A stretch of DNA of 64,000 nucleotides from Kineothrix sp. MB12-C1 (GTDB lineage: Bacteria; Bacillota; Clostridia; Lachnospirales; Lachnospiraceae), in contig NZ_CP132957.1 of NCBI RefSeq assembly GCF_030863805.1, positions 1,364,001-1,428,000 on the forward strand. The letters run 5' to 3'. Below are positions 1 to 64,000 of the stretch, one piece after another. A program made the position numbers and the translations under genes. The notes under the pieces were generated by a model. The model was not told where the DNA came from, did not search any database, and was given only the letters and a program-made list of their open reading frames with translations. The number at the start of each line of letters is the position of its first letter. Within the stretch, counting starts at the first letter, position 1.

Positions 1-416
1 TAATTGAGCGCCGCTTTCGAAGATGTCCTATTTTTCTGGATATTTTTTCTTTCAATCGTAAAATAACTCTTGGCAAGTTTATTATTTCTCGTTTCTTGCG
101 TCTGAATAGCTACACTTTTTTCCGTCACCTTGGTTATTAGTCCTTGTAGACGACTAATTTGGTTACTATATTTCTCTTTACCTACCGAAAGTTGCTCCTT
201 CACATGATTATACAAAGCTTCGAAACCTTCGTCTAACCGCTCTAGTTCTTCTATCAATAATTGCTTTTCATCAATACTAGCATCAAAAGCCTCTGCTGAC
301 ACCTCTTCTTTCTTCAGAAGATACTCCTGCTTTATACTCACGTCCTGTATACGAGATAGTATATCTATTTTTTTATATAGACTTTGCTCCAGAACTTGAA
401 GATAATTTTCTATCAT
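1..416 (-). CDS. Flagellar export chaperone-like coiled-coil protein (FliT/FlgN-like), 3' end beyond window
   Basis: The gene begins with ATG at 416, overlapping the fliS stop codon (ATGA-type overlap), and runs off the left edge of the window, so at least 138 codons are visible. The product is charged and helical (starts MIENYLQVLEQSL, then many Glu/Lys heptad-like stretches), with no membrane segment or signal peptide. Small helical proteins encoded directly after fliS are usually FliT- or FlgN-type export chaperones that hold FliD or hook-associated proteins before secretion. The assignment rests on position and composition; no diagnostic motif is visible. Translational coupling to fliS is likely. 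Confidence 0.6.
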   Translation of the reverse strand, partial: MIENYLQVLEQSLYKKIDILSRIQDVSIKQEYLLKKEEVSAEAFDASIDEKQLLIEELERLDEGFEALYNHVKEQLSVGKEKYSNQISRLQGLITKVTEKSVAIQTQETRNNKLAKSYFTIERKNIQKNRTSSKAALN

Positions 417-799
417 ACAGCTCCTTTTTCCTTATTCAAGCGCATAACTTCCTTCCATGTATCCCTTACTGAACGAAGATGTTCGCATATCTCTTCCAAG
501 ATAGCCACATCCTTCTTTACATTCGCTGCTACTAACCGCCTATCCAGATAGGAATAGATATTATCGAAGTCCTGAGCTACCGGATATTTCATATCTAATG
601 TTGTCCTAAGATATTCCACAATCTTCTCCGCCTTCACAATATTAGTATGTGCCTTACCCATATCTTTCTTCTCTATTGCTACTATAGCAATATTGCAGAA
701 CTTAATTGCCCCACTATATAACATAAGGGTCAATTCTGCCGGAGTAGCTGTCAGTACCTGATTATTATTATATTGCGTATATCCATTCGGTAAAGCCAT
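413..799 (-). CDS. fliS: Flagellin chaperone FliS
   Basis: A 128-residue protein, the usual FliS length, with the family's N-terminal pattern (NGYTQYNNNQVLTATPAELTLMLY; residues about 5-28) and the four-helix body that follows. FliS binds the C-terminus of flagellin in the cytoplasm, prevents premature polymerisation and delivers it to the export gate. Its ribosome site AGGAGG is formed by the last codons of fliD just upstream, so the two are translationally coupled. It is the third gene of the flaG-fliD-fliS set and overlaps the next gene. No flagellin gene lies in the window. Confidence 0.95.
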   Translation of the reverse strand: MALPNGYTQYNNNQVLTATPAELTLMLYSGAIKFCNIAIVAIEKKDMGKAHTNIVKAEKIVEYLRTTLDMKYPVAQDFDNIYSYLDRRLVAANVKKDVAILEEICEHLRSVRDTWKEVMRLNKEKGAV

Positions 800-802
800 A
801 CC

Positions 803-2869
803 CTACAAACCTCCTAGTAAACTCGATACAGCACTCTGATTAGACTGAAGCTTAGCTAACGCTGTCTCCATTGCTGAGAATTGTTTATAGTATCTATCCT
901 CCATAGCATTGAGCTTCTGCTCCAATGTCTTAATTCTAGTAGTATAGCTGTCATAATCCTCTTTCATCTTTTTATCATCATAAATTGAACCAAAGCTTCT
1001 TAAATCTGTACCTGCTGTCATTTTATTCAGATTACTATATAGACTCTGTGATAGTTGTGAAAAGAAAGCAATTACAGTATCCGAATCGGACGCAATCGCC
1101 GCCTTTAATTTATTTTCTTTTGTACTCGTATTACTATCATTTTCATCACCATCGATATGATAAGCACTCTTTTCATTATTCGCCGAGCTGAAATATCCTA
1201 ATGTTTCTATGCCAAAATCCGATAAATTCATTCTTTTTCCATTCACTTCCGTTCCGGCAAGCATAATACTTTTCAAACTAGAAGCAACAGTAGAAAGGTT
1301 AGAATCTCCCTTCAGGATAGCATCCTTAACCTTAGATTCCCATTTCTCTACTTCGGATTCTGACATCTCCTTCTTCTCTTCTTCCGTCAGCGGCTCATAG
1401 CCTTTCGCCCGATCCGCATTATAAAGCTTATCCATTTCATTTATTAAAGAATTATATTCCTTAATAAAATTGGTAATCATATTATAAATACCATCGGTAT
1501 CCTGTCTCGTCGTAAGGGTCGCTTCATCTCCCTCCTGTCCGAGCACCGTTATTGTAAGGCCATTCACTTCGAATACATTGCTGGTCGATGTATATTCCAC
1601 ACCATTTAATGTGATAGTTGCGTCTTGTCCGTCAATTCGTTTCATATCAGCATTCGTCGATGCGTTCGCTAATACCTCGATTGCCGATTCAATCTTGTCA
1701 TTAACCATATCCGTCACTTCATCAATTAACGTATCACTCGCACTGATTCCATCTTCATCAAGATAAGACTCCACTTCAGCGAGCGAAGCTTCCGTAGCAG
1801 CAAGACTTGCCTTCGCCTTTTCATAAGAAGTCACATACGCCATTTCTTTCCGGAGCTCCGCAAGCGCTTCATTCTTCTCCGCTAATGCCGTCGCTTCAGG
1901 AGTTCCCTCTTCCGGCGTTCCTAAATTCTCGATTTCCGACTTCAAATCATCGATATCCGCCTGAAGCTTCGACTTCGTATCCGCATCATCTAAATTTCCT
2001 GTATAACCGTCCCTGGTATAATCGGTCTTAAGTTCCTGCAATTTCGTTTCTTGCTTTTCTTTCGTTTCGTTCAGACTCTTTTGCTGCTTTATGTAGGAAA
2101 CGAGACGTTTCGCCACTTCCGCATTGATAGTTGCCTCCTTATCCTCTTGAGTCATATCCGCATATTTCTTATATTCTTTCATGACAGCCGTATCTTCACC
2201 ATCGTCGCGAATACCATTATCGAAAATACCTAGCGCACTGAGAGCCGTAATGCCTTTTTTATTGGAAGCCGTAATGGAGAAGTCACCGTTTGTCCCGCTT
2301 GTAGTCGCTCCGATGAATAATCTTTGATTCTTTTCATCGAAGTTAGCATCCACACCGGCACTTTTCAATGCACTGACCAAACTCCCCATGGTCATATTCT
2401 CGGTAACCGTAATATCCGTAGTCTTTCCTCCTACCGTAACGCTAAAGGAACTTCCTGCTTCAATTTTATCACCATCTGCATCTGTTATATCTACCAACTT
2501 ACTACTCTTCGTATAACTACCACCATTCAACTTGGCTCCGGTCAAAAATCCAGCAGATGCCTTTCGGATAATCTTCAACTCCTGTGCTGCATTCATTGCA
2601 TTATCACTACTTACCACACTCGCTACAGATGAATCAGAAACAGAGGTTATCTTCTTGCTATAATCTGTTGAAAAACGCATATTATTAAGAGTAGTATTAA
2701 ACAACTTATATACCTTGCTATTCAAGTCCTTCCATGCATCCTGTTTCCACTGTAACTTTGTCTGCTGTTTCTTTACATTATCTACACTTATTCTTTTTGC
2801 CTTCATTAATTCCGAAATAATTGATTCTGTATCCAATCCGGAATTCATACCTGTAATTCTTATCGGCAT
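803..2869 (-). CDS. fliD: Flagellar filament cap protein FliD
   Basis: FliD (HAP2) forms the cap under which flagellin subunits fold at the filament tip. The N-terminus (ITGMNSGLDTESIISELM) and the C-terminus (about residues 640-688, ending in coiled-coil LEQKLNAMEDRYYKQFSAME followed by LLGGL) are typical FliD_N and FliD_C ends. At 688 residues it is longer than many homologues (B. subtilis FliD is about 500). The extra length lies mainly in residues about 235-400, a Glu/Lys/Ala-rich stretch predicted to be coiled coil, which is a surface-exposed variable region in this family. ATG is preceded by AGGAGG. It belongs to the flaG operon. Confidence 0.95.
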   Translation of the reverse strand: MPIRITGMNSGLDTESIISELMKAKRISVDNVKKQQTKLQWKQDAWKDLNSKVYKLFNTTLNNMRFSTDYSKKITSVSDSSVASVVSSDNAMNAAQELKIIRKASAGFLTGAKLNGGSYTKSSKLVDITDADGDKIEAGSSFSVTVGGKTTDITVTENMTMGSLVSALKSAGVDANFDEKNQRLFIGATTSGTNGDFSITASNKKGITALSALGIFDNGIRDDGEDTAVMKEYKKYADMTQEDKEATINAEVAKRLVSYIKQQKSLNETKEKQETKLQELKTDYTRDGYTGNLDDADTKSKLQADIDDLKSEIENLGTPEEGTPEATALAEKNEALAELRKEMAYVTSYEKAKASLAATEASLAEVESYLDEDGISASDTLIDEVTDMVNDKIESAIEVLANASTNADMKRIDGQDATITLNGVEYTSTSNVFEVNGLTITVLGQEGDEATLTTRQDTDGIYNMITNFIKEYNSLINEMDKLYNADRAKGYEPLTEEEKKEMSESEVEKWESKVKDAILKGDSNLSTVASSLKSIMLAGTEVNGKRMNLSDFGIETLGYFSSANNEKSAYHIDGDENDSNTSTKENKLKAAIASDSDTVIAFFSQLSQSLYSNLNKMTAGTDLRSFGSIYDDKKMKEDYDSYTTRIKTLEQKLNAMEDRYYKQFSAMETALAKLQSNQSAVSSLLGGL

Positions 2870-2881
2870 GCTACTTTCCTC

Positions 2882-3286
2882 CTATCTTTTCTCATCCACT
2901 AGAATACCTGCTAATTCCCATACCTTAGCGATCATATCCAAGGTCTCTTCCGGTGGATATTCCTTAATCAATTCTTTTGTATCTTTATCCACAATTTTAA
3001 TCATAACCCTATTAGTTCCTTCATGGATACCAAACACAGCTTCTGAATGGGGCATTTTTTTGTTAAGCTGTTCTACCGCCTTTTTAACTTTTTCGCTGTC
3101 TGACTGCCGCGCTTCTCTGCTATCAACGTCTGCATTCTGATTATCTGTCTTCACAGATGTACTAATATTGGCTGATGTTTCAGATGAGAAAACCTCCTTG
3201 TTCTCCGTGACCGACCTGGGCTCTGTCACACTCTGCGCCATCTGTGTCTGAATATTTCTAATATTCCCTACCGGTTCCATTGCCAT
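2882..3286 (-). CDS. flaG: FlaG family flagellar protein
   Basis: A 134-residue protein whose C-terminal half (residues about 65-130) carries the FlaG-domain pattern, including VEQLNKKMP, FGIHEGTNRVMIKIVDKDT and the EYPPEETLDMIAKV stretch. The N-terminal half is low-complexity and Ser/Thr-rich, as is normal. FlaG proteins influence filament length and cap function and are usually encoded with fliD. A longer frame from ATG at 3301 is possible, but GGAGGTGG then falls inside it; that sequence sits 7 bases before ATG at 3286, so the shorter start is preferred. First gene after a sigma-28-like promoter. Confidence 0.85.
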   Translation of the reverse strand: MAMEPVGNIRNIQTQMAQSVTEPRSVTENKEVFSSETSANISTSVKTDNQNADVDSREARQSDSEKVKKAVEQLNKKMPHSEAVFGIHEGTNRVMIKIVDKDTKELIKEYPPEETLDMIAKVWELAGILVDEKR

Positions 3287-3349
3287 TGTAACCACCTCCA
3301 TGTGATAATATGTTAAATTAGATATTTCTCTACTACATGCTTATTTATT

Positions 3350-3376
3350 ATATCGGATAAATTTGATAAAAACTTA
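3350..3376 (-). promoter_or_regulatory. Putative sigma-28 (SigD/FliA) promoter of the flaG-fliD-fliS operon
   Basis: Read on the minus strand, TAAG (3376-3373) is followed by 15 bases and TCCGATAT (3357-3350). The SigD consensus is TAAA-N15-GCCGATAT, so 10 of 12 positions match. It lies about 65 bases before flaG, the correct place for a class III flagellar operon. The match is seen in sequence; use by SigD is inferred. Confidence 0.7.
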
Positions 3377-3394
3377 GTCCCTTTTTCTAATATA

Positions 3395-3427
3395 AGCCTT
3401 GCAGCAAGTTCTCACCTGCCCAAGGCT
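3395..3427 (-). terminator. Strong hairpin downstream of csrA, possible terminator
   Basis: On the minus strand AGCCTTG pairs with CAAGGCT, and inside it GCAGGT pairs with ACTTGC around a GAGA (GNRA-type) loop, giving about 13 base pairs. It lies 35 bases past the csrA stop. The following run (TTATATTAG) is only moderately T-rich, so it could be a weak terminator or a structured processing or protein-binding site between csrA and the flaG promoter. Confidence 0.5.
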
Positions 3428-3461
3428 CATTATTTGCTAAAAATTAGTCTTAACTTCTAAA

Positions 3462-3680
3462 TTATCCCAATAACTTCTTCAACGCATCTACACCCTCGAC
3501 ATCCATAGATGCTTTGTTTTCATCCTGTATCTGAACGTACACCTCTTTACGGTATATAGGCACTTCCTTCGGTGCTGCAATTCCGATTTTCACTTGCTCG
3601 CCTTTGATTTCAAGTATTGTAATTTCAATGTTATTGTTAATAATCAAGGCTTCATTTTTCTTTCTCGATAAGGCTAACAT
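3462..3680 (-). CDS. csrA: Carbon storage regulator / translational repressor CsrA
   Basis: A 72-residue CsrA with the standard first strand MLALSRKKNEALIINNNIEI, the central VKIGIxAPKEVPIYRKEV segment and an extended C-terminus. It is an RNA-binding homodimer that recognises GGA motifs, often over ribosome sites. In Gram-positive flagellar operons it represses flagellin translation and is itself antagonised by FliW. ATG follows directly on the fliW stop codon, so the pair is translated together, matching the known fliW-csrA partner switch. No flagellin target is present in the window to test this. Confidence 0.97.
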   Translation of the reverse strand: MLALSRKKNEALIINNNIEITILEIKGEQVKIGIAAPKEVPIYRKEVYVQIQDENKASMDVEGVDALKKLLG

Positions 3681-4136
3681 CTATTCACCCGCTTTCTTTG
3701 CCTGAAGAATATCGTAAATAGGATATTTAACCTGATATTCATCTCCCTCTATGATTACCTGGCATGCTTTTTTGGCTCCTGCATTGATAACGATAGGGCC
3801 TCTTAGGTTCACAGACATCTTCGTAAGATCCCCGGGCACCGTAACAGTTACGAGTACAAGCAGTTCCTCGGGATTCAATTCACCTAACGGCTTAATCCAT
3901 TCTTCCTCAACTTCCGGGTTATAATCCTCCTTTATCAGCAGTGGATCCATAACCGGCATTGCAAAGGCAGGTTCCTGTATGGACTGCAGCCAATGAATAG
4001 AACCGGCTCCCGTTTCTTCATCGTGAATCATCGTAAACTCTGTCAAATCAGGAAAGCCTACAATCCCTTTGGGGAATGTAATAATCTTCTCTTCATCTAT
4101 CGTAATTTCACCAAATACCTTCGTCTGTATTATCAT
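3681..4136 (-). CDS. fliW: Flagellar assembly factor FliW
   Basis: A 151-residue FliW, recognised by the FGEITIDEEKIITFPKGIVGF start, the LQSIQEPAFAMPV stretch, and LVTVTVPGDLTKMSVNLRGPIVIN. FliW binds either flagellin or CsrA; when flagellin is exported, freed FliW sequesters CsrA and lifts translational repression. ATG is preceded by AAAAGGAGA. It sits between flgL and csrA in the flgM operon, the standard Firmicutes order. Confidence 0.96.
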   Translation of the reverse strand: MIIQTKVFGEITIDEEKIITFPKGIVGFPDLTEFTMIHDEETGAGSIHWLQSIQEPAFAMPVMDPLLIKEDYNPEVEEEWIKPLGELNPEELLVLVTVTVPGDLTKMSVNLRGPIVINAGAKKACQVIIEGDEYQVKYPIYDILQAKKAGE

Positions 4137-4147
4137 GGCTTCTCCTT

Positions 4148-5752
4148 TTAAATGTAATGCATCAATGAGTTCTGCAGAATCTTACTCGTCGCCATTAGGG
4201 CTGACTGATAAGAATAATTCATACTCGTAAGCTGTATCGTCACTTCTGTAATCTCCACATCCTCATTCGATGACTGTAATGTCTGGAATGTAGTCTTCTG
4301 AGTCATCAAACGGTTCGTGATTAAATCAAGACGGCTGCCCCTCGTACCATTATCCGTAATCGCCACATTCGTAGTGCTCAATGCTCCCTGAATCTTGGTG
4401 GTCAACCCTTCGAACATTTTCTGCATATTTTCACGAATATAGGTGTATGCTTTATCTGCCGCATCATAGGTAGCTTTTAAATTATCATACCCTGTCTGAC
4501 CTTCTTCCATACCATCCAGCATTCTCTTCAAATTCGTCCTGCTCTTATCGATTTCCTTCAGCGCTTCCAACGCATTCACCATATCATCAATATTTCTATC
4601 TATATCGAGAGTAAAGACTTCATCTGCTGTTGTGTTGATACGAATCTTCTGGTTATATCCTACATCGTATTGGATTACTTGGGAAACACCTTCTCTGGTT
4701 ATATAGTAATCATTGGGAGGTAGCGCCGTTTCATCTGCGTTTTTGTTATAATTATATTTTATTCCGTCTGCTGACTCACATGCAAAGTAATGTTGAGGAC
4801 GCAAATCCCCTTCCTTCCACGAGTCTTTCGTATAACTAATTCTTATCTCGGCATTCGAATCTACGAAGTTGGGAGAAGTATCATCCGTAATGTCATCATA
4901 TACCGCTTTCCCTATCAAAAGCTCTCCCGTCTCAGGAATCAACACTACTTTATCGGGATTATTAATAATATATTCATACGGATTCGGTGTTGCTGTCGAT
5001 GACATAGCTGTCACCGATGTTCCTGCCGGAAATAAAGGAGCCTCTGTCGGAGGAGTCGTCGTCTGATTCGTCACTTTTGTTAAATTAGCTGCACTGAATG
5101 CCGCAGCATCGGCTGATAAATTGTCATAAGACAATCGAATACGATAGATATTACTGTTCTCTATTGTAGTATCGCTGATTGCCGAGGTTGCCGGGTCATA
5201 ATTCTCCTTCGATATCCCCTTCAAAGCTCCTATATTCGTATAATTAATCGTATCGATAGCGGAAATATTAAGCTGTTCGGTAATCTTAAACTCTTCCTTT
5301 GTATCCTCCGTATAGGTCAGTGTAGTATCTGTACGGTATCCGGTAAATACATAGCGTCCGGCAAAGTCTACATTACCTGTTGCATAGAACTCATCTCTTA
5401 AAGATTTCAGCTGCGTAATGATGATTTCCAACGTATCTGCGCCCAGGTCCTTATTACTTCCCTTATTACTTTGCTCTATCATATTATAAATAACTTCTGT
5501 CGTTGTATTCAGAGCATCCGCGGTCACCTTAATCCAGCTTTCCGCATCGGGAGCATTTTTCTCATAATATTGCTTAATTTGGGATACATCGCTTCGAAGT
5601 CTTAACGCACGGATTGCAATAACAGGATCATCCGAAGGTCTCGTTATCTTCTTCTGTGTGGACATTTGCGTACTTAACTTATCTTGAAGCACTTTATTAT
5701 TATTAATATTATGCAAAGAGTTATTCTGCATAATTTTATTCGTCATTCTCAT
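4148..5752 (-). CDS. flgL: Flagellar hook-associated protein 3 FlgL
   Basis: FlgL joins the hook-filament junction to the filament. Flagellin-like N-terminal coiled coil (MTNKIMQNNSLHNINNNK, then QKKITRPSDDPVIAIRALRLRSDV, residues about 30-60) and C-terminal coiled coil (residues about 440-534, VEITEVTIQLTSMNYSYQSALMATSKIL) are both intact. The protein is 534 residues, against about 300 in many bacteria; the extra sequence is the central variable domain (about residues 150-400), which has Thr/Asp-rich surface segments. Start is one of two close ATG codons (5752 or 5746). It follows the second flgK after a 100-base gap in which no promoter was recognised. Confidence 0.94.
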   Translation of the reverse strand: MRMTNKIMQNNSLHNINNNKVLQDKLSTQMSTQKKITRPSDDPVIAIRALRLRSDVSQIKQYYEKNAPDAESWIKVTADALNTTTEVIYNMIEQSNKGSNKDLGADTLEIIITQLKSLRDEFYATGNVDFAGRYVFTGYRTDTTLTYTEDTKEEFKITEQLNISAIDTINYTNIGALKGISKENYDPATSAISDTTIENSNIYRIRLSYDNLSADAAAFSAANLTKVTNQTTTPPTEAPLFPAGTSVTAMSSTATPNPYEYIINNPDKVVLIPETGELLIGKAVYDDITDDTSPNFVDSNAEIRISYTKDSWKEGDLRPQHYFACESADGIKYNYNKNADETALPPNDYYITREGVSQVIQYDVGYNQKIRINTTADEVFTLDIDRNIDDMVNALEALKEIDKSRTNLKRMLDGMEEGQTGYDNLKATYDAADKAYTYIRENMQKMFEGLTTKIQGALSTTNVAITDNGTRGSRLDLITNRLMTQKTTFQTLQSSNEDVEITEVTIQLTSMNYSYQSALMATSKILQNSLMHYI

Positions 5753-5852
5753 CGTAACACCGTGCCTTTCTCCTGCTTATACATAGCTACCTGTCGAACT
5801 TTATAATTCCATACACACTTTCTCAGAAGAGAACTCATCATATGTGAAATTC

Positions 5853-7700
5853 CTATACTCCGGTTTCAAGTATCAGACGGTCGTAGATTTCCGTTAATAC
5901 CTGTACCATCTTAGATGAAAGGGTGTAGGCGTTCTGGAACTTTATCATATTCGTCGCTTCCTCATCCTCGTCCACACCGGAAATGGATGCTCTTTGATTC
6001 TCAATCGTTACCGCAATCCCAAAATAGGTATCATAGAAGGTATTCGCATTGCTGGCATTAAGAGCCACATCGGACAGAAGATTCTGCAAGAACTCGCTGG
6101 CTGTTGCATTGCGGAAGTTGAACTTCGTCTTATCGCTCAGTGTGGCGATTAACTCCGTGATCTTGCCGCATTCTTCCACACCTACCTCTTTGCTGGATCT
6201 TGTTCCGAGTAAGTCGGCATTGGCGAGCAGTTTATTGTTGATTTGGAGATTGAAGGCAGTCATCTCATAATAGCCCTTATCACTGCTAAGAAAATCATCC
6301 TTGTCATACTGCGAATCATTCGCGCTGCTTCCTGTCATTGCTTTTGCTGCGGTAAAAAGTATTTCACCTTCTTCACCTGTTGCTCCGAATCCACTCGCAA
6401 ATATTTCATTCACCTTAGCTGCAAAAGCACGGACGAATTCATTCATCTGAGATAAGTAGTAGGGAATTCCCTGATAGGAAATATTCTTACCTACTTCTGC
6501 TTCCTTTGCAATTTTAGAAGCATCGATAACGGAATCGCATTTTGCATCATCCATACGGAAAATATAAGTGGAATTCGCTTCATCGTATTCCCAAGATTTA
6601 TAATAATAAATCGTATTTCCTATAACAATACTTCCTCCCGTATCGGAAAGATTATTTTTGTCCATATTCTTCAGGTGTTCCTGCGTCACTTTGATCCTAA
6701 CTTCCGCATCCGCACCATCAGCCGTCCTTCCTACATTTGTTACAATTCCGGAAAACGCCTGACTATTATTGCCGTCACGCATCGCCACAAGGCCTTTTAG
6801 CGCTCCGCCCATAGCCGCATTATTTAAATTGAACTCATTGCCGTTATTCCAATAAATATCATACAGACCATCCGCGTCCGTCATATTGATTTTCTCATTT
6901 TTCGCTCTGGAACGGCATTCCAGCGTATTGAAATCATTGCCATTCACAAGCGGTTGTCCACCGGCGATAGATACGATAAATCTCGTTCCGCCAGTCTCTC
7001 TATTCGGATTGTTGGCATCCGTAACAGCCACTTCCTGAGTCTCAATATCTACGATTTCAGACAGCTCATCCAGCATCAAATCGCGTTTGTCACGCAACTC
7101 ATTCGCTGCAGCACCTGTCATTTCAATTACATTTATCTGCTTGTTCAATGTAGCTATTTCTGTAGCAATCGCGTTAATTCGATCCACTCTTATCTTAATC
7201 TCGGAGTTAATATCTTTCTGTAATTCTTTCAGGTTACCCGCTGTATTGTTGAAATATTCCGCCATGCTCTGTGCTGCTGCAATAAATTGTGCCTTGCTGT
7301 CCGTGGCGCTTGCTGCGGTAGACACTCCCTGTAATGTTGCCCAGAAAGCATCATAGATCGTTCCGAAACCCGAGATTCCATCATCATCCAGATACTGTTG
7401 AATCGTACCTGTATAATACTTCTTAACATCGTACTCACCAAGCGTCGTATTATTATTGCGAAACCGCATATCATAGTAGCTATCGCGGATACGCTCGATT
7501 GCCACCGTATCAACTCCGGCACCGGCACAGCCATATGTGGCAAATACGCGAAGAGCATCTGTAGCCTCCTGTGATACCGTTTGTCTGCTATATCCATCTG
7601 TATGTACGTTGGAAATATTATTTCCCGCCGTATTCAGTGCTGCATTCGCTGCCCGAAGTCCTGATGATGCGATTGTCAATCCGAAAAATTGTGATGGCAT
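5853..7700 (-). CDS. flgK: Flagellar hook-associated protein 1 FlgK, second copy
   Basis: A 615-residue FlgK/HAP1 homologue. The N-terminus (GLTIASSGLRAANAALNTAG, then NNISNVHTDGYSRQ) and C-terminus (SGVDEDEEATNMIKFQNAYT, ending in VLTEIYDRLILETGV) are the hook/rod-family coiled coils. HAP1 forms the first junction ring between hook and filament. It lies immediately downstream of another flgK (10-base gap) and shares only the conserved ends with it; the middle domains differ in length and sequence. Tandem flgK paralogues presumably build a mixed or two-layer junction, but this is inference. Confidence 0.93.
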   Translation of the reverse strand: MPSQFFGLTIASSGLRAANAALNTAGNNISNVHTDGYSRQTVSQEATDALRVFATYGCAGAGVDTVAIERIRDSYYDMRFRNNNTTLGEYDVKKYYTGTIQQYLDDDGISGFGTIYDAFWATLQGVSTAASATDSKAQFIAAAQSMAEYFNNTAGNLKELQKDINSEIKIRVDRINAIATEIATLNKQINVIEMTGAAANELRDKRDLMLDELSEIVDIETQEVAVTDANNPNRETGGTRFIVSIAGGQPLVNGNDFNTLECRSRAKNEKINMTDADGLYDIYWNNGNEFNLNNAAMGGALKGLVAMRDGNNSQAFSGIVTNVGRTADGADAEVRIKVTQEHLKNMDKNNLSDTGGSIVIGNTIYYYKSWEYDEANSTYIFRMDDAKCDSVIDASKIAKEAEVGKNISYQGIPYYLSQMNEFVRAFAAKVNEIFASGFGATGEEGEILFTAAKAMTGSSANDSQYDKDDFLSSDKGYYEMTAFNLQINNKLLANADLLGTRSSKEVGVEECGKITELIATLSDKTKFNFRNATASEFLQNLLSDVALNASNANTFYDTYFGIAVTIENQRASISGVDEDEEATNMIKFQNAYTLSSKMVQVLTEIYDRLILETGV

Positions 7701-7710
7701 CTACCTCACC

Positions 7711-9315
7711 TTACCTTCCTAATGTATTTAAAATATGTTCCATCATTTCGTTGATTACGTTAATATACCTGCTGGATGCATTATAAGCATTCTGGAACTT
7801 AATCATGAATTCCATTTCTTCATCCGAGGACACGCCTACAATCTGCTCTCTTGCGGAGAAAGCTTCATTTACCGTATTGACCTGCGCCGCCGCAATTGCT
7901 TTATTGGCTTCTCCAGTATTACTTATCTGGGAAATCAAGCTGGAATAATATTTCATCAAGTTCGTAGTTGTCTTAAGGTTAGGATTTAATGTATGCGTTT
8001 CTTCCGAAAAAGCCTTGATCAACTTACCTGTTGTTTCCTTGTCCTCTTTACCATCCGCAAGCCGGAAAGAAAGCTTGGCCGGGTCGGCTACAAGAGCTTC
8101 ATTTATAACAATATTTCCAATCGTAAATCCTACTGCTCCATCCGGCGAAATAACCTCAAACAGCTTATACGGATTACCATTCTCATCTTTCATATAATCA
8201 CTGTCCGGTTCGCTCAGCGCTGCTTCCTTCAATACATCATTGATTATCGTCGTAATCTTATTCACTAGCTGATCGAATTCCGCCTGTATATTCATAAGTA
8301 AAGACTGTGATATATTAGTATTGTAGTGATCTGCATCCTGTACATCGTGGTAAGTCGCACGTTTCTCGCCTCTGGCAAGCAATATCGCTCTCATGGAACC
8401 TATATCCGTATTGAGATCGGAGGAAATAATCTGTGTTGGGTCATACAATCTCGCTGCTTCCAAATCCAATGTCATCTCACCATAAGCATTGGGTTTGTAG
8501 GTCGCAAGCTGTGACCAATAAGGAGTATAGAATCCTGTGGACTTATCTTCGTATAATTCCAACTTGTTAACACTGTCCGATCTTACGAAATCCACGCCTT
8601 CGAACTTCACGGTCACAATGCCATACATATCTTCTTCATAGCTCATATTTCCCATCTTGGAAAGCTCGTCGAGAATTTGATTCCTTCTATCCCGTAAATC
8701 GTTGGCTTTTTCTATATTGCCCGATTCAATTTTCAATATTTGCTTGTTAATATCAACTAATTGCTGGCCATAATTGTTAATCGTATTGATATTATTCTTC
8801 ACTTGTATATTCAGGTTATCCTGCTGATCGCATAATCCCTGATAAATAAGACCTGCTCTTTGCAGAAATTCCGCACTGCGGGTCACAAATAAGTTCTGAT
8901 TCGTAAGCTTCAAAGGATCCTTGTCCAGTTCTTCGATCGCTGTCCAAAGGTTCTCTAAAGCTTCTGAGAATTCCACGCCTTGGAATTCACCGAACAAGTC
9001 CTCCATCTCCTCGATGACTTGTGTATTCGTCTCATAGAACGCACTGCGCCCTGATTCCTTGCGATATATTTTATCCAGAAATTGATCTCTGACTTGTTTT
9101 GTTTGGGAATAGAGTACGCCTAGACCTGTCTGTTGGTATGAAATAGCAGAAGCATTGACCGAGAGAATATTATAACTTCTCGTGCCGAGCTGGATTTGTT
9201 GTCTCGTATATCCTACGGTATCGACATTAGACATATTGTGCGCTGTTGTGTTGAGCGCATTTTGACTTGTTTGTAAGCCGGATGTACCGACATATAAGCT
9301 TCCAAATAATGACAT
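7711..9315 (-). CDS. flgK: Flagellar hook-associated protein 1 FlgK, first copy
   Basis: A 534-residue FlgK/HAP1 homologue with the N-terminal SLYVGTSGLQTSQNALNTTA and NMSNVDTVGYTRQ motifs, a long helical region (about 85-220) and the C-terminal GVSSDEEMEFMIKFQNAYNA signature. Its length is close to the usual FlgK length, so it is the likelier orthologue of the two tandem copies. The ATG is preceded by GAGG at about 10 bases. It follows flgN by 22 bases in the flgM-driven operon. Confidence 0.93.
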   Translation of the reverse strand: MSLFGSLYVGTSGLQTSQNALNTTAHNMSNVDTVGYTRQQIQLGTRSYNILSVNASAISYQQTGLGVLYSQTKQVRDQFLDKIYRKESGRSAFYETNTQVIEEMEDLFGEFQGVEFSEALENLWTAIEELDKDPLKLTNQNLFVTRSAEFLQRAGLIYQGLCDQQDNLNIQVKNNINTINNYGQQLVDINKQILKIESGNIEKANDLRDRRNQILDELSKMGNMSYEEDMYGIVTVKFEGVDFVRSDSVNKLELYEDKSTGFYTPYWSQLATYKPNAYGEMTLDLEAARLYDPTQIISSDLNTDIGSMRAILLARGEKRATYHDVQDADHYNTNISQSLLMNIQAEFDQLVNKITTIINDVLKEAALSEPDSDYMKDENGNPYKLFEVISPDGAVGFTIGNIVINEALVADPAKLSFRLADGKEDKETTGKLIKAFSEETHTLNPNLKTTTNLMKYYSSLISQISNTGEANKAIAAAQVNTVNEAFSAREQIVGVSSDEEMEFMIKFQNAYNASSRYINVINEMMEHILNTLGR

Positions 9316-9337
9316 ATGATATTACCTCGCCTTGGGA

Positions 9338-9856
9338 TTATTGTTTTGCATCGAAATCGCTTCTGTCCACCCCAATTACACTTCCAGAGCTGTATGCACC
9401 CTTATTGTAATTGGCTGTTGCAGGAGCTGCCTTCACTGCCTGGAGCATATTTATTTCAAACTCGACCATCTCAAGCGCGCTGGATAAAAGCTCTCTGTTC
9501 TGGGAATTCACCCTACGTACCTGACCGACTACTTCCGTCAGTCTGTCATATACTACCGCCAGCTTCTGCTGCTCTACCGGTCTTGGCTCAAGCATCTGAA
9601 TAATGTTAGCAAGCTTCAAATCTTCAACATCCCTGTTTACTACGTTGGCAATATCACGAACCGCTTCTTGCCTGCTGCGGTCCAAATGATTGATTATACT
9701 TACAACGATTTGTTCTTCATCCGTGATTTTTGATAGCTCTTTCAAATCACCGGCAATAATTACCGGTGTCTTTTGTGTGGAAAGTCCCAGCAAGTTCTCA
9801 TACTCATCGCATAATTTCCCTAATACATCTATTAGGTTCTCCATCAAACTTGCCAC
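9338..9856 (-). CDS. flgN: FlgN family flagellar chaperone
   Basis: A 172-residue helical protein without signal or membrane segment, matching FlgN in size and in the pattern LIDVLGKLCDEYENLLGLSTQKTP and SALEMVEFEINMLQAVKA near the C-terminus. FlgN binds the C-terminal coiled coils of FlgK and FlgL and pilots them to the export apparatus, and here it sits between flgM and flgK. The start is GTG at 9856, with GAGGT six bases upstream, overlapping the tail of the flgM region closely. An internal ATG four codons later is the alternative start. Confidence 0.85.
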   Translation of the reverse strand: MASLMENLIDVLGKLCDEYENLLGLSTQKTPVIIAGDLKELSKITDEEQIVVSIINHLDRSRQEAVRDIANVVNRDVEDLKLANIIQMLEPRPVEQQKLAVVYDRLTEVVGQVRRVNSQNRELLSSALEMVEFEINMLQAVKAAPATANYNKGAYSSGSVIGVDRSDFDAKQ

Positions 9857-9860
9857 GGGA

Positions 9861-10136
9861 CTACCTCATTTCTTCGTATTTCTGTAATAGCTTATCAGCA
9901 AATTTCTCCGTGCTCACCTCGTAAGTACCCGTCTGAATACTCTTTTTGAGAGGAGCGGTTATTTCTTCTCTGACATCCGCACTGTTTGCTATCGCCTGCT
10001 TCGCAAGCTGGTACTCTCTTCCCATACTGGAAATCTGAAGCTGATCCGACGCACTTTGGCTGACCGCTTTCTGGCTTTTGTCAATTTTTGTTTTTTTATA
10101 GATCTGCTGAACCTGTGAATAAGCTTCTATACGCAT
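9861..10136 (-). CDS. flgM: Anti-sigma-28 factor FlgM
   Basis: A 91-residue FlgM. The N-terminal part is polar and disordered; the C-terminal half (residues about 45-90, VREEITAPLKKSIQTGTYEV and KFADKLLQKY) is the helical sigma-binding segment of the family. FlgM holds SigD inactive until the hook is complete and FlgM is exported. Good ribosome site AAGGAGG before ATG. It is the first gene after a near-consensus sigma-28 promoter, so SigD would drive its own inhibitor. Confidence 0.92.
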   Translation of the reverse strand: MRIEAYSQVQQIYKKTKIDKSQKAVSQSASDQLQISSMGREYQLAKQAIANSADVREEITAPLKKSIQTGTYEVSTEKFADKLLQKYEEMR

Positions 10137-10193
10137 CTTTCACTCCTCCTTTCTGAAACTTTGCATAAAACTCTTACTGATATCTTATTATAA

Positions 10194-10220
10194 ATATCGG
10201 TTTTTTTTCGAATAACTTTA
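10194..10220 (-). promoter_or_regulatory. Putative sigma-28 (SigD/FliA) promoter of the flgM operon
   Basis: On the minus strand TAAA (10220-10217), a 15-base spacer and ACCGATAT (10201-10194) match the SigD consensus TAAA-N15-GCCGATAT at 11 of 12 positions. It lies about 58 bases before the flgM start. This is the best promoter match in the flagellar block. Confidence 0.8.
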
Positions 10221-10243
10221 TAGGAAAAGTTTTTATTTTTGTT

Positions 10244-10822
10244 TTATTGTATTAGCGGCTGGCACTGTATGCCTTCCAACGCGTACTCCATAGCAGGGAT
10301 GAGCCATTCGGTCTTCGCTATCATAGATTTTGTTTTTTGCATGGCGTTATCTTGGCCAAAAGGTACAAAATAAATTTCTTTCGCATTCATCAATACACCG
10401 ATATTGGTAAGATTCAATCCGAGTGCATCATTGGTAGATACCGAAATAACGAGAGGCTTATTATTCCTCATATGCGCTTTTGCAGCCATTAATACCGGTG
10501 TATCGGTAATACCTGCGCTTAACTTCGCAAGCGTATTCCCGGTGCAAGGGGCAATAACGAGAATATCCAACATATTTCCGGGACCTATCGGCTCCGCATC
10601 CTCAATGGTAAGAATCAGTTCATTCCCTGTGATTGCCTTTACTTTCTCCTTAAAATCAGCCGCTCTACCGAAGCGGGTATCCATAGAGCTGGCATGGAAG
10701 GAGAGAATCGGTACAATATTCACATCCTCACTTTTTAACTTTTCCAGCTCCTTTAGTATATTATCGAACGTACAAAAAGAACCCGTAATAGCGAATCCTA
10801 TATTTTTTCCCTTAAGCTTCAT
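10244..10822 (-). CDS. dpaB: Dipicolinate synthase subunit B (SpoVFB)
   Basis: A 192-residue flavoprotein-fold subunit. The N-terminus KGKNIGFAITGSFCTFDNIL resembles the FMN/phosphate-binding start of the family, and DILVIAPCTGNTLAKLSAGI and the NNKPLVISVSTNDALG stretch are typical of SpoVFB. With DpaA it makes dipicolinic acid from a tetrahydrodipicolinate-type precursor in the mother cell; the acid loads the spore core with calcium. It follows dpaA by 76 bases. Its presence implies an endospore former. Confidence 0.93.
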   Translation of the reverse strand: MKLKGKNIGFAITGSFCTFDNILKELEKLKSEDVNIVPILSFHASSMDTRFGRAADFKEKVKAITGNELILTIEDAEPIGPGNMLDILVIAPCTGNTLAKLSAGITDTPVLMAAKAHMRNNKPLVISVSTNDALGLNLTNIGVLMNAKEIYFVPFGQDNAMQKTKSMIAKTEWLIPAMEYALEGIQCQPLIQ

Positions 10823-10898
10823 CTTTTACACCTTTCCCTTTCCCCATCTTTCTATTCATACACGTAACCATTCAGTCCCCTCACAGTTACCCATACTT

Positions 10899-11780
10899 TT
10901 ACAAACGCTTCTCCTTCTCACATATAGGCAGCATTGCCCGGAGCAAAATATCAGCACTCGTCTTCGGAGAATACCTCCCCGGAATTCCAAGGGAGAGTAC
11001 CGCTTTTATCCCGAGCCGTTCACACGTTTCAAAGTCAGTTCCGCCAGGTGCGGATGCGATATCCACAATGACTGCATCTTTTTCAAGTCTGTCTAGCAAC
11101 TCCCCCTTTAGCACCATCGCCGGTATCGTATTAAAGATAAATGTCATACTTCCTATCCGCTCCGTTAACTGCTCTAAAAGCACTCCATGAAACCCCTGGC
11201 TTTCTGCTTCTGCCCTCGCCTCTTCCCTTCGCACAGCAACGGTGGTAGGTATCTGCCAGCCCTTCAGCAGATTAGCAATTGCTTTCCCGCACTTTCCGTA
11301 TCCGAGGATCAGGCAATTGCCTGTATGAAGGTTGTTAACACTAAGGGTAATCGCTTCTGCCAAAGCCCCTTCCGCCGTAGCAAGTGAATTCTCTTCCTCC
11401 ACCTGCTCCATCTTCATAAAATCATGGCAAATTACCCTCTTCTCTTTTATCTTATTTATCAGAGTCTCAGGTATCTTCCCTGCAAACAGTTGCTGCCCTT
11501 TTTGCATATATTCACCGAACACATCTATCGTAACCATCTTTCCTCTTTCACTCCACACATGCACACCATCTCTGGAAAAAGGAATGGGCCCCACGATAAT
11601 ATCTGCTTTCGCAAATGCTTCTTCCAAAAAAGCTATCTCGGAATCGGAAATCTCCTTGCCATGGTCACAACTATGAAGCGGATAGGTAATTACCTCGGTA
11701 AAATATTCCGTCAGCCCCTCGGCCAAAAAGGTAAGCCTTCTATCTCCCCCAAAAACCAGAACTGTACCATTTGCTTCCAT
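10899..11780 (-). CDS. dpaA: Dipicolinate synthase subunit A (SpoVFA)
   Basis: A 293-residue protein with an N-terminal SpoVFA domain (GDRRLTFLAEGLTEYF, residues 12-27) and a C-terminal Rossmann domain containing the NAD(P)-binding motif LILGYGKCGKAIA (about 158-170). Later motifs FNTIPAMVL and VDIASAPGGTDF are also characteristic. It forms the dehydrogenase part of dipicolinate synthase. AAGGAGGAG precedes ATG. A palindromic mobile element separates it from asnB, which is transcribed toward it. Confidence 0.94.
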   Translation of the reverse strand: MEANGTVLVFGGDRRLTFLAEGLTEYFTEVITYPLHSCDHGKEISDSEIAFLEEAFAKADIIVGPIPFSRDGVHVWSERGKMVTIDVFGEYMQKGQQLFAGKIPETLINKIKEKRVICHDFMKMEQVEEENSLATAEGALAEAITLSVNNLHTGNCLILGYGKCGKAIANLLKGWQIPTTVAVRREEARAEAESQGFHGVLLEQLTERIGSMTFIFNTIPAMVLKGELLDRLEKDAVIVDIASAPGGTDFETCERLGIKAVLSLGIPGRYSPKTSADILLRAMLPICEKEKRL

Positions 11781-11813
11781 ATTTCTCCTCCTTCTATCTT
11801 ACCAGCTCTATTT

Positions 11814-12089
11814 AGATAATTGCGAAACTCATCAACTGTTACAATTTCATACACAATTCGCTACATTAAAGACAGAAAGAATTGTGTGAAAGATTTTTCA
11901 GGCGATTCTATGCTACGTAGCTGAGACATAGAAAGCCTTGAAGCCTCTGCTGAAAAGGCTGACTGTTTTGGCTCAGTGCAGTGTATAGCATAACCAGAGC
12001 ATGGAAAACTTTCATACAATCTTTCTTTGCAAACTGCACTTATTGTGTGTGAAATTTTCACAACTTAATCGTTTCGCAATTACCTATAT
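11814..12089. repeat. Palindromic MITE-like element, copy 1, with 11-bp flanking direct repeat
   Basis: The whole segment folds back on itself. Its ends AGATAATTGCGAAAC and GTTTCGCAATTAC are inverted repeats, and pairing continues inward for about 44 bases (CACACAA against TTGTGTG) and again through GAAAGATTTTTC / GGAAAACTTTC. The 11-base sequence CAGCTCTATTT stands on both sides (11803-11813 and 12090-12100). Removing the element and one copy gives a continuous asnB end with a new stop before the dpaA ribosome site, which supports insertion with target duplication. A related copy lies near 47.5 kb. No credible gene is inside. Confidence 0.85.
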
Positions 12090-13934
12090 CAGCTCTATTT
12101 GATATTTCTTAATCCAATAGTTCACTTGATATAGATAAGCCAGCATCTGCGGACCCGCCATTAACTGGCCATACCAAGGTTTCCCATAATCCGAAGGAGC
12201 TGACAAGAACTTCTCCAATTTGTTTTTATCGATGAATTCGAGTACCGGAGAAGAGCTATCCTCTGTTATCTCCTGCATCTTAAGAATAAGAAGCTGTTCG
12301 TACTCCCTATCATAGGTTTTCGGATATGGTGATTTACGCCTATATAATATTTCCTCCGGCAAATATTCTTTTGCACTCTCTCGCAATAATCCTTTTACCA
12401 CACCGTCAGGGCACTTCATATCCCAGGGAACATTCCATACATATTCCAGAATCCTATGGTCTGCAAACGGCACCCTCGCCTCAAGTCCGGTATACATACT
12501 AGCCCGGTCCATTCGGTCCAGAAGAGTCTGCATGAACCATTTTTGATTCAGATATGCAATTTCCCGTCGTCTCGCCTCCTCTTTCGTATCCTCTGCAAGC
12601 CTGGGTGTTTCCGCTATGGATTTCTCATAAGCCGCAAGTACATATTCATCCATATCCAAATATTCAATAAATTCATCTCTAAGCAGAATCTTCCTCGCCT
12701 CCAGATTCATGGTCCACGGGAATGTATGCGCCCGGAAACATTCTTCCTTATGGAACCACGGGTAACCTCCGAAGATTTCATCCGCACATTCGCCCGTTAA
12801 GGCGACCTTATTATATTGACTCACCTTGGCGCAGAAATAATGCAAAGAAGAATCCACATCCGCCATAGCCGGCAGATCTCTGGCATCCACCGATTGTTTC
12901 AGCAACTCTACCTGGTCCGGCGTTGTGCATTCCAGATACCTGTGATCGGACGCCAAATATGCGGCCATTTTCTCCGCATAAGGTCTGTCTTGAGATGGTT
13001 GAAATGCAGAAGCCTTGAAATATTCATCATTCCTTACAAAGTCAAAAGAAAAGGTATTCAGACGCTCCCCTTTCTCCTGAAGCTTTTTCGCGCACACTGC
13101 CGATACCAGACTACTATCCAACCCTCCGGATAAAAAGGTACAAATAGGAACGTCGGACACCATCTGGCGTTCGATGGCATCGACCACTAACTCCTTCGTC
13201 TTCTCCACCGTCTTTTCATAACTATCTTCATGAGGTAAGCTAACGAGAGACCAATAAGACCGTTCCTTCACCTCTCCTTTTCCAAAGCATAAGTAATGGC
13301 CTGGCAATACTTCATCAATTCCCATGAATACACCACTGCCGTATGTTTTTGCCGGTCCAATAGAGAATACTTCATTTAGCCCCTTTTTATCCAACACGGG
13401 CTTTACTCCGGGATAAGAAAGTATTCCTTTTATCTCCGAAGAGAAAATTATCCGACTTCCTTCTTTCTTATAAAAGAGCGGCTTCACTCCGCTTCTATCT
13501 CGATATAAGTACAGTTGTTCCCTTACCGGTTCCCATATGGCAAAAGCAAAAATGCCGTTTAACCGGCTTACGAACTCAGAACCGTATTCCAGATATGCCA
13601 TAAGAACTATCTCCGCATCGCTCTTCGTGCGAAAGGTTCTTCCTCTTGCACTAAGCTCATCCTGCAGTTCTTTCATATTATAAAGCTCTCCATTATAAAC
13701 AATCGTCCATGTATGCCCTTCCGCCGCATAGCTTATGGGCTGCTTTCCCGTTTCCAAGTCGATAATAGAAAGTCTCACGTGACCCATACCGATATGGTTG
13801 TCGAGAAAAATACCCTCTTCATCCGGTCCGCGATGCTTTTGTACCGCATTCATCTTCATTAGAATCTCCGTGTAATATACCGGATACTCCTTGTAGTTTA
13901 TTTCCGAATCAAAAAAACCTCCAATACCACACAT
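12084..13934 (-). CDS. asnB: Asparagine synthetase (glutamine-hydrolysing)
   Basis: Class II glutamine amidotransferase domain at the N-terminus (MCGIGGFF with catalytic Cys2; RGPDEEG; SYAAEGHTWTIVYNGELYN; SDAEIVLMAYLEYG) followed by the synthetase domain with the PP-loop FLSGGLDSSLV (about residues 260-270) and GECADEIFGGYPWF. It amidates aspartate with ATP and glutamine. The ATG at 13934 is chosen because it places Cys2 at the N-terminus after processing and has GGGAGAA upstream; a start five codons earlier would bury the nucleophile. The last codons lie inside the duplication made by the neighbouring mobile element, so the present C-terminus differs slightly from the ancestral one. Confidence 0.95.
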   Translation of the reverse strand: MCGIGGFFDSEINYKEYPVYYTEILMKMNAVQKHRGPDEEGIFLDNHIGMGHVRLSIIDLETGKQPISYAAEGHTWTIVYNGELYNMKELQDELSARGRTFRTKSDAEIVLMAYLEYGSEFVSRLNGIFAFAIWEPVREQLYLYRDRSGVKPLFYKKEGSRIIFSSEIKGILSYPGVKPVLDKKGLNEVFSIGPAKTYGSGVFMGIDEVLPGHYLCFGKGEVKERSYWSLVSLPHEDSYEKTVEKTKELVVDAIERQMVSDVPICTFLSGGLDSSLVSAVCAKKLQEKGERLNTFSFDFVRNDEYFKASAFQPSQDRPYAEKMAAYLASDHRYLECTTPDQVELLKQSVDARDLPAMADVDSSLHYFCAKVSQYNKVALTGECADEIFGGYPWFHKEECFRAHTFPWTMNLEARKILLRDEFIEYLDMDEYVLAAYEKSIAETPRLAEDTKEEARRREIAYLNQKWFMQTLLDRMDRASMYTGLEARVPFADHRILEYVWNVPWDMKCPDGVVKGLLRESAKEYLPEEILYRRKSPYPKTYDREYEQLLILKMQEITEDSSSPVLEFIDKNKLEKFLSAPSDYGKPWYGQLMAGPQMLAYLYQVNYWIKKYQIELI

Positions 13935-14056
13935 GCTAATTTCTCCCAATTAGAAAACGACACCATTCTTCCTTATTATATGTTCAAATCCAGAGACGGT
14001 CACAATCCATCTCTTTGAAACCTCAGCACAAACCTAACGTCTGCAATGTAATCAAT

Positions 14057-14099
14057 GTAAATACGTAACTGTGAGGTAACCTGACTATTACGTAAATAC
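14057..14099. repeat. Imperfect palindrome between chemoreceptor and asnB
   Basis: GTAAATACGTAACTG and its partial inverse TATTACGTAAATAC flank a GGTAACC centre. About 17 of 22 positions pair. No gene is visible between asnB and the chemoreceptor terminator; function unknown. Confidence 0.4.
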
Positions 14100-14102
14100 A
14101 AT

Positions 14103-14135
14103 GCGGGGAAGAAATCTGTTGGATTCCTTCCCCGC
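14103..14135 (-). terminator. Intrinsic terminator of the chemoreceptor operon
   Basis: A 14-base-pair stem (GCGGGGAAGGAATC with GATTTCTTCCCCGC) with a five-base loop, 28 bases after the chemoreceptor stop on the minus strand and followed by ATTGTATTT. The long GC-rich stem makes it convincing even though the T-run is imperfect. Confidence 0.7.
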
Positions 14136-14162
14136 TTCTCACTCTTCTTATTCCATTTTTCT

Positions 14163-16088
14163 CTATTTCGTCTGGAACGTATTGATCAAACTGTCCAATT
14201 CCTCTGACATTTCGCTCAATTTAGCTATATTTCCCGTAATTTCATTCACTGTCATGGACTGCTCTTCCGCGGCCGAAGAAATATTCTCCATAGCAGATAC
14301 ATTTTCTTCCGCTGTCTCCGTCACACTTTTCAACATTCCTAGAATATGATCCTTCTTCTTGTTCGTCTCCTGATTATGTCCGACGATTCCGTGGATATCG
14401 GAAAGAAGATTCTTTAATTCTCCAGCCATTTCATTGAAAACATCTTCTGTAGAAGCCACTGACTTATTAATATTCGCCACACCGTCCCGGTTCTTGCCAA
14501 CGAAGTGCACTGCATCTTCTGATTGTCTCAGCATCTCCTCCACTTTCTCCCTGATGCCTTCCGTTGCTCTTGCAGTTTCGGTCGCCAAACTGCGGACCTC
14601 ACCGGCAACTACCGCAAAGCCTCTTCCTGCCTCTCCGGCTCTCGCTGCCTCAATATTGGCATTCAAGGCCAGTAGATTCGTCTGTTCTGCAACACCGGCG
14701 ATAATATCTACGATTTCCTTTATCTTCTCGGAATGTCCGTTAATTGCATTGATAATCTCTTCCATCTTCCTGGAATTATCGTCATTTTCATCGCTTGCCC
14801 TTTTCAGCTCCTTCACAGAATCAAGCCCTTGTTCTTTTAAGTTCATAGTCTTTTCTGCAGCCTGTGCTATCTTACTTCCGGCTTCAGCCGTCCGTTCGAT
14901 ATCTCCACCCAGCAAGCCAACTTCTTCCACACTCTTTACCGTATTCTGCGTCTGTTCCTCACCGAACTGCGCCATATGGGTAATGGAAGCCGTTACTTCT
15001 TCGGTCATACAAGAAACGTTATCCGCAGCCTCCTTCAACTCCCCTGAAAACTGGCTTAGTTGATTGCTGGAAGAAATCATCGACTTAATGATGAGATTCA
15101 GTTTATCCGTCAGGAGATTCACAGAATCCGCCAATACCTTCGTCTCATCCTTTGCCTTAATATTGATTTTTCCAACGGTCAAATCCCCTCTGGACACCTT
15201 TTCCAGAATCCCTGAAATCATATTAATCGGCCTTGTCAGCCTTCTCGTCATCAAAATACCTAATCCTAAAGATACTGCCAGAATAACAGCTAACGCTATC
15301 AGATTGTAGTTCAAAATAATCTGAGATCCCCGGAAAAGGTCATCATTGTAAATCACTGCCGCAACCGACCAATCCCAATGCGGAAAATATTGTGTATACA
15401 CCGTCTTCTTACCGGATATGCTGCTGACCTCTTCTCCTAATTCATAAGTTAAAATACCGCCGCCGCTCTTAGCAGTCTGTATCATTTCCTGAATGACCTG
15501 TCTACCATCTAATGTCTCTACGTCCAGAATATTACCATCTAAAAAAGGATGGAATATAACATCACCATCGGAATTAACAATGAAAAAGTATCCTCCTTCT
15601 CCCAGATTCAACATATGATCTTTTAAATGTGAGTTAGCCGTAGCCGCCGACACTGCGTCCACATTTTCTCCCGATGCCGAATCTTCTGTCGTTGCCCCGG
15701 ATACCGCATCCGCACCTTCTGCCGTTGCACCTGATTGTGCAGCCTCATTCTCCTGTGAAGATGCATTTTCTGTCGTTGCACTAGAAACTGCATCTGCGGA
15801 ATCTCCTTGCAACTCCCCGTGCAGCTGTCTTATAGCTCTCAAAGAAGCGGCCTGTGCCTCTTCCTGCGTCATCCATCCATTTCCCTCCAATGTACTTTGA
15901 TAATTCTTATTGATTTCAAACAGGCTGGATTCAATTACATTCTTTAAGATAATCTCATTGGAGCGAGTAATTTCCGCTTTCGCTATTATATAATTAACGG
16001 CAGACACGCTCGTCAATGCAATCAGAATAATAGCAATGATAAAAATACTGATCTTTTTATTTATGGTATCTAATTTAAAATATCTCAT
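14163..16088 (-). CDS. Methyl-accepting chemotaxis protein with Cache-type sensor carrying an insert of flavinylation-like repeats
   Basis: Transmembrane helix 1 (about residues 12-33), extracellular Cache-like sensor (about 35-255, with [19 protein letters not shown] and [11 protein letters not shown]), helix 2 (about 260-282), HAMP (about 283-335) and the cytoplasmic signalling hairpin with the conserved tip ([20 protein letters not shown]). The sensor has an insert at about residues 95-152 with three DAVSxAT units (DAVSSAT, DAVSGAT, DAVSAAT). These match the core of the ApbE flavin-transferase target motif Dxx(S/T)GAT, the middle one exactly. Start at ATG 16088 is preferred; a TTG at 16115 with AAAGGA upstream would add nine residues. 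It follows the GGDEF-EAL gene in one operon. Confidence 0.93.
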
Positions 16089-16118
16089 GGTCTTTTCTCT
16101 CTTCGTCTCTCTCAACTC

Positions 16119-18596
16119 TTATCCTTTAATAGGATTCTTTAAAAGCGCTACCTCTCCCCCTGTTATTGGCTTACTAAAATAATAGCCCTGTATACAATCA
16201 CATCCAAAAGCTGTCACTTTGTCGCTTTGATGTTTTTCTTCAATTCCCTCGACCGTCACTTTAAGACCAAGGCAATGCGCCATCCGTATGATATTTTCAA
16301 TGAACTCACCGCCTCTATCATCAAGGAAAATATCAACGAGCGATTTATCTAACTTTATCTTCTCCACCGGTATGTAGGTCAGATAATTGATGGACGAATA
16401 ACCGGTACCGAAATCATCCAGTGCCAATCCAACACCGATCGCCGAGAAATCCTCAAATAGCTGCATAGCATTTTCATTGTTATTGATAAAAATACTTTCT
16501 GTGATCTCAAGTTCAATTAAATGAGGAGAAATTTCATTTTTCTCCAAAAGACCCTTTAAATAATTGACATATCCTTTATCCCGTATTTGCTTACTCGAAA
16601 AGTTAATCGCCACCGGATATAACTCTAAGCCATTACTGCGCCATTCCACCATTTGCTCGATTACTTTCTTTGTTACTATACGTCCTATGTTTAAAATAAG
16701 CTCTGTCTCCTCCGCTATGGAGATAAACTCCATTGGAGAAATAAGGTGATTCTTCAGCCGTATCAAGGCCTCATAGCCATTAGTCCTACCTGTTCCCGCA
16801 TCGACCTGAGGCTGATACAGAATATAGAATCCATCATTGATACAAGCCTCGTTTAATATATTTTTTATGTCTTTTCTTTTTACTGCCTCATCCTTCATGT
16901 TGACATTATAATATACCCATTCATTTTTCCCGGATTTCTTAGCAGTACACAGCGCAAAATCCATATTGGAGACAATTTCACTGGCTTCCGTCTCATCCCC
17001 TTTAACTTCCGCAATTCCCATACTCATTTTTATATAATGTTTCTTATCCTCGAAAACAACAGGTAATTCAAGCACCTGCTTAATCCGATGCATGTACTGT
17101 TCGTTCTGCTCGTATTCAGCTCCATTCATAATGAGCAAAAATTCATCGCCGCCGAACCTGGAAACATAGAAGAGCTTATCATCTGTAATTTCCAACAATC
17201 TTCCGGCAATCTCACGCAGCACTTCATCACCGCAAATATGTCCGTAGGAATCATTGATTTCTTTGAAATCATCAATATCCATAATAATAACAGTACATTC
17301 TTTTTTTTCATGAATCAGAAGCTCTATTTTCTCCATTGCCGCGCGCCTATTAGGCAGATTAGTCAAATAATCGTGTTCTGCCTGATATAAAATATATTCA
17401 TTAGAACGCTGCAGATCCTTCATCAAGAGACGTCGTTTCAAACTATCAATAACAATAACTAAAGATACGCACAAGCAAAAGAGGGAAAATACAAATACAG
17501 GAATCAATACGACTTTGTACTTTTCAAATATAGTAGGTTCCTTATTAACAATGACCGTATCATCCGGTACAAGTGAAAGATCAATGTCATACTTTCTAAG
17601 AATATTATAATCGAAATAATACTGGCTTTCTCCTGTCAGATATACCGGCATATCTGCAATATCTACTCCCTTTAAAAGATCGAGCACCATAGCAGCCGCC
17701 ATATATCCTGACTTATCATATGATACCATCCTGCCGCCGATTAAACCATCTCCGACCCCCGAAACCGAAACCCGGTATACCGGGACTTTCGCACGTTCTG
17801 TAATATAGCGTACACTTTCAAATATCGTATAATAATTATTATCTATATCTTCGAATTGATCCATAAAAATAAGAATGGTATCATCTTCTATCCGGCCGAG
17901 TATTTGCCCGAATTCATCCAGCGTATATTCCGATGCATTAATTCCCACGAATTCATATTCAGGATAACTGGATTTTATATTATTAAACTGCTTCCAATCC
18001 CCCTTCCCAGTCAATGTATTATCATAAATTGCAGCGACCTTGGTTGCCTTAGGCTGAAACTTAATGGCAATGTCTATCGTGTCCTTCAAATAGAGCTCTT
18101 CTACTGCACCGGTAATGTAAGGATTCTCTCCTGCCGTTATCGCCAGTTCTTTATCATTAATACAGAAAAAAACCATAGAAATCCCTGCGAAAAGCTCCTC
18201 CTGATGAGCCATCGCGAACTTCAGCGCAGCATCATCCCCTAATAGGATGGCATCATACGCCTTACTATTTTTAATCTTATATTGAAGACTCTGATAGAAT
18301 AAATCTTCGTTTTCTTTCCTATCAAACCTCTTCATATCCATATATTCAATATCGAGTTGAATATTATTGCCTTTAAAGGCCTGACGAATCCCTTCCTTCT
18401 GTAAATCTACAGTATCGAAACTTTCGCTATAGGAGCTTATAAAAAGTACACGCTTTGCCGGAAAATAATCTTTCTCAACAAATACACTCCTTTCCCTGTA
18501 AAAAAACAGATAAAAAACCAATACCGATAAGATTAACACAAGTAAGCTAACCCCTATCGCTACTCTTCGTGCCGTTATCTTTTCTTCTTTTGTCAT
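16119..18596 (-). CDS. Membrane GGDEF-EAL protein with periplasmic-binding-like sensor
   Basis: Domain order: transmembrane helix (about 10-32), extracellular ABC-substrate-binding-like sensor (about 45-360, VLFISSYSESFDTVDLQKEG onward), second helix (about 362-388), GGDEF (about 405-560, with FGGDEFLL intact) and EAL (about 575-820). The EAL side keeps GYEALIRL, INFSSKQI, LEITES, DDFGTGYSS and KLDKSLV, so phosphodiesterase activity is expected; the cyclase motif is also intact. It should turn an extracellular ligand signal into changes of cyclic di-GMP. It is encoded just before the chemoreceptor (about 30 bases), suggesting joint control of swimming. Confidence 0.94.
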   Translation of the reverse strand: MTKEEKITARRVAIGVSLLVLILSVLVFYLFFYRERSVFVEKDYFPAKRVLFISSYSESFDTVDLQKEGIRQAFKGNNIQLDIEYMDMKRFDRKENEDLFYQSLQYKIKNSKAYDAILLGDDAALKFAMAHQEELFAGISMVFFCINDKELAITAGENPYITGAVEELYLKDTIDIAIKFQPKATKVAAIYDNTLTGKGDWKQFNNIKSSYPEYEFVGINASEYTLDEFGQILGRIEDDTILIFMDQFEDIDNNYYTIFESVRYITERAKVPVYRVSVSGVGDGLIGGRMVSYDKSGYMAAAMVLDLLKGVDIADMPVYLTGESQYYFDYNILRKYDIDLSLVPDDTVIVNKEPTIFEKYKVVLIPVFVFSLFCLCVSLVIVIDSLKRRLLMKDLQRSNEYILYQAEHDYLTNLPNRRAAMEKIELLIHEKKECTVIIMDIDDFKEINDSYGHICGDEVLREIAGRLLEITDDKLFYVSRFGGDEFLLIMNGAEYEQNEQYMHRIKQVLELPVVFEDKKHYIKMSMGIAEVKGDETEASEIVSNMDFALCTAKKSGKNEWVYYNVNMKDEAVKRKDIKNILNEACINDGFYILYQPQVDAGTGRTNGYEALIRLKNHLISPMEFISIAEETELILNIGRIVTKKVIEQMVEWRSNGLELYPVAINFSSKQIRDKGYVNYLKGLLEKNEISPHLIELEITESIFINNNENAMQLFEDFSAIGVGLALDDFGTGYSSINYLTYIPVEKIKLDKSLVDIFLDDRGGEFIENIIRMAHCLGLKVTVEGIEEKHQSDKVTAFGCDCIQGYYFSKPITGGEVALLKNPIKG

Positions 18597-18937
18597 ATTA
18601 CTAAATCCCCTCTATAATGTATTACAAAAAATGTAAAACAAGTGTCTGATCTAACGAAGTATCGTGAAAGGCTAAATATAGAGATGAAAATAAGTTTTCA
18701 ATCCTCAATTTGGAGGATGATTATGCAAGCATATTATAACTTATTTTAATAGAAAGTGAAAGCTTTATTACCAACTAAGGATAAGATTGTTTTAAGATTA
18801 CTTTGCGTTTTACAAGACAATACCGTTTATCTTTTCAGTAATTGACATAACCAGACAATATTGTATAACAAAAAGGTATAATATGGGAATTAATTTTCAA
18901 TAGGGATTTTACGAACAATGAGCAGGAAATTAAATTA
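18597..18937. other. 341-base intergenic region between divergent genes
   Basis: No gene was recognised. It holds a small hairpin near 18700 (ATCCTC / GAGGAT) and the promoter of the CotH-like gene at its right end. AT-rich, otherwise featureless. Confidence 0.6.
18842..18869 (+). promoter_or_regulatory. Putative sigma-A promoter of the CotH-like gene
   Basis: TTGACA (18842-18847), a 16-base spacer and TATAAC (18864-18869). It lies about 70 bases before the ATG. A second TATAAT occurs at about 18876 but has no matching -35. Confidence 0.5.
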
Positions 18938-19957
18938 ATGGACAAACGAATTATAGGACTTATAAGTATTATCATTACTTTCTTTTTGATTGTAACCGTT
19001 ACCACACAAATAGATAATAATTCATCGGCAAGTATAGATTATTTTGAAGGTTTACACTTTTCTATCGGTAAAGGTGTAAATACACAGGATATTTATTGCT
19101 ATTATGCGGAAGCCGATGATTCCAATTATTTATTTCTACCTGCCTATGCGTCCGATATACAAGTAAACATTTCACATCTGGATTGTGCCTATTTTACCTA
19201 TCAGGGCACCGTCTATCAGCAGGGTGATCTTTTCATTGACAAGCGCGGAAAAACGAACGAACTGATTTTCTATGACAAAGACGGAACTATCCTTCAACAA
19301 GGAAATTTGAAAGTTTATCAATCGGCCAATATCCCGTGCATCGATATTTCTACCGCTTCAGGAAGTATGTCTCATATTTATGAAAACAAGGAAAACAAAG
19401 AAGAAGGTATGATAAAAGTACTTTCCGAAACCGGAGATTTATTACGTTACGATAACTTCTCTGCTCTTCACGGTCGAGGAAATACCTCATGGGAAAGCGA
19501 CAAAAAGGGATTCGAGCTCCGCTTTGACAACCCGGTCGATATGCTGGGTATGAAGCCTGCCAATCGCTTTATATTATTATCCAACTACTATGACAGCACC
19601 TATTTGAGAAATAAAATCGGTATGGATCTTGGTACGAGTCTTCTTATGGGGTCTACTCCCCAATCACAATTCGTCGACCTTTATATCAACGGCAATTATG
19701 CCGGGTTATACCAGATTATGGAAAGAATTGGATTAGAAAGCAATCAAACCGACGTTAAAAGCGACTATTTATTGGAAATAGATTATTTAGAAAGAACCGT
19801 TGACAAAAACTATATTCTACTGGAAAATAAGCAGCCTATTGTAATAAAAGAATGGAACAATACCCTTTCGGATAAGGAGCTGAAACAAATAGAAAGTAAG
19901 ATTTCGAACAGCCATCAAGGAGCCTATGGATTTAATCTTTTTATTCTGGTCTATTAG
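18938..19957 (+). pseudogene. CotH-family protein, 3'-truncated
   Basis: N-terminal signal anchor (residues 5-24), an extracellular domain, then the CotH kinase-like domain: LHGRGNTSWESDKKGFELRF (about 169-188), YDSTYLRNKIGMDL, FVDLYINGNYAGLYQIMERI and LLEIDYLE. CotH proteins are atypical kinases, first known from spore coats and also found as secreted surface proteins. The match stops at about residue 330, before the conserved C-terminal half (the normal family length is well over 450), and the last residues (YGFNLFILVY) are encoded by sequence belonging in another frame to a DUF4956 gene. I infer a deletion that fused the two. An N-terminal product could still be made. Confidence 0.75.
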
Positions 19958-20303
19958 CGTAGGTATTATATGCGGTGCAGGTTTGCCTCAAATAGCGGTA
20001 CTCATGTCGCTTTTTGTTACTGCGGCCGTTATCTGTCTCGAGAAGATTCCACTCGTTCGACCGCCGATGATTCTGGTGATTCACGCGGCAAGGGGAACAG
20101 ATGCGGATGAGATCGTAAAGACGGTAAATACTTATTGCAAATACAGCAAAATTAAAACCAGAACATTGCTGGAAAGAAACTTAAATCTTGTAATCGAGGT
20201 TCGCACAGATAAAGGTAATAACTTACTGCAAGCTATCGATTCTCTGGATGGAATCAATTCAGTCTCGCTGTTGGAGCACAACGGGGAAGTAACTTATCAA
20301 TAA
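19926..20303 (+). pseudogene. DUF4956 membrane protein, C-terminal remnant
   Basis: A 125-residue frame that begins in the middle of the DUF4956 domain: one membrane segment (LFWSISVGIICGAG onward) and the cytoplasmic tail of the family (DEIVKTVNTYCKYSKIKTRT, ending DGINSVSLLEHNGEV). Full-length members have several N-terminal membrane helices, which are missing. It overlaps the truncated CotH frame in a different phase, with no convincing start of its own. CotH, VTC-type polyphosphate polymerase and DUF4956 genes often occur together, so a single deletion removing the middle gene explains the arrangement. Confidence 0.7.
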
Positions 20304-20333
20304 AAGCTTATTAATGAAAACACAACTTTGCTA

Positions 20334-20362
20334 TTGACAAAACTTTTATCAGTCATTAGAAT
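20334..20362 (+). promoter_or_regulatory. Sigma-A promoter of the T-box transcript
   Basis: TTGACA (20334-20339), a 17-base spacer and TAGAAT (20357-20362), immediately upstream of the T-box leader. Confidence 0.75.
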
Positions 20363-20371
20363 GTGTTTAAT

Positions 20372-20655
20372 GATAAAGATAAATGCAATGAAGGAAAGTA
20401 GTAAGCATGAACGAAATTGCAGAGAGAGGATGGCTGGTGAAAATCCTTATGGAGTCCATGGTGAAGCAGTTCCGGAGCAGGGGAGCCCAAAGGCACAGTA
20501 ATGTATGTGTTCAGTAGGTTTCAACGTACTCCCACGTTACAGGGGAACACCATGATTGTGGTGGCTGAGAGCAGGTCTTCCTGAATTTAGGTGGTAACAC
20601 GGATATAAGTATATTCGCCCTAAGCGTAAAAGTTTTTACGTTTAGGGCTTTTTCT
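20372..20655 (+). ncRNA. T-box leader, probably tRNA-Ala responsive
   Basis: A T-box riboswitch between a promoter and an aminotransferase gene. The T-box core AGGTGGTAACACGG is at 20589-20602; its TGGT should pair with an uncharged tRNA ending ACCA, that is with discriminator base A. The stem I AG-rich bulge (GCAGAGAGAGG) is at about 20419. GCA (20466-20468) stands directly before GTTC, which pairs with GAAC (20409-20412), and is a candidate alanine specifier codon. The terminator is the 15-bp stem at 20617-20648 followed by TTTTT. Uncharged tRNA should favour the antiterminator and read-through. The T-box class is certain; the amino acid is inferred. Confidence 0.88.
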
Positions 20656-20680
20656 TTGTCATAAAATAGTCGGAAAGGGC

Positions 20681-21913
20681 ATGGTATTTTATATGAAAAC
20701 GTTTGAAAAATCATCAAAGCTTAACAATGTGTGTTACGACATCAGAGGACCCGTAATGGATGAGGCTAACCGAATGATTGCCTCCGGAGAAAAAATAGTA
20801 AAGTTGAATATAGGAAATCCGGCACCATTTGGTTTCCGGGCGCCGGATGCCGTAATAAAAAGTATGTCAGAGAATCTTACGAGCACGGAAGGCTATTCGG
20901 ACTCTAAGGGACTCCTCAGTGCAAGAAACGCAATTGTTGAATATTGTAAGATCAAACAGATGCCCGATGTTTCTGTGGAAGATGTGTATACAGGAAATGG
21001 GGTCAGCGAATTGATTACCCTATGCATGCAGGGTCTTCTAAGCGACGGCGATGAAGTACTCGTTCCCATGCCTGATTATCCTCTGTGGACCGCTTCCATC
21101 ACTCTTTCGGGAGGCCGCGCTGTCCATTATCGATGCGACGAAGAAAATGAATGGTATCCGGACATTGAAGATATGAGCAGAAAGATTACGGACAGAACGA
21201 AAGCAATTGTCGTTATTAATCCGAACAATCCAACCGGCGCACTTTATCCGAAAGAAATACTACTACAAATCGTAGAATTGGCAAGACTGCATGAACTGAT
21301 TTTATTCGCGGATGAAATCTATGATCGTCTTGTCATGGATGGGCATGAGCACATTGCTCTGGCTTCCCTCGCTCCGGATCTTTTTACCATATCCTTCAAC
21401 GGCTTATCAAAGTCTCATCTCCTAGCCGGTTATCGATGCGGATGGATGTGTCTTTGCGGTGATAAATCCCGGGCACAAGGATATATAGAAGGAATCAATC
21501 TTCTCTCTTCCATGAGATTATGTTCCAATGTACCCGCACAATCCTTAATTCCAACTGCTCTGGAACATCTTGACGATGCAAAAGATATGCTTTTACCGGG
21601 AGGAAGGGTCTATGAGCAAAGAGAATATATGTATAATGCCATTAAGGATATTCCGGGGCTTAGCGTCGTCAAACCTAAGGCTGCTTTTTATATGTTCCCA
21701 CGCCTGGATATTGAAAAATTCGGTATTGTGAACGATGAACAATTCGTCCTGGATTTCCTTAAAGAGAAAAAAATACTGTTCACACACGGCGGAGGCTTCC
21801 ACTGGGCAACGCCCGATCATTTCCGTATCGTATACCTGCCTTATGTAGATGAGCTCGGTATGGCTGCAGAAGCATTGAGGGATTTTCTCCAAAGTTATAA
21901 GCAACATTGTTAA
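20681..21913 (+). CDS. alaA: AlaA-type alanine (glutamate-pyruvate) aminotransferase
   Basis: A fold-type I PLP aminotransferase of about 406-410 residues. It follows E. coli AlaA closely through LNIGNPAPFGFRAPD, GYSDSKGLLSAR, VPMPDYPLWTASITLSGG, VINPNNPTGALY, LFADEIYDRLV and SFNGLSKSHLLAGYRCGWM, where Lys of GLSK is the PLP lysine. It would make alanine from pyruvate and glutamate, consistent with control by a T-box whose candidate specifier is an alanine codon. Two starts are possible: ATG at 20681, whose AAAGGG is very close, or ATG at 20693, giving MKTFEKSSKL. The second is more like homologues. Confidence 0.9.
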   Translation: MVFYMKTFEKSSKLNNVCYDIRGPVMDEANRMIASGEKIVKLNIGNPAPFGFRAPDAVIKSMSENLTSTEGYSDSKGLLSARNAIVEYCKIKQMPDVSVEDVYTGNGVSELITLCMQGLLSDGDEVLVPMPDYPLWTASITLSGGRAVHYRCDEENEWYPDIEDMSRKITDRTKAIVVINPNNPTGALYPKEILLQIVELARLHELILFADEIYDRLVMDGHEHIALASLAPDLFTISFNGLSKSHLLAGYRCGWMCLCGDKSRAQGYIEGINLLSSMRLCSNVPAQSLIPTALEHLDDAKDMLLPGGRVYEQREYMYNAIKDIPGLSVVKPKAAFYMFPRLDIEKFGIVNDEQFVLDFLKEKKILFTHGGGFHWATPDHFRIVYLPYVDELGMAAEALRDFLQSYKQHC

Positions 21914-21926
21914 TAGAAGCTATTCC

Positions 21927-22074
21927 GTAACTATTCAGCAGGTCTGCGCATTTACTGCGCTGACCGTAAGATAATGTCGAATAACAAGTAAAAATCCCAT
22001 CACCGAAGGTGATTTTAATGGATTTTTACAAAGCAATCTTTGCTTTTGTGACTGTGAGGGTACTGAACAGTTAC
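21927..22074. repeat. Palindromic three-hairpin element with 8-bp flanking direct repeat
   Basis: The ends GTAACTATTCAG and CTGAACAGTTAC are inverted repeats. Inside are three hairpins: GGTCTGCGCA / TGCGCTGACC, GTAAAAATCC...GGATTTTTAC enclosing ATCACC / GGTGAT, and AAAGCAA / TTTGCTTT. GCTATTCC occurs on both sides (21919-21926 and 22075-22082), consistent with a target-site duplication; the right copy overlaps the end of the EAL-HDOD gene. The element may also end transcripts arriving from both convergent genes. No gene inside. Confidence 0.75.
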
Positions 22075-22075
22075 G

Positions 22076-23284
22076 CTATTCCATAAAGGTGAGCACTTTA
22101 TATGCCCATTGAACGGACTCCAAATATCCTTCATATAGCAAACCGGTATTGAGCCGGATCGCTTCGGCGTATTGATGAACTTGCGCCCAATCTCCTTGTT
22201 CATATGATAACATCAGGGAGCAGAAAGGTTTTAAACTACCCTTTCCATAAACAAGCGCATCAAATACATCCCCGGAAATCAACATCCCTTCCAAAGCCTT
22301 TTCCATCGGCTGATCTAAAAGGGCATCCAAAGTGCTGAACAGACACATCATAGAAATCTCTTTTTTACGATTCTTATATATGCTGTTGTCTGCCACAAAT
22401 TCACCAAATCTCGAGCGGACCAGCGATAACGTCATAAGCTCTAACGGCTTATTATGAGCAATATCTTGGAGCATTAATATATTTATCCATCTCTCCAAAT
22501 CGGTAAGTCCCATGCGCACCAATGCATATCGAATGGAATGGAAGGCCGATTCCCCTTTCTTATGGCTGATAACTTTCATAAAACGATAGGCAAGATTTAC
22601 GTCCGTTTCAATAATTTCCGTCATAATATCATAGGAAGGCTCTTCTTTCTTCAATTCCTTAAGGAGCATGAAATATTGCTCCTTCGAGCTCCTCCTCACG
22701 CTGAATCCTGTCACGATTGCGGGTTTACTGAAAAAATATCCTTGAAACAGATGAAACCCCATATCGGATGCTTGACGGAATTCACTTTCCGTCTCAATTT
22801 TTTCTGCCAAAAGAGTCTTTTTCTCGGAAAGTGCCCGTCTTACATCGCTGACAAGTGTATCCAGGGGTGTAATCCTAATATCATATTTTATGATATCGGC
22901 TAATGGAACCAGAGGATAGGCGTCATAGCCTTCTTCAAAGTCATCCAGCGCAATCTGATAACCTTGATTTTTTAAATATTCAATTCTGTTCATTAATGTT
23001 CCATCCACCTTCACGGTTTCAAGCACTTCAATAATAAGCGCATCCGGTTTGATTAACTCTATATAATCGGACATAATAAAATCATAGTCAAAGTTAATGA
23101 AGGCTTTGGCTGTGCCGACAACCCTATCAATACCCTGTTCGAACAGATTACCGACAACAGAGGCTGTAGCTGCCATAGCGGAAGCACCTTCGAATTTCCC
23201 TGAGTTCGCATCGGAACGGAACAAAAGTTCATATCCATAGATTTTCATTGCCTTATTGAATATAGGCTGCCTTGCCATAAACAT
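22076..23284 (-). CDS. EAL-HDOD signalling protein (degenerate EAL)
   Basis: A 402-residue cytoplasmic protein with an EAL-like N-terminal domain (MARQPIFNKAMKIYGYELLF; residues 3-22) and an HDOD domain (about 205-400). The EAL motif reads YELLFRS and the usual catalytic acidic residues are mostly missing (LDDFEEGYDAYPL remains), so it probably senses or scaffolds rather than hydrolyses cyclic di-GMP. This YuxH/CdgJ architecture affects motility in several bacteria. ATG at 23284 has GGTGG six bases upstream. The stop codon lies at the edge of the palindromic element. Confidence 0.9.
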   Translation of the reverse strand: MFMARQPIFNKAMKIYGYELLFRSDANSGKFEGASAMAATASVVGNLFEQGIDRVVGTAKAFINFDYDFIMSDYIELIKPDALIIEVLETVKVDGTLMNRIEYLKNQGYQIALDDFEEGYDAYPLVPLADIIKYDIRITPLDTLVSDVRRALSEKKTLLAEKIETESEFRQASDMGFHLFQGYFFSKPAIVTGFSVRRSSKEQYFMLLKELKKEEPSYDIMTEIIETDVNLAYRFMKVISHKKGESAFHSIRYALVRMGLTDLERWINILMLQDIAHNKPLELMTLSLVRSRFGEFVADNSIYKNRKKEISMMCLFSTLDALLDQPMEKALEGMLISGDVFDALVYGKGSLKPFCSLMLSYEQGDWAQVHQYAEAIRLNTGLLYEGYLESVQWAYKVLTFME

Positions 23285-23427
23285 AAATAACCACCGGATT
23301 CTTTCTTATGAGAGTTATTTTATCGGGAGTAGGACAATTGATGCTCTAAGTAAAATACAATAATTTATAATTAATATTTTACCATAAAATGTACAGATTA
23401 TACAACATATGATATTTTATAAACAAA

Positions 23428-23450
23428 AAAACCGGGGTCATCCCGGTTTC
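23428..23450 (-). terminator. Intrinsic terminator whose loop holds the stop codon of the YczE-like gene
   Basis: AAACCGGG pairs with the downstream CCCGGTTT, then comes TTTTTGTTT on the minus strand. The TGA stop of the coding region is in the four-base loop region, so the 5' arm is also the last coding codons. Confidence 0.85.
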
Positions 23451-24061
23451 TTCTTTTGATAAAGTAATATTGGCTGTGCTAAATGCTTGTTAAAGAATTG
23501 GATTAACGGTCCCATACAAAAGGCGGTAATAACTGTTCCCACTCCTACTGGTGCGCCCAAAAGTCCACCCGTAATTACGCAGAATAAATCGGTACCAATA
23601 CGGCATATGCTGAATCGCGCCACCTTTTTCTCAGATAAATACAGTGCGATTGAATCATAGGTCGAAACACCGAGATCTGCCGTAAAATACAAAGAGGACG
23701 CTATACATAAAAGCAATAATCCCAAACACAAAAATATGATCTTACTGCTAATGCTTTCTACAGGATATTGTCTTTGTAACCAGCCATATGTCCACTCCAC
23801 TACATAGCCAAGCAATGTTATATTTAGGACCGTTGCGATTCCTATGTATTTTCTCTGTACCAAGAATACAACAAGTAGCATAAGTCCATTAATTATCATA
23901 TATAATAATCCAAAGCTAATTCCTGTTAATTCCTGTATTCCCGCGCAAAATGTTTGAAACGGATCCGTTCCCCAATGTGCCATTCGAAATAATGCAACGC
24001 TAATACCGCATATAATTATTCCGACACATGACATCACAATTCTTCGATTTCTATTTTCCAT
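23438..24061 (-). CDS. YczE/YyaS-YitT-like integral membrane protein
   Basis: A 207-residue protein with about five hydrophobic helices (near 8-28, 45-68, 75-93, 105-127, 155-180). The patterns ALFRMAHWGTDPFQTFCAGI and ADLGVSTYDSIALYL form the internal repeat seen in the YczE/YitT group of Firmicutes membrane proteins (DUF6198-like). The substrate or role is not known; YczE-type proteins are thought to be transporters or membrane accessory factors. It stands alone with its own terminator. Confidence 0.75.
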   Translation of the reverse strand: MENRNRRIVMSCVGIIICGISVALFRMAHWGTDPFQTFCAGIQELTGISFGLLYMIINGLMLLVVFLVQRKYIGIATVLNITLLGYVVEWTYGWLQRQYPVESISSKIIFLCLGLLLLCIASSLYFTADLGVSTYDSIALYLSEKKVARFSICRIGTDLFCVITGGLLGAPVGVGTVITAFCMGPLIQFFNKHLAQPILLYQKKKPG

Positions 24062-24174
24062 TGCTTAGTATCTCCCTTTGTCTCATATGTAAAAATTGAG
24101 CCGATTTTTCTATTTTAACGGATTTGTCTCCGGAAAGCAAACATAATCAGAATAAATAAAAGGGCATCTCACAG

Positions 24175-25095
24175 TTACATTCCATTCATGGTACGAACTT
24201 CTCGATATATTGCTTCTATTTCTGCCCTAGTCGCTAATTTCTCCGAATAAGCCGTTGCACAACCGGCTGACAATCCCCAATGAAATGCCCGCCCATAGTC
24301 TCGGCTCTCCATCCAGGCATACATAAATGCAGCCAGCATTGCATCCCCTGCACCCACTCCGTTTACAAGATTTCCTTTGGGCACCGGACTGCTATGAACA
24401 GTCCCATCTTCAGCCAGCAAAACAGCACCCTCGCCAGCCAGAGAAATCAGCACATTCTTCGCACCCATTTGCTGAAGCTTTCTACCATAAGGCAGAACCT
24501 CCGCTCTTGTCTTTAATTCCACCTGAAAGAGTTCACTTAATTCGTGATTATTCGGCTTAATTAAAAATGGGCGATAAGGAAGCACATTCAGCAGCAAATT
24601 TCCTGTAGCATCCACTACCGTCTTCACGCTGCGTCCATCCAAGTTTTTCATAATCCTTTGATAAATATCCTCAGGCATAGAGGCAGGGATACTGCCGGAT
24701 AAGAACAAAACATCGCCCTCCTCAAGCTGATCAAGTTGCTCCATAAGTTGAGCGATTTTTTCTTTATTAATCTTAGGTCCTTGTCCGTTAATCTCTGTTC
24801 CTTCGATTGATTTTAGCTTTAAGTTTATCCTGGTAAGCCCCTCTTTCACCCGGATGAATCCGTTATTAATCCCAAGACTTTCAATATACCTACTGACCTC
24901 ATCTCCTGTAAATCCGGCAACAAACCCTAATGCCGTGCTCTGAATGCCCAGATTCATCAGTACGGCAGAGACATTGAGGCCCTTTCCTCCCGGCACTAAA
25001 CGCTCAGAACCGGTTCGATTAGTATGTCCCAACCGAAAATCATCGACAGCTACAACATAGTCCAATGAAGGATTGAGGGTTACTGTATAAACCAT
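24175..25095 (-). CDS. fruK: 1-phosphofructokinase-type PfkB sugar kinase
   Basis: A 306-residue PfkB kinase. It starts MVYTVTLNPSLDYVVAVDDF, and has the LVPGGKGLNVS motif (about 34-44), the phosphosugar subgroup's SGSIPASMP (about 134-142), IKPNNHELSELF, and the NGVGAGDAMLAAF anion-hole and catalytic Asp (about 244-256). This pattern is that of FruK/LacC, which phosphorylate fructose 1-phosphate or tagatose 6-phosphate. No fructose PTS lies next to it, so the exact substrate is open. Strong AAGGAGGATGTTGT before ATG. Confidence 0.88.
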   Translation of the reverse strand: MVYTVTLNPSLDYVVAVDDFRLGHTNRTGSERLVPGGKGLNVSAVLMNLGIQSTALGFVAGFTGDEVSRYIESLGINNGFIRVKEGLTRINLKLKSIEGTEINGQGPKINKEKIAQLMEQLDQLEEGDVLFLSGSIPASMPEDIYQRIMKNLDGRSVKTVVDATGNLLLNVLPYRPFLIKPNNHELSELFQVELKTRAEVLPYGRKLQQMGAKNVLISLAGEGAVLLAEDGTVHSSPVPKGNLVNGVGAGDAMLAAFMYAWMESRDYGRAFHWGLSAGCATAYSEKLATRAEIEAIYREVRTMNGM

Positions 25096-25128
25096 ACAAC
25101 ATCCTCCTTTTCCAATTCTATTATCACA

Positions 25129-25305
25129 TTATATAAACCTTAACTGTTTAAGCCCTATCGTCACTCTATCCCGGGCAAACTTTCCTGCCACTAAGTCAGC
25201 TATTTTTTTTACTTCTTCAGGAGCATCACCCATGGCAATTCCTACACCAACATATTCTAACATTTCTATATTATTTTGACTATCCCCAAAGGCATAGGTG
25301 CTCTC
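25129..25305 (-). pseudogene. Remnant of a Cof-type HAD hydrolase (C-terminal end only)
   Basis: On the minus strand this stretch encodes STYAFGDSQNNIEMLEYVG, then VGIAMGDAPEEVKKIADLV and a short tail to TAA. That is the conserved HAD-IIB C-terminus (FGDxxNDxEML, AMGNA). The frame is closed by a TGA just upstream and the rest of the gene is gone. It is left between fruK and the divergent WYL regulator. Confidence 0.75.
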
Positions 25306-25366
25306 TTTTCAGACACTTACATAGAATCTGTCAATATTCCGTGCTATAATAATCCATAATACTATA

Positions 25367-26290
25367 GTGATTGGAGTGAAGGTCATAAAGAACTATCGTT
25401 TATTTCAAATAATTTATCTGCTGTTGGAAAAGGGTACGATGACTGCCCCTCAGCTTTCCCATGTCCTAGAGGTTTCCGTACGCACCATTTATCGGGATGT
25501 GGAAACACTCTCTATGGCAGGCGTTCCGATTTATACCTCGGCAGGAAAAGGCGGAGGCATTTCTTTGCTGCCCGGTTATACCTTTGACAAAATGCTGCTC
25601 TCTGATGATGAACAGAACGAACTTCTTTTTGCCATACAGAGCTTGAAAGTAACTGACCGAAATGTGGATGCTTTGTTACAAAAGCTCGGAACCACATTCC
25701 AAAAGCCGCGCCATAATTGGATTGAAGTGGATTTCTCCCGTTGGGGTATGAGGGAGATGGATACTGCCCGATTTGAAATGCTCAAGACAGCAATTATAGG
25801 GCGGCAAATGCTGAACCTGACATATTGCGGCGTATCCGGTGCAACAACGAATCGCATCATTTGTCCGCTTAAGCTAATTTATAAGGACAAGCATTGGTAT
25901 TTACAGGCATTTTGCCGCAAGGCCGATGATTTTCGCTTTTTTAAAGTGGGACGAATCATCGAGATGTCAGGAACAGGTGATACCTTTAGCGATGAGTATG
26001 AAGATGAAATTCCACCCATTGAAGTGGAGGCACCGTATTTTTCTGCGGTCCATTTGAAATTGCGCATGACGGATCGCCTTGCTTTTCGAGTCTACGATGA
26101 ATTCGACCGACCCCTTATTACATCACAGCCGGATGGCAGCTTTATGGTAGAAGTAGATTTCCCAATGGACAGTTGGGTAATTAGCTATCTGCTCTCTTTT
26201 GGCACTGAAATTGATGTGTTGGAACCTCCTGAACTTCGGAATGAATTATCGAAATACGCACAAAAAATTGCCGACCACCACAAAACATGA
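25367..26290 (+). CDS. YafY-like HTH/WYL-domain transcriptional regulator
   Basis: An N-terminal helix-turn-helix (YRLFQIIYLLLEKGTMTAPQ, then LEVSVRTIYRDVETLSMAGV, residues about 10-55), a linker, and a C-terminal WYL domain (about 135-215; ICPLKLIYKDKHWYLQAFCR, where WYL is HWYL) with a WCX extension. WYL proteins bind nucleic acids or small ligands and regulate nearby genes. The GTG at 25367 and a GTG at 25376 are both possible starts. It heads a three-gene set with a zinc ribbon gene and a DUF3788 gene, which it may control. Confidence 0.9.
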   Translation: MIGVKVIKNYRLFQIIYLLLEKGTMTAPQLSHVLEVSVRTIYRDVETLSMAGVPIYTSAGKGGGISLLPGYTFDKMLLSDDEQNELLFAIQSLKVTDRNVDALLQKLGTTFQKPRHNWIEVDFSRWGMREMDTARFEMLKTAIIGRQMLNLTYCGVSGATTNRIICPLKLIYKDKHWYLQAFCRKADDFRFFKVGRIIEMSGTGDTFSDEYEDEIPPIEVEAPYFSAVHLKLRMTDRLAFRVYDEFDRPLITSQPDGSFMVEVDFPMDSWVISYLLSFGTEIDVLEPPELRNELSKYAQKIADHHKT

Positions 26291-26351
26291 CATACAGTTG
26301 TCAGCTTTTGTTTGGTATCATAGGATTATTAAAATCAAGGAGGAAATTATA

Positions 26352-26627
26352 ATGAACTATGAGAATCAGAATTTTTGTCAGAGTTGCGGTATGCCTATGG
26401 GCGACACAGATGAGTGGTACGGTGCAGAAGCGGACGGCAGTAAGAATACCGACTACTGCAAATATTGCTATGAAAATGGGGCGTTCACCTCAAACAGCAC
26501 GATGGACGAGATGATTGAATTCTGTGTCCAGCCAATGGTAGAACACACACCCGGCATGACCGACCAAAAAGCGCGGGAAATGATGCAGCAGTTTTTCCCC
26601 ACACTAAAACGCTGGAAAGCACAGTAA
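26352..26627 (+). CDS. Small zinc-ribbon domain protein
   Basis: A 91-residue protein with paired Cys motifs CQSCGMPM (9-16) and CKYCYENG (about 36-43), a treble or ribbon-type zinc site (Zn_ribbon_2-like). The C-terminal half is helical (MTDQKAREMMQQFFPTLKRW). ATG at 26352 has an excellent AAGGAGG and is used in preference to an upstream frame that overlaps the regulator gene. No function is established. Confidence 0.85.
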   Translation: MNYENQNFCQSCGMPMGDTDEWYGAEADGSKNTDYCKYCYENGAFTSNSTMDEMIEFCVQPMVEHTPGMTDQKAREMMQQFFPTLKRWKAQ

Positions 26628-26649
26628 AAAGAGATGGGGGCATAGACAA

Positions 26650-27078
26650 GTGAACTGGCATGAGTTTTATCCCAAAGATAACCGACCGGATCTATCAGCA
26701 ATATCCGCATATATCAACAACCCCTTGTGGGATGAGCTGTGCAGCCATCTGGAAAATTCTTATGGCGTTTCTCCCACAGTGGAATATAGCATCTGTTCCG
26801 GTGCCCCGGGCTGGAACCTCAAGTATAAAAAGAGCGGACGTGCCCTTTGCACACTCTACCCTGCAGAGGGATTTTTCACCTGTCTCGTGTCCATAGGCAG
26901 CAGGGAAGCCATGGAAGCTGATCTACTACTTGTCACCTGTACCGACTATCTTCAGGAACTTTATCAAAACACCGAACCGTTTAACGGCGGACGCTGGCTG
27001 ATGATTCGTGTTGCCTCTCCGGAAATTCTATGCGATGTCAAGGCTCTCATTGCCCTGCGTGTGAAGAAAAAGAAATAA
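26650..27078 (+). CDS. DUF3788 family protein
   Basis: A 142-residue cytoplasmic protein matching DUF3788 by NNPLWDELCSHLENSYGVSP, YSICSGAPGWNLKYKKSGRA and NGGRWLMIRV. The family is often encoded next to YafY-like regulators, as here; its role is unknown. The start is GTG at 26650 with GGGGG upstream. It is the last gene before a repeat-rich gap. Confidence 0.85.
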   Translation: MNWHEFYPKDNRPDLSAISAYINNPLWDELCSHLENSYGVSPTVEYSICSGAPGWNLKYKKSGRALCTLYPAEGFFTCLVSIGSREAMEADLLLVTCTDYLQELYQNTEPFNGGRWLMIRVASPEILCDVKALIALRVKKKK

Positions 27079-27120
27079 TCGGGTAAGAAGTCATCAATTA
27101 ATTGCTCGCTGCCCATTACA

Positions 27121-27317
27121 GAACAAAAGTGTGCTTCGCCCACTCTCGCAATTAAAACTTTTAGCAGCACAGCTTTTGTTCCGCGCGCGTAGCTGCGCAT
27201 CAATCGGTTCTTTAATAGGAGCACTTTCCTATTAAAGAACAAAAGTGTGCTTCGTCCACTCTCGCGATTTAAACTTTTAGCAGCACAGCTTTTGTTCCGC
27301 GCGCATAGCTGCGCATC
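27121..27317. repeat. Two 81-bp direct repeats (116-bp period) with internal hairpins
   Basis: 27121-27201 and 27237-27317 differ at about five positions. Each unit begins GAACAAAAGTGTGCTTCG and contains its inverse AGCACAGCTTTTGTTC, then GCGC...GCTGCGC. Between them is a perfect 14-bp hairpin (27207-27240, GTTCTTTAATAGGA and its inverse). No gene is visible; the units look like a dispersed structured repeat that has duplicated in place. Confidence 0.8.
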
Positions 27318-27330
27318 CTGCACGGAGTGC

Positions 27331-27394
27331 TTTTATTCTATAGGATCAACACTTTTATACTTTAATGCAACAAGGTCTTTCCTATAGAATAAAA
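27331..27394. repeat. Long hairpin with 15-bp stem
   Basis: TTTTATTCTATAGGA (27331-27345) and its exact inverse (27380-27394) enclose 34 bases. It directly follows the direct repeats and belongs to the same repeat-rich gap of about 500 bases, in which no gene was found. Confidence 0.7.
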
Positions 27395-27397
27395 AAA

Positions 27398-27423
27398 GGA
27401 CATTTCCCACTCAGGAAATGTCC
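27398..27423. terminator. Hairpin, likely terminator in convergent gap
   Basis: GGACATTTCC and GGAAATGTCC form a perfect 10-bp stem with a six-base loop. On the minus strand it is followed by TTTTTTT, so it could end the beta-glucoside operon transcript; on the plus strand TTAAAAT follows. Confidence 0.55.
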
Positions 27424-27492
27424 TTAAAATATCACTTATTAAATCTTTATGGCTGAATACTTACGTCTATATAGTGGGGATATTTTCCCCTT

Positions 27493-27582
27493 AGTATAAC
27501 CCACATACATCGAGGCTTTTTGGATGGTGCATCCGGAAGTTCAGACAAGTAATTCATGTGGTTAATTTGGGTAGGTTATACT
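27493..27582. repeat. Inverted repeat abutting the bglA-like stop codon
   Basis: AGTATAACC (27493-27501) and GGTTATACT (27574-27582), with CACAT / ATGTG just inside. The right end touches the stop codon of the 6-phospho-beta-glucosidase gene. It resembles the ends of a small palindromic element; no gene inside. Confidence 0.55.
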
Positions 27583-27584
27583 AG

Positions 27585-30900
<3,316 letters not shown>

Positions 30901-30920
30901 ATTTTCATTCCTTTCATAAT

Positions 30921-31793
30921 TTAAACATTCTTTGAATCTGAATCTTTTGCAATAGTAGAAACCCTATTAAGATGCAATGTTAAATATAACAGTTCGCTTT
31001 TACTTATTTTCCATTTGTAGGCACGAACAAGAAATTCCTCTATCTTTTTCGCACAAGAATAGTCAAACGGACATTTTTCCGCAATGACCTCCATTAATTC
31101 AGAATTGTTATTAACCTCAATTCCTCCCAATTGTCTTCGCACAAAATAACGAATATGAACGACAAATCGTGAAAACTCAAAGGAATTCTGATCTACTTTA
31201 AATCCATAATGATATCGCGTTATATCCAATATATTTTGAATTATTCCTGTATATAATATTGTTTCTGTCATGTCATTCAAGCTATTGGATTCATTTATTT
31301 GAGAATTAATGAAATGTAAAGCAATGAATGGAGCTTCTTGATTAGGTATGACAATTTTACAATAATCCGATATATATTGAATTGCTTTTAATGAGAACTC
31401 ATACTCTTTTGGGTAGATCACTCGAATATCCCATTCTAATGGCGTACTAAAGAACGTATTGTTCTTCGCACGTGTAATGGCAAAATCCAAATGATCTGCT
31501 AAAGCCAATAATATCGAATCATTACATCTATACCCTAATTCTTTTTCTCCCGCTTTGATAATTTTGCTGGCCAGCACAATATTATCAGGCTGAATATTCT
31601 GAATCGCTTTTTCTACGTCCGAATTCTTAGTATCTTCATCTTTTACAATATATAAATTTTGAATTTTACTTTGCTCAACTTCATCCCCTGCTCTTTTTTT
31701 AAATCCAATCCCATTTCCTATGGCGACTTGTTCAATGCCATTTTTATCTTCTGTTAATACTGCATTATTTCCTAACGGCTTTTTGATCTTCAT
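30921..31793 (-). CDS. licT: LicT/BglG-family transcriptional antiterminator
   Basis: A 290-residue antiterminator with an N-terminal CAT RNA-binding domain (MKIKKPLGNNAVLTEDKNG, then AIGNGIGFKKRAGDEV; residues 1-55) and two PTS regulation domains with conserved His sites (ADHLDFAI, ALHFINSQ, VHIRYFVRRQ, LYLTLHLNR). PTS phosphorylation decides whether it binds the RAT site and blocks termination. ATG at 31793 follows AGGAGGTG at 6-7 bases. It is the first gene of the beta-glucoside operon, behind a promoter, RAT and terminator that would make it autoregulated. Confidence 0.94.
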   Translation of the reverse strand: MKIKKPLGNNAVLTEDKNGIEQVAIGNGIGFKKRAGDEVEQSKIQNLYIVKDEDTKNSDVEKAIQNIQPDNIVLASKIIKAGEKELGYRCNDSILLALADHLDFAITRAKNNTFFSTPLEWDIRVIYPKEYEFSLKAIQYISDYCKIVIPNQEAPFIALHFINSQINESNSLNDMTETILYTGIIQNILDITRYHYGFKVDQNSFEFSRFVVHIRYFVRRQLGGIEVNNNSELMEVIAEKCPFDYSCAKKIEEFLVRAYKWKISKSELLYLTLHLNRVSTIAKDSDSKNV

Positions 31794-31832
31794 CAAAATC
31801 ACCTCCTATTCTTAAATTAAGGCACAAAAAAA

Positions 31833-31866
31833 GGCACAACTTTACACCATAGTGCAAGGTTGTACC
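31833..31866 (-). terminator. Regulated terminator in the licT leader
   Basis: GGTACAACCTTGCAC pairs (with G-T wobbles) with GTGTAAAGTTGTGCC around TATG and is followed by TTTTTTT. Its 5' arm overlaps the RAT sequence, the classical antitermination layout. Confidence 0.85.
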
Positions 31867-31886
31867 TAATCTAATAGTAATACGCT
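31857..31886 (-). promoter_or_regulatory. Ribonucleic antiterminator (RAT) site for LicT-type protein
   Basis: A 30-base imperfect palindrome (AGCGTATTACTATTAGATTA followed by GGTACAACCT) with the TTACT core and the overlap with a terminator expected of a BglG/LicT target. It deviates from the standard GGATTGTTACT form, so the partner is inferred from location. Confidence 0.65.
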
Positions 31887-31898
31887 TGATATGATTGT

Positions 31899-31927
31899 AT
31901 TATATTAAAAGTGCACAATTTTGTCAA
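31899..31927 (-). promoter_or_regulatory. Consensus sigma-A promoter of the beta-glucoside operon
   Basis: TTGACA, 17-base spacer, TATAAT on the minus strand: a perfect match. It places the start of transcription just ahead of the RAT site. Confidence 0.88.
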
Positions 31928-32015
31928 TCAATCTTTCCATATAATCATATTCTTGTATAAAATGTAGATTTTATAGTTCGTCTTTTATTAGTATTAAACA
32001 ACTTTGATTAAATTA

Positions 32016-33080
32016 TTATTGAAAGTATTCATCAATTCCATTTGCGATACCTTCTGCAATCAAATACTGGTACTCATCCGTCGCCATTTTCTGATCCTCA
32101 TCCGGATTAGTCATATATCCCATTTCCACAATAGTAACCGGAATTAAACTCCAGTTAATCCCGCTCATTGTATCTGTTTCCCATACAGATTGCTTTCTAC
32201 AGCCTGTATTATCTACCATTGCATCGAGTATGCATGTAGAAAGCTTTTTGCTTTGATCGTAAAGCGATACATAAGGGCTATTAGCCGTCTGGCAAATTGT
32301 CATCGCTCCATTTATACTTGAATCTTCAGATCCATTCGCATGAATTCGAATTAATATCTCGGCACCGGCATCATATGCCATTTGTGCTCTTTCTGAATTA
32401 CTGATATTTACATCATTAGTTTCTCGAATCATATATACATCATAACCCTTATTTATCAATTCTTCTTTCAACTTAATCGCTACTTCCAGATTTAATTCAT
32501 ACTCCTTAAGTCCGGTAGAAACTCCGCTGGTACCGCCGGATACTTTTGCTTTCATCTCACCGGATCCCGGCCCAATAGGTTCTTTCTCACTATTACCTTT
32601 ACTCTGATGGCCTGCATCTATTGCAATTAGATGCCCTTCCGTAGTTGAAACTACCGGCTTCTCATCTAAATACTCCGTTTTGGCATAATATTCATTTCCA
32701 TCCAGCGCTATCCGGCTCCATCCGTCTTCTATATCCTCAATTTTTTCTAACGCCGTACCGCGGGCTAGTGTTTTATAAACATTCTCTCCCATTGATGGAC
32801 TTGTTCTTATATTAATACGATCCGTTGTATATACCTGTATTACCTCTATTTCTGCTGACCCTTCAGCCAAGTCAGAATCTTCTGCCATTTCTTCCGAAGT
32901 ATTTTCTTGGGATTGTATCGCCTCTTCAGATTGCATGGTATCTTTAATGATTTCTTCAGTTCGCTCCGCTTCTTCGGCTACTTTTATCTCACCTTCAACA
33001 CCGGCATTTTTATCGGCCATACAGCCTGCGCCTAAAACGGTACATAGGCTGATTGCCACTATAAGTATAATATTTTTCAT
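32016..33080 (-). CDS. Lipoprotein N-acetylmuramoyl-L-alanine amidase with SH3 domain
   Basis: A 354-residue protein with a lipoprotein signal ([20 protein letters not shown], lipobox LGAGC with Cys20), a Glu/Ser-rich linker, a bacterial SH3 domain (about 85-145, [20 protein letters not shown]) and an Amidase_3 catalytic domain (about 152-354). The zinc-site residues are visible: His in AIDAGHQ, Glu in LKEYELN, His in LIRIHANG, and catalytic Glu in TIVEMGYM. It should cut the amide between MurNAc and the stem peptide at the outer face of the membrane. ATG at 33080 has AAGGATGCT upstream; a longer frame would destroy the signal peptide. Transcribed alone. Confidence 0.92.
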
Positions 33081-33189
33081 AGCATCCTTCTTTCCCCTTC
33101 TTTTTACATTATGATACAACTTAAATTCTGACAAAACCCACGAAGCGAATTTGCTCCGGCATAAACATTGATTATCGCTGTAATATTAC

Positions 33190-33855
33190 TTATATATAAT
33201 ATTCAGTATTATCATCAATCCGATACATTGATATTTTACCGCCGTCTTTTCTATAACCGGAACCCGTATCCATACACATATACTTCTTTTTATGTACTAT
33301 CTTGTATGAGTTATCATCATTGATCGACATAACCGGAACATGTCCGACTATAACGAACATATTTATTCTATCTATTAGTCTTGCAGGTACATAATGCAAA
33401 TCATTTGAAATAAGATAATCAAATTCATCTTCTTGTACTGCTCTTTCAATCGACCGCACAATATCAATTTCTCCATCTGCAAGCCCCATTATATAATCTG
33501 CATGCAGACCTGAATGTGTCAAAACAGCCTTTTTATATTTCGAAAAATCAATAATTTTATAATGTTCTAAATCTCGAAGGAAACCATGCAACTCCTTTAA
33601 CTGAAAGTCTGTCAACGCTTCTATCTCTCTTATTGTACCAACACCGCCCCATAATTTCCATTGCTTAGCTTCTAAACGGCTTTCCAAATACATTTGTGCA
33701 AATAATTCGTGATTTCCTTTAATTAAGCACATTACTCCTCTATCTATATATTGCTTAATTTAAAAAAGAAGTTCCCGACTTTTATCCCCTCTATCCAAAA
33801 CATCACCCAAAATATATATGAAGTCATTCGTTTCACCTCTTGCAATTTTCCGCAT
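33190..33855 (-). pseudogene. Broken metallophosphoesterase (PrpE/Ser-Thr phosphatase-like)
   Basis: An open 180-residue part (from 33732) begins MCLIKGNHELFAQM and keeps GNHE, THSGLHADY and VIVGHVPVM. Upstream in the same phase lies YILGDVLDRGDKSRELLF, the GDxxDRG motif, followed by an in-frame TAA before the rest. The first motif (DIHG) and the true start are missing; the sequence there gives way to the antitoxin promoter of a toxin locus. It is therefore a dead or crippled phosphatase gene. A second, shorter relic of the same gene lies at about 52.7 kb. Confidence 0.8.
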
Positions 33856-33868
33856 CACATACTATAAT
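33840..33868 (+). promoter_or_regulatory. Sigma-A promoter for antisense antitoxin RNA
   Basis: TTGCAA, 17-base spacer, TATAAT on the plus strand. It would start an RNA at about 33875 that runs into the terminator at 33966. Confidence 0.8.
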
Positions 33869-33874
33869 TAAGAC

Positions 33875-33966
33875 ATAAAAAGAGAGTAACCGTCCACAAA
33901 GTGGTTAACCTCCAGATAACTGTTAAAGCCTACCTGTACCGGTCAAGTAACAAGGTAGGCTTTTTA
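33875..33966 (+). ncRNA. Putative antitoxin RNA of type I toxin-antitoxin locus
   Basis: About 90 bases, from the promoter at 33840-33868 to an intrinsic terminator (AGCCTACC at 33927-33934 with GGTAGGCT at 33954-33961, then T-run). It is transcribed toward the toxin gene, and its 3' end overlaps the end of that gene and its 3' untranslated region, as in the txpA-RatA type of locus. Boundaries are inferred from promoter and terminator positions. Confidence 0.7.
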
Positions 33967-34059
33967 TTTTCGCTTGTTGTTCCTATCTATGTAGGCAAGC
34001 AGTGCTATGATTAACATTCCAAACGTTATCATTAAAGATATTGCTTCATATGTACTCAT
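33964..34059 (-). CDS. Small holin-like membrane toxin (type I TA)
   Basis: A 31-residue peptide, MSTYEAISLMITFGMLIIAL followed by LAYIDRNNKRK. It has one membrane helix (about 6-24) and a positively charged tail, closely matching the putative holin-like toxin family (Hol_Tox; usual form MSTYEALSLMISFGMLVIAI). Such peptides damage the membrane when expressed. An ideal GGGAGGTGG ribosome site lies before the ATG. An antisense RNA gene is encoded head-on at its 3' end. Confidence 0.85.
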   Translation of the reverse strand: MSTYEAISLMITFGMLIIALLAYIDRNNKRK

Positions 34060-34128
34060 CTGCACCACCTCCCCTCTATCTCTAGTTTGGGAGGCTACCA
34101 CCCTATAACACGATTACTCTCTCCAAAA

Positions 34129-34157
34129 ATCATAGCACACTTTTTCGTTGCAAACAA
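34129..34157 (-). promoter_or_regulatory. Promoter of the holin-like toxin gene
   Basis: TTGTTT, 17-base spacer, TATGAT with an extended TGC before the -10. The leader of about 65 bases includes GGGTGGTAGCCTCCC, a self-complementary stretch that could hide the ribosome site. Confidence 0.6.
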
Positions 34158-34377
34158 TCCTAAAACTCCCAAAATCTCTATGTTCAAATACACTGTTTTT
34201 CCTCGCGAATATCTCTTGCTACACTCACATTGCGTGCCTATTATACGCCTATTGTAATTTTCACTCTAATATTGTGGATGGGGACGCCGTCCTCACATAA
34301 ACCAATGCATTATAGCTTTTCAAGGGGGATTAGCGCTGCGTGTACCCTTTCTCTAATAATCCTTGTATATCGCAAAA

Positions 34378-34411
34378 AAGACGTATGAAACTGTTACCTC
34401 TCATACGTCTT
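34378..34411 (-). terminator. Terminator of the nucleoside-type operon
   Basis: AAGACGTATGA and TCATACGTCTT form a perfect 11-bp stem, followed by TTTT on the minus strand, 14 bases past the stop of the TrpA-like gene. It marks the end of the long operon that begins with the GntR gene. Confidence 0.9.
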
Positions 34412-34424
34412 ATCTTTTATTCAC

Positions 34425-35138
34425 TTAGCACTGTGCCTTAAATTCCCGAATCGTCTCCTTCATTAACGGAATATTATCATGCAATTTTAAAATTGTACTT
34501 CCGACAAAAGCAGCATCGATTCCTGCTTCCTTCGCCATCTTCACGTCCTCCGGTGTATGTATTCCTACGCCGCAGTAAATCGGGCGTTCGATACCGCAAT
34601 CGCGCAGGTGCTTAACACAGTCTTTTAAGGTTCTATACCGAGGGTTGATTTCATCGCCCGGCTTAGCCTGTATATAAACAAATCCATTGGACTGTATCGC
34701 CGAATCAATTTCCTCCTGCATCATCTGATACTGTACATAGCATGAAACTTTTAATCCGCTGGCAATAATTTCATTTTTTATCACTTCATCTTTTAATCCA
34801 ACCAGTAAAATGTCCTCAATTTCGTTCTGTTTACAGAAACCAATGAATTTTTCAATTCCGATCTCCTCAACTGTATTTTCATAAGCCAGCAGTAAAAACT
34901 GAGTATCCGGCAGTCTCTTTTTTATGGCAATGATACTTTCCATATACTTTTCATAGTCATCGCAGACGCTCAAAGCATGCTTCATTCGGTCAGCAATGTA
35001 CTCACTTTCTAAATATGGATTGCGGGAAGGAAAATCAATTTCTATAATTTTGCAGCCTGCATCTGCATATTCAATTGCTGTCTGATAACTGCTCTCCAGG
35101 TTCGGATATCCATTGGATAAATATAAAATAATTTCCAT
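34425..35138 (-). CDS. Stand-alone TrpA-like (tryptophan synthase alpha) TIM-barrel protein
   Basis: A 237-residue TIM barrel related to tryptophan synthase alpha. LSNGYPNLESSYQTAIEYAD and the segment IIEIDFPSRNPYLES align with the TrpA loop ALELGVPFSDPLADG: catalytic Glu49 is kept, and the position of Asp60 is occupied by Glu. The GVGIHTPEDVKMAKEAGIDA and FVGSTILK phosphate-binding end is kept, but the GVTG part has become KPGDE. There is no trpB or other trp gene nearby; it is the last gene of an operon for a nucleoside-like substrate. I infer a retro-aldol or isomerase role on a phosphosugar, not indole synthesis. Confidence 0.7.
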   Translation of the reverse strand: MEIILYLSNGYPNLESSYQTAIEYADAGCKIIEIDFPSRNPYLESEYIADRMKHALSVCDDYEKYMESIIAIKKRLPDTQFLLLAYENTVEEIGIEKFIGFCKQNEIEDILLVGLKDEVIKNEIIASGLKVSCYVQYQMMQEEIDSAIQSNGFVYIQAKPGDEINPRYRTLKDCVKHLRDCGIERPIYCGVGIHTPEDVKMAKEAGIDAAFVGSTILKLHDNIPLMKETIREFKAQC

Positions 35139-35140
35139 GC

Positions 35141-36289
35141 CTATTCTCCCTTATATGCCTTTATGAAAAGTTCCTTAAACTGCTGTAAACTTGGTTTTAT
35201 AGGATTTGTTTTCGTGCATCCATCCGCACTGGCTGCCATCGCCATATCATCGAGACGGTTCATATATGCCGCTTCATCGGAAATGACTTCACAAAAACCA
35301 GTCGGAATATTAAGCTTTTTATTTAGCTCACGTACCATATCTGCCAAATTAGTTCCGCCTGCCTTCTCAGCGAGCTGACGGTAAATTTCTGCTGCCCTTT
35401 CATCCTGACTGTTAAAATCAATCACATAAGGCAAAAGCATCGCATCGCCCAATCCATGCGCAATATGAAAACATCCGCCCAAAGTATGCGCCATTGAATG
35501 TACAATTCCAAGAGATACATTGGTAAAAGCCATTCCGGCTGCCATAGAGGCATTCAGCATATGTTCTCTTGCCTCGCCGTCATTGCCATTCTCATATGCT
35601 TTTGGCAGATAGGTAAAGATATCGAGAGCCGCTTGCGTTGCCAGAATATCACCGATATAATTCGCTCTTGTGGAAGCCAATGCCTCAACCGCATGAGTCA
35701 GCGCATCCATTCCTGTCTCGGCGGTAATTTTATCCGGCATCGACATTGTCACCTGTGGATCGCAGATCGCAATATCCGGCATCATTTCCATGTTCCCTAG
35801 ACCATGCTTCATACCCGTTTCCTTATCGGAAATTACAACCGAACGCGATACCTCGCTAGCCGTTCCGGCTGTAGATGGAATACAACAAAAAATCGCTTTT
35901 TTCCGTAGCTTTGGGAATGGATTGGCTTCCAGCAACTCCTCCAGGGTTGTCAGCTCCGGATGCTCATAATACACCCACATCGCCTTTGCTGCATCCATTA
36001 CAGAGCCTCCGCCCAAGGCGACAATCAGATCAGGTCCAAATTCTTTCATTTGTTCGGCTCCCCGCACTACAGTCGAAAAAGCCGGATCAGGTTCTACTCC
36101 GTCAATGACCATCGTCTCAGCGCCTGCCTCCTGTAGATAAGCTCTTACCGTATCGAGCATTCCGCTCTTTATCATACTGGATCCACCAATTACAATGGAC
36201 GTCCTTTTGGTATTCAGGCTCTTTAAGTGCTCCAGACATCCTTCTCCAAATAACAACTGGCTTCCTGCCAGCTTCATCGGTCTCATCAT
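35141..36289 (-). CDS. Iron-containing (group III) alcohol dehydrogenase
   Basis: A 382-residue Fe-ADH with the NAD-binding GGGSVMDAAKAMW motif (about 94-106), CIPSTAGTASEVSRSVVI, the metal-site segment GMDALTHAVEALAS (Asp and His ligands) and HSMAHTLGGCFHIAHGLGDA with two further His ligands. Enzymes of this family interconvert small alcohols and aldehydes. Placed among a phosphorylase, a sugar kinase and two TIM-barrel proteins, it may reduce an aldehyde released from the sugar part. It overlaps closely with the TrpA-like gene (3-base gap). Confidence 0.9.
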   Translation of the reverse strand: MMRPMKLAGSQLLFGEGCLEHLKSLNTKRTSIVIGGSSMIKSGMLDTVRAYLQEAGAETMVIDGVEPDPAFSTVVRGAEQMKEFGPDLIVALGGGSVMDAAKAMWVYYEHPELTTLEELLEANPFPKLRKKAIFCCIPSTAGTASEVSRSVVISDKETGMKHGLGNMEMMPDIAICDPQVTMSMPDKITAETGMDALTHAVEALASTRANYIGDILATQAALDIFTYLPKAYENGNDGEAREHMLNASMAAGMAFTNVSLGIVHSMAHTLGGCFHIAHGLGDAMLLPYVIDFNSQDERAAEIYRQLAEKAGGTNLADMVRELNKKLNIPTGFCEVISDEAAYMNRLDDMAMAASADGCTKTNPIKPSLQQFKELFIKAYKGE

Positions 36290-36329
36290 AGCTTTCTTCC
36301 TCTTCTCTCTATTTCAGTTTGTTCATCTC

Positions 36330-37121
36330 TTACATTAATCCTTCTATTACTTCCCTTACCAGTTCGTAGGAGATTGGGTTGCTAATCTTTCCATTCTTTT
36401 TCAGACTGGAACCGATTATCGCACCGTCTGCTATCTCCATTTGATCTTTTATATTATGTGCATTCACGCCACTGCCCGCCAAAATAGGTATCTTTACCAC
36501 ATTTTTGGCTTTCTTAATTGCCGCAATCGGTGTCTCAGCTCCAATTACACTACCGGTCACAATAATTGCATCAGCACCATTATCAGCGGCCTCTTTTGCC
36601 GACTGTTCAACCGTTATTCCCGAAATCAGCATATGGGCATGTTTTACCTGTATATCGGCCAAAATTTTTACATGCTCCAACCCCATATTCTTACGGAAAA
36701 TCATACATTCTCTGGCTGCCGGATAAATAACACCGTCGGTGAATACTACCGTATCCACAAATACCGGAATCCTTACAAAGTCAGCACCCGTGATACCGGC
36801 AATCGAAAGGGAAGCTTTACAGTCATTAAACGCGGCATCAATCCCTATCGGAATTTTTACAGCCTGCCGCACCGCCATAGCTGCCACCGATAGGGCTGCA
36901 ACCTGTGGGGTATCCATAATGGCCGAAAACGGCGTATCTCCCATGTTTTCCACAATTAATGCATCCACACCTGCCCTCTCTAATGTCACAGCATCCTCTA
37001 CTGCGCGTTCTATAATCCGTTGATAATTTCCGTCGAAACCTGCCGTCCCCGGAAGCGCAGGGCAATGTACCATACCAATAATCGTGGTTTCTTTTCCCGT
37101 TAAAATTTCCTTCTTGCTCAT
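36330..37121 (-). CDS. BtpA/SgcQ family TIM-barrel protein
   Basis: A 263-residue protein matching the BtpA family: IGMVHCPALPGTAGFDGNYQ, AGVDALIVENMGDTPF, PIGIDAAFNDCKASLSIA and ILAGSGVNAHNIKDQMEIAD. BtpA was named for a role in cyanobacterial photosystem I, and E. coli SgcQ sits in a sugar operon, but no enzymatic activity is firmly assigned to the group. The C-terminal VTGSVIGAETP and IIGSSLKKNG segments look like a phosphate-binding barrel end. In this operon it is likely to act on a phosphorylated pentose intermediate. Confidence 0.85.
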   Translation of the reverse strand: MSKKEILTGKETTIIGMVHCPALPGTAGFDGNYQRIIERAVEDAVTLERAGVDALIVENMGDTPFSAIMDTPQVAALSVAAMAVRQAVKIPIGIDAAFNDCKASLSIAGITGADFVRIPVFVDTVVFTDGVIYPAARECMIFRKNMGLEHVKILADIQVKHAHMLISGITVEQSAKEAADNGADAIIVTGSVIGAETPIAAIKKAKNVVKIPILAGSGVNAHNIKDQMEIADGAIIGSSLKKNGKISNPISYELVREVIEGLM

Positions 37122-37148
37122 CGTTTCACCCTTCCTTTCAACCAGTTA

Positions 37149-37904
37149 CTATGCTTCTACCGCCTGATGATACTGATAGATTCCTTCAAGAGCGACGCGG
37201 CACAGCAAATCTTCAGCCGCCACTCTTTCTTCTCCAAGGAGAACCTCCTTTAAATTTTCCAATACCGTCGTAATCGTTACGACACAGGCTTTTATTCCCA
37301 TTAACCGTCCAAGCGTCAGCATACAGGAGGACTCCATATCAATTCCAACTACATGCAGTTTTTTTAATTCCTCAAAAGTCTGGCTCATATCTCTGCCCCA
37401 TTCCTTTGAAAATTTGGAATCGTGCATATGACTGTAAAAACCGTCCATCGTACAATTCAATCCGTTACGATACTCTGCTCCCATCTCGGTTACGGTCCGA
37501 TTCATCGACTGCACCAACTCAAAATCAGCCACCGCCGGATAACTTTCCTCCACGTAAGTGCCGCTGGTACCTTCCCGTCTCATTGCCGCTACCGGAATAA
37601 TAAATTTTCCGAGTAAGTCATCCTCCAGTGCCATCACAGTTCCCATACGAACCGCTACTTCCATACCGGCCTCATACATCTCCTCCATTGCAATTGCTGC
37701 AGAAGGAGCACCGATTCCGGTACTGGTGACAGTGATTTCCACACCCTTATAAGTTCCTGTATAGGTATTGAACTCTCGCCGAAAGGCTATCTGCCTTGGG
37801 TTGTCGAGATATTTTTTTACATTTTCCACCCTCCATGGATCGCCGGAAAACACTACATATTTTGAAATGTCCTTCGCTTCTACTCCGGAATATAAAGTAC
37901 TCAT
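37149..37904 (-). CDS. Nucleoside phosphorylase, uridine-phosphorylase-like (NP-I family)
   Basis: A 251-residue NP-I family phosphorylase. The phosphate-binding GDPWRVENVKKYL (about 21-33), TVTSTGIGAPSAAIAMEEM (about 58-76), RREGTSGTYVEESYPAV and GIDMESSCML (ribose-site Glu) are all present, the pattern of uridine phosphorylase relatives. It would split a nucleoside with phosphate into base and pentose 1-phosphate. The gene overlaps the end of the PfkB kinase gene by four bases (ATGA), so the two are made together. Confidence 0.9.
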   Translation of the reverse strand: MSTLYSGVEAKDISKYVVFSGDPWRVENVKKYLDNPRQIAFRREFNTYTGTYKGVEITVTSTGIGAPSAAIAMEEMYEAGMEVAVRMGTVMALEDDLLGKFIIPVAAMRREGTSGTYVEESYPAVADFELVQSMNRTVTEMGAEYRNGLNCTMDGFYSHMHDSKFSKEWGRDMSQTFEELKKLHVVGIDMESSCMLTLGRLMGIKACVVTITTVLENLKEVLLGEERVAAEDLLCRVALEGIYQYHQAVEA

Positions 37905-38854
37905 TTTTTATCCTCCTTTACCTGATGGTATTTTTTCAAAAACTCCTCTTCTGTCGGCAGATTCGTACAGCAGCCTTCCTTTTGCAATACGAACCAAGAG
38001 AGCACACTTCCCATACGGCAGCACTCTGCGCAATTCATTCCGTTCAGATAGCCATACAGAAACCCAGCCATATAAGAATCGCCGGATCCGGTCGCATCCA
38101 CTACCTTTTCCACCGGACACACACCGATTTTCTCTGTTTTAGCTCCCTCTGAAGTCCGTTCATAGTAAATACTGCCTTCACTCCCAAGGGTTGTAACTAT
38201 CACACGTGCACGTCCGATTTTAAACAACTCTGTAATATCTTTAAACCCGTATAGTTTTTCTATAATTTCCCGTTCAACTTCGTTGGTAAAAATAATATCA
38301 CTTTCGGTTAAAATTTCTCTCAAAAACGGTTCGGGAAAGGCATCAAAATCATCCTTCATCCCAAATACTATCGGTACATGATGTTTTTTACACTGTTCAA
38401 AGAATATGCGGTTATCTTCTCTGGAAGCTACAGTCATCACTCCAAGCCGCACACTTTGAAACAAATTATCTTCCACCGGCTCTGCTAACGAACCATCCAT
38501 CGAACCAGGATAAAAGATTGTAATATGATTATTGTTATTATCTTGAATCAAGTAACAAAGAGAGGTAGTCTCCTCCGGCAGAACTTTAATCCCATCAAGA
38601 GGTACCCTGCCATTTTCCAGAAATCCTTTAAATCCATTATTCTCCCAATCGCCTCCTACACGCAAAAGCGGTAAGGCCGACTTTCCCAGCCTGCAGAGCG
38701 CATAGGCAATATTTACAGAACAACCGCCATACTGAATTCTAGCATTGTCCCTATTGGTCACCAGCGAAGTAAATCCTACTTTTGCCGGTGTAGCAATTTT
38801 GATAATATGGTCCATGCTCACATATCCGCTGGTAATTACATCATATTGTTTCAT
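37901..38854 (-). CDS. PfkB-family nucleoside or pentose-phosphate kinase
   Basis: A 317-residue ribokinase-like kinase with the GGCSVNIAYALCRLG motif (about 43-57), TTSLCYLIQDNNNNHITIFY, TNEVEREIIEKLYG and the DATGSGDSYMAGFLYG C-terminal signature with catalytic Asp (about 255-270). It is nearer the adenosine/nucleoside kinase side of the family than to fructokinases, judging from these motifs. Next to a nucleoside phosphorylase, either a nucleoside or ribose 1-phosphate is a reasonable substrate; the second would make ribose 1,5-bisphosphate. Confidence 0.88.
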   Translation of the reverse strand: MKQYDVITSGYVSMDHIIKIATPAKVGFTSLVTNRDNARIQYGGCSVNIAYALCRLGKSALPLLRVGGDWENNGFKGFLENGRVPLDGIKVLPEETTSLCYLIQDNNNNHITIFYPGSMDGSLAEPVEDNLFQSVRLGVMTVASREDNRIFFEQCKKHHVPIVFGMKDDFDAFPEPFLREILTESDIIFTNEVEREIIEKLYGFKDITELFKIGRARVIVTTLGSEGSIYYERTSEGAKTEKIGVCPVEKVVDATGSGDSYMAGFLYGYLNGMNCAECCRMGSVLSWFVLQKEGCCTNLPTEEEFLKKYHQVKEDKK

Positions 38855-38886
38855 GTCCGCTCCCTTTCGTAATAGTTACCTTTCTT

Positions 38887-39462
38887 CTATAATTCTCCTT
38901 CGCTCAGCCTGCGAAACAACTCGTGACTATCGATGACAGTACCTAAATACTTGTTAATATCCTCAAGATGAACCTGATTCACCACTTCGGAATTAGTTGC
39001 CACACAATCACCGATTACATATCCGTCATAGTCCAGATAGAAGGCATCGGTAATCGTTGCCCGGATACAGCAATTGGTCTTAGTCCCTACCACCAACACA
39101 TTTTTGATTCCGTTTTCCCGCAGCACCAGATCCAGATCCGTACCGAAGAATCCGCTGTAGCGTCGTTTCTTGATAATATAATCCTTTTCCTCATCCACCA
39201 AAAGCATCGGATCTATTTCCTCTCCACCGCTTCCTTCAATACAATTAGGGCGCATACTTGCCGCTTTGCGGTCGAATTTCCCCTTTCGGTTACAGTGCTG
39301 TAAGAATACAATTAAAACCCCATTTTCCCGGCAGGTTTCAAGGACCGTTCTTATCCGCGGCAGAATTTTTCTATTTTGGGGGTAGAAAACAAGCCCCTCC
39401 GGATCAGTAAAGTCCTTTACCATATCTACAATTAATAAAGCCGTCTTCGTCGTCTTTGCCAT
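38887..39462 (-). CDS. Isochorismatase-family cysteine hydrolase
   Basis: A 191-residue protein of the cysteine hydrolase fold: Asp in LLIVDMVKDFTDPEGL, Lys near KKRRYSGFFGTDLD, and catalytic Cys in VVGTKTNCCIRATITDAFYL. The YSGF and TDL segments resemble ureidoacrylate amidohydrolase (RutB) and N-carbamoylsarcosine amidase. The His-rich metal site of nicotinamidases is not visible. In this operon it may open or deaminate a product of the released base. ATG is preceded by GGAGG. Confidence 0.85.
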   Translation of the reverse strand: MAKTTKTALLIVDMVKDFTDPEGLVFYPQNRKILPRIRTVLETCRENGVLIVFLQHCNRKGKFDRKAASMRPNCIEGSGGEEIDPMLLVDEEKDYIIKKRRYSGFFGTDLDLVLRENGIKNVLVVGTKTNCCIRATITDAFYLDYDGYVIGDCVATNSEVVNQVHLEDINKYLGTVIDSHELFRRLSEGEL

Positions 39463-39477
39463 CTGTCCCTACCTCCA

Positions 39478-40395
39478 TCACATCGCGGATCCAAGTCCCC
39501 GCTCTTTTATATTTTTATATTTTACGCCGGAAACTATTGCCAGTACGGCTACCATAATAATATATGGAATAATATCGAACAAACCGGAAGCCGGTCCCGC
39601 ATAAATACTTAAATTTACCGCCAATGCCCTGGCCACTCCGAATAAAATCGCATACATCGAAGACAACACCGGACGTCCCTGACCGCAATAGATTGCAGCA
39701 ATGGCAATGAATCCACGCCCGGCCGTCATGTCGTTGGTATATAAGCCCAGACGTTCCACCGAAAGATTCACCCCTGCCAAAGCACAGCAGAAAGCACCGA
39801 TTAGTACTGCCGCATACTTATAATAATTTACCTTGATTCCCAGGCTGGAGGCAGAGTCCTCATTTTCTCCTGCCACTCGCACATAGATACCGAATCTAGT
39901 CTTATACATCAGCACATAAGAGCAGGCGATTCCAATAAATGCCAAGTAAGTAATCGGCGGATGTCCGCTTATGATACTTCCAAGAAGCGGAACTTTTCCA
40001 ATCAGAGGTATATGAATCTTATAGTTTGCAATATTAACATTCTGCAGCGTTATGTTTGCCGTACCCATTATCTGCATGACAAACCCGGCAATTGCAGAAG
40101 TTATCAGATTGATTGCAAGACCTACCACAATTACATTTCCACGATAGCTGATTCCGAGTATCGAAAAGATAAAACCGTACACAAGCGTCGATAAAACAGC
40201 TAGAAAAATGGATAATGGCAAGCTTCCGCTAAAGAACATCACAAGGGTTGCCACAAAAGCACCATTAAGCATCATTCCTTCCAGCGCAATATTTAAAACA
40301 TTTGCCTTATAAGCAAACATTCCGCCGATAACACAGAGAATGATCGGTGTGCTGTGATAGATCGTGTCATACAAAATATTACTCAACAAACCCAT
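39478..40395 (-). CDS. Nucleoside-type ABC transporter permease (NupQ/YufQ-like)
   Basis: A 305-residue BPD_transp_2 permease with about eight to nine membrane helices; GMFAYKANVLNIALEGMMLNG is the family's N-terminal signature and AGRGFIAIAAIYCGQGRPVL the conserved cytoplasmic loop. It is the second permease of a BMP-type importer. Its start overlaps the stop of the preceding permease (TAATG). Confidence 0.93.
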   Translation of the reverse strand: MGLLSNILYDTIYHSTPIILCVIGGMFAYKANVLNIALEGMMLNGAFVATLVMFFSGSLPLSIFLAVLSTLVYGFIFSILGISYRGNVIVVGLAINLITSAIAGFVMQIMGTANITLQNVNIANYKIHIPLIGKVPLLGSIISGHPPITYLAFIGIACSYVLMYKTRFGIYVRVAGENEDSASSLGIKVNYYKYAAVLIGAFCCALAGVNLSVERLGLYTNDMTAGRGFIAIAAIYCGQGRPVLSSMYAILFGVARALAVNLSIYAGPASGLFDIIPYIIMVAVLAIVSGVKYKNIKERGLGSAM

Positions 40396-41468
40396 TATGC
40401 TGCCTCCTTTTTATCTTTTCCTACTTTTTTGAACCGTGCAAATATATCGCGGTTATCGGATATGAATTTTACGGCCAGGAATAATATAATCAGCCCCTGA
40501 ATCAAGGCCACAATTTCCTTCGGAACATTCGTATACATATTGATATTATCGCTTCCTGTTTTAAGAGCTGAATAAAAAACAGCAGCAATCAGAATACCAA
40601 TCGGTGAATGTCCTCCTAAAAGGGCAATCAGCATTCCATCCCAGCCAAGGCCGGGAGTACCGGAGAAACTCAGCGTATATTTAAACTGTTCGCTCATCAT
40701 AAATCCTGCTCCTGCCAGCCCTGCCAGCGCTCCGCTTAACAGCATCAGTACAATAGTCTTTTTACCAGTGTTCATTCCTACCGCTTCTGAAAATTCCGGG
40801 TTCATTCCGAGTGCAGTCAGTTCATATCCAAGCTTCGATTTTTTCATCACAATATACATAATTATCAGCACTACAATCGCTATAAAAAAGAACATCGTCA
40901 GCCGCGACCTGCCAAATCTGGAAAACATCGCACCTTCCGCAATAGTAGGGGTTGCCACGTAGCCGGAGCTCAAATCGCGGAATACACCGGTGGATAAAAA
41001 CTCCAACAGCTTTGCCATTGCATAATTCAACATCAGAGTTACTACCATTTCATTGACACCGCATTTTGCCTTTAAGATTGCCGGAATCAAAGCAAACAGC
41101 ATTCCGCAAAGGATGCCCACTGCAAAACAGATAAGTTTGTGCAGGAGGGGATTCATATTGTGTATGTAAGCACCGCAGATTCCTGCAAAAAATCCTCCAA
41201 GCAAAAGCTGTCCTTCCACACCCATATTGTATAAATTTGCCTTAAAGGTTACCGCAATCGCCAGACCGGTAATAATCAGCGGCGAGGCATAATGTAAGGT
41301 GTTCATAAAGCCTGTGGAAGTTAGAAAAGATTTCTCCAACAAAATCCAATAAGTAGATAGAGGATTTTCACCTATCCCTGCAATTACAATGCCGCCAATG
41401 ATAAAAGCCAGCAAAATCGGCAATATCGAGTTTAGTATACTTTTTATCAGTTGCTTTTCTTTACTCAT
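40395..41468 (-). CDS. Nucleoside-type ABC transporter permease (NupP/YufP-like)
   Basis: A 357-residue BPD_transp_2 permease with around nine to ten membrane helices; TFKANLYNMGVEGQLLLGGF and GLGWDGMLIALLGGHSPIG are typical of the YufP group that partners BMP-type binding proteins. Its start overlaps the ATPase gene by eight bases. Confidence 0.93.
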   Translation of the reverse strand: MSKEKQLIKSILNSILPILLAFIIGGIVIAGIGENPLSTYWILLEKSFLTSTGFMNTLHYASPLIITGLAIAVTFKANLYNMGVEGQLLLGGFFAGICGAYIHNMNPLLHKLICFAVGILCGMLFALIPAILKAKCGVNEMVVTLMLNYAMAKLLEFLSTGVFRDLSSGYVATPTIAEGAMFSRFGRSRLTMFFFIAIVVLIIMYIVMKKSKLGYELTALGMNPEFSEAVGMNTGKKTIVLMLLSGALAGLAGAGFMMSEQFKYTLSFSGTPGLGWDGMLIALLGGHSPIGILIAAVFYSALKTGSDNINMYTNVPKEIVALIQGLIILFLAVKFISDNRDIFARFKKVGKDKKEAA

Positions 41469-43002
41469 GCGCGGCCTCCTTTGCTTTCGAATTTATTCCT
41501 GCCATAAACAATCCAAGCGCTACCGAATCTATCTCATTGCGGTACATTTTACCGGAAATTTTCCCTTTATACATAACCAGAACCTGATCCGAAAGACTGA
41601 GTATTTCGGAAAGCTCACTGGATACCAGTATGACTGCATTTCCTTCATCCCTGAATTTCAATATCTGTTTGTGAATAAACTCGATGGAACCAATATCCAC
41701 ACCGCGAGTAGGCTGACAAGCAATTAAAAGCTTTGGATCTGCCGAAAGCTCCCTGGCAACAATAATTTTTTGCGCATTTCCACCCGAAAGGCAGGAAACT
41801 TTACCGTCTAAGTCACCAACTCGTATATCAAATTCTTTTATGAATCCATCTCTTCTTTGGCAAATGGCTTTTTGATTCAGGATTCCCCTCTGGCAGACCT
41901 CTTTATCTCCGTGATAACCGGCAATACAGTTTTCCGCAACGCTCATATCCTTACACAGTCCTTGTGCATAACGGTCCTCAGGAATAATTCCCATCCCTTC
42001 CTCTCGCAACCTTGCCGGCCATTGGTTTGTAATATCCTGTCCTAAAAAAGTGGCCTTCCCGCTGGTGGATTCCATCAACCCTGTAATTACCTTTATCAAC
42101 TCTGACTGCCCGTTTCCTTCTACTCCGGCAATTCCGAGAATTTCTCCTTTTCGCACACAGAAGGATACATCGGAAACAACTTCTTTGCCGTAAGCATTGG
42201 TCGTACAAAGCTTCTCTGCTTCGTATACCACTTCCTCTTGAATCGGCTTCTTTCTGCTGCTGTCCACCGTCAGAACAACGTTTCTCCCTACCATCATCTG
42301 GGCTAATTCCTCTTCGTTCGTCTCCCTGGTCAAAACGCTGCCTACTACCTTTCCGCGTTTAATTACGGTAACACTGTCACTGACCTCCATAACTTCACGC
42401 AGCTTATGAGTGATAATGATGATCGTCTTCCCTTGTTTCTTCATATTCTTCAGATTGACCATAAGTTCATCGACTTCCTTCGGTGTCAGCACAGCCGTTG
42501 GCTCATCCAGAATCAAAATATCGACATTGCGGTAAAGCATCTTTAAAATTTCTACTCGTTGTCTGCCGCCTACGGAAATATCTTCAATCTTATCCAATGG
42601 ATTCAACTCAAAATGATATTCCTCAATCAAGCGCTGAACCCGTTCAATCTCTGCTTTTTTGTCCACAAACGGAGTCCTGCCCTTGCAAATTTCAACACCC
42701 AGAAGAATATTTTCATATACTGTCAGGCTGGGCACCAGCTTAAAATGCTGGTGCACCATGCCTATCCCATTTGCGATAGCATCAATAGGGCTGTTTAACC
42801 TGACTTCCTTACCGCGAATCAGGATTTTCCCGCTGGTAGGCTGTAGAAGGCCATAGAGCATATTCATCAGAGTAGATTTTCCCGCACCATTTTCTCCTAC
42901 GATGCACTTTATCTCTTCCGCTTCCACACTCAGGTTAATCGCATCATTGGCTGTGAAATCTCCAAATTTTTTTGTTAAGTTCACTACTTCTATCATGCTC
43001 AT
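41461..43002 (-). CDS. Nucleoside-type ABC transporter ATP-binding protein (NupO/YufO-like)
   Basis: A 513-residue tandem ATPase. First nucleotide-binding domain: Walker A GENGAGKSTLMNML, signature ISVGGRQRVEIL, Walker B ILILDEPTAVLTP. The second domain (about 255-500) has a less canonical Walker A (GVEGNGQSELIKVI), LSGGNAQKIIVAREL and LLIACQPTRGVDIG, as in other monosaccharide/nucleoside importers. It powers uptake through the two permeases that follow. Two starts (43002 or 42996) are possible. Confidence 0.94.
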   Translation of the reverse strand: MSMIEVVNLTKKFGDFTANDAINLSVEAEEIKCIVGENGAGKSTLMNMLYGLLQPTSGKILIRGKEVRLNSPIDAIANGIGMVHQHFKLVPSLTVYENILLGVEICKGRTPFVDKKAEIERVQRLIEEYHFELNPLDKIEDISVGGRQRVEILKMLYRNVDILILDEPTAVLTPKEVDELMVNLKNMKKQGKTIIIITHKLREVMEVSDSVTVIKRGKVVGSVLTRETNEEELAQMMVGRNVVLTVDSSRKKPIQEEVVYEAEKLCTTNAYGKEVVSDVSFCVRKGEILGIAGVEGNGQSELIKVITGLMESTSGKATFLGQDITNQWPARLREEGMGIIPEDRYAQGLCKDMSVAENCIAGYHGDKEVCQRGILNQKAICQRRDGFIKEFDIRVGDLDGKVSCLSGGNAQKIIVARELSADPKLLIACQPTRGVDIGSIEFIHKQILKFRDEGNAVILVSSELSEILSLSDQVLVMYKGKISGKMYRNEIDSVALGLFMAGINSKAKEAAHE

Positions 43003-43031
43003 ACGTAGAATCTCCCATTTTATTGTTTATA

Positions 43032-44228
43032 TCATTTAATGGTTATATTTGTACATGATGCTGTATCAAGTTCTTCTCCAACCTGAGCATTGGTAACCTT
43101 GATGCTTCCGTCACCAATCTTTGCTTTTAAATCATCAAGATACTTAATAATCTCATCCCACTTTGCTTTCGCTTCATCAGTATCTGCCAATACCTTCTGA
43201 ATCTCTGTCAAATCCGTAATCGAGGTTGCACCGGAAGCCAATGAAAAGGTCTGTAAATTTTCTGTCTCACTTATTGTTCCTTCCACAACCGCTTTCGTAA
43301 TGTCATATACCGGCACTTCGGTATTTTTGATTACACTGGTTAAAATATATCCCGGCTGTAAGGCATCCTTATCTGCATCTACATGGATTGCCAGCTTACT
43401 TTCTTCTTTTGCCTTAGCCGCAACACCGTCGCCCACACTTCCCGCTACCGCATATACCAAATTAGCGCCTTGATTATAGAAGGTACCCGCTACTGTGCTT
43501 CCGGTTGCCGGATCAGAAAAACCTGCATCATATTTTGCATAGTAGTCATAGTTAACACCTAGATCGGCAGCAGCCTGATTGATTCCTTCAATAAATCCAT
43601 AAGAAAATACAGTAATACCGTTAGAATTTGTTCCGCCTACAAATCCAATAGTGCGTCCTCCCTGATCGATCGGAGTAAATTTGTACTGATTGGCAGCAAA
43701 CAAAACATCTGCATTTTCCAATGCTTGAACAGATAGAGCACCTGCAATATAGGATGCTTCATGAACATCGAAGAGTACAGAAATTACGTTTTTGTGCAGT
43801 ACATTTCCACTCGCATCAATATTCGGATTGTCATTAAAGATTACAAATGTAGTATCCGGATACATCTCCGCAATCGGCTTGGAACCTCCTACTACTTTTA
43901 TCAATGCATCGAAGTCGTACTCCAAACTGAAAATAACATTATAACCGTCCCCTGACAGAGTTTCCAAAGCCGCCGGAACTCCATTGGTAGGTTCCACGAC
44001 CTTATATTCCACGCCAAGCTCGTCCGCAACTTTCTTCGCCCCTGCTACTGCAGATTGGTTATATCCATTGTCGTTTTGCCCTGCGGAATCACAAACAATA
44101 GCAATTTTAACATCGGACTTCGCACCGTTTTCTTTATTTTCTTCACTTTTTGCACCGCAACCGGTGAATAATCCTACTGCCATGGTTACCGTTAAAACAA
44201 CCCCTAAAAACTTTTTCATTTTATTCAT
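43032..44228 (-). CDS. BMP-family (PnrA-like) nucleoside-binding lipoprotein
   Basis: A 398-residue lipoprotein: signal MKKFLGVVLTVTMAVGLFTG, then the lipidated Cys of FTGC. The mature part has KIAIVCDSAGQNDNGYNQSA, DRGGRTIGFVGGTNSNGITV-like (DQGGRTIGFVGG) and YAVAGSVGDGVAAKAK, the BMP/PnrA fold whose characterised members bind purine or pyrimidine nucleosides. It is the first structural gene after the regulator. Excellent GGAGG before ATG. Confidence 0.93.
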   Translation of the reverse strand: MNKMKKFLGVVLTVTMAVGLFTGCGAKSEENKENGAKSDVKIAIVCDSAGQNDNGYNQSAVAGAKKVADELGVEYKVVEPTNGVPAALETLSGDGYNVIFSLEYDFDALIKVVGGSKPIAEMYPDTTFVIFNDNPNIDASGNVLHKNVISVLFDVHEASYIAGALSVQALENADVLFAANQYKFTPIDQGGRTIGFVGGTNSNGITVFSYGFIEGINQAAADLGVNYDYYAKYDAGFSDPATGSTVAGTFYNQGANLVYAVAGSVGDGVAAKAKEESKLAIHVDADKDALQPGYILTSVIKNTEVPVYDITKAVVEGTISETENLQTFSLASGATSITDLTEIQKVLADTDEAKAKWDEIIKYLDDLKAKIGDGSIKVTNAQVGEELDTASCTNITIK

Positions 44229-44290
44229 CCTTTAACCTCCTACATTATAAGCCCCAATTTTTATCTTCTTCTCCCGGGACTGTCTGCACT

Positions 44291-45040
44291 TCACTTCCTG
44301 CTACTGCTATCACCTATCTGCTCCATATAAAACTTGTACTGGTCGGTTCTGTAATAGCACTGGAAATACTCAATCGGTATCTCCTTTCCATTCACGACTC
44401 CATAGGTCACACAACCGAACAAAATAACCGGTAACTGCTCGTCAATATCCAGATATTCAGCGATCTCCTCATCCGTTAGAACAGCTTCCAGTGTCCTTCT
44501 GGATTTTGCAAATTTCACATGATACTGATTCTGGATCAATTGATATAATGGCTGTTCGTTAAAATCATACTGTTCAATCCCCGGAAATATCTTCTGCGGA
44601 AGATAAGTAATCGTATAATTCAACGGTTCCCCATCCGCCATCGTAATCCTCCCTAGCCGAAGCAGCTTATCATTGGCAGCCACATTTAAAATCCTTGCTC
44701 TCTTTGCATCTGCTGCAATTACCTCACTGACCGTTACTTTTTTTGAAGGCGTCTTTCCCAACCGAATTACATCCTCGGTACAGCTCGTAATAGCAAACAA
44801 GTTCTGGCTGTATACCTCATCATTCTTGACATATGTACCCTTACCCTGAATTCGATAAAGGTAACCCCCTGCCACCAACTCATCAATCGCTTTTCGCACC
44901 GTAATCCGGCTAACCTGATACTGCTCCATCAATTCTCGTTCGCTGGGAATCAATGTACTGGGGCCATACTCTTCCTCTTCTATCTTCTGTATCAGTTCTT
45001 TTTTTAATACAAAATATTTGGGAATTCTGCTTTCCTCCAT
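44291..45040 (-). CDS. GntR-family regulator with UTRA domain (operon proximal)
   Basis: A 249-residue GntR/HutC-type regulator: winged helix (about 8-75, PSERELMEQYQVSRITVRKA, then GYLYRIQGKGTYV) and a ligand-binding UTRA domain (about 95-240). It is the first gene of the operon and is followed directly by the binding-protein gene. Its promoter is followed by repeated GTCAT motifs that may be its operator. It resembles the neighbouring GntR gene strongly across its whole length, so one arose by duplication of the other. Confidence 0.92.
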   Translation of the reverse strand: MEESRIPKYFVLKKELIQKIEEEEYGPSTLIPSERELMEQYQVSRITVRKAIDELVAGGYLYRIQGKGTYVKNDEVYSQNLFAITSCTEDVIRLGKTPSKKVTVSEVIAADAKRARILNVAANDKLLRLGRITMADGEPLNYTITYLPQKIFPGIEQYDFNEQPLYQLIQNQYHVKFAKSRRTLEAVLTDEEIAEYLDIDEQLPVILFGCVTYGVVNGKEIPIEYFQCYYRTDQYKFYMEQIGDSSSRK

Positions 45041-45068
45041 TCTTCTCCCCTTTCTTTTTTATTGTTAT

Positions 45069-45096
45069 GTCATCATGTTGTCATGTCGTCATGACC
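45069..45096 (-). promoter_or_regulatory. Candidate GntR operator downstream of the operon promoter
   Basis: Three GTCAT units (45069, 45080, 45088) ending in the palindrome GTCATGAC, beginning about 12 bases past the -10. Location over the transcript start suits a repressor; the protein that binds is inferred. Confidence 0.55.
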
Positions 45097-45108
45097 AGTT
45101 GTATTTTT

Positions 45109-45136
45109 ATTATAACGCTATTTTCTATTTTGTCAA
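45109..45136 (-). promoter_or_regulatory. Sigma-A promoter of the nucleoside-type operon
   Basis: TTGACA, 16-base spacer, TATAAT on the minus strand, about 70 bases ahead of the GntR gene. A strong match and the only one found for the eleven genes downstream. Confidence 0.85.
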
Positions 45137-45306
45137 CATATTATCCAACTTTTTTATTTTATCTCTATGTATTTTGTGTGTTTTGTACTATGTAATTTTC
45201 TGACGCATCAAAATACGTTGTAAGAACCACTACAAATAACATTTAAAGTATTGATATCTGTATTTTTCTATGAAAACTCTTCGGAACAATCTTTTGCAGA
45301 AAAAAA

Positions 45307-45329
45307 GGTTGCCATTTACTTGGCAACCT
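45307..45329 (-). terminator. Terminator whose loop contains the stop codon of the second GntR gene
   Basis: AGGTTGCCA and TGGCAACCT form a 9-bp stem followed by TTTTTT; the TAA stop (in AAGTAA) is in the loop. It separates this gene from the operon below. Confidence 0.9.
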
Positions 45330-46050
45330 GATCAATGTAAAATTTGTATTTGTCGGTTCGATAATAGCACTTAAAATTCTCGATTGGCAACTCATGTCCA
45401 TTTATAAGCCCGAAGGTAACACAGCTAAAAAGAATGACCGGCATCCGCGATTCAATTTCTAAGTACTCAGCAATTTCGTCCTTTACCAGAACCGCTTCTA
45501 TGGTTCTTCGTGCCTTTGTAATCACTACGTCATATTCACCAGTCAAAACCTGATATAAAGACTCCTTTGCAAAATCATGTTTTTCTAATTTGGGGAAAAG
45601 TTTAAGCGGAAGATAGGTTAACGTGTAATTTAGAGGCTCCTTGTCGGCATATAAAACCCTGCCTAAACGAAAGACCTTATCTTCGTCTGCAAGATTCAAC
45701 GCTTTGGCTCTTTTTCTGTCAGTTTTAACAATTTCGGAGATTATTACCTGTTTGCTCGGCTCCATCCCCATATCGCGCACAGCCTGTGTGCAACTGACAA
45801 GTGAAAAGAGATCGTTTCCTCTCTCATCTCCCTTTACATAAGTTCCCTTTCCCTGTATCCGGTATAGATAGCCTTCAATTACCAATTCATCAATCGCTTT
45901 GCGGACTGTTATCCGGCTTACATGATATTGCTCCATAAGCTCGCGTTCACTTGGAATCAGATTCTGGGTCGTATATTCTTCGGCTTCAATTTTGCGAATG
46001 ATTTCCTGCTTTAACAGATAATATTTTGGTACCAGCCTTTCTTCATACAT
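45316..46050 (-). CDS. GntR-family regulator with UTRA domain (second, paralogous)
   Basis: A 244-residue GntR/HutC regulator almost collinear with the neighbour: both have PSERELMEQYxVSRITVRKA, RIQGKGTYVK, LNYTLTYLPxKxFP and CYYRTDxYKFY. It has its own promoter and a terminator overlapping its stop codon, so it is a separate unit. It may sense the same or a related ligand and bind a similar operator. Confidence 0.9.
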   Translation of the reverse strand: MYEERLVPKYYLLKQEIIRKIEAEEYTTQNLIPSERELMEQYHVSRITVRKAIDELVIEGYLYRIQGKGTYVKGDERGNDLFSLVSCTQAVRDMGMEPSKQVIISEIVKTDRKRAKALNLADEDKVFRLGRVLYADKEPLNYTLTYLPLKLFPKLEKHDFAKESLYQVLTGEYDVVITKARRTIEAVLVKDEIAEYLEIESRMPVILFSCVTFGLINGHELPIENFKCYYRTDKYKFYIDQVAK

Positions 46051-46242
46051 TCGTATTGCCCCTCTTTTTCATAGTATTTGTGATTTTGTGGATAGATCTT
46101 TACTCAAATGTTTTACGAAATACTGTCACTCTAATAACCTTATCAATATTGAAACGAGATCTATTCACTCTCTTCGAATGCTTCTCCACAGGCGTAAGAA
46201 TCGAACAGCCATGTACGACTTACATCATCCTTTTTCCCCTTT

Positions 46243-46271
46243 ATTATAGCATCCCACCTCCCTTGTTTCAA
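46243..46271 (-). promoter_or_regulatory. Sigma-A promoter of the second GntR gene
   Basis: TTGAAA, 17-base spacer, TATAAT with extended TGC. It leaves an untranslated leader of about 185 bases in which I see no known riboswitch. Confidence 0.75.
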
Positions 46272-46372
46272 TTAGATTCAACATGGATTGATTATTCGTC
46301 TCTATAAATCCTTCCGCCAACAGAACCACTGATATTTTCCCGATCGGGAATATCAATAACAAATGTGCATTC

Positions 46373-46822
46373 TTAGCCTTTTCTATTCCAAATTTGTGCT
46401 AAGATATCTTTCAGAACCAGAAAAGCGTCTTCGGCACTATATCCATATTCCTGTTGCAATCGGGCTAGCATTTCTTTTAATTTTATAATATAAGCCTCAA
46501 CTTTAACCTCCTGCTGATAGGTTGTCAAAACCGGGTATTTTTTCCCCCACATCTTTGTCCAATCAATTTTCTTTTGAGTTTCTTCGCTTGTCTTTTCGAT
46601 GACTTCTTCAATTTCTTTTACTTCGATATCAAAACTTACTAATTCATCCAAAGTAATATGATATAGGGCAGACAATTTTTTTGACTGGCGTATATCCGGG
46701 AGTGTTTCATCAAGCTCCCATTTAGAAATAGTCTGTCTGCTTACACCTAGCTTTTCTGCCACTTCTTCCTGCGATAAGCCGCTTCTTTTCCGGGCACTGA
46801 ATAAACTGTTTCCTAAACTCAT
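46373..46822 (-). CDS. XRE-family helix-turn-helix protein
   Basis: A 149-residue protein with an N-terminal HTH (SLFSARKRSGLSQEEVAEKL, then GVSRQTISKWELDETLPDI; about residues 5-45) and a Glu/Lys-rich helical C-terminus (about 70-149) with no further recognised domain. ATG at 46822 has AAGGAGG at 8 bases. It probably binds DNA as a dimer and regulates a target not obvious here. Confidence 0.88.
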   Translation of the reverse strand: MSLGNSLFSARKRSGLSQEEVAEKLGVSRQTISKWELDETLPDIRQSKKLSALYHITLDELVSFDIEVKEIEEVIEKTSEETQKKIDWTKMWGKKYPVLTTYQQEVKVEAYIIKLKEMLARLQQEYGYSAEDAFLVLKDILAQIWNRKG

Positions 46823-47038
46823 AGTTATTACCTCCTTCTTTTTATATGTAAACCAAGTATAGGTGATATATGGATAGAAATCTACCAACAGCATTTCACA
46901 TTTATGCCCGTTTTCTTAACATTACGGAGCTCAGATCATAACTCATTGGGCACTGTCTTCATTGTTTTCGACCATAACAAAAGGACACTGACCAAATTTT
47001 CAATTGGAAAGTGCCCCTAAAAATACTCAAATTCTGTC

Positions 47039-47512
47039 TTATTGGCAAGTCTTATTGGTAAAATCCATGTGATATAGTTTTTCCCAATGGTTTACATTTA
47101 AAATTCCCTTTGTGAGATGAATTGCTAAAAAAACGCAGTTTTCATCCTTTTCATTATTTGCCATGTCGTACCAATCGGAAAAGGCTTTGCGAAGCTTGTT
47201 TCTTATTTCAGCATTTTTAGGGTCGAGCACCCAACCGAGATTTTCACCTACTCCGCAAGCAGTAAACATCTCATGACAAGCCGCAATTGAAACTTCCGAG
47301 TTTTGTGCAATTTCCTGCATTTTGTTCGATTTTCCATATGTGACAACATAAAATGCACCGTCTTCATAATAAGCGTCCACAACACGGACGTTAGGGCAAG
47401 GTTTTCCGTCTATACTCGGCTCAAGCGCAATTGTCGCCAGCGAGATGTTATTATCCTTTCCATTGCCGAATGCCTCATCAATTAATTTTAATCCTTCTTC
47501 ATACATACTCAT
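47039..47512 (-). CDS. Pyridoxamine 5'-phosphate oxidase-like flavin-binding protein
   Basis: A 157-residue split-barrel protein: NISLATIALEPSIDGKPCPN, VRVVDAYYEDGAFYVVTYGK and VSIAACHEMFTACGVGENLG suit the FMN-binding PNPOx-like family. Small members of this type are general flavin or F420-type reductases rather than true PdxH. A palindromic mobile element sits just upstream of it. Confidence 0.8.
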   Translation of the reverse strand: MSMYEEGLKLIDEAFGNGKDNNISLATIALEPSIDGKPCPNVRVVDAYYEDGAFYVVTYGKSNKMQEIAQNSEVSIAACHEMFTACGVGENLGWVLDPKNAEIRNKLRKAFSDWYDMANNEKDENCVFLAIHLTKGILNVNHWEKLYHMDFTNKTCQ

Positions 47513-47543
47513 TTCATTTTCCTCCCAATTAATTTTATTAATT

Positions 47544-47816
47544 TAGATGATTGCGAAACTCATCAACTGTTATAATTTCATACACAACTAGCACAACTTA
47601 AATATGAAAGAATGGTATGAAAGATTTTTCAAGCGATTTTAGGCCACGGAGCGGAGATATAGGAATCCCTTGAAGCCTTTGCTGAAAAGGATTCCTTCTC
47701 TGGCTCAGCATAGTGCTTGGCATAACCAGAGCTTGGAAAACTTTCATACCATCTTTCTTTACCATCTATATTTGTTGTGTATGAAATTTTCACAACTTAT
47801 CTGTTTCGCAATTACT
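47544..47816. repeat. Palindromic MITE-like element, copy 2
   Basis: Related to the element at 11.8-12.1 kb: the same ends AGATGATTGCGAAACTCATC and GTTTCGCAATTAC, the same ACAATTTCATACACAA-like arm, the same TTGAAGCCTxTGCTGAAAAGG middle and CATAACCAGAGC. The arms pair over most of their length. No clear flanking duplication remains, so this may be an older insertion. It lies between an AraC-type gene's end and the flavin-protein gene's start. Confidence 0.85.
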
Positions 47817-47831
47817 TAAACTTTACTGATC

Positions 47832-48743
47832 TTATGTCTTTTCCCGTTTCTTAAAAGGAATCCACAACTCCGCATAAGCGACACCGGACGTATTTTGATA
47901 ATACATCTCGGGGAAAAATCCATCGGCAATCAAATCATGCTTTTTCAACCAAAATCGAGTGTATTTCATCGCTTTTCCCATACAAATAATCATCTGGTCG
48001 TGACTCTCTGCCTCGAATCCGCAAACTACATATTCCCGTACAGGCAGCTGCCAATTTGCAAAATTACGGCTTTCCTTATCTTTTGCGACTTCTGCTCCAA
48101 TAAAATAACTGGAATAACCGTCTGGTGCATCGCCGTGATAAGAAACACCGATCAAACGTCCTTTCGAGACACGAGGAATATTCGGAAGTTCCCCGAAAAA
48201 CCTGTCCCAAATCTCACTGACCGTATCGACACCGGTTCTTTCTCCGGACATTTTACCATATTTGAATGGATAATATCCCGTCACACCGAGAAAACAAATC
48301 GGTTCTTCAAGAAATTTTCGGTTCATTTCCAGCACCAATCCGTCACTAATCAGCGGCACACCTTCATCTATCACTATGTAGCCAAGGAGTAAATCAGGTT
48401 TATGAAAATTCTGTAAGCTAACAGGTTTATCCCGGTACTGCGATGGGGTAATACCGTAAGTTTCCTTAAAAGCTCGCGTAAAAGTTTCGTGACTGCCAAA
48501 ACCGTATTCCATTGCAATGTCGATAATATGTTTTTTCTTATCACGCAGCGGAGCGGTTGCCCTTGCCAATCGACGTAATTTTATATAATCCCGGACCGAT
48601 GTTTTTACCAATCGCGTGAACAATCGCTGATAATAAAACAGTGAAAGTGCGGCAATTTCTGCCAACTCCTCGATTTGCATTTCCTCGCCGATATGCTCTT
48701 CGATGTGATTCAGCGTTTTCTGTATGGCTTCCCATGCATGCAT
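47832..48743 (-). CDS. AraC-family regulator with GyrI-like ligand domain
   Basis: A 303-residue protein: two AraC helix-turn-helices (about 1-105; IEELAEIAALSLFYYQRLFT, AMEYGFGSHETFTRAFKETYG, TPSQYRD) and a C-terminal GyrI-like small-molecule-binding domain (about 150-300, YFIGAEVAKDKES, ELWIPFKK). Regulators of this architecture often respond to drugs or cationic ligands. ATG at 48743 with GAGGG upstream is preferred over a longer frame. Confidence 0.9.
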   Translation of the reverse strand: MHAWEAIQKTLNHIEEHIGEEMQIEELAEIAALSLFYYQRLFTRLVKTSVRDYIKLRRLARATAPLRDKKKHIIDIAMEYGFGSHETFTRAFKETYGITPSQYRDKPVSLQNFHKPDLLLGYIVIDEGVPLISDGLVLEMNRKFLEEPICFLGVTGYYPFKYGKMSGERTGVDTVSEIWDRFFGELPNIPRVSKGRLIGVSYHGDAPDGYSSYFIGAEVAKDKESRNFANWQLPVREYVVCGFEAESHDQMIICMGKAMKYTRFWLKKHDLIADGFFPEMYYQNTSGVAYAELWIPFKKREKT

Positions 48744-48864
48744 TATAATTCCCTCTCTATAAAAATATACCACGGTCGAAAAACAAATGCTTGACCGTGT
48801 CTGCTCTTTTTGTCAACCGTGTGAAATATAAATTCATAACGACTCTGACATCATTTAATAATTG

Positions 48865-49824
48865 TTAAGACGAAGTTATCTGACCACCATTTACATGAAT
48901 TGTTTGCCCGGTTACAAAACGTGAATCATCGGAGGCAAGATAAACATAGGCAGGTGCAATTTCAAAAGGCTGCCCGTTACGCTGCATAGGGTTACCGGGT
49001 TGAGTAACGGTATCTGCAGAAAAGCTAGAAGGGATTAACGGAGTCCATACCCGCCCGGGGGCAACGGCGTTCACACGGATACCTTTACTTACCAGATTAT
49101 TGGCAAGTGCACGGGTGAAGCCGACGATAGCAGATTTCGATGCACTATAATCAATTAGTTGATCATTGCCATAATAAGCTACAACGGATGCTGTATTGAT
49201 GATTGAATCACCTGGATTTAAATGGGGGAGTGCAGCTCTCGTAGTATAGAAATGTGAATATATATTAACTTTAAAGGTATCATCAAACTGTTCGTCTGAG
49301 ATATCAAGTAGGCTTAACTGTTGAAATTGTATGCCTACATGATTGCATAAAATATTAAGCTTACCAAAGGTTTTAATCGTCTTATCAACGATAAAAATAC
49401 ACTGTTCTTTTACCCTTAAATCTCCAGGTAAAAGTAAGCATCTCCGTCCTAATTCTTCGACTCTCTTTTTCGTTCGATGAGCGTCCTCATGCTCGTCTAA
49501 ATAGGAAATGGCAACATCTGCACCTTCTTTGGCAAAAGATATTGCTATGGCTGCACCAATACCACTATCACCACCTGTTATAAGTGCAACTTTATCTTTT
49601 AGCTTTCCACTTCCTATATAATTACAGTTTTCTATAATCGGCCTTGGTAACATTAACTTTTCAAGGCCAGGCTGTCGTATTTGACGTTGTTCAGGTACTG
49701 CAATCGGAACCTCTTCATATTGTGTTATTTTCCCGTAATTAGGATACATGGGATAATCCTGTTCCTTATTTTTAATGCTGTAAAATTGATTACCTTCCAA
49801 TTTAATATTGTCCTCAGAAAACAT
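48865..49824 (-). CDS. SDR-family oxidoreductase (YhdF/YdaD-like stress type)
   Basis: A 319-residue short-chain dehydrogenase with an N-terminal extension (1-75) containing [18 protein letters not shown], then the Rossmann motif [15 protein letters not shown] (about 80-94), catalytic Ser, Tyr and Lys in [20 protein letters not shown] followed by KSA, and [13 protein letters not shown]. The extended form is typical of Bacillus general-stress aldehyde or glucose dehydrogenase-like proteins. Its substrate is not predictable. Confidence 0.9.
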
Positions 49825-49958
49825 CTTAACATTATTTTATGCTACTAAGGCCTTGCAGTGTATACTTTTCAGATTTCTATATTGATTTTACTATCAATTA
49901 TTAAGTTATTTAATATACTATGAATATAAGTGACTAAAAAAGATTGGAGACATCGATT

Positions 49959-50132
49959 GTGTTACACGATAATACCTGTAAGGATGTAAACTTACTTTTA
50001 GTATATGATTCTGATGCTAAAGTAGGAGTAGTGTATACAGCTAATAATCATACATTTGAATTACCAGAAATAGGATTTAGACCACCATATTATTGTAATC
50101 CTAGATGCGAGCCTTATTACACCATTATTTAG
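49959..50132 (+). CDS. Small protein of unknown function
   Basis: A possible 57-residue protein starting at GTG with TTGGAGA about 7 bases upstream; ends NPRCEPYYTII. It has no membrane segment and two Cys near the C-terminus (YYCNPRCEPYY). I do not recognise it. It is divergent from the SDR gene and convergent with the LysR gene; coding is plausible but not proven. Confidence 0.45.
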   Translation: MLHDNTCKDVNLLLVYDSDAKVGVVYTANNHTFELPEIGFRPPYYCNPRCEPYYTII

Positions 50133-50223
50133 ATATTCAATTATAGTATATCTTCTTTTAATGGTATCCACTGCTTTATCCATTTTCCTTTGTTTTTCTC
50201 TTTGTTCTACACTGGAAAACAAT

Positions 50224-51105
50224 TCAATCTGTTCCCTCAACATGGCACAGGCTAATAAACTCTCGCATGATGCCTGTGATGTATTTGTTTTTGTGGTGGA
50301 TGATGAAAAACTTCCGTTTGAGGGACATCCCTTCAATCGGCCTGCTGATAAGGCTGCCTTGCACCAGAAGGGGTTCCACCAGCATGAGGGGCAATACGGC
50401 TACCCCCAGACCATTGACTACTGCCTGCACTATGGCCTGAGTGCTGATGCTTTCCCATGCGGGTTCGATATCGATATCATGCAACAGCAGGGCACTTTCC
50501 AATATCTCACGTCCTCCGCTGCCACTCTCCCGCATCAGAAAGGGTTCCTCTTTCAACTGGCCCGGTGTCACCGATATCTGCGTCTCCCAATGATGGCCAG
50601 GGGCAAATATTAACACCAACTCATCATCCCGGAACGCCTCACTGACAAGCTGTGAACTGTGAGCCACCCCCTCTATTAGACCCAGATCGATTTGGTTGTT
50701 CAATACAGATTGCTCAATTTTTTTGGAATTGTCCACCTGCATTTTTACGGCTATACCAGGTCGGTTTTTGGCAAAGGATTTCAACAAACCCGGTATTAGA
50801 TAATTTCCTATGGTTATACTAGTCCCGATATGCAGAGTGCCTCTACTATCTAAATTCTGTGCTTCGACTTCCATTTCGTCGAACATCAAAACGATGTGCT
50901 GTGCATAAGGCAGTAGTTTCCTTCCGGCATCAGTCAAATATAGCCGCTTGGAGAGCCGGTCAAACAACTTGACTCCATAGTGCTTTTCCAACTCCGACAC
51001 TGCAAAGCTGACAGTAGGCTGCGCCATAAACAGTTTTTGTCCGGCTTTGGTGATACTGCCTTCTTCACATACCGCCACAAAGATCTTCAAGTGCCGAATA
51101 GTCAT
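50224..51105 (-). CDS. LysR-family transcriptional regulator
   Basis: A 293-residue LysR protein: winged HTH (MTIRHLKIFVAVCEEGSITK, AGQKLFMAQPTVSFAVSELE; residues 1-60) and an effector-binding domain (about 88-290). ATG at 51105 has AAGGAAAG upstream; a frame eight codons longer is less likely. It is divergent from the chromate-transporter pair and is probably their regulator. Confidence 0.93.
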   Translation of the reverse strand: MTIRHLKIFVAVCEEGSITKAGQKLFMAQPTVSFAVSELEKHYGVKLFDRLSKRLYLTDAGRKLLPYAQHIVLMFDEMEVEAQNLDSRGTLHIGTSITIGNYLIPGLLKSFAKNRPGIAVKMQVDNSKKIEQSVLNNQIDLGLIEGVAHSSQLVSEAFRDDELVLIFAPGHHWETQISVTPGQLKEEPFLMRESGSGGREILESALLLHDIDIEPAWESISTQAIVQAVVNGLGVAVLPLMLVEPLLVQGSLISRPIEGMSLKRKFFIIHHKNKYITGIMREFISLCHVEGTD

Positions 51106-51217
51106 ATTTCTTTCCTTCTCTCTATACATGGTTAAATAGCTATGATATTCATATAATAATACTATTTTTATTATATGAAGGCAAGGCTTATAATGTATAT
51201 AGTAAAGGAGGATATCT

Positions 51218-51790
51218 GTGGAAAAAAATCTAAAAAATTATTTTAAGCTATTCAAATCTATGTTCTTTCTAAGTGCTTTCACTTTTGGCGGTGGGTATGT
51301 CATCATCCCATTGATGAAGAAAAAATTTGTGGATGAATTGGCATGGCTGGAGGAAGAGGAAATGCTGAACATGGCAGCAATCGCCCAATCCTCGCCAGGA
51401 GCAATGGCAGTCAATGCTTCCATTCTGGTAGGTTGGCGGATAATGGGCTTATCAGGCGCACTGGTGGCGATCCTTGGCACCGCGTTGCCACCGTTCATCA
51501 TCCTCTCCGTCATCTCATTGTTCTACGCCGCCTTTCGTGACAATGCCATCGTGAGCGCCGTGCTCAAGGGCATGATGGCCGGCGTATGTGCAGTAATTTT
51601 CGATGTAGTATTCATAATGGGCGGCAATATCATCAAGGCAAAAAAGTGGTTGCCCATTCTCATCATGGCAGGGACTTTCGCCGTATACTTTTTCCTGCAT
51701 ATTAACATCATTTACATTATTCTATTCTGCGGTACTCTGGGGGCATTGGTGAGCCTGCATGACAAACGAACCGGAAAGGAGCACATATAA
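51218..51790 (+). CDS. Chromate transporter, first half-size subunit
   Basis: A 190-residue ChrA-family half protein with about five to six membrane helices; FTFGGGYVIIPLMKK (near residue 22) and IAQSSPGAMAVNASILVGWR are family motifs. Half-size ChrA genes come in adjacent pairs whose products combine. GTG start behind AAAGGAGGA. Divergent from a LysR gene. Native substrates of these short forms are uncertain; chromate efflux is the characterised activity of the family. Confidence 0.9.
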   Translation: MEKNLKNYFKLFKSMFFLSAFTFGGGYVIIPLMKKKFVDELAWLEEEEMLNMAAIAQSSPGAMAVNASILVGWRIMGLSGALVAILGTALPPFIILSVISLFYAAFRDNAIVSAVLKGMMAGVCAVIFDVVFIMGGNIIKAKKWLPILIMAGTFAVYFFLHINIIYIILFCGTLGALVSLHDKRTGKEHI

Positions 51791-51793
51791 GAT

Positions 51794-52357
51794 ATGATTT
51801 ATCTGCAACTATTTTGGAGTTTCTTTCAAATCGGTTTGTTCAGTTTTGGTGGTGGCATGGCTGCTATGCCGTTGATACAAAATCAGGTGGTTGATCTCCA
51901 CAACTGGCTTTCTCTTACGGAATTTACAGATCTTATCACCATTTCAGAAACAACACCGGGTCCCATCGCTATCAACTCGGCCACATTCGTGGGAACCCGA
52001 ATCGCAGGCGTGGGTGGGGCCTTAGTATCTACCTTGGGCTGTATCCTGCCCTCATGTTTCATTGTGTTGCTGCTGGCATGGCTATACAACAAATACAATG
52101 AGATGGCGGTAATAAGGGGCGTGCTTGCGGGCTTGCGGCCCACAGTGGTCGCCCTGATTCTGTCGGCAGGGATGTCCATTCTTGTGCTGGCGTTCTGGGG
52201 GACAGATGGCTTCACTGAGAATATAACCTCTATTGACTTCATCGCCGTTTCTCTATTTGCAGCCGGGTTTTTCCTGCTACGGCGGTTTAAGCTGAACCCT
52301 ATCTTTATCATGCTGGGCAGTGGTATAATTGGCGGAACCTGCTATCTCCTAATTTAA
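51794..52357 (+). CDS. Chromate transporter, second half-size subunit
   Basis: A 187-residue partner of the preceding gene with the same motifs: FSFGGGMAAMPLIQNQV, ISETTPGPIAINSATFVGTR and LGCILPSCFIVLLLAWLY. It begins 3 bases after the first subunit's stop, so the two are co-expressed, and is followed by a ferredoxin-like gene. Confidence 0.9.
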   Translation: MIYLQLFWSFFQIGLFSFGGGMAAMPLIQNQVVDLHNWLSLTEFTDLITISETTPGPIAINSATFVGTRIAGVGGALVSTLGCILPSCFIVLLLAWLYNKYNEMAVIRGVLAGLRPTVVALILSAGMSILVLAFWGTDGFTENITSIDFIAVSLFAAGFFLLRRFKLNPIFIMLGSGIIGGTCYLLI

Positions 52358-52392
52358 GGAGGTAATAGAAATGATTATCATAGTAAAAATTC

Positions 52393-52701
52393 ATGGCTAT
52401 TCGGTGGATACTGACCATTATTTCTATCATCATTTTTTCCTGGATAGCTGACAAAATGATAAAAGATAAGGACTTGCAGGGCAAAGTGCTGACACAAGCG
52501 GGGCTTCACATCAATCGGGATGCCTGTATGGGTTGTACTCTCTGTGCAAAAAATTACCCCGAAGTATTCGAGATACAAAATAAGAAAGCCTTTGTAAAAT
52601 CGTATGAAGAATTGGACATGGATAAATTAGAAAACACAATAAAGTCATGTCCAACTATAACAAATATATTTATTCTATCTATTAGCCTTAACGGTACGTA
52701 A
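52393..52701 (+). pseudogene. Membrane-anchored single-cluster ferredoxin, disturbed at both ends
   Basis: The frame has an N-terminal hydrophobic helix (4-18), then CMGCTLC with Cys45, Cys48 and Cys51 and a final Cys86 in SCPT, the ligands for one [4Fe-4S] cluster. Two things are wrong. The strong ribosome site AAGGAGGTAATAGAA points to ATG 52371, which is in another phase and soon stops, suggesting a frameshift near the start. After SCPT the reading continues into antisense sequence of a phosphatase relic, so the normal C-terminus is replaced by ITNIFILSISLNGT. A functional protein from ATG 52393 is still conceivable. Confidence 0.65.
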
Positions 52702-52800
52702 TGCAAATAATTGGAAACCAGATAGTTAAATTCATTTTCTTGTATTGCTTTTTCAATCGATTACACAATATTAACTTTTCCGTCTGCAAGCTGCACTACA
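52646..52800 (-). pseudogene. Relic of a metallophosphoesterase gene (internal fragment)
   Basis: On the minus strand this encodes LADGKVNIV, a stop, SIEKAIQENEFNYLVSNYLH, then YVPLRLIDRINIFVIVGH. It corresponds residue by residue to the broken phosphatase at 33.2-33.9 kb (LADGEIDIVRSIERAVQEDE, LRY-type YVPARLIDRINMFVIVGH). Both ends are cut. Its left edge merges with the ferredoxin gene at the shared bases CATGTCC. Confidence 0.8.
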
Positions 52801-52843
52801 TATTGTAAAACATATTAATTATATTAGATGCCTGCCTACACAG

Positions 52844-52880
52844 AAAAAGATAGCTAGTTATTTATACCGGCTATCTTTTT
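52844..52880. terminator. Bidirectional terminator between ferredoxin and frlD-like genes
   Basis: AAAAAGATAGC and GCTATCTTTTT form an 11-bp stem with T-runs on both strands, suitable to end both convergent transcripts. Confidence 0.8.
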
Positions 52881-52976
52881 GCTCATATTATTTATTTACA
52901 TGTTCTTTGGATATTTGCTTAGTGTCCGCGGATAATGTCCGGCCTGGATATCATTATATCTATTGAATTTTATCGA

Positions 52977-53819
52977 TTATTCTACCGGAAACCCTCCTGC
53001 CACCATGCAGTTATCTGCCGAATATTCTGCTGCCTTGCTAAGCGCAGCCTGAATAGCCGTTCTCTCCGCTTTTTTTCCCTTCCGCCACCCCTGATTGAAT
53101 AATTCTACCACCAGAGCGGCGACAAAAGAATCCCCGGCACCCATGGTGTCTACAGGCTCCCGGTACTGCATCGCACCCCCGATCAGTTCGCTGCCGTTAT
53201 AGAAATACTGCCCTTTGCTGCCTTGGGTAATTAATACATTCTTCGGACCGTATTCCATGATTTTCTTCGCAAATTTATAGGCCTCCTCTTCGGTATCATA
53301 GTCACAGGAGAATAACGCCAATTCAACATAAGGTCCCACTTTGTGCAGATAATCCGGTGTCCGGTACTTCTCTTTCGTGGAAAAATCAAAGGTTACAAGC
53401 GCGGATAATTCGTTCAATTTATATATTTCATCTTCCATCTTCGCATTACAGCTGCTGTGAATGACATCGAACTGCTCCATGAATTCCAGTTCCTTCGTTC
53501 CAATCGTCAGCGGACCGGACCATTGATTCCCCAAATCTAAGCGAACGAAGCTCCGTTCTCCTTCCACGACCTCATAATAGCAGCATTTTGTCGTTCCTCC
53601 GGGTATTGTGATACAGCGGGATATATCGACTCCTACTTTATGTAAAGAAGTACGGATACAATCCGAGAAAGAATCTTCCCCGAGATTCCCCAGGTAGGAC
53701 GCCTGCTGCCCCAATAACGCACCGTGAGCAGCTACATTGACTGCATTACCGCCGGGATACATCACATTCAGATTCGTATAATAATCGATTACATTATCGC
53801 CTAAACCTAATATCTTCAT
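52977..53819 (-). CDS. frlD: Fructoselysine 6-kinase-like PfkB kinase
   Basis: A 280-residue PfkB kinase: LGLGDNVIDYYTNLNVMYPG, the GGNAVNVAAHGALLG motif (about 24-38) and VDTMGAGDSFVAALV (about 224-238). The MYPGGNAVN form and the pairing with a FrlB-like SIS protein point to FrlD, which phosphorylates fructoselysine or a similar Amadori compound. It follows the frlB-like gene by two bases. No transporter for such compounds is in the window. Confidence 0.85.
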   Translation of the reverse strand: MKILGLGDNVIDYYTNLNVMYPGGNAVNVAAHGALLGQQASYLGNLGEDSFSDCIRTSLHKVGVDISRCITIPGGTTKCCYYEVVEGERSFVRLDLGNQWSGPLTIGTKELEFMEQFDVIHSSCNAKMEDEIYKLNELSALVTFDFSTKEKYRTPDYLHKVGPYVELALFSCDYDTEEEAYKFAKKIMEYGPKNVLITQGSKGQYFYNGSELIGGAMQYREPVDTMGAGDSFVAALVVELFNQGWRKGKKAERTAIQAALSKAAEYSADNCMVAGGFPVE

Positions 53820-53821
53820 AA

Positions 53822-54796
53822 TTAATAATCACTCTTTCTATAATATCTTCTGATATCCAGAGAATGGTTTGTAATTACCTCGATATTCTTACTGATTCTC
53901 TGAAGAACCGCCGCCATAACTACCGGCGATAGGTAACATCGGAAGCATTTGCTGATTCCGGGGAGCTGATAGTCTTTTGTATCAAAGCAGGTAAGCTTCT
54001 TCGTATGCTGTCCGGCAAACCTCTTTACCCGTTCATCCAGCAGTCTTGTCGGTCCCTCGGTTAACAGCAGTGTCACACAGACATCCTCCTCTAAAAGCTC
54101 CAGAGTGCCGTGGAAAAACTCCGGCGAGCTGACGGATTTAGTTCGAATCCACTGGGATTCCTCCAATACACACATAGAATAAGAATAGGCGGTGGGCCAA
54201 AGATCTCCCGATCCAATCCATATATTATACGGTTCTTTATGATAATCGGCGGCATATTTCTTACACTTTTCATCCGCCGCCTTCCTTACCTGTACCAATG
54301 CCGACGGCAAATTACGAAGCTCCTCAGCAAATTGCGGGTAATCGGGAAAGGCTCCCTGAATATATAATATTTTTCCGATTAAGAGGTAAAAGACCAGCTC
54401 CTGGGGACGTCCCTCTTTGTATACAATGCTGTAATCCGATATTTCTTCCAGAGGTGACTCCTCCACTCCGACTACCGATACCAGTCGAACTCCTCGTCCC
54501 TTCAAATGTTCCGCTGCCCGGAGCGTTTCCTTGGTGTCCCCTGACTTCGAGGTGAGAAATGCTACCGAACGGTCGCTCAACCGATTATACCCTGTCAGCA
54601 GCAAGTCCGCTGACAACATACTTCCTACATTTATTTCGGACATATTATTTATCATGTGTTCAAAAGGCTGCATCATCGCCAGAGAACCTCCTGAGGAGGT
54701 GAAAAACAATAAATCAAAGCCTTGTCCACAAATCTCTTCCGCTATTTTTTCTATCTTAGCCCGTTGATTATAAATATAAGCCCCATTTTCTATCAT
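53822..54796 (-). CDS. frlB: FrlB-like SIS-domain deglycase, start region disrupted
   Basis: A 324-residue protein with two SIS domains (about 28-150 and 185-310; LLFFTSSGGSLAMMQPFEHM, AFLTSKSGDTKETLRAAEHL, SSPEFFHGTLELLEE). Fructoselysine-6-phosphate deglycase releases lysine and glucose 6-phosphate. Upstream in phase the sequence reads INFNEEQ before ATG 54796, which looks like the conserved start, but no start codon precedes it: homology breaks at about 54817, where an unrelated HTH fragment begins. ATG 54796 has only a weak ribosome site. The gene has lost its promoter region and first codons, so expression is doubtful. Confidence 0.75.
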   Translation of the reverse strand: MIENGAYIYNQRAKIEKIAEEICGQGFDLLFFTSSGGSLAMMQPFEHMINNMSEINVGSMLSADLLLTGYNRLSDRSVAFLTSKSGDTKETLRAAEHLKGRGVRLVSVVGVEESPLEEISDYSIVYKEGRPQELVFYLLIGKILYIQGAFPDYPQFAEELRNLPSALVQVRKAADEKCKKYAADYHKEPYNIWIGSGDLWPTAYSYSMCVLEESQWIRTKSVSSPEFFHGTLELLEEDVCVTLLLTEGPTRLLDERVKRFAGQHTKKLTCFDTKDYQLPGISKCFRCYLSPVVMAAVLQRISKNIEVITNHSLDIRRYYRKSDY

Positions 54797-54816
54797 TTGT
54801 TCTTCATTAAAATTAA

Positions 54817-54975
54817 TCAGAAAAGTGGCACATCTCTCAAAGAAGAGTGGCTATTTATTGTAAAGAAGGAAGATTTGAAGGAGCGGTAATAAAAGGGAAG
54901 ATTTGGCTGATTCCAGAAAATGTAGAAAAGCCCAAAGATCCGCGCCGGTTGAAAAAGAAGATAAACGAGGAATAG
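54817..54975 (+). pseudogene. Fragment of an excisionase-like HTH protein
   Basis: In-frame from TCA 54817 to TAG 54973: SEKWHISQRRVAIYCKEGRF, then EGAVIKGKIWLIPENVEKPK and DPRR. This is the common small HTH of mobile elements (usual form KWGIS.RRVQ.LC...RI.GA...G..W.IP..AEKP.D.R). The first third of the gene is missing; stops lie directly upstream. Divergent from frlB. Confidence 0.75.
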
Positions 54976-54980
54976 TATAC

Positions 54981-55163
54981 ATGGGGACAGACATCAAGCC
55001 AATCATTCATAAAATATCGGATGATATAAGTACTTGATGCGGATGTCCTGGTCGAAAGGGAAATATCTGATGAAGATATGATAAAAAGTTTATTACATGT
55101 GGTTCTATGTCCAAAGAGTACAATACCTGAAAATGTACGATGTAGAAGTTGCTGCTGTAGTTA
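54981..55163 (+). pseudogene. Frameshifted unknown fragment
   Basis: A short frame MGTDIKPIIHKISDDIST ends at TGA. With a one-base shift reading continues as LDADVLVEREISDEDMIKSL, then LHVVLCPKSTIPENV. It looks like one decayed gene. I do not recognise the family; it is adjacent to the HTH fragment and probably came with it. Confidence 0.4.
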
Positions 55164-55285
55164 AATATTCCATTGTTTTTCCTCCATCAAAGCTACAACA
55201 TATACCTTTTTAGTATATTCTTATACACGAATATTTTCAACAGATTTCCATATTTTGCACATTTCTTTTCATGCTTGTGAGTAGC

Positions 55286-55841
55286 CTAAGCACCTTTCAT
55301 GCTGCCTACTGTCATTGCCACGGTAAATAAGAAGTATTTACCGTAAGTCACCACCGTGTGGCTGACTGTTCTGTTTCCGCCCAACATTGAAAATACAATT
55401 CTCCAAGCGGCACAATAATCAGAATCTTTAAAAATATGAAATATACTGTGTACTATCAATGGATAATGTTGTGCCCGTTCCAGCCAATAGAAGATTGCCA
55501 ATGAAAGTAAAAAATGCTTTCATAGTCGTCACATTATTTGCAACAAGCCATTTGGCTAATGCAACTCTTATCAGCACCTTTAAGATAACTTCAAACGCAT
55601 CTTTTCCCTGACATCCACACGCTCCGAACAGAACCCGATTACAAAGAACAGAGCTACTATAACAACCCCACCACTACAAGGATTAGTTCAATCCCCTGAA
55701 TAGCTGCCAGGATCCATTACCCTTAGAATCTATGAGAGACTGTCACAACATCGAAAATACTAAAGATATCTGATTATTTCAAAATCAGAACATCATTCCT
55801 AACAAAGACAGAATCTTATCATAAAGGTTAAAAATATCCAT
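55286..55841 (-). pseudogene. Decayed VirB6/TrbL-like conjugation gene
   Basis: Pieces in one orientation: MDIFNLYDKILSLLGMMF (55841-55785), resembling the start of a VirB6-like protein; KDAFEVILKVLIRVALAKWL and VANNVTTMKAFFTFIGNLL (55613-55428), a membrane region of the type found in integrative conjugative elements; and a tail HTVVTYGKYFLFTVAMTVGS. Stops and frame changes separate them. It is a relic of a conjugative element; family assignment is tentative. Confidence 0.5.
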
Positions 55842-55912
55842 CCTTGTTCTTCACCTTCTTCCTTCATCTCTGCGAGGCCGAGCCTGCCTCGCATTCTCTG
55901 GCTGCCATTCTC

Positions 55913-56047
55913 AGAATCCTAAGAATGTTAATACGGTAGAAACGCCTGCCATCATGACACCTGCTGCACCGATAACTGCAATGACAAATGTCTTTAAGTT
56001 CTCAAGTGGCTGTGTAACTACCGGTGTCCCTTTACCAACTGCAAAAC
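55913..56047 (-). pseudogene. Fragment of a small conjugation-element membrane protein (Maff2/VirB2-like)
   Basis: Encodes VVTQPLENLKTFVIAVIGAA, then GVMMAGVSTVLTFLGF and stop, a short hydrophobic protein end like the Maff2/VirB2-type proteins found just before VirB6-like genes in Clostridia conjugative elements. The start is missing. The gap on to the RelE relic holds only a terminator. Confidence 0.45.
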
Positions 56048-56050
56048 ATG

Positions 56051-56084
56051 AAAAAAGCACCAGATTTTTGACGGCCTGATGCTT
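56051..56084 (-). terminator. Terminator after the phd-relE locus
   Basis: AAGCATCAG and CTGGTGCTT form a 9-bp stem (one G-T pair), followed by TTTT on the minus strand, directly after the RelE relic. Confidence 0.7.
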
Positions 56085-56088
56085 CCCC

Positions 56089-56401
56089 TTATAACTTCTC
56101 TTTATAATTCTCTAACTGATGAAAAATACCAATAACATAGACAATATCCTCTTCCACACGAAAAATAATAATGTATTCCATGTCCAAAACCACTGCTTCT
56201 TTATATCCTTTGCTTTTCAGAAAAGAATAAGTTGTATAACAGGCTGGAAGATAATCCATTTCAGTTTACGGATTGCAGAGATTCAATTCCATCCAATAAA
56301 TGTTTTGCTGCAGGTCCATTCTTGAATTTATACAAAATATGATAAACGCACTGGTCAAGTAATTCCTCTGCTCTTTCTGTGATAATAAGTCTATAAGCCA
56401 T
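56089..56401 (-). pseudogene. RelE/ParE-type toxin gene with frameshift
   Basis: It begins MAYRLIITERAEELLDQCVY, then HILYKFKNGPAAKHLLDGIE in one phase and stops at about 56264. One base shift restores EMDYLPACYTTYSFLKSKGY, KEAVVLDMEYIIIFRVEEDI and a natural end (HQLENYKEKL). Together about 103 residues, the normal RelE/ParE size. RelE toxins cleave mRNA on ribosomes. Start overlaps the antitoxin stop (ATG inside the last codons), the standard order. The toxin is predicted inactive. Confidence 0.85.
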
Positions 56402-56651
56402 ATTTTTCCTTCATAGAACTAAGTGAACTTCTTGCATCTTTCGTTCTTCCTTCTACAATCTGCTGCTCTGATACTTCCAATTCTCTATATATACTAAGTT
56501 TACGAATAGTATCTTCATAGTTTTCCATACTCATAATAACCATATCTCCATATCCATTTTTTGTAATATAGATTGGCTCATCTGCTTTATGGCACATTTC
56601 TGAAATTTCAGAAGTGTTTTTCAAATCTTTAATTGGAATAATCTGTGGCAT
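56391..56651 (-). CDS. Phd/YefM-family antitoxin
   Basis: An 86-residue antitoxin: MPQIIPIKDLKNTSEISEMC, the EPIYITKNGYGDMVIMSMEN core and a disordered C-terminus (VEGRTKDARSSLSSMKEKYGL region) that would bind the toxin. ATG at 56651 has AAGGAGGTG upstream; an upstream GTG falls inside that site. The antitoxin is intact while its toxin partner is frameshifted. Confidence 0.9.
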   Translation of the reverse strand: MPQIIPIKDLKNTSEISEMCHKADEPIYITKNGYGDMVIMSMENYEDTIRKLSIYRELEVSEQQIVEGRTKDARSSLSSMKEKYGL

Positions 56652-57114
56652 AGTATGCACCTCCTTAACAATGGATTAATTATACCATTATTATCCCACA
56701 ATTTCAATCAGTTATTCTTTCCAAAGTCTTACAAAGTTGAGTGCATCTTCCCAACTTCATAACTAGTCCTTGCATCCTTGGCCGACTGTTGAAACTTTGA
56801 TAATCTCATTCCGTTAAATTTCTGCGCCCTCTAAATATCAAACACATTTGCTGATCTTTTTCTTATTCTGCTGATTTTTCATCATAATTTCCATTCTTTC
56901 ATTAAACTTCTTTTGACTATTTCACATAACGCGAAAAGAGAATATTTTCTAAATTTCTTTAGAAAATATCCTCTTAGTAGTGCTAATAATATTAAATTAG
57001 ATTTCAAAACCTAACTGTACACTGTTTCACGTATTTTCTTACGACCGCTTATTTTCTTGGTTAAAAATTGGTCAAATTAATTTTCCAATCCTTGAACCCT
57101 TGATTTTACTGACT
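56652..57114. other. 463-base intergenic region with a strong AT-rich hairpin
   Basis: No gene recognised. Near 56940-56973 GAATATTTTCTAAA pairs with TTTAGAAAATAT around TTTC; on the minus strand CTCTTTT follows, so it may terminate the lysS transcript, about 140 bases past its stop. The remainder is AT-rich and without clear features. Confidence 0.55.
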
Positions 57115-58632
57115 TTATTTATCCAAAGTCTTCATGGTTGGGAAGAGCAATACATCCCTAATTGCAGGTGAATTAGTTAAGAGCATAACCATACGGTCAA
57201 TACCGAATCCAATTCCACCTGTCGGAGGCATACCTACTTCAAGTGCATTCAGGAAGTCCTCATCAATACTATTGGCCTCTTCGTCGCCTTGTGCCTTAAG
57301 CTCTTCCTGTGCCAGGAAGCGTTCACGCTGGTCAATAGGGTCATTTAACTCGGAGTATGCATTTGCCATCTCACGGCAAGTAATGAACAACTCGAAGCGC
57401 TCTGTATACTCAGGATGTCCCGGCTTTTTCTTCGTAAGCGGAGAAGTCTCAATCGGATGATCCATAACGAAAGTAGGCTGCACCAAATGTTCCTCTACGA
57501 ATTCTTCAAAGAATAGGCTTAGGATATCGCCCTTTTTATGTCTGGCTTCGTAGTGAACACCTTTATCGTCCGCAAGCTTTTTCGCTTCTTCTGTCGTTGC
57601 TATTTGATCGAAGTCAATGCCTGTATACTTTTTAACGGCATCTACCATTGTAATTCTCTCGAAAGGCTTTCCTAAATCGATTTCCACATCGCCATACTGA
57701 ATTGTCGTTGTTCCAAGCACCTCTTGAGCCACATGACGATACAGATTCTCGCTAAGATCCATCATGCCGTGATAGTCGGTATATGCCTGGTATAATTCCA
57801 TCAAAGTAAATTCCGGATTGTGTCTCGTATCGAGTCCTTCATTACGGAATACCCTTCCGATTTCATATACTCTCTCCATGCCGCCTACAATCAGTCTTTT
57901 TAAATATAATTCAAGGGAGATACGAAGCTTCACTTCCTCATCCAAAGCGTTATAGTGGGTTTCGAAGGGTCTTGCAGCCGCTCCGCCCGCATTGGAAACG
58001 AGCATAGGGGTTTCTACCTCCAGGAATCCCTGTCCATCCAAATAACGGCGGATAGAACTGATAATTTGAGACCTTTTCACGAAAGTACGTTTCACTTCCT
58101 CATTCATAATAAGGTCTGTATATCTTTGACGATAACGAATATCTGTATTAACAAGCCCGTGATATTTTTCAGGAAGGATTTGGAGACTCTTGGAAAGCAG
58201 AGTAATCTCTTCTGCATGAATAGAGATTTCTCCCGTCTTCGTCCTAAATACTTCACCTTTTATACCGGCAATATCGCCTACATCATACTTCTTAAAGTCC
58301 GCGTAAGCTTCTTCGCCAAGGCTATCTCTTGCCACATATGACTGAATATTTCCCTCTAAATCCTGTATATTGCAAAACGAAGCTTTTCCCATAATACGTT
58401 TGGACATAACACGTCCCGCTATGGATACCTTCTGGCCTTCTAATGCTTCGAAATTATTTTTTACATCAATACTATGGTGGGTCACATCATATTTCATGAT
58501 TTGGAAAGGATCTTTTCCATTTTCCTGCAATGCCGCAAGCTTCTCTCTTCTTACCTTTAACAGCTGGTTAATATCTTGCAGTTCTTGCTGCTGTCCCTGC
58601 TGCTGCCCTTGTACATTCTGTGTTTCTTCCAC
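57115..58632 (-). CDS. lysS: Lysyl-tRNA synthetase (class II)
   Basis: A class II LysRS of about 505 residues: OB-fold anticodon domain (about 60-170, [20 protein letters not shown]), motif 2 ([20 protein letters not shown]) and motif 3 ([14 protein letters not shown]). It charges tRNA-Lys. An unusual Gln-rich lead ([12 protein letters not shown]) precedes the conserved part. GTG at 58632 has AAAGGAG eight bases upstream and is chosen over GTG 58641, which overlaps that site. It follows greA, a common arrangement. Confidence 0.96.
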
Positions 58633-58687
58633 TTCCGCCACTCCTTTTCTCTTTATTTTTCCAACGGTACTAAAAGCGATAATTTAG

Positions 58688-59173
58688 TTAGTTGCTGGAA
58701 CGCTGAATTTCGAGTACCTTATATTGTATTAAACCAACCTGTGTCTCCACGCTGACTATATCCCCGATTTTACCACCGATTAAAGCCTTCCCTACCGGTG
58801 ATTCATTGGAGATTTTACCCTTTAGGCTATTTGCTTCCGTAGATCCAACAATTTTATATTCTAATTCCTCATTATATTCCATATCGAAGATTCTTACTTT
58901 ACAACCAATGTTAATCTTATCCAGATCAACTTCATCTTCTACGACAACTTCAGCATTCTTCAATATCTTTTCCAGCTCTTCAATTCTTGCTTCGATATCG
59001 CGCTGTTCATCCTTAGCTGCATCGTATTCTGCGTTCTCGGATAGGTCACCTTGTTCCCTGGCTTCTTTAATTTTCTGCGCTACTTCCTGTCTTTTTACCA
59101 CTTTTAAATCATGAAGCTCATCCTCATATCTTTTCAAGCCTTCATAAGTTAAAATATTCTTCTTTTCTTCCAT
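58688..59173 (-). CDS. greA: Transcription elongation factor GreA
   Basis: A 161-residue GreA with the N-terminal coiled coil ([40 protein letters not shown], whose acidic tip DLSENAEY inserts into RNA polymerase) and the C-terminal FKBP-like domain ([20 protein letters not shown]). It rescues backtracked RNA polymerase. First of the pair with lysS. Confidence 0.97.
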
Positions 59174-59222
59174 TTTCGATCACCCTTCCTACGAGTGCTT
59201 ATTACTCGTTATCCACAAATTT

Positions 59223-60029
59223 CTATTTCTTCTCTTTCTGCTTATGGGTCTGATTAACTCTAGTATTGTACCCATTTTTCGCCAGAGTGTCAAGGAATTT
59301 CACTGTTGACAGATATCTGACATCCCTTCGCTTCATTTGAAGCCTCTCTCTCTTTTCCTCTTCCGACCAAAAATCGATATACGTTGCCTCCGTCGGTATC
59401 GATGCATATGGAGGCAAATAACGATATCTAATATCCAGAACAGTCGTTTTCTTACTCTTTCCTATACGTTTCTCCAACTTGGACGCGTAGGCGGTCGGTA
59501 TCCCATATTCCTCATAGACATAATCGGCGATTTCCGCATATATCCTAGGGTTGTCAGTCACTACTGTCAGATGATTAATACGTGAAAAATATTCTTGCAA
59601 CAAGGCGAAAAGAAGCCTTTTTTGTTCCTCTGCCTCACATCCATCCGCCTGATCTTCCGAACCGATTACAAATAGATACTCCCAGCAAAGATTTTGTTTC
59701 ATCACCTGACGAAGCAGAATTTCAGGAGGGAGTTTCTCCTCAATTTCCATCATTTGGCTCAAAGCAGGTTGCAAATAATAATCTACAATTCCCGGCTCCT
59801 CCAGCTTCTCTTTAAGAAGTTCAAGAAGCTGTTCCCTCTTCCAAGACTCCCCCGACTTTCCCTTTTTCCCCCATTTCCCACAAAAAAATTCCGGTACCTC
59901 ATAGAGAAGCAGCTCGTACTCCTCCATATCGCTACGAATGCAAGGCATTTGGACGGAACTCCAGAAATGCTTTTTGGCACTGCTTTCTTTTTTTAAATAA
60001 AAATATACGATTTTCTTATCCAATTCCAT
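59223..60029 (-). CDS. Conserved hypothetical protein between dusB and greA
   Basis: A 268-residue, apparently soluble protein that I do not recognise. It has no signal peptide or membrane helix. There is an acidic middle (LELLKEKLEEPGIVDYYLQP), a segment with a hydrophobic core (WEYLFVIGSEDQADG, then INHLTVVTDNPRIYAEIADY) that suggests an alpha/beta domain, and a basic C-terminus (HKQKEKK). ATG with AGGATG upstream. Its position inside a translation-linked cluster hints at a housekeeping role, but nothing more specific can be said. Confidence 0.7.
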   Translation of the reverse strand: MELDKKIVYFYLKKESSAKKHFWSSVQMPCIRSDMEEYELLLYEVPEFFCGKWGKKGKSGESWKREQLLELLKEKLEEPGIVDYYLQPALSQMMEIEEKLPPEILLRQVMKQNLCWEYLFVIGSEDQADGCEAEEQKRLLFALLQEYFSRINHLTVVTDNPRIYAEIADYVYEEYGIPTAYASKLEKRIGKSKKTTVLDIRYRYLPPYASIPTEATYIDFWSEEEKRERLQMKRRDVRYLSTVKFLDTLAKNGYNTRVNQTHKQKEKK

Positions 60030-60149
60030 CTATCATCCTGCCTAAATACTCATTTTAAATACAATTTGTTATACAATGTGTTTTTAAGCATTATCTGCAT
60101 TTTAAACAGAATATGAAACTGTACTTTCTCTTATACCTGGATTTACTTT

Positions 60150-61127
60150 TTAAAAGCCGATTGCCTCAATACCTCTTTTTAAATCATCAAAGCTTTCCAT
60201 TTCATTTACTCTTTGTCTGAATTTGGCAGAATGAGGATAACCGGCAGTATACCAGGCAACATGCTTGCGCATCTCTCTGATACCAACATATTCTCCTTTA
60301 CATTCTAGTTGAAGCTCTGCATGACGCAGAATCGTATCTCTCACTTCTTCCGATGTTGGCGGCGCAAGATTCTCACCCGTCTCCATATACGCCCTGATTT
60401 CCCGGAAAATCCAGGGATTCCCCCTAACCCCGCGCCCTATCATTACACCATCACAACCTGTCTGTTCCATCAATTGTACTGCAGACCTTCCATCGATGAT
60501 ATCTCCATTACCAATAACAGGAATACTTACACTCTCCTTCACTTTTGCAATAATATCCCAATCTGCCTTCCCTGAATAGTACTGCACCCGCGTTCTTCCA
60601 TGCACCGCAATCGCACTGGCTCCTGCCGCTTCGGCTGCCTTGGCCACCTCCACTGCATTCACATTTTCCTCATTGAAACCTTTTCTGATCTTAACAGTGA
60701 CAGGTTTTCTTATCGCCTTTACCGTCTTCGACACAATTTGTTCCACCAGGGCAGGATTCTTCATCAGGGCAGATCCTTCTCCGTTATTCACTATCTTGGG
60801 CACCGGACAACCCATATTAATATCCAATATAGCAAAAGGCCTTTCTTCTATCCTCTTCGCCATCTCACTGATAATATCCGGATCCGAGCCAAAAAGCTGT
60901 AGAGATACAGGAAGCTCTTTAGGATCGATGGCAAGCAGCTCCTCTGTATTTTTATTCTGATACATAATTGCTTTGGCGCTCACCATCTCCATACATAAAA
61001 GACCTGCTCCCTGCTCCTTACATAGCAGACGGAATGGCAGGTCGGTAACACCTGCCATGGGAGCTAGTATCATATTATTTTCAAGCTCTACATTTCCTAT
61101 CTTCAGCTTCTTTAATCTATTCACCAT
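60150..61127 (-). CDS. dusB: tRNA-dihydrouridine synthase DusB
   Basis: A 325-residue flavin TIM barrel: LAPMAGVTDLPFRLLCKEQG, catalytic Cys in INMGCPVPKIVNNGEGSALM, AVHGRTRVQYYSGKADWDII and MIGRGVRGNPWIF. The C-terminal helical domain (about 245-325) is present. It reduces uridine in tRNA. Start lies 2 bases after the coaX stop. Confidence 0.96.
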   Translation of the reverse strand: MVNRLKKLKIGNVELENNMILAPMAGVTDLPFRLLCKEQGAGLLCMEMVSAKAIMYQNKNTEELLAIDPKELPVSLQLFGSDPDIISEMAKRIEERPFAILDINMGCPVPKIVNNGEGSALMKNPALVEQIVSKTVKAIRKPVTVKIRKGFNEENVNAVEVAKAAEAAGASAIAVHGRTRVQYYSGKADWDIIAKVKESVSIPVIGNGDIIDGRSAVQLMEQTGCDGVMIGRGVRGNPWIFREIRAYMETGENLAPPTSEEVRDTILRHAELQLECKGEYVGIREMRKHVAWYTAGYPHSAKFRQRVNEMESFDDLKRGIEAIGF

Positions 61128-61129
61128 TA

Positions 61130-61900
61130 TTATTTCCTATTCTTCTCATAAATTATCCGTAATCCATCCATCGTCAGTGTACTGTTATAGATGCCGATGC
61201 TTTCCGCTTCTTCCGATATCAATCGGCCAAGCCCTCCTGTGGCAACTACCTTCAGATTCTCATAACCGCTTTCCTTCTTCACTTGTCCTACAATATACTC
61301 CGTCTGACCAATCTGCCCATATACAAGTCCGGCCTGCATACTCGAAATCGTCTCCTGAGCCAAAATGGACTTCGGCTTCTTAATCTCTACCTCCGGCAGC
61401 TTTGCCGTATCCTCCCATAATGCTTTTGCACTGATACGAATTCCCGGCGCCGTTATTCCCGCCGCAAAGCATCCATCCGCCGTTACGAGGTCATAGGTCG
61501 TAGCTGTACCGAAATCGATTACCAATACAGGGCCTCCATATGTTTCATATGCCGCTACCGCATCCACGATACGGTCCGACCCGATTTCCCTTGGATTCTC
61601 CGTAATGATTTTGATCCCTGTCTTCACTCCCGGGCCGACAATAATGGGCGGTGTACCTAAATACCTTGTTACTGCCCCTGTCAGGGAATGCATAACATTA
61701 GGGACAACGCTGGCTATAATCGTTCCCTCAAGATCTTCTTTACGTACATTATTTATCTTCAACAACTCCATAATATTCATGCCGTATTCATCAGAAGTCC
61801 GGGCTTGCTTCGTAGTCATGCGAAACGTTGTTAAAAGCTCTTTTTCTTTATATACACCACAGGTTATATTTGTATTGCCTACATCGATTGCAAGTATCAT
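61130..61900 (-). CDS. coaX: Type III pantothenate kinase CoaX
   Basis: A 256-residue ASKHA-fold kinase: [40 protein letters not shown] with [29 protein letters not shown], and [15 protein letters not shown]. It performs the first step of coenzyme A synthesis and needs a monovalent cation. AAGGAG before ATG. Cotranscribed with dusB. Confidence 0.96.
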
Positions 61901-61948
61901 CTTCCCAATTATTCTCCTTTTCCTACAGCACTTTTTCTATTATTACTA

Positions 61949-62287
61949 TTAGTCTAATACAACATCTTCCTGTAAAATAAAAATCCGATAATACAGGCTT
62001 AGGGACTCGAACAGCTCCTGCCTGCTGTTTTTTATCTTTCCTACCATCAATCCGCTGCTTATCTCGTCATATAGAAAATCATCATCGGCAAAATTAGTTT
62101 CTATCGCAACATTACCATCCTCTTCAAATACGACAGTAAAGATTCCGCCGACCTCTTCCGTAAAAAGCACACAGATAATATGCAACTCATCCTTAATCGA
62201 CTGTGGAATCCCGGCGAATTTCTCATTAAAATAATATTTCTGCTCATAGGAATTCGCACCGCATAAAACAATTCTATTCTCTTCCAT
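61949..62287 (-). CDS. DUF6145-like conserved protein
   Basis: A 112-residue protein with ENRIVLCGANSYEQKYYFNE, FAGIPQSIKDELHIICVLFT and NSRQELFESLSLYYRIFILQ; I take it to be the Lachnospiraceae DUF6145 group. No catalytic motif, signal or membrane helix. Precedes coaX (48-base gap) with AAAGGAG upstream. Function unknown. Confidence 0.75.
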   Translation of the reverse strand: MEENRIVLCGANSYEQKYYFNEKFAGIPQSIKDELHIICVLFTEEVGGIFTVVFEEDGNVAIETNFADDDFLYDEISSGLMVGKIKNSRQELFESLSLYYRIFILQEDVVLD

Positions 62288-62390
62288 ATCCAGTTGAAAA
62301 TACTCCTTTCACACTCGTTCAACCAACAAAGATATATAATTACAAAATCCATAACCTCACTCATTTACACGTATTTCGATAACGCTAGCC

Positions 62391-62617
62391 GGATTTCCCG
62401 GGGCAGTTTAGTTTTCTTTCCCTTCGCAAGCAGTTTATATTTTCTTAATGAAATGCTCGGAACCCAGGGCAAACGGCGCATGGATGCGACGTTTAGGAAG
62501 CACGGTACAAGGATGTACCTTGCTTCCGCCCCGGACACTATCAAAAGTCCCTCCATTTCATTTAGAAAATGACAACTGCGCGCACGGAAGGAAAACTAAA
62601 GCTGCCATGGGAAATCC
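62391..62617. repeat. Palindromic structured element (third family)
   Basis: Arms GGATTTCCCGGGGCAGTTTA...and TAAAGCTGCCATGGGAAATCC at the ends are inverted repeats, and pairing continues with CAGTTTATATTTTCTTAATG against CATTTAGAAAATGACAACTG. Inside are two hairpins, AAACGGCGCAT / ATGCGACGTTT and GGTACA / TGTACC. No real gene lies in the 380-base gap between birA and the DUF6145-like gene. Confidence 0.65.
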
Positions 62618-62667
62618 CTCCCAACCTAAATAAATCACATATAAACTTTATATCAATTATATATCTT

Positions 62668-63648
62668 TTAAACATATCCAAAGAGTCCCCGCACCGATAC
62701 TTCCCCCGCATACACTTCCACGATCCTCTTATCTTCAAGTTCCACCAACAGCTCTCCCATTGCATTAATTCCTCTTGCAATTCCGTGGAATTCACCTTTG
62801 GGATCCAATACTCTTACTTCTTTATTATAATTAACGAGATGTTTATTATACTCATCTAAAATACCGCTGACATCCTCTGTCTGTAAATATTTTTCGTAGT
62901 ATTTTTCAAAATATTTTAGTACCATCTGCAGAAGTTCGGCACGCGGCCACTGTCTTCCACTCTCCAGATAAAGAGAGGTCGCGGTTTCCTTAATATCATC
63001 GGGGAACTCGTCCAAGTTCACGTTAATACCAGTACCGATTACTACATGCTGGATATATTCGGGCTCAACATTCATCTCCGTCAGAATTCCACAGACCTTC
63101 CTCCCATTTACGACGATATCATTCGGCCACTTAATACCTGCTTCCAGATTACCAAGCGCCGAAATAGCCTTCACAACAGCCAGCGCCATAACGAGCGTGA
63201 GGCCTGATGCCTTATTGGGGGCAAATTCCGGGCGTAGCAAGAGTGTGAAATAAATATCCTTACCGGCTGGAGAGCACCAACCCCTTCCCCGCCTTCCTCT
63301 GCCTGCATTCTGCTTATCGGCTACAGCGATCGTTCCATGGGGTGCGCCCTCCTCTGCCAAACGCTTCGCATCGGCATTGGTAGAACCCGTTTCATCATAA
63401 TAATAAATTGTATTGCCCGCCCACTTATTATGAATACGGCTCTTTAATTCACTGAAAGAAAGGACATCCGGATTTTCCTTTAATTTATATCCTTTATTCT
63501 GAACTGCCTCTATGACGTAACCCTCTTCTTTTAACTGATTGATAACTTTCCAGACCGCTGTTCTGGACACGCCAAATCGTTCACAAAGTTCCTGTCCTGA
63601 GACATATTCCGTACTTTCCCGAAGAAGTATCAAAATCTCTGTTTTCAT
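62668..63648 (-). CDS. birA: Biotin-protein ligase / biotin operon repressor BirA
   Basis: A 326-residue bifunctional BirA: N-terminal winged helix (residues 1-62, [20 protein letters not shown]), catalytic domain with [20 protein letters not shown], the biotinyl-AMP loop [31 protein letters not shown] and [12 protein letters not shown], and an SH3-like C-terminal part. It attaches biotin to carboxylases and may repress biotin genes. Its ATG overlaps the argF stop. Confidence 0.96.
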
Positions 63649-64000
63649 TCCACCTCTAAAACTCCAATCGTTGCTGCCATCACTGCCTTAATCGTGTGCA
63701 TGCGATTCTCTGCCTCTTGAAATACAATAGATGCCGGTGATTCGAATACCTCATCCGTCACTTCCATTTCTGTAATACCGAACTTTTCTCCCATTTCTTT
63801 CCCGATTGCCGTCTTCAAATCGTGAAAAGCAGGAAGGCAATGCATAAATACCGCCTTTTCCCCGGCATTTTCCATTACCTTACGATTCACCTGATAAGGG
63901 GAAAGCTCATCGATACGTTCTGCCCATACTTCATCGGGTTCACCCATAGATACCCACACGTCCGTATAAATAACATCTGCCCCTTTGGTTCCTTCTTCTA
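63645..64000 (-). CDS. argF: Ornithine carbamoyltransferase, C-terminal part (continues beyond window)
   Basis: The reading frame is open to the right edge; visible residues begin [20 protein letters not shown] and include the catalytic HCLPAFHD motif, [20 protein letters not shown] and [14 protein letters not shown], the ornithine carbamoyltransferase C-terminal domain. It makes citrulline from ornithine and carbamoyl phosphate. The four-base overlap with birA suggests cotranscription. Confidence 0.93.

Follow-up and report, generated by a model that had tools for sequence, protein, structure and literature searches.

A conserved, separately regulated eleven-gene operon of Kineothrix sp. MB12-C1 with a possible role in riboside catabolism

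Eleven genes on the minus strand of the window (the whole 64,000-nucleotide stretch of the Kineothrix sp. MB12-C1 genome that was analysed) are one unit with its own regulator, since their order is kept in other genomes, their members co-occur, and their operator is conserved, with a 16-mer that has a single exact match in the genome. The protein families suggest a catabolic operon that is self-contained and acts on a nucleoside-like riboside, probably no ordinary uracil nucleoside, which would be imported and degraded in seven steps; we put the probability of this reading at about 45%. A literature search found no description of the operon in print. The coordinates of all features are listed in Table 1.

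Table 1. Features of the operon, in order of position in the window.
Feature	Position	Strand	Remark
Intrinsic terminator	34374..34411	-	Perfect stem of 11 bp (AAGACGTATGA/TCATACGTCTT), loop of 12 nt, then a run of T
TrpA-like (beta/alpha)8 barrel, proposed retro-aldol lyase	34425..35138	-	
Iron-type alcohol dehydrogenase (Fe-ADH), proposed aldehyde reductase	35141..36289	-	PF00465/PF25137
BtpA/SgcQ-family barrel	36330..37121	-	PF03437, 236 over 30; TIGR00259, 226.6 over 153.4
NP-I nucleoside-phosphorylase-family enzyme	37149..37904	-	PF01048, 117.8 bits
PfkB-family kinase	37901..38854	-	PF00294, 136 bits
Isochorismatase-fold cysteine hydrolase	38887..39462	-	PF00857
ABC permease 2	39478..40395	-	PF02653
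ABC permease 1	40395..41468	-	PF02653
ABC transporter ATPase, double domain	41461..43002	-	PF00005 in two stretches
BMP/PnrA-type substrate-binding lipoprotein	43032..44228	-	PF02608, 112 bits
GntR1, GntR/UTRA-type regulator	44291..45040	-	ORF; family read from sequence
Putative operator AACTGGTCATGACGACATGACAACATGATGACATAAC	45064..45100	-	Similar 8-bp units repeated, judged by eye
Sigma-70-type promoter TTGACA-16-TATAAT	45109..45136	-	12/12 consensus

One transcription unit with its own regulator

In the ORF list of the window, the eleven ORFs occupy positions 34425-45040 with overlaps or short gaps between neighbours, and in a Pfam scan each of the ten structural proteins exceeds the cut-off of its own family. 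The promoter is the sole 12/12 match to TTGACA-16-TATAAT in the 13.5 kb scanned, where promoter-like matches as a whole are at chance level (35 observed; shuffle mean, 34.3). The terminator was read directly in the sequence and is not listed by the terminator scan, which admits loops of 3-8 nt only; its fold has an energy of -17.6 kcal/mol (z = -5.5), which none of 200 shuffles equals. The initial annotation had described an eleven-gene operon with a strong promoter and a perfect terminator, and all of these are present where it placed them.

The operator lies directly downstream of the -10 box. A 20-mer of it is matched without mismatch in the window (0.04 matches expected), a 16-mer occurs without mismatch only once genome-wide, and in all 9 of the loci that could be checked a 12-mer precedes the operon. 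We infer that this site is bound by GntR1, whose sequence identity to the neighbouring GntR2 is 61%. GntR1 would repress the operon from its position just past the -10 box, and the substrate or an intermediate would release it.

The order of the ten structural genes is kept in 13 other, distinct assemblies, among them Oribacterium and a Spirochaetia MAG (11 of 11 loci and 5 of 6 further stretches agree, and three of those five duplicate members of the 11). Among 150 family genomes, orthologues of the TrpA-like, BtpA and NP-I proteins co-occur in the same six and were found in none of the rest. The initial annotation had proposed a search for co-occurrence in gene neighbourhoods and held that a lack of co-conservation would refute its pathway; both comparisons find the genes together.

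Substrate import and release of the base

All four components of the BMP/PnrA nucleoside ABC importers are found in the operon (a PF02608 protein, a double ATPase, and two PF02653 permeases). Solved relatives of the BMP protein include Lbp, BmpA, BmpD, and TmpC. A nucleoside as the substrate is suggested by the families of the importer and NP-I.

NP-I has the fold family and the phosphate/ribose site in common with uridine phosphorylase. In particular, residues Gly21, Arg25, Arg43, Arg86, Thr89, and Glu191 of this site are invariant in 12 aligned rows. However, NP-I scores below the cut-off of the uridine phosphorylase model TIGR01718, its best NCBIfam match (175.8 bits; cut-off, 280.3), and it has replaced the uracil-binding residues Gln166 and Arg168 of uridine phosphorylase; the aligned positions hold a variable residue and His161. 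The base is probably not uracil. Asp13, Lys99, and Cys132 of the isochorismatase-fold enzyme, presumably its catalytic triad, are invariant in 11 of 11 rows, and its best NCBIfam match is RutB (83.6 bits, below cut-off). We propose that this enzyme hydrolyses an amide or ureide bond in the base once it has been released.

Elsewhere in the genome, the profiles of DeoB (phosphopentomutase) and DeoC (deoxyribose-phosphate aldolase) are matched and another NP-I is encoded; common nucleosides therefore do not require the operon. The presence of DeoB and DeoC makes plain ribose or deoxyribose a less likely target, and the extra enzymes of the operon would be redundant for plain ribose 1-phosphate.

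The two barrels and the reductase

The TrpA-like protein shares with TrpA the fold, the positions of the catalytic residues Glu49 and Asp60 (as Glu), and most of the phosphate cup. Residues equivalent to Glu49, Asp60 (as Glu), Tyr102, Tyr175, Gly211, Gly213, and Gly234 are kept in 11 of 11 rows and one equivalent to Ser235 in 10 of 11, and the Thr183 and Gly184 positions vary (Thr in 2/11, Gly in 3/11). Glu at the Asp60 position is also found in the TrpA of the same genome and in three presumed TrpA proteins of the family sample. The protein differs from TrpA in that it belongs to a separate clade, falls below the TIGR00262 cut-off (75.9 bits; cut-off, 102.35), has no trpB in its operon (the Pfam scan identifies none of the ten structural proteins as TrpB), and has a polar pocket; in the aligned rows Phe22 is replaced by Tyr, Ile153 by His, Gln, or Lys, Leu177 by Gln, and Phe212 by Val. 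A second TrpA, encoded elsewhere in the genome, scores much better (298 bits). With its catalytic acids retained, its phosphate cup largely so, and its pocket polar, the protein may catalyse a retro-aldol cleavage giving a triose phosphate. At another locus (L018), a distant TrpA-like protein (34%) is clustered with an Fe-ADH, two ADP-ribosylglycohydrolases, and a PTS, and this homologue is without the Asp60 and Tyr102 equivalents.

Among the NCBIfam models shown here for the operon enzymes, only the broad BtpA subfamily is reached. The BtpA/SgcQ family includes E. coli SgcQ and the photosystem I biogenesis protein BtpA, and we know of no enzymatic function in it. Members of the window type share 50-75% identity with the protein of the window, and the other members seen at most about 41%. 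The operon protein has in common with the family its membership by sequence and a nearby sugar kinase, as found in several phyla: BtpA adjoins PfkB, or is separated from it by one gene, in some Firmicutes stretches, in 5 of 5 alphaproteobacterial regions, and in 2 of 3 haloarchaeal plasmid regions. By a crude search, PfkB-like proteins are recognised in only 11 of 39 BtpA stretches outside the operon. At locus L155, one cluster combines BtpA with an eIF2B-type protein and with two members each of the NP-I and PfkB families, and locus L076 carries an analogue cluster, PfkB-SIS-BtpA-DeoC-SDR.

BtpA is a candidate for acting on the kinase product as an isomerase, epimerase, or aldolase. In a fold comparison it resembles HisF and related barrels, several of which tie, so that no reaction is favoured by the fold. 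That BtpA isomerises is less clear than the initial annotation had proposed: in L155 and L173 BtpA lies beside an eIF2B-type isomerase-family protein, which argues against a role simply as the isomerase, or as the only one. The eIF2B-type homologue of L155 has no match in the organism's own genome at E 1e-12.

Fe-ADH scores 354 bits with the ADH half of AdhE, 267 with ErcA, and 256 with lactaldehyde reductase, all below cut-off, and 26.5 bits with the glycolaldehyde-reductase model NF053832 (cut-off, 550).

A possible route and its alternatives

In the proposed route, the riboside would be imported by the BMP/ABC system (step 1) and phosphorolysed by NP-I to the base and a pentose 1-phosphate (step 2), which PfkB would phosphorylate at C5 to a pentose 1,5-bisphosphate (step 3). 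BtpA would rearrange the kinase product (step 4), and the TrpA-descended barrel would cleave it by a retro-aldol reaction to a triose phosphate and a two-carbon aldehyde (step 5). Fe-ADH would reduce the aldehyde to the alcohol, disposing of electrons as well (step 6), and the isochorismatase-fold hydrolase would open or deamidate the released base (step 7). The Pfam scan finds no phosphatase among the ten structural proteins; the C2 product would therefore still be phosphorylated if a bisphosphate is cleaved. We infer all of the reactions, that step 2 precedes step 3, and which barrel isomerises and which cleaves.

The PfkB and NP-I genes overlap by 4 nt. The two enzymes could act in the opposite order. 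PfkB would then be a nucleoside kinase giving a nucleoside 5'-phosphate, NP-I would convert this to the pentose 1,5-bisphosphate, and the later steps would be unchanged. In Thermococcales, the NMP phosphorylase yields a pentose 1,5-bisphosphate from a nucleoside 5'-phosphate with other enzyme families. Two kinds of solved relatives nearest to PfkB are consistent with this order, namely adenosine kinases and the top match, the MJ0406 sugar kinase, which we take to be a nucleoside kinase; a fructokinase and a putative ribokinase (3b1n/3b1r) are also among the nearest. The nucleoside-kinase score (63) is slightly higher than the R1P-kinase scores (55-56; NF053626, 55.4 bits with a cut-off of 330; NF041134, 55.8 bits with a cut-off of 500), all of them far below cut-off, but IolC (95) and ribokinase (81), also below cut-off, outscore every nucleoside-kinase model. 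As NP-I, in addition, retains the phosphate and ribose residues of an ordinary nucleoside phosphorylase, we consider the reversed order unlikely.

We likewise give little credence to an N-glycosyl ureide, or a pyrimidine riboside in reduced or ring-opened form (e.g. dihydrouridine or hydantoin riboside), as the substrate, from which the hydrolase would remove the carbamoyl group; BtpA would then rearrange a phosphoribosyl-amine in the manner of TrpF and HisA. Consistent with such a substrate, BtpA clusters elsewhere contain dihydropyrimidinase-family enzymes (L074 and L173, above the TIGR02033 cut-off; L076, below it), M20 proteins (L073), and GlmS-like SIS proteins (L074, L076, L085, and L155), and 4 of 5 alphaproteobacterial BtpA regions contain an annotated Zn-dependent hydrolase or TenA; the RutB match of the hydrolase and the HisF-like fold of BtpA point the same way. 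However, the operon of the window contains none of these extra genes and has NP-I instead, and the tie between several barrels detracts from the fold argument. It is very unlikely that the operon serves to take up and phosphorolyse nucleosides in the ordinary way, with DeoB drawing off the R1P and with BtpA, Fe-ADH, and the TrpA-like protein catalysing an unrelated reaction from the same transcript. DeoB and DeoC in the genome would permit this, but the ten structural genes stay together in the 13 further assemblies, Oribacterium and the Spirochaetia MAG among them, and the TrpA-like, BtpA, and NP-I orthologues are never found apart in the 150 genomes.

The seven-step route is supported by co-conservation, the one operator, the PnrA/BMP importer, the residues of NP-I and the TrpA-like protein, the clusters in L018, L155, and L076, and the BtpA-PfkB pairs. 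It is weakened by the higher scores of PfkB with the IolC and ribokinase models than with R1P-kinase models, by the NCBIfam cut-offs, exceeded among the models shown only for BtpA, by the L018 homologue and the Thr183/Gly184 variation, by the eIF2B-type protein beside BtpA in L155 and L173, by the lack of a phosphatase in the operon, by DeoB, DeoC, and the other NP-I in the genome, and by the low share of BtpA stretches with PfkB. Of the initial annotation, the single operon is borne out, as it is co-conserved and has a dedicated operator. The biochemical pathway is supported only in part: import, phosphorolysis, C5 phosphorylation, splitting of a pentose phosphate, and aldehyde reduction would agree with the protein families and with some of the neighbourhoods that recur.

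A non-carboxylating pentose bisphosphate pathway of haloarchaea was described in 2022 (PMC9700705). In that pathway, a UP-family phosphorylase stands beside a PfkB kinase, as NP-I and PfkB do here, the sugar is split to a triose phosphate and a C2 alcohol, as proposed here, and a reductase (an alcohol dehydrogenase) acts on the released aldehyde, as is proposed for Fe-ADH. The operon differs in that it has the BtpA and TrpA-like barrels instead of R15P isomerase, RuBP phosphatase, and FucA-type aldolase, and in that it brings a BMP importer, a base hydrolase, and a GntR regulator of its own, with DeoB already in the organism. Among the ten structural proteins there is no eIF2B-type R15P isomerase (PF01008), and there are no RuBP phosphatase or FucA-type (class II) Ru1P aldolase domains. 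The earlier comparison with haloarchaea holds as a likeness of families, but not for these three enzymes. According to the haloarchaeal study, R1P kinase and R15P may be commoner in Archaea and Bacteria than expected (PMC9700705), and the operon is a concrete bacterial candidate for this wider occurrence.

More tentatively, the operon may represent a route for pentose (bis)phosphates in bacteria: BtpA would act first, as an isomerase, epimerase, or aldolase, and the TrpA descendant would follow as a sugar-phosphate lyase. The route would serve a modified or otherwise unusual nucleoside in gut-type anaerobes, with the C2 unit reduced to the alcohol; the alphaproteobacterial and haloarchaeal BtpA-PfkB pairs would be variants with the same chemistry. 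If so, such pairs could supply the step missing in those haloarchaea in which homologues of the phosphorylase and of R1P kinase occur without an R15P isomerase.

The operon provides a complete setting (importer, regulator, operator, and enzymes) for two barrels without an assigned reaction, namely BtpA, found in both bacteria and archaea, and a branch of TrpA distinct from tryptophan synthase. Some gut-type bacteria carry the eleven genes as an intact set under separate control, which seems to serve the import of a nucleoside-like compound and the breakdown of its base and sugar. If the proposed route is correct, it would explain the use of a class of nucleosides by some Lachnospiraceae and would give BtpA a biochemical role.

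Operon content and conservation

The eleven-gene set as first described is confirmed, with every gene on the − strand. A Pfam check finds the families named in the initial annotation in all ten structural proteins (those other than the regulator GntR1). GntR1 itself is read from its sequence as a probable GntR-family protein, a reading backed by its likeness to GntR2, a second GntR-like regulator. Among the NCBIfam models shown for the ten structural proteins (for the ABC ATPase, the best 25 of 191), the BtpA/SgcQ subfamily model is the only one whose cut-off is reached. Therefore, the operon proteins are members of broad families without an assigned enzyme identity.

A scan of genome contigs with the TrpA-like protein as query yields 11 loci (Muricomes, two Faecalicatena, Coprococcus comes, a Hespellia MAG, three other Lachnospiraceae assemblies, Oribacterium parvum, Candidatus Egerieimonas, and a Spirochaetia MAG), in all of which the ten structural genes are arranged as in the operon described here. 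The same order is found in five of six further stretches, the exception being L018. Three of these five coincide with loci of the first set, which leaves 13 distinct assemblies besides the window.

The family sample consists of 150 Lachnospiraceae genomes, 126 of which have a completeness of 90% or more and a contamination of 5% or less. Orthologues of the TrpA-like protein, BtpA, and NP-I (66–79% identity) are present in the same five genomes for all three, plus the window's own, and the remaining matches are at most 34%, 35%, and 38% identical, respectively. For these three genes, no orthologue is found apart from the others in the 150 genomes, and they occur together in 6/6. The operon is one unit: the proposed co-conservation is borne out by the order of the ten structural genes in the 13 further assemblies and by the co-occurrence of these three genes.

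Features of the operon and its surroundings, and related clusters in loci fetched from other genomes (L-numbers)
Feature	Coordinates	Strand	Description
Consensus promoter	45136-45109	-	bounds the operon at its start
Strong terminator	34411-34374	-	bounds the operon at its end
GntR2	45316-46050	-	further GntR-like regulator; shares 61% identity with GntR1
L155 cluster	3434-14954		same-family genome; DeoC (deoxyribose-phosphate aldolase), two NP-I, ECF-type transporter parts, two PfkB, eIF2B-type protein, SIS protein, BtpA
L018 cluster	6256-12902		PTS EIIB/C/D, TrpA-like, two ADP-ribosylglycohydrolases, Fe-ADH
L076 run	6079-17819		CbiQ-type transporter part, PfkB, SIS, BtpA, DeoC, SDR, CoA-ligase-domain protein, M42 peptidase-like, dihydropyrimidinase-like
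L173 cluster	4450-11593		PTS genes, BtpA, amidohydrolases, eIF2B-type protein, dihydropyrimidinase (over the cut-off)
L156 cluster	7561-12376		PTS genes, BtpA, amidohydrolases
L064, L066, L067, L069			alphaproteobacterial plasmid cluster; carbohydrate-type ABC importer, phosphotriesterase, glutamine amidotransferase, PfkB, BtpA, Zn-dependent hydrolase or TenA

Putative operator and regulators

Directly downstream of the −10 box sits AACTGGTCATGACGACATGACAACATGATGACATAAC, by eye an array of similar 8-bp units. The 16-mer GTYATGACRACATRAC has a single occurrence with zero mismatches in the 3.94-Mb genome. When two mismatches or fewer are allowed, the count rises to 11 genomic places, three of them at the operon, versus 12 for the reversed control pattern, so weight can be given to the perfect site only. 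All nine loci with at least 100 bases upstream of the operon have the 12-mer AACTGGTYATGA on that side; seven further stretches stop inside or near the regulator and are left out of this count. The 12-mer is exact in L020–L027, on the opposite strand in L022–L024, and carries one mismatch in L017, about 540 bases upstream of the BMP gene. Elsewhere in the 16 loci, it has four one-mismatch places and none without mismatch. The operon has, judging from these motifs, a putative operator of its own.

Most loci have the regulator gene upstream of the operon; in L017 and L021 it stands on the downstream side. By its sequence, GntR2 is a predicted paralogue of GntR1; no copy of the operator was found upstream of it. 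The GntR2 gene is followed by its own terminator hairpin.

Probable riboside cleavage and a proposed downstream route

The conserved catabolic operon with its putative operator is real. Import and cleavage of a riboside are likely, and the proposed route downstream of that cleavage is plausible. In an alignment, NP-I keeps the residues that bind phosphate and ribose in uridine phosphorylase, and does not keep Gln166 and Arg168, which we take to be the uracil-binding residues of that enzyme. With these two residues missing, uracil would be unlikely as the base. The isochorismatase-fold hydrolase has Asp13, Lys99, and Cys132 in 11 of 11 alignment rows, and its nearest NCBIfam model is RutB. In addition, some BtpA clusters repeatedly contain ureide or amide hydrolases, a recurrence that hints, as a lead only, that the released base may bear an amide or ureide group.

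Elsewhere in the genome, a profile search finds DeoB (phosphopentomutase; 480 bits) and DeoC (244 bits). The genome also encodes a separate TrpA with a good score (298 bits) and another NP-I that shares 34% identity with that of the operon. A further pathway for plain ribose 1-phosphate would be superfluous, unless it serves redox balance via alcohol formation.

The resemblance to the haloarchaeal non-carboxylating pentose bisphosphate pathway, proposed in the initial annotation, holds in part. In comparison with the published account (PMC9700705), the families of the first two enzymes and the notion of a reduced C2 product are common to both, but the next three enzymes of the pathway as described there (R15P isomerase, RuBP phosphatase, and a FucA-type aldolase) are absent from the operon. 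We class the operon as a novel form of nucleoside catabolism rather than placing it in the haloarchaeal pathway.

Related clusters in other genomes

Two unclassified proteins lie within the L076 run, and one family genome (G149) has six BtpA homologues. The L018 cluster possibly serves riboside catabolism that shares the end steps of the operon. The L155 cluster appears to encode a further undescribed nucleoside route, and is a promising spot for finding the step of BtpA.
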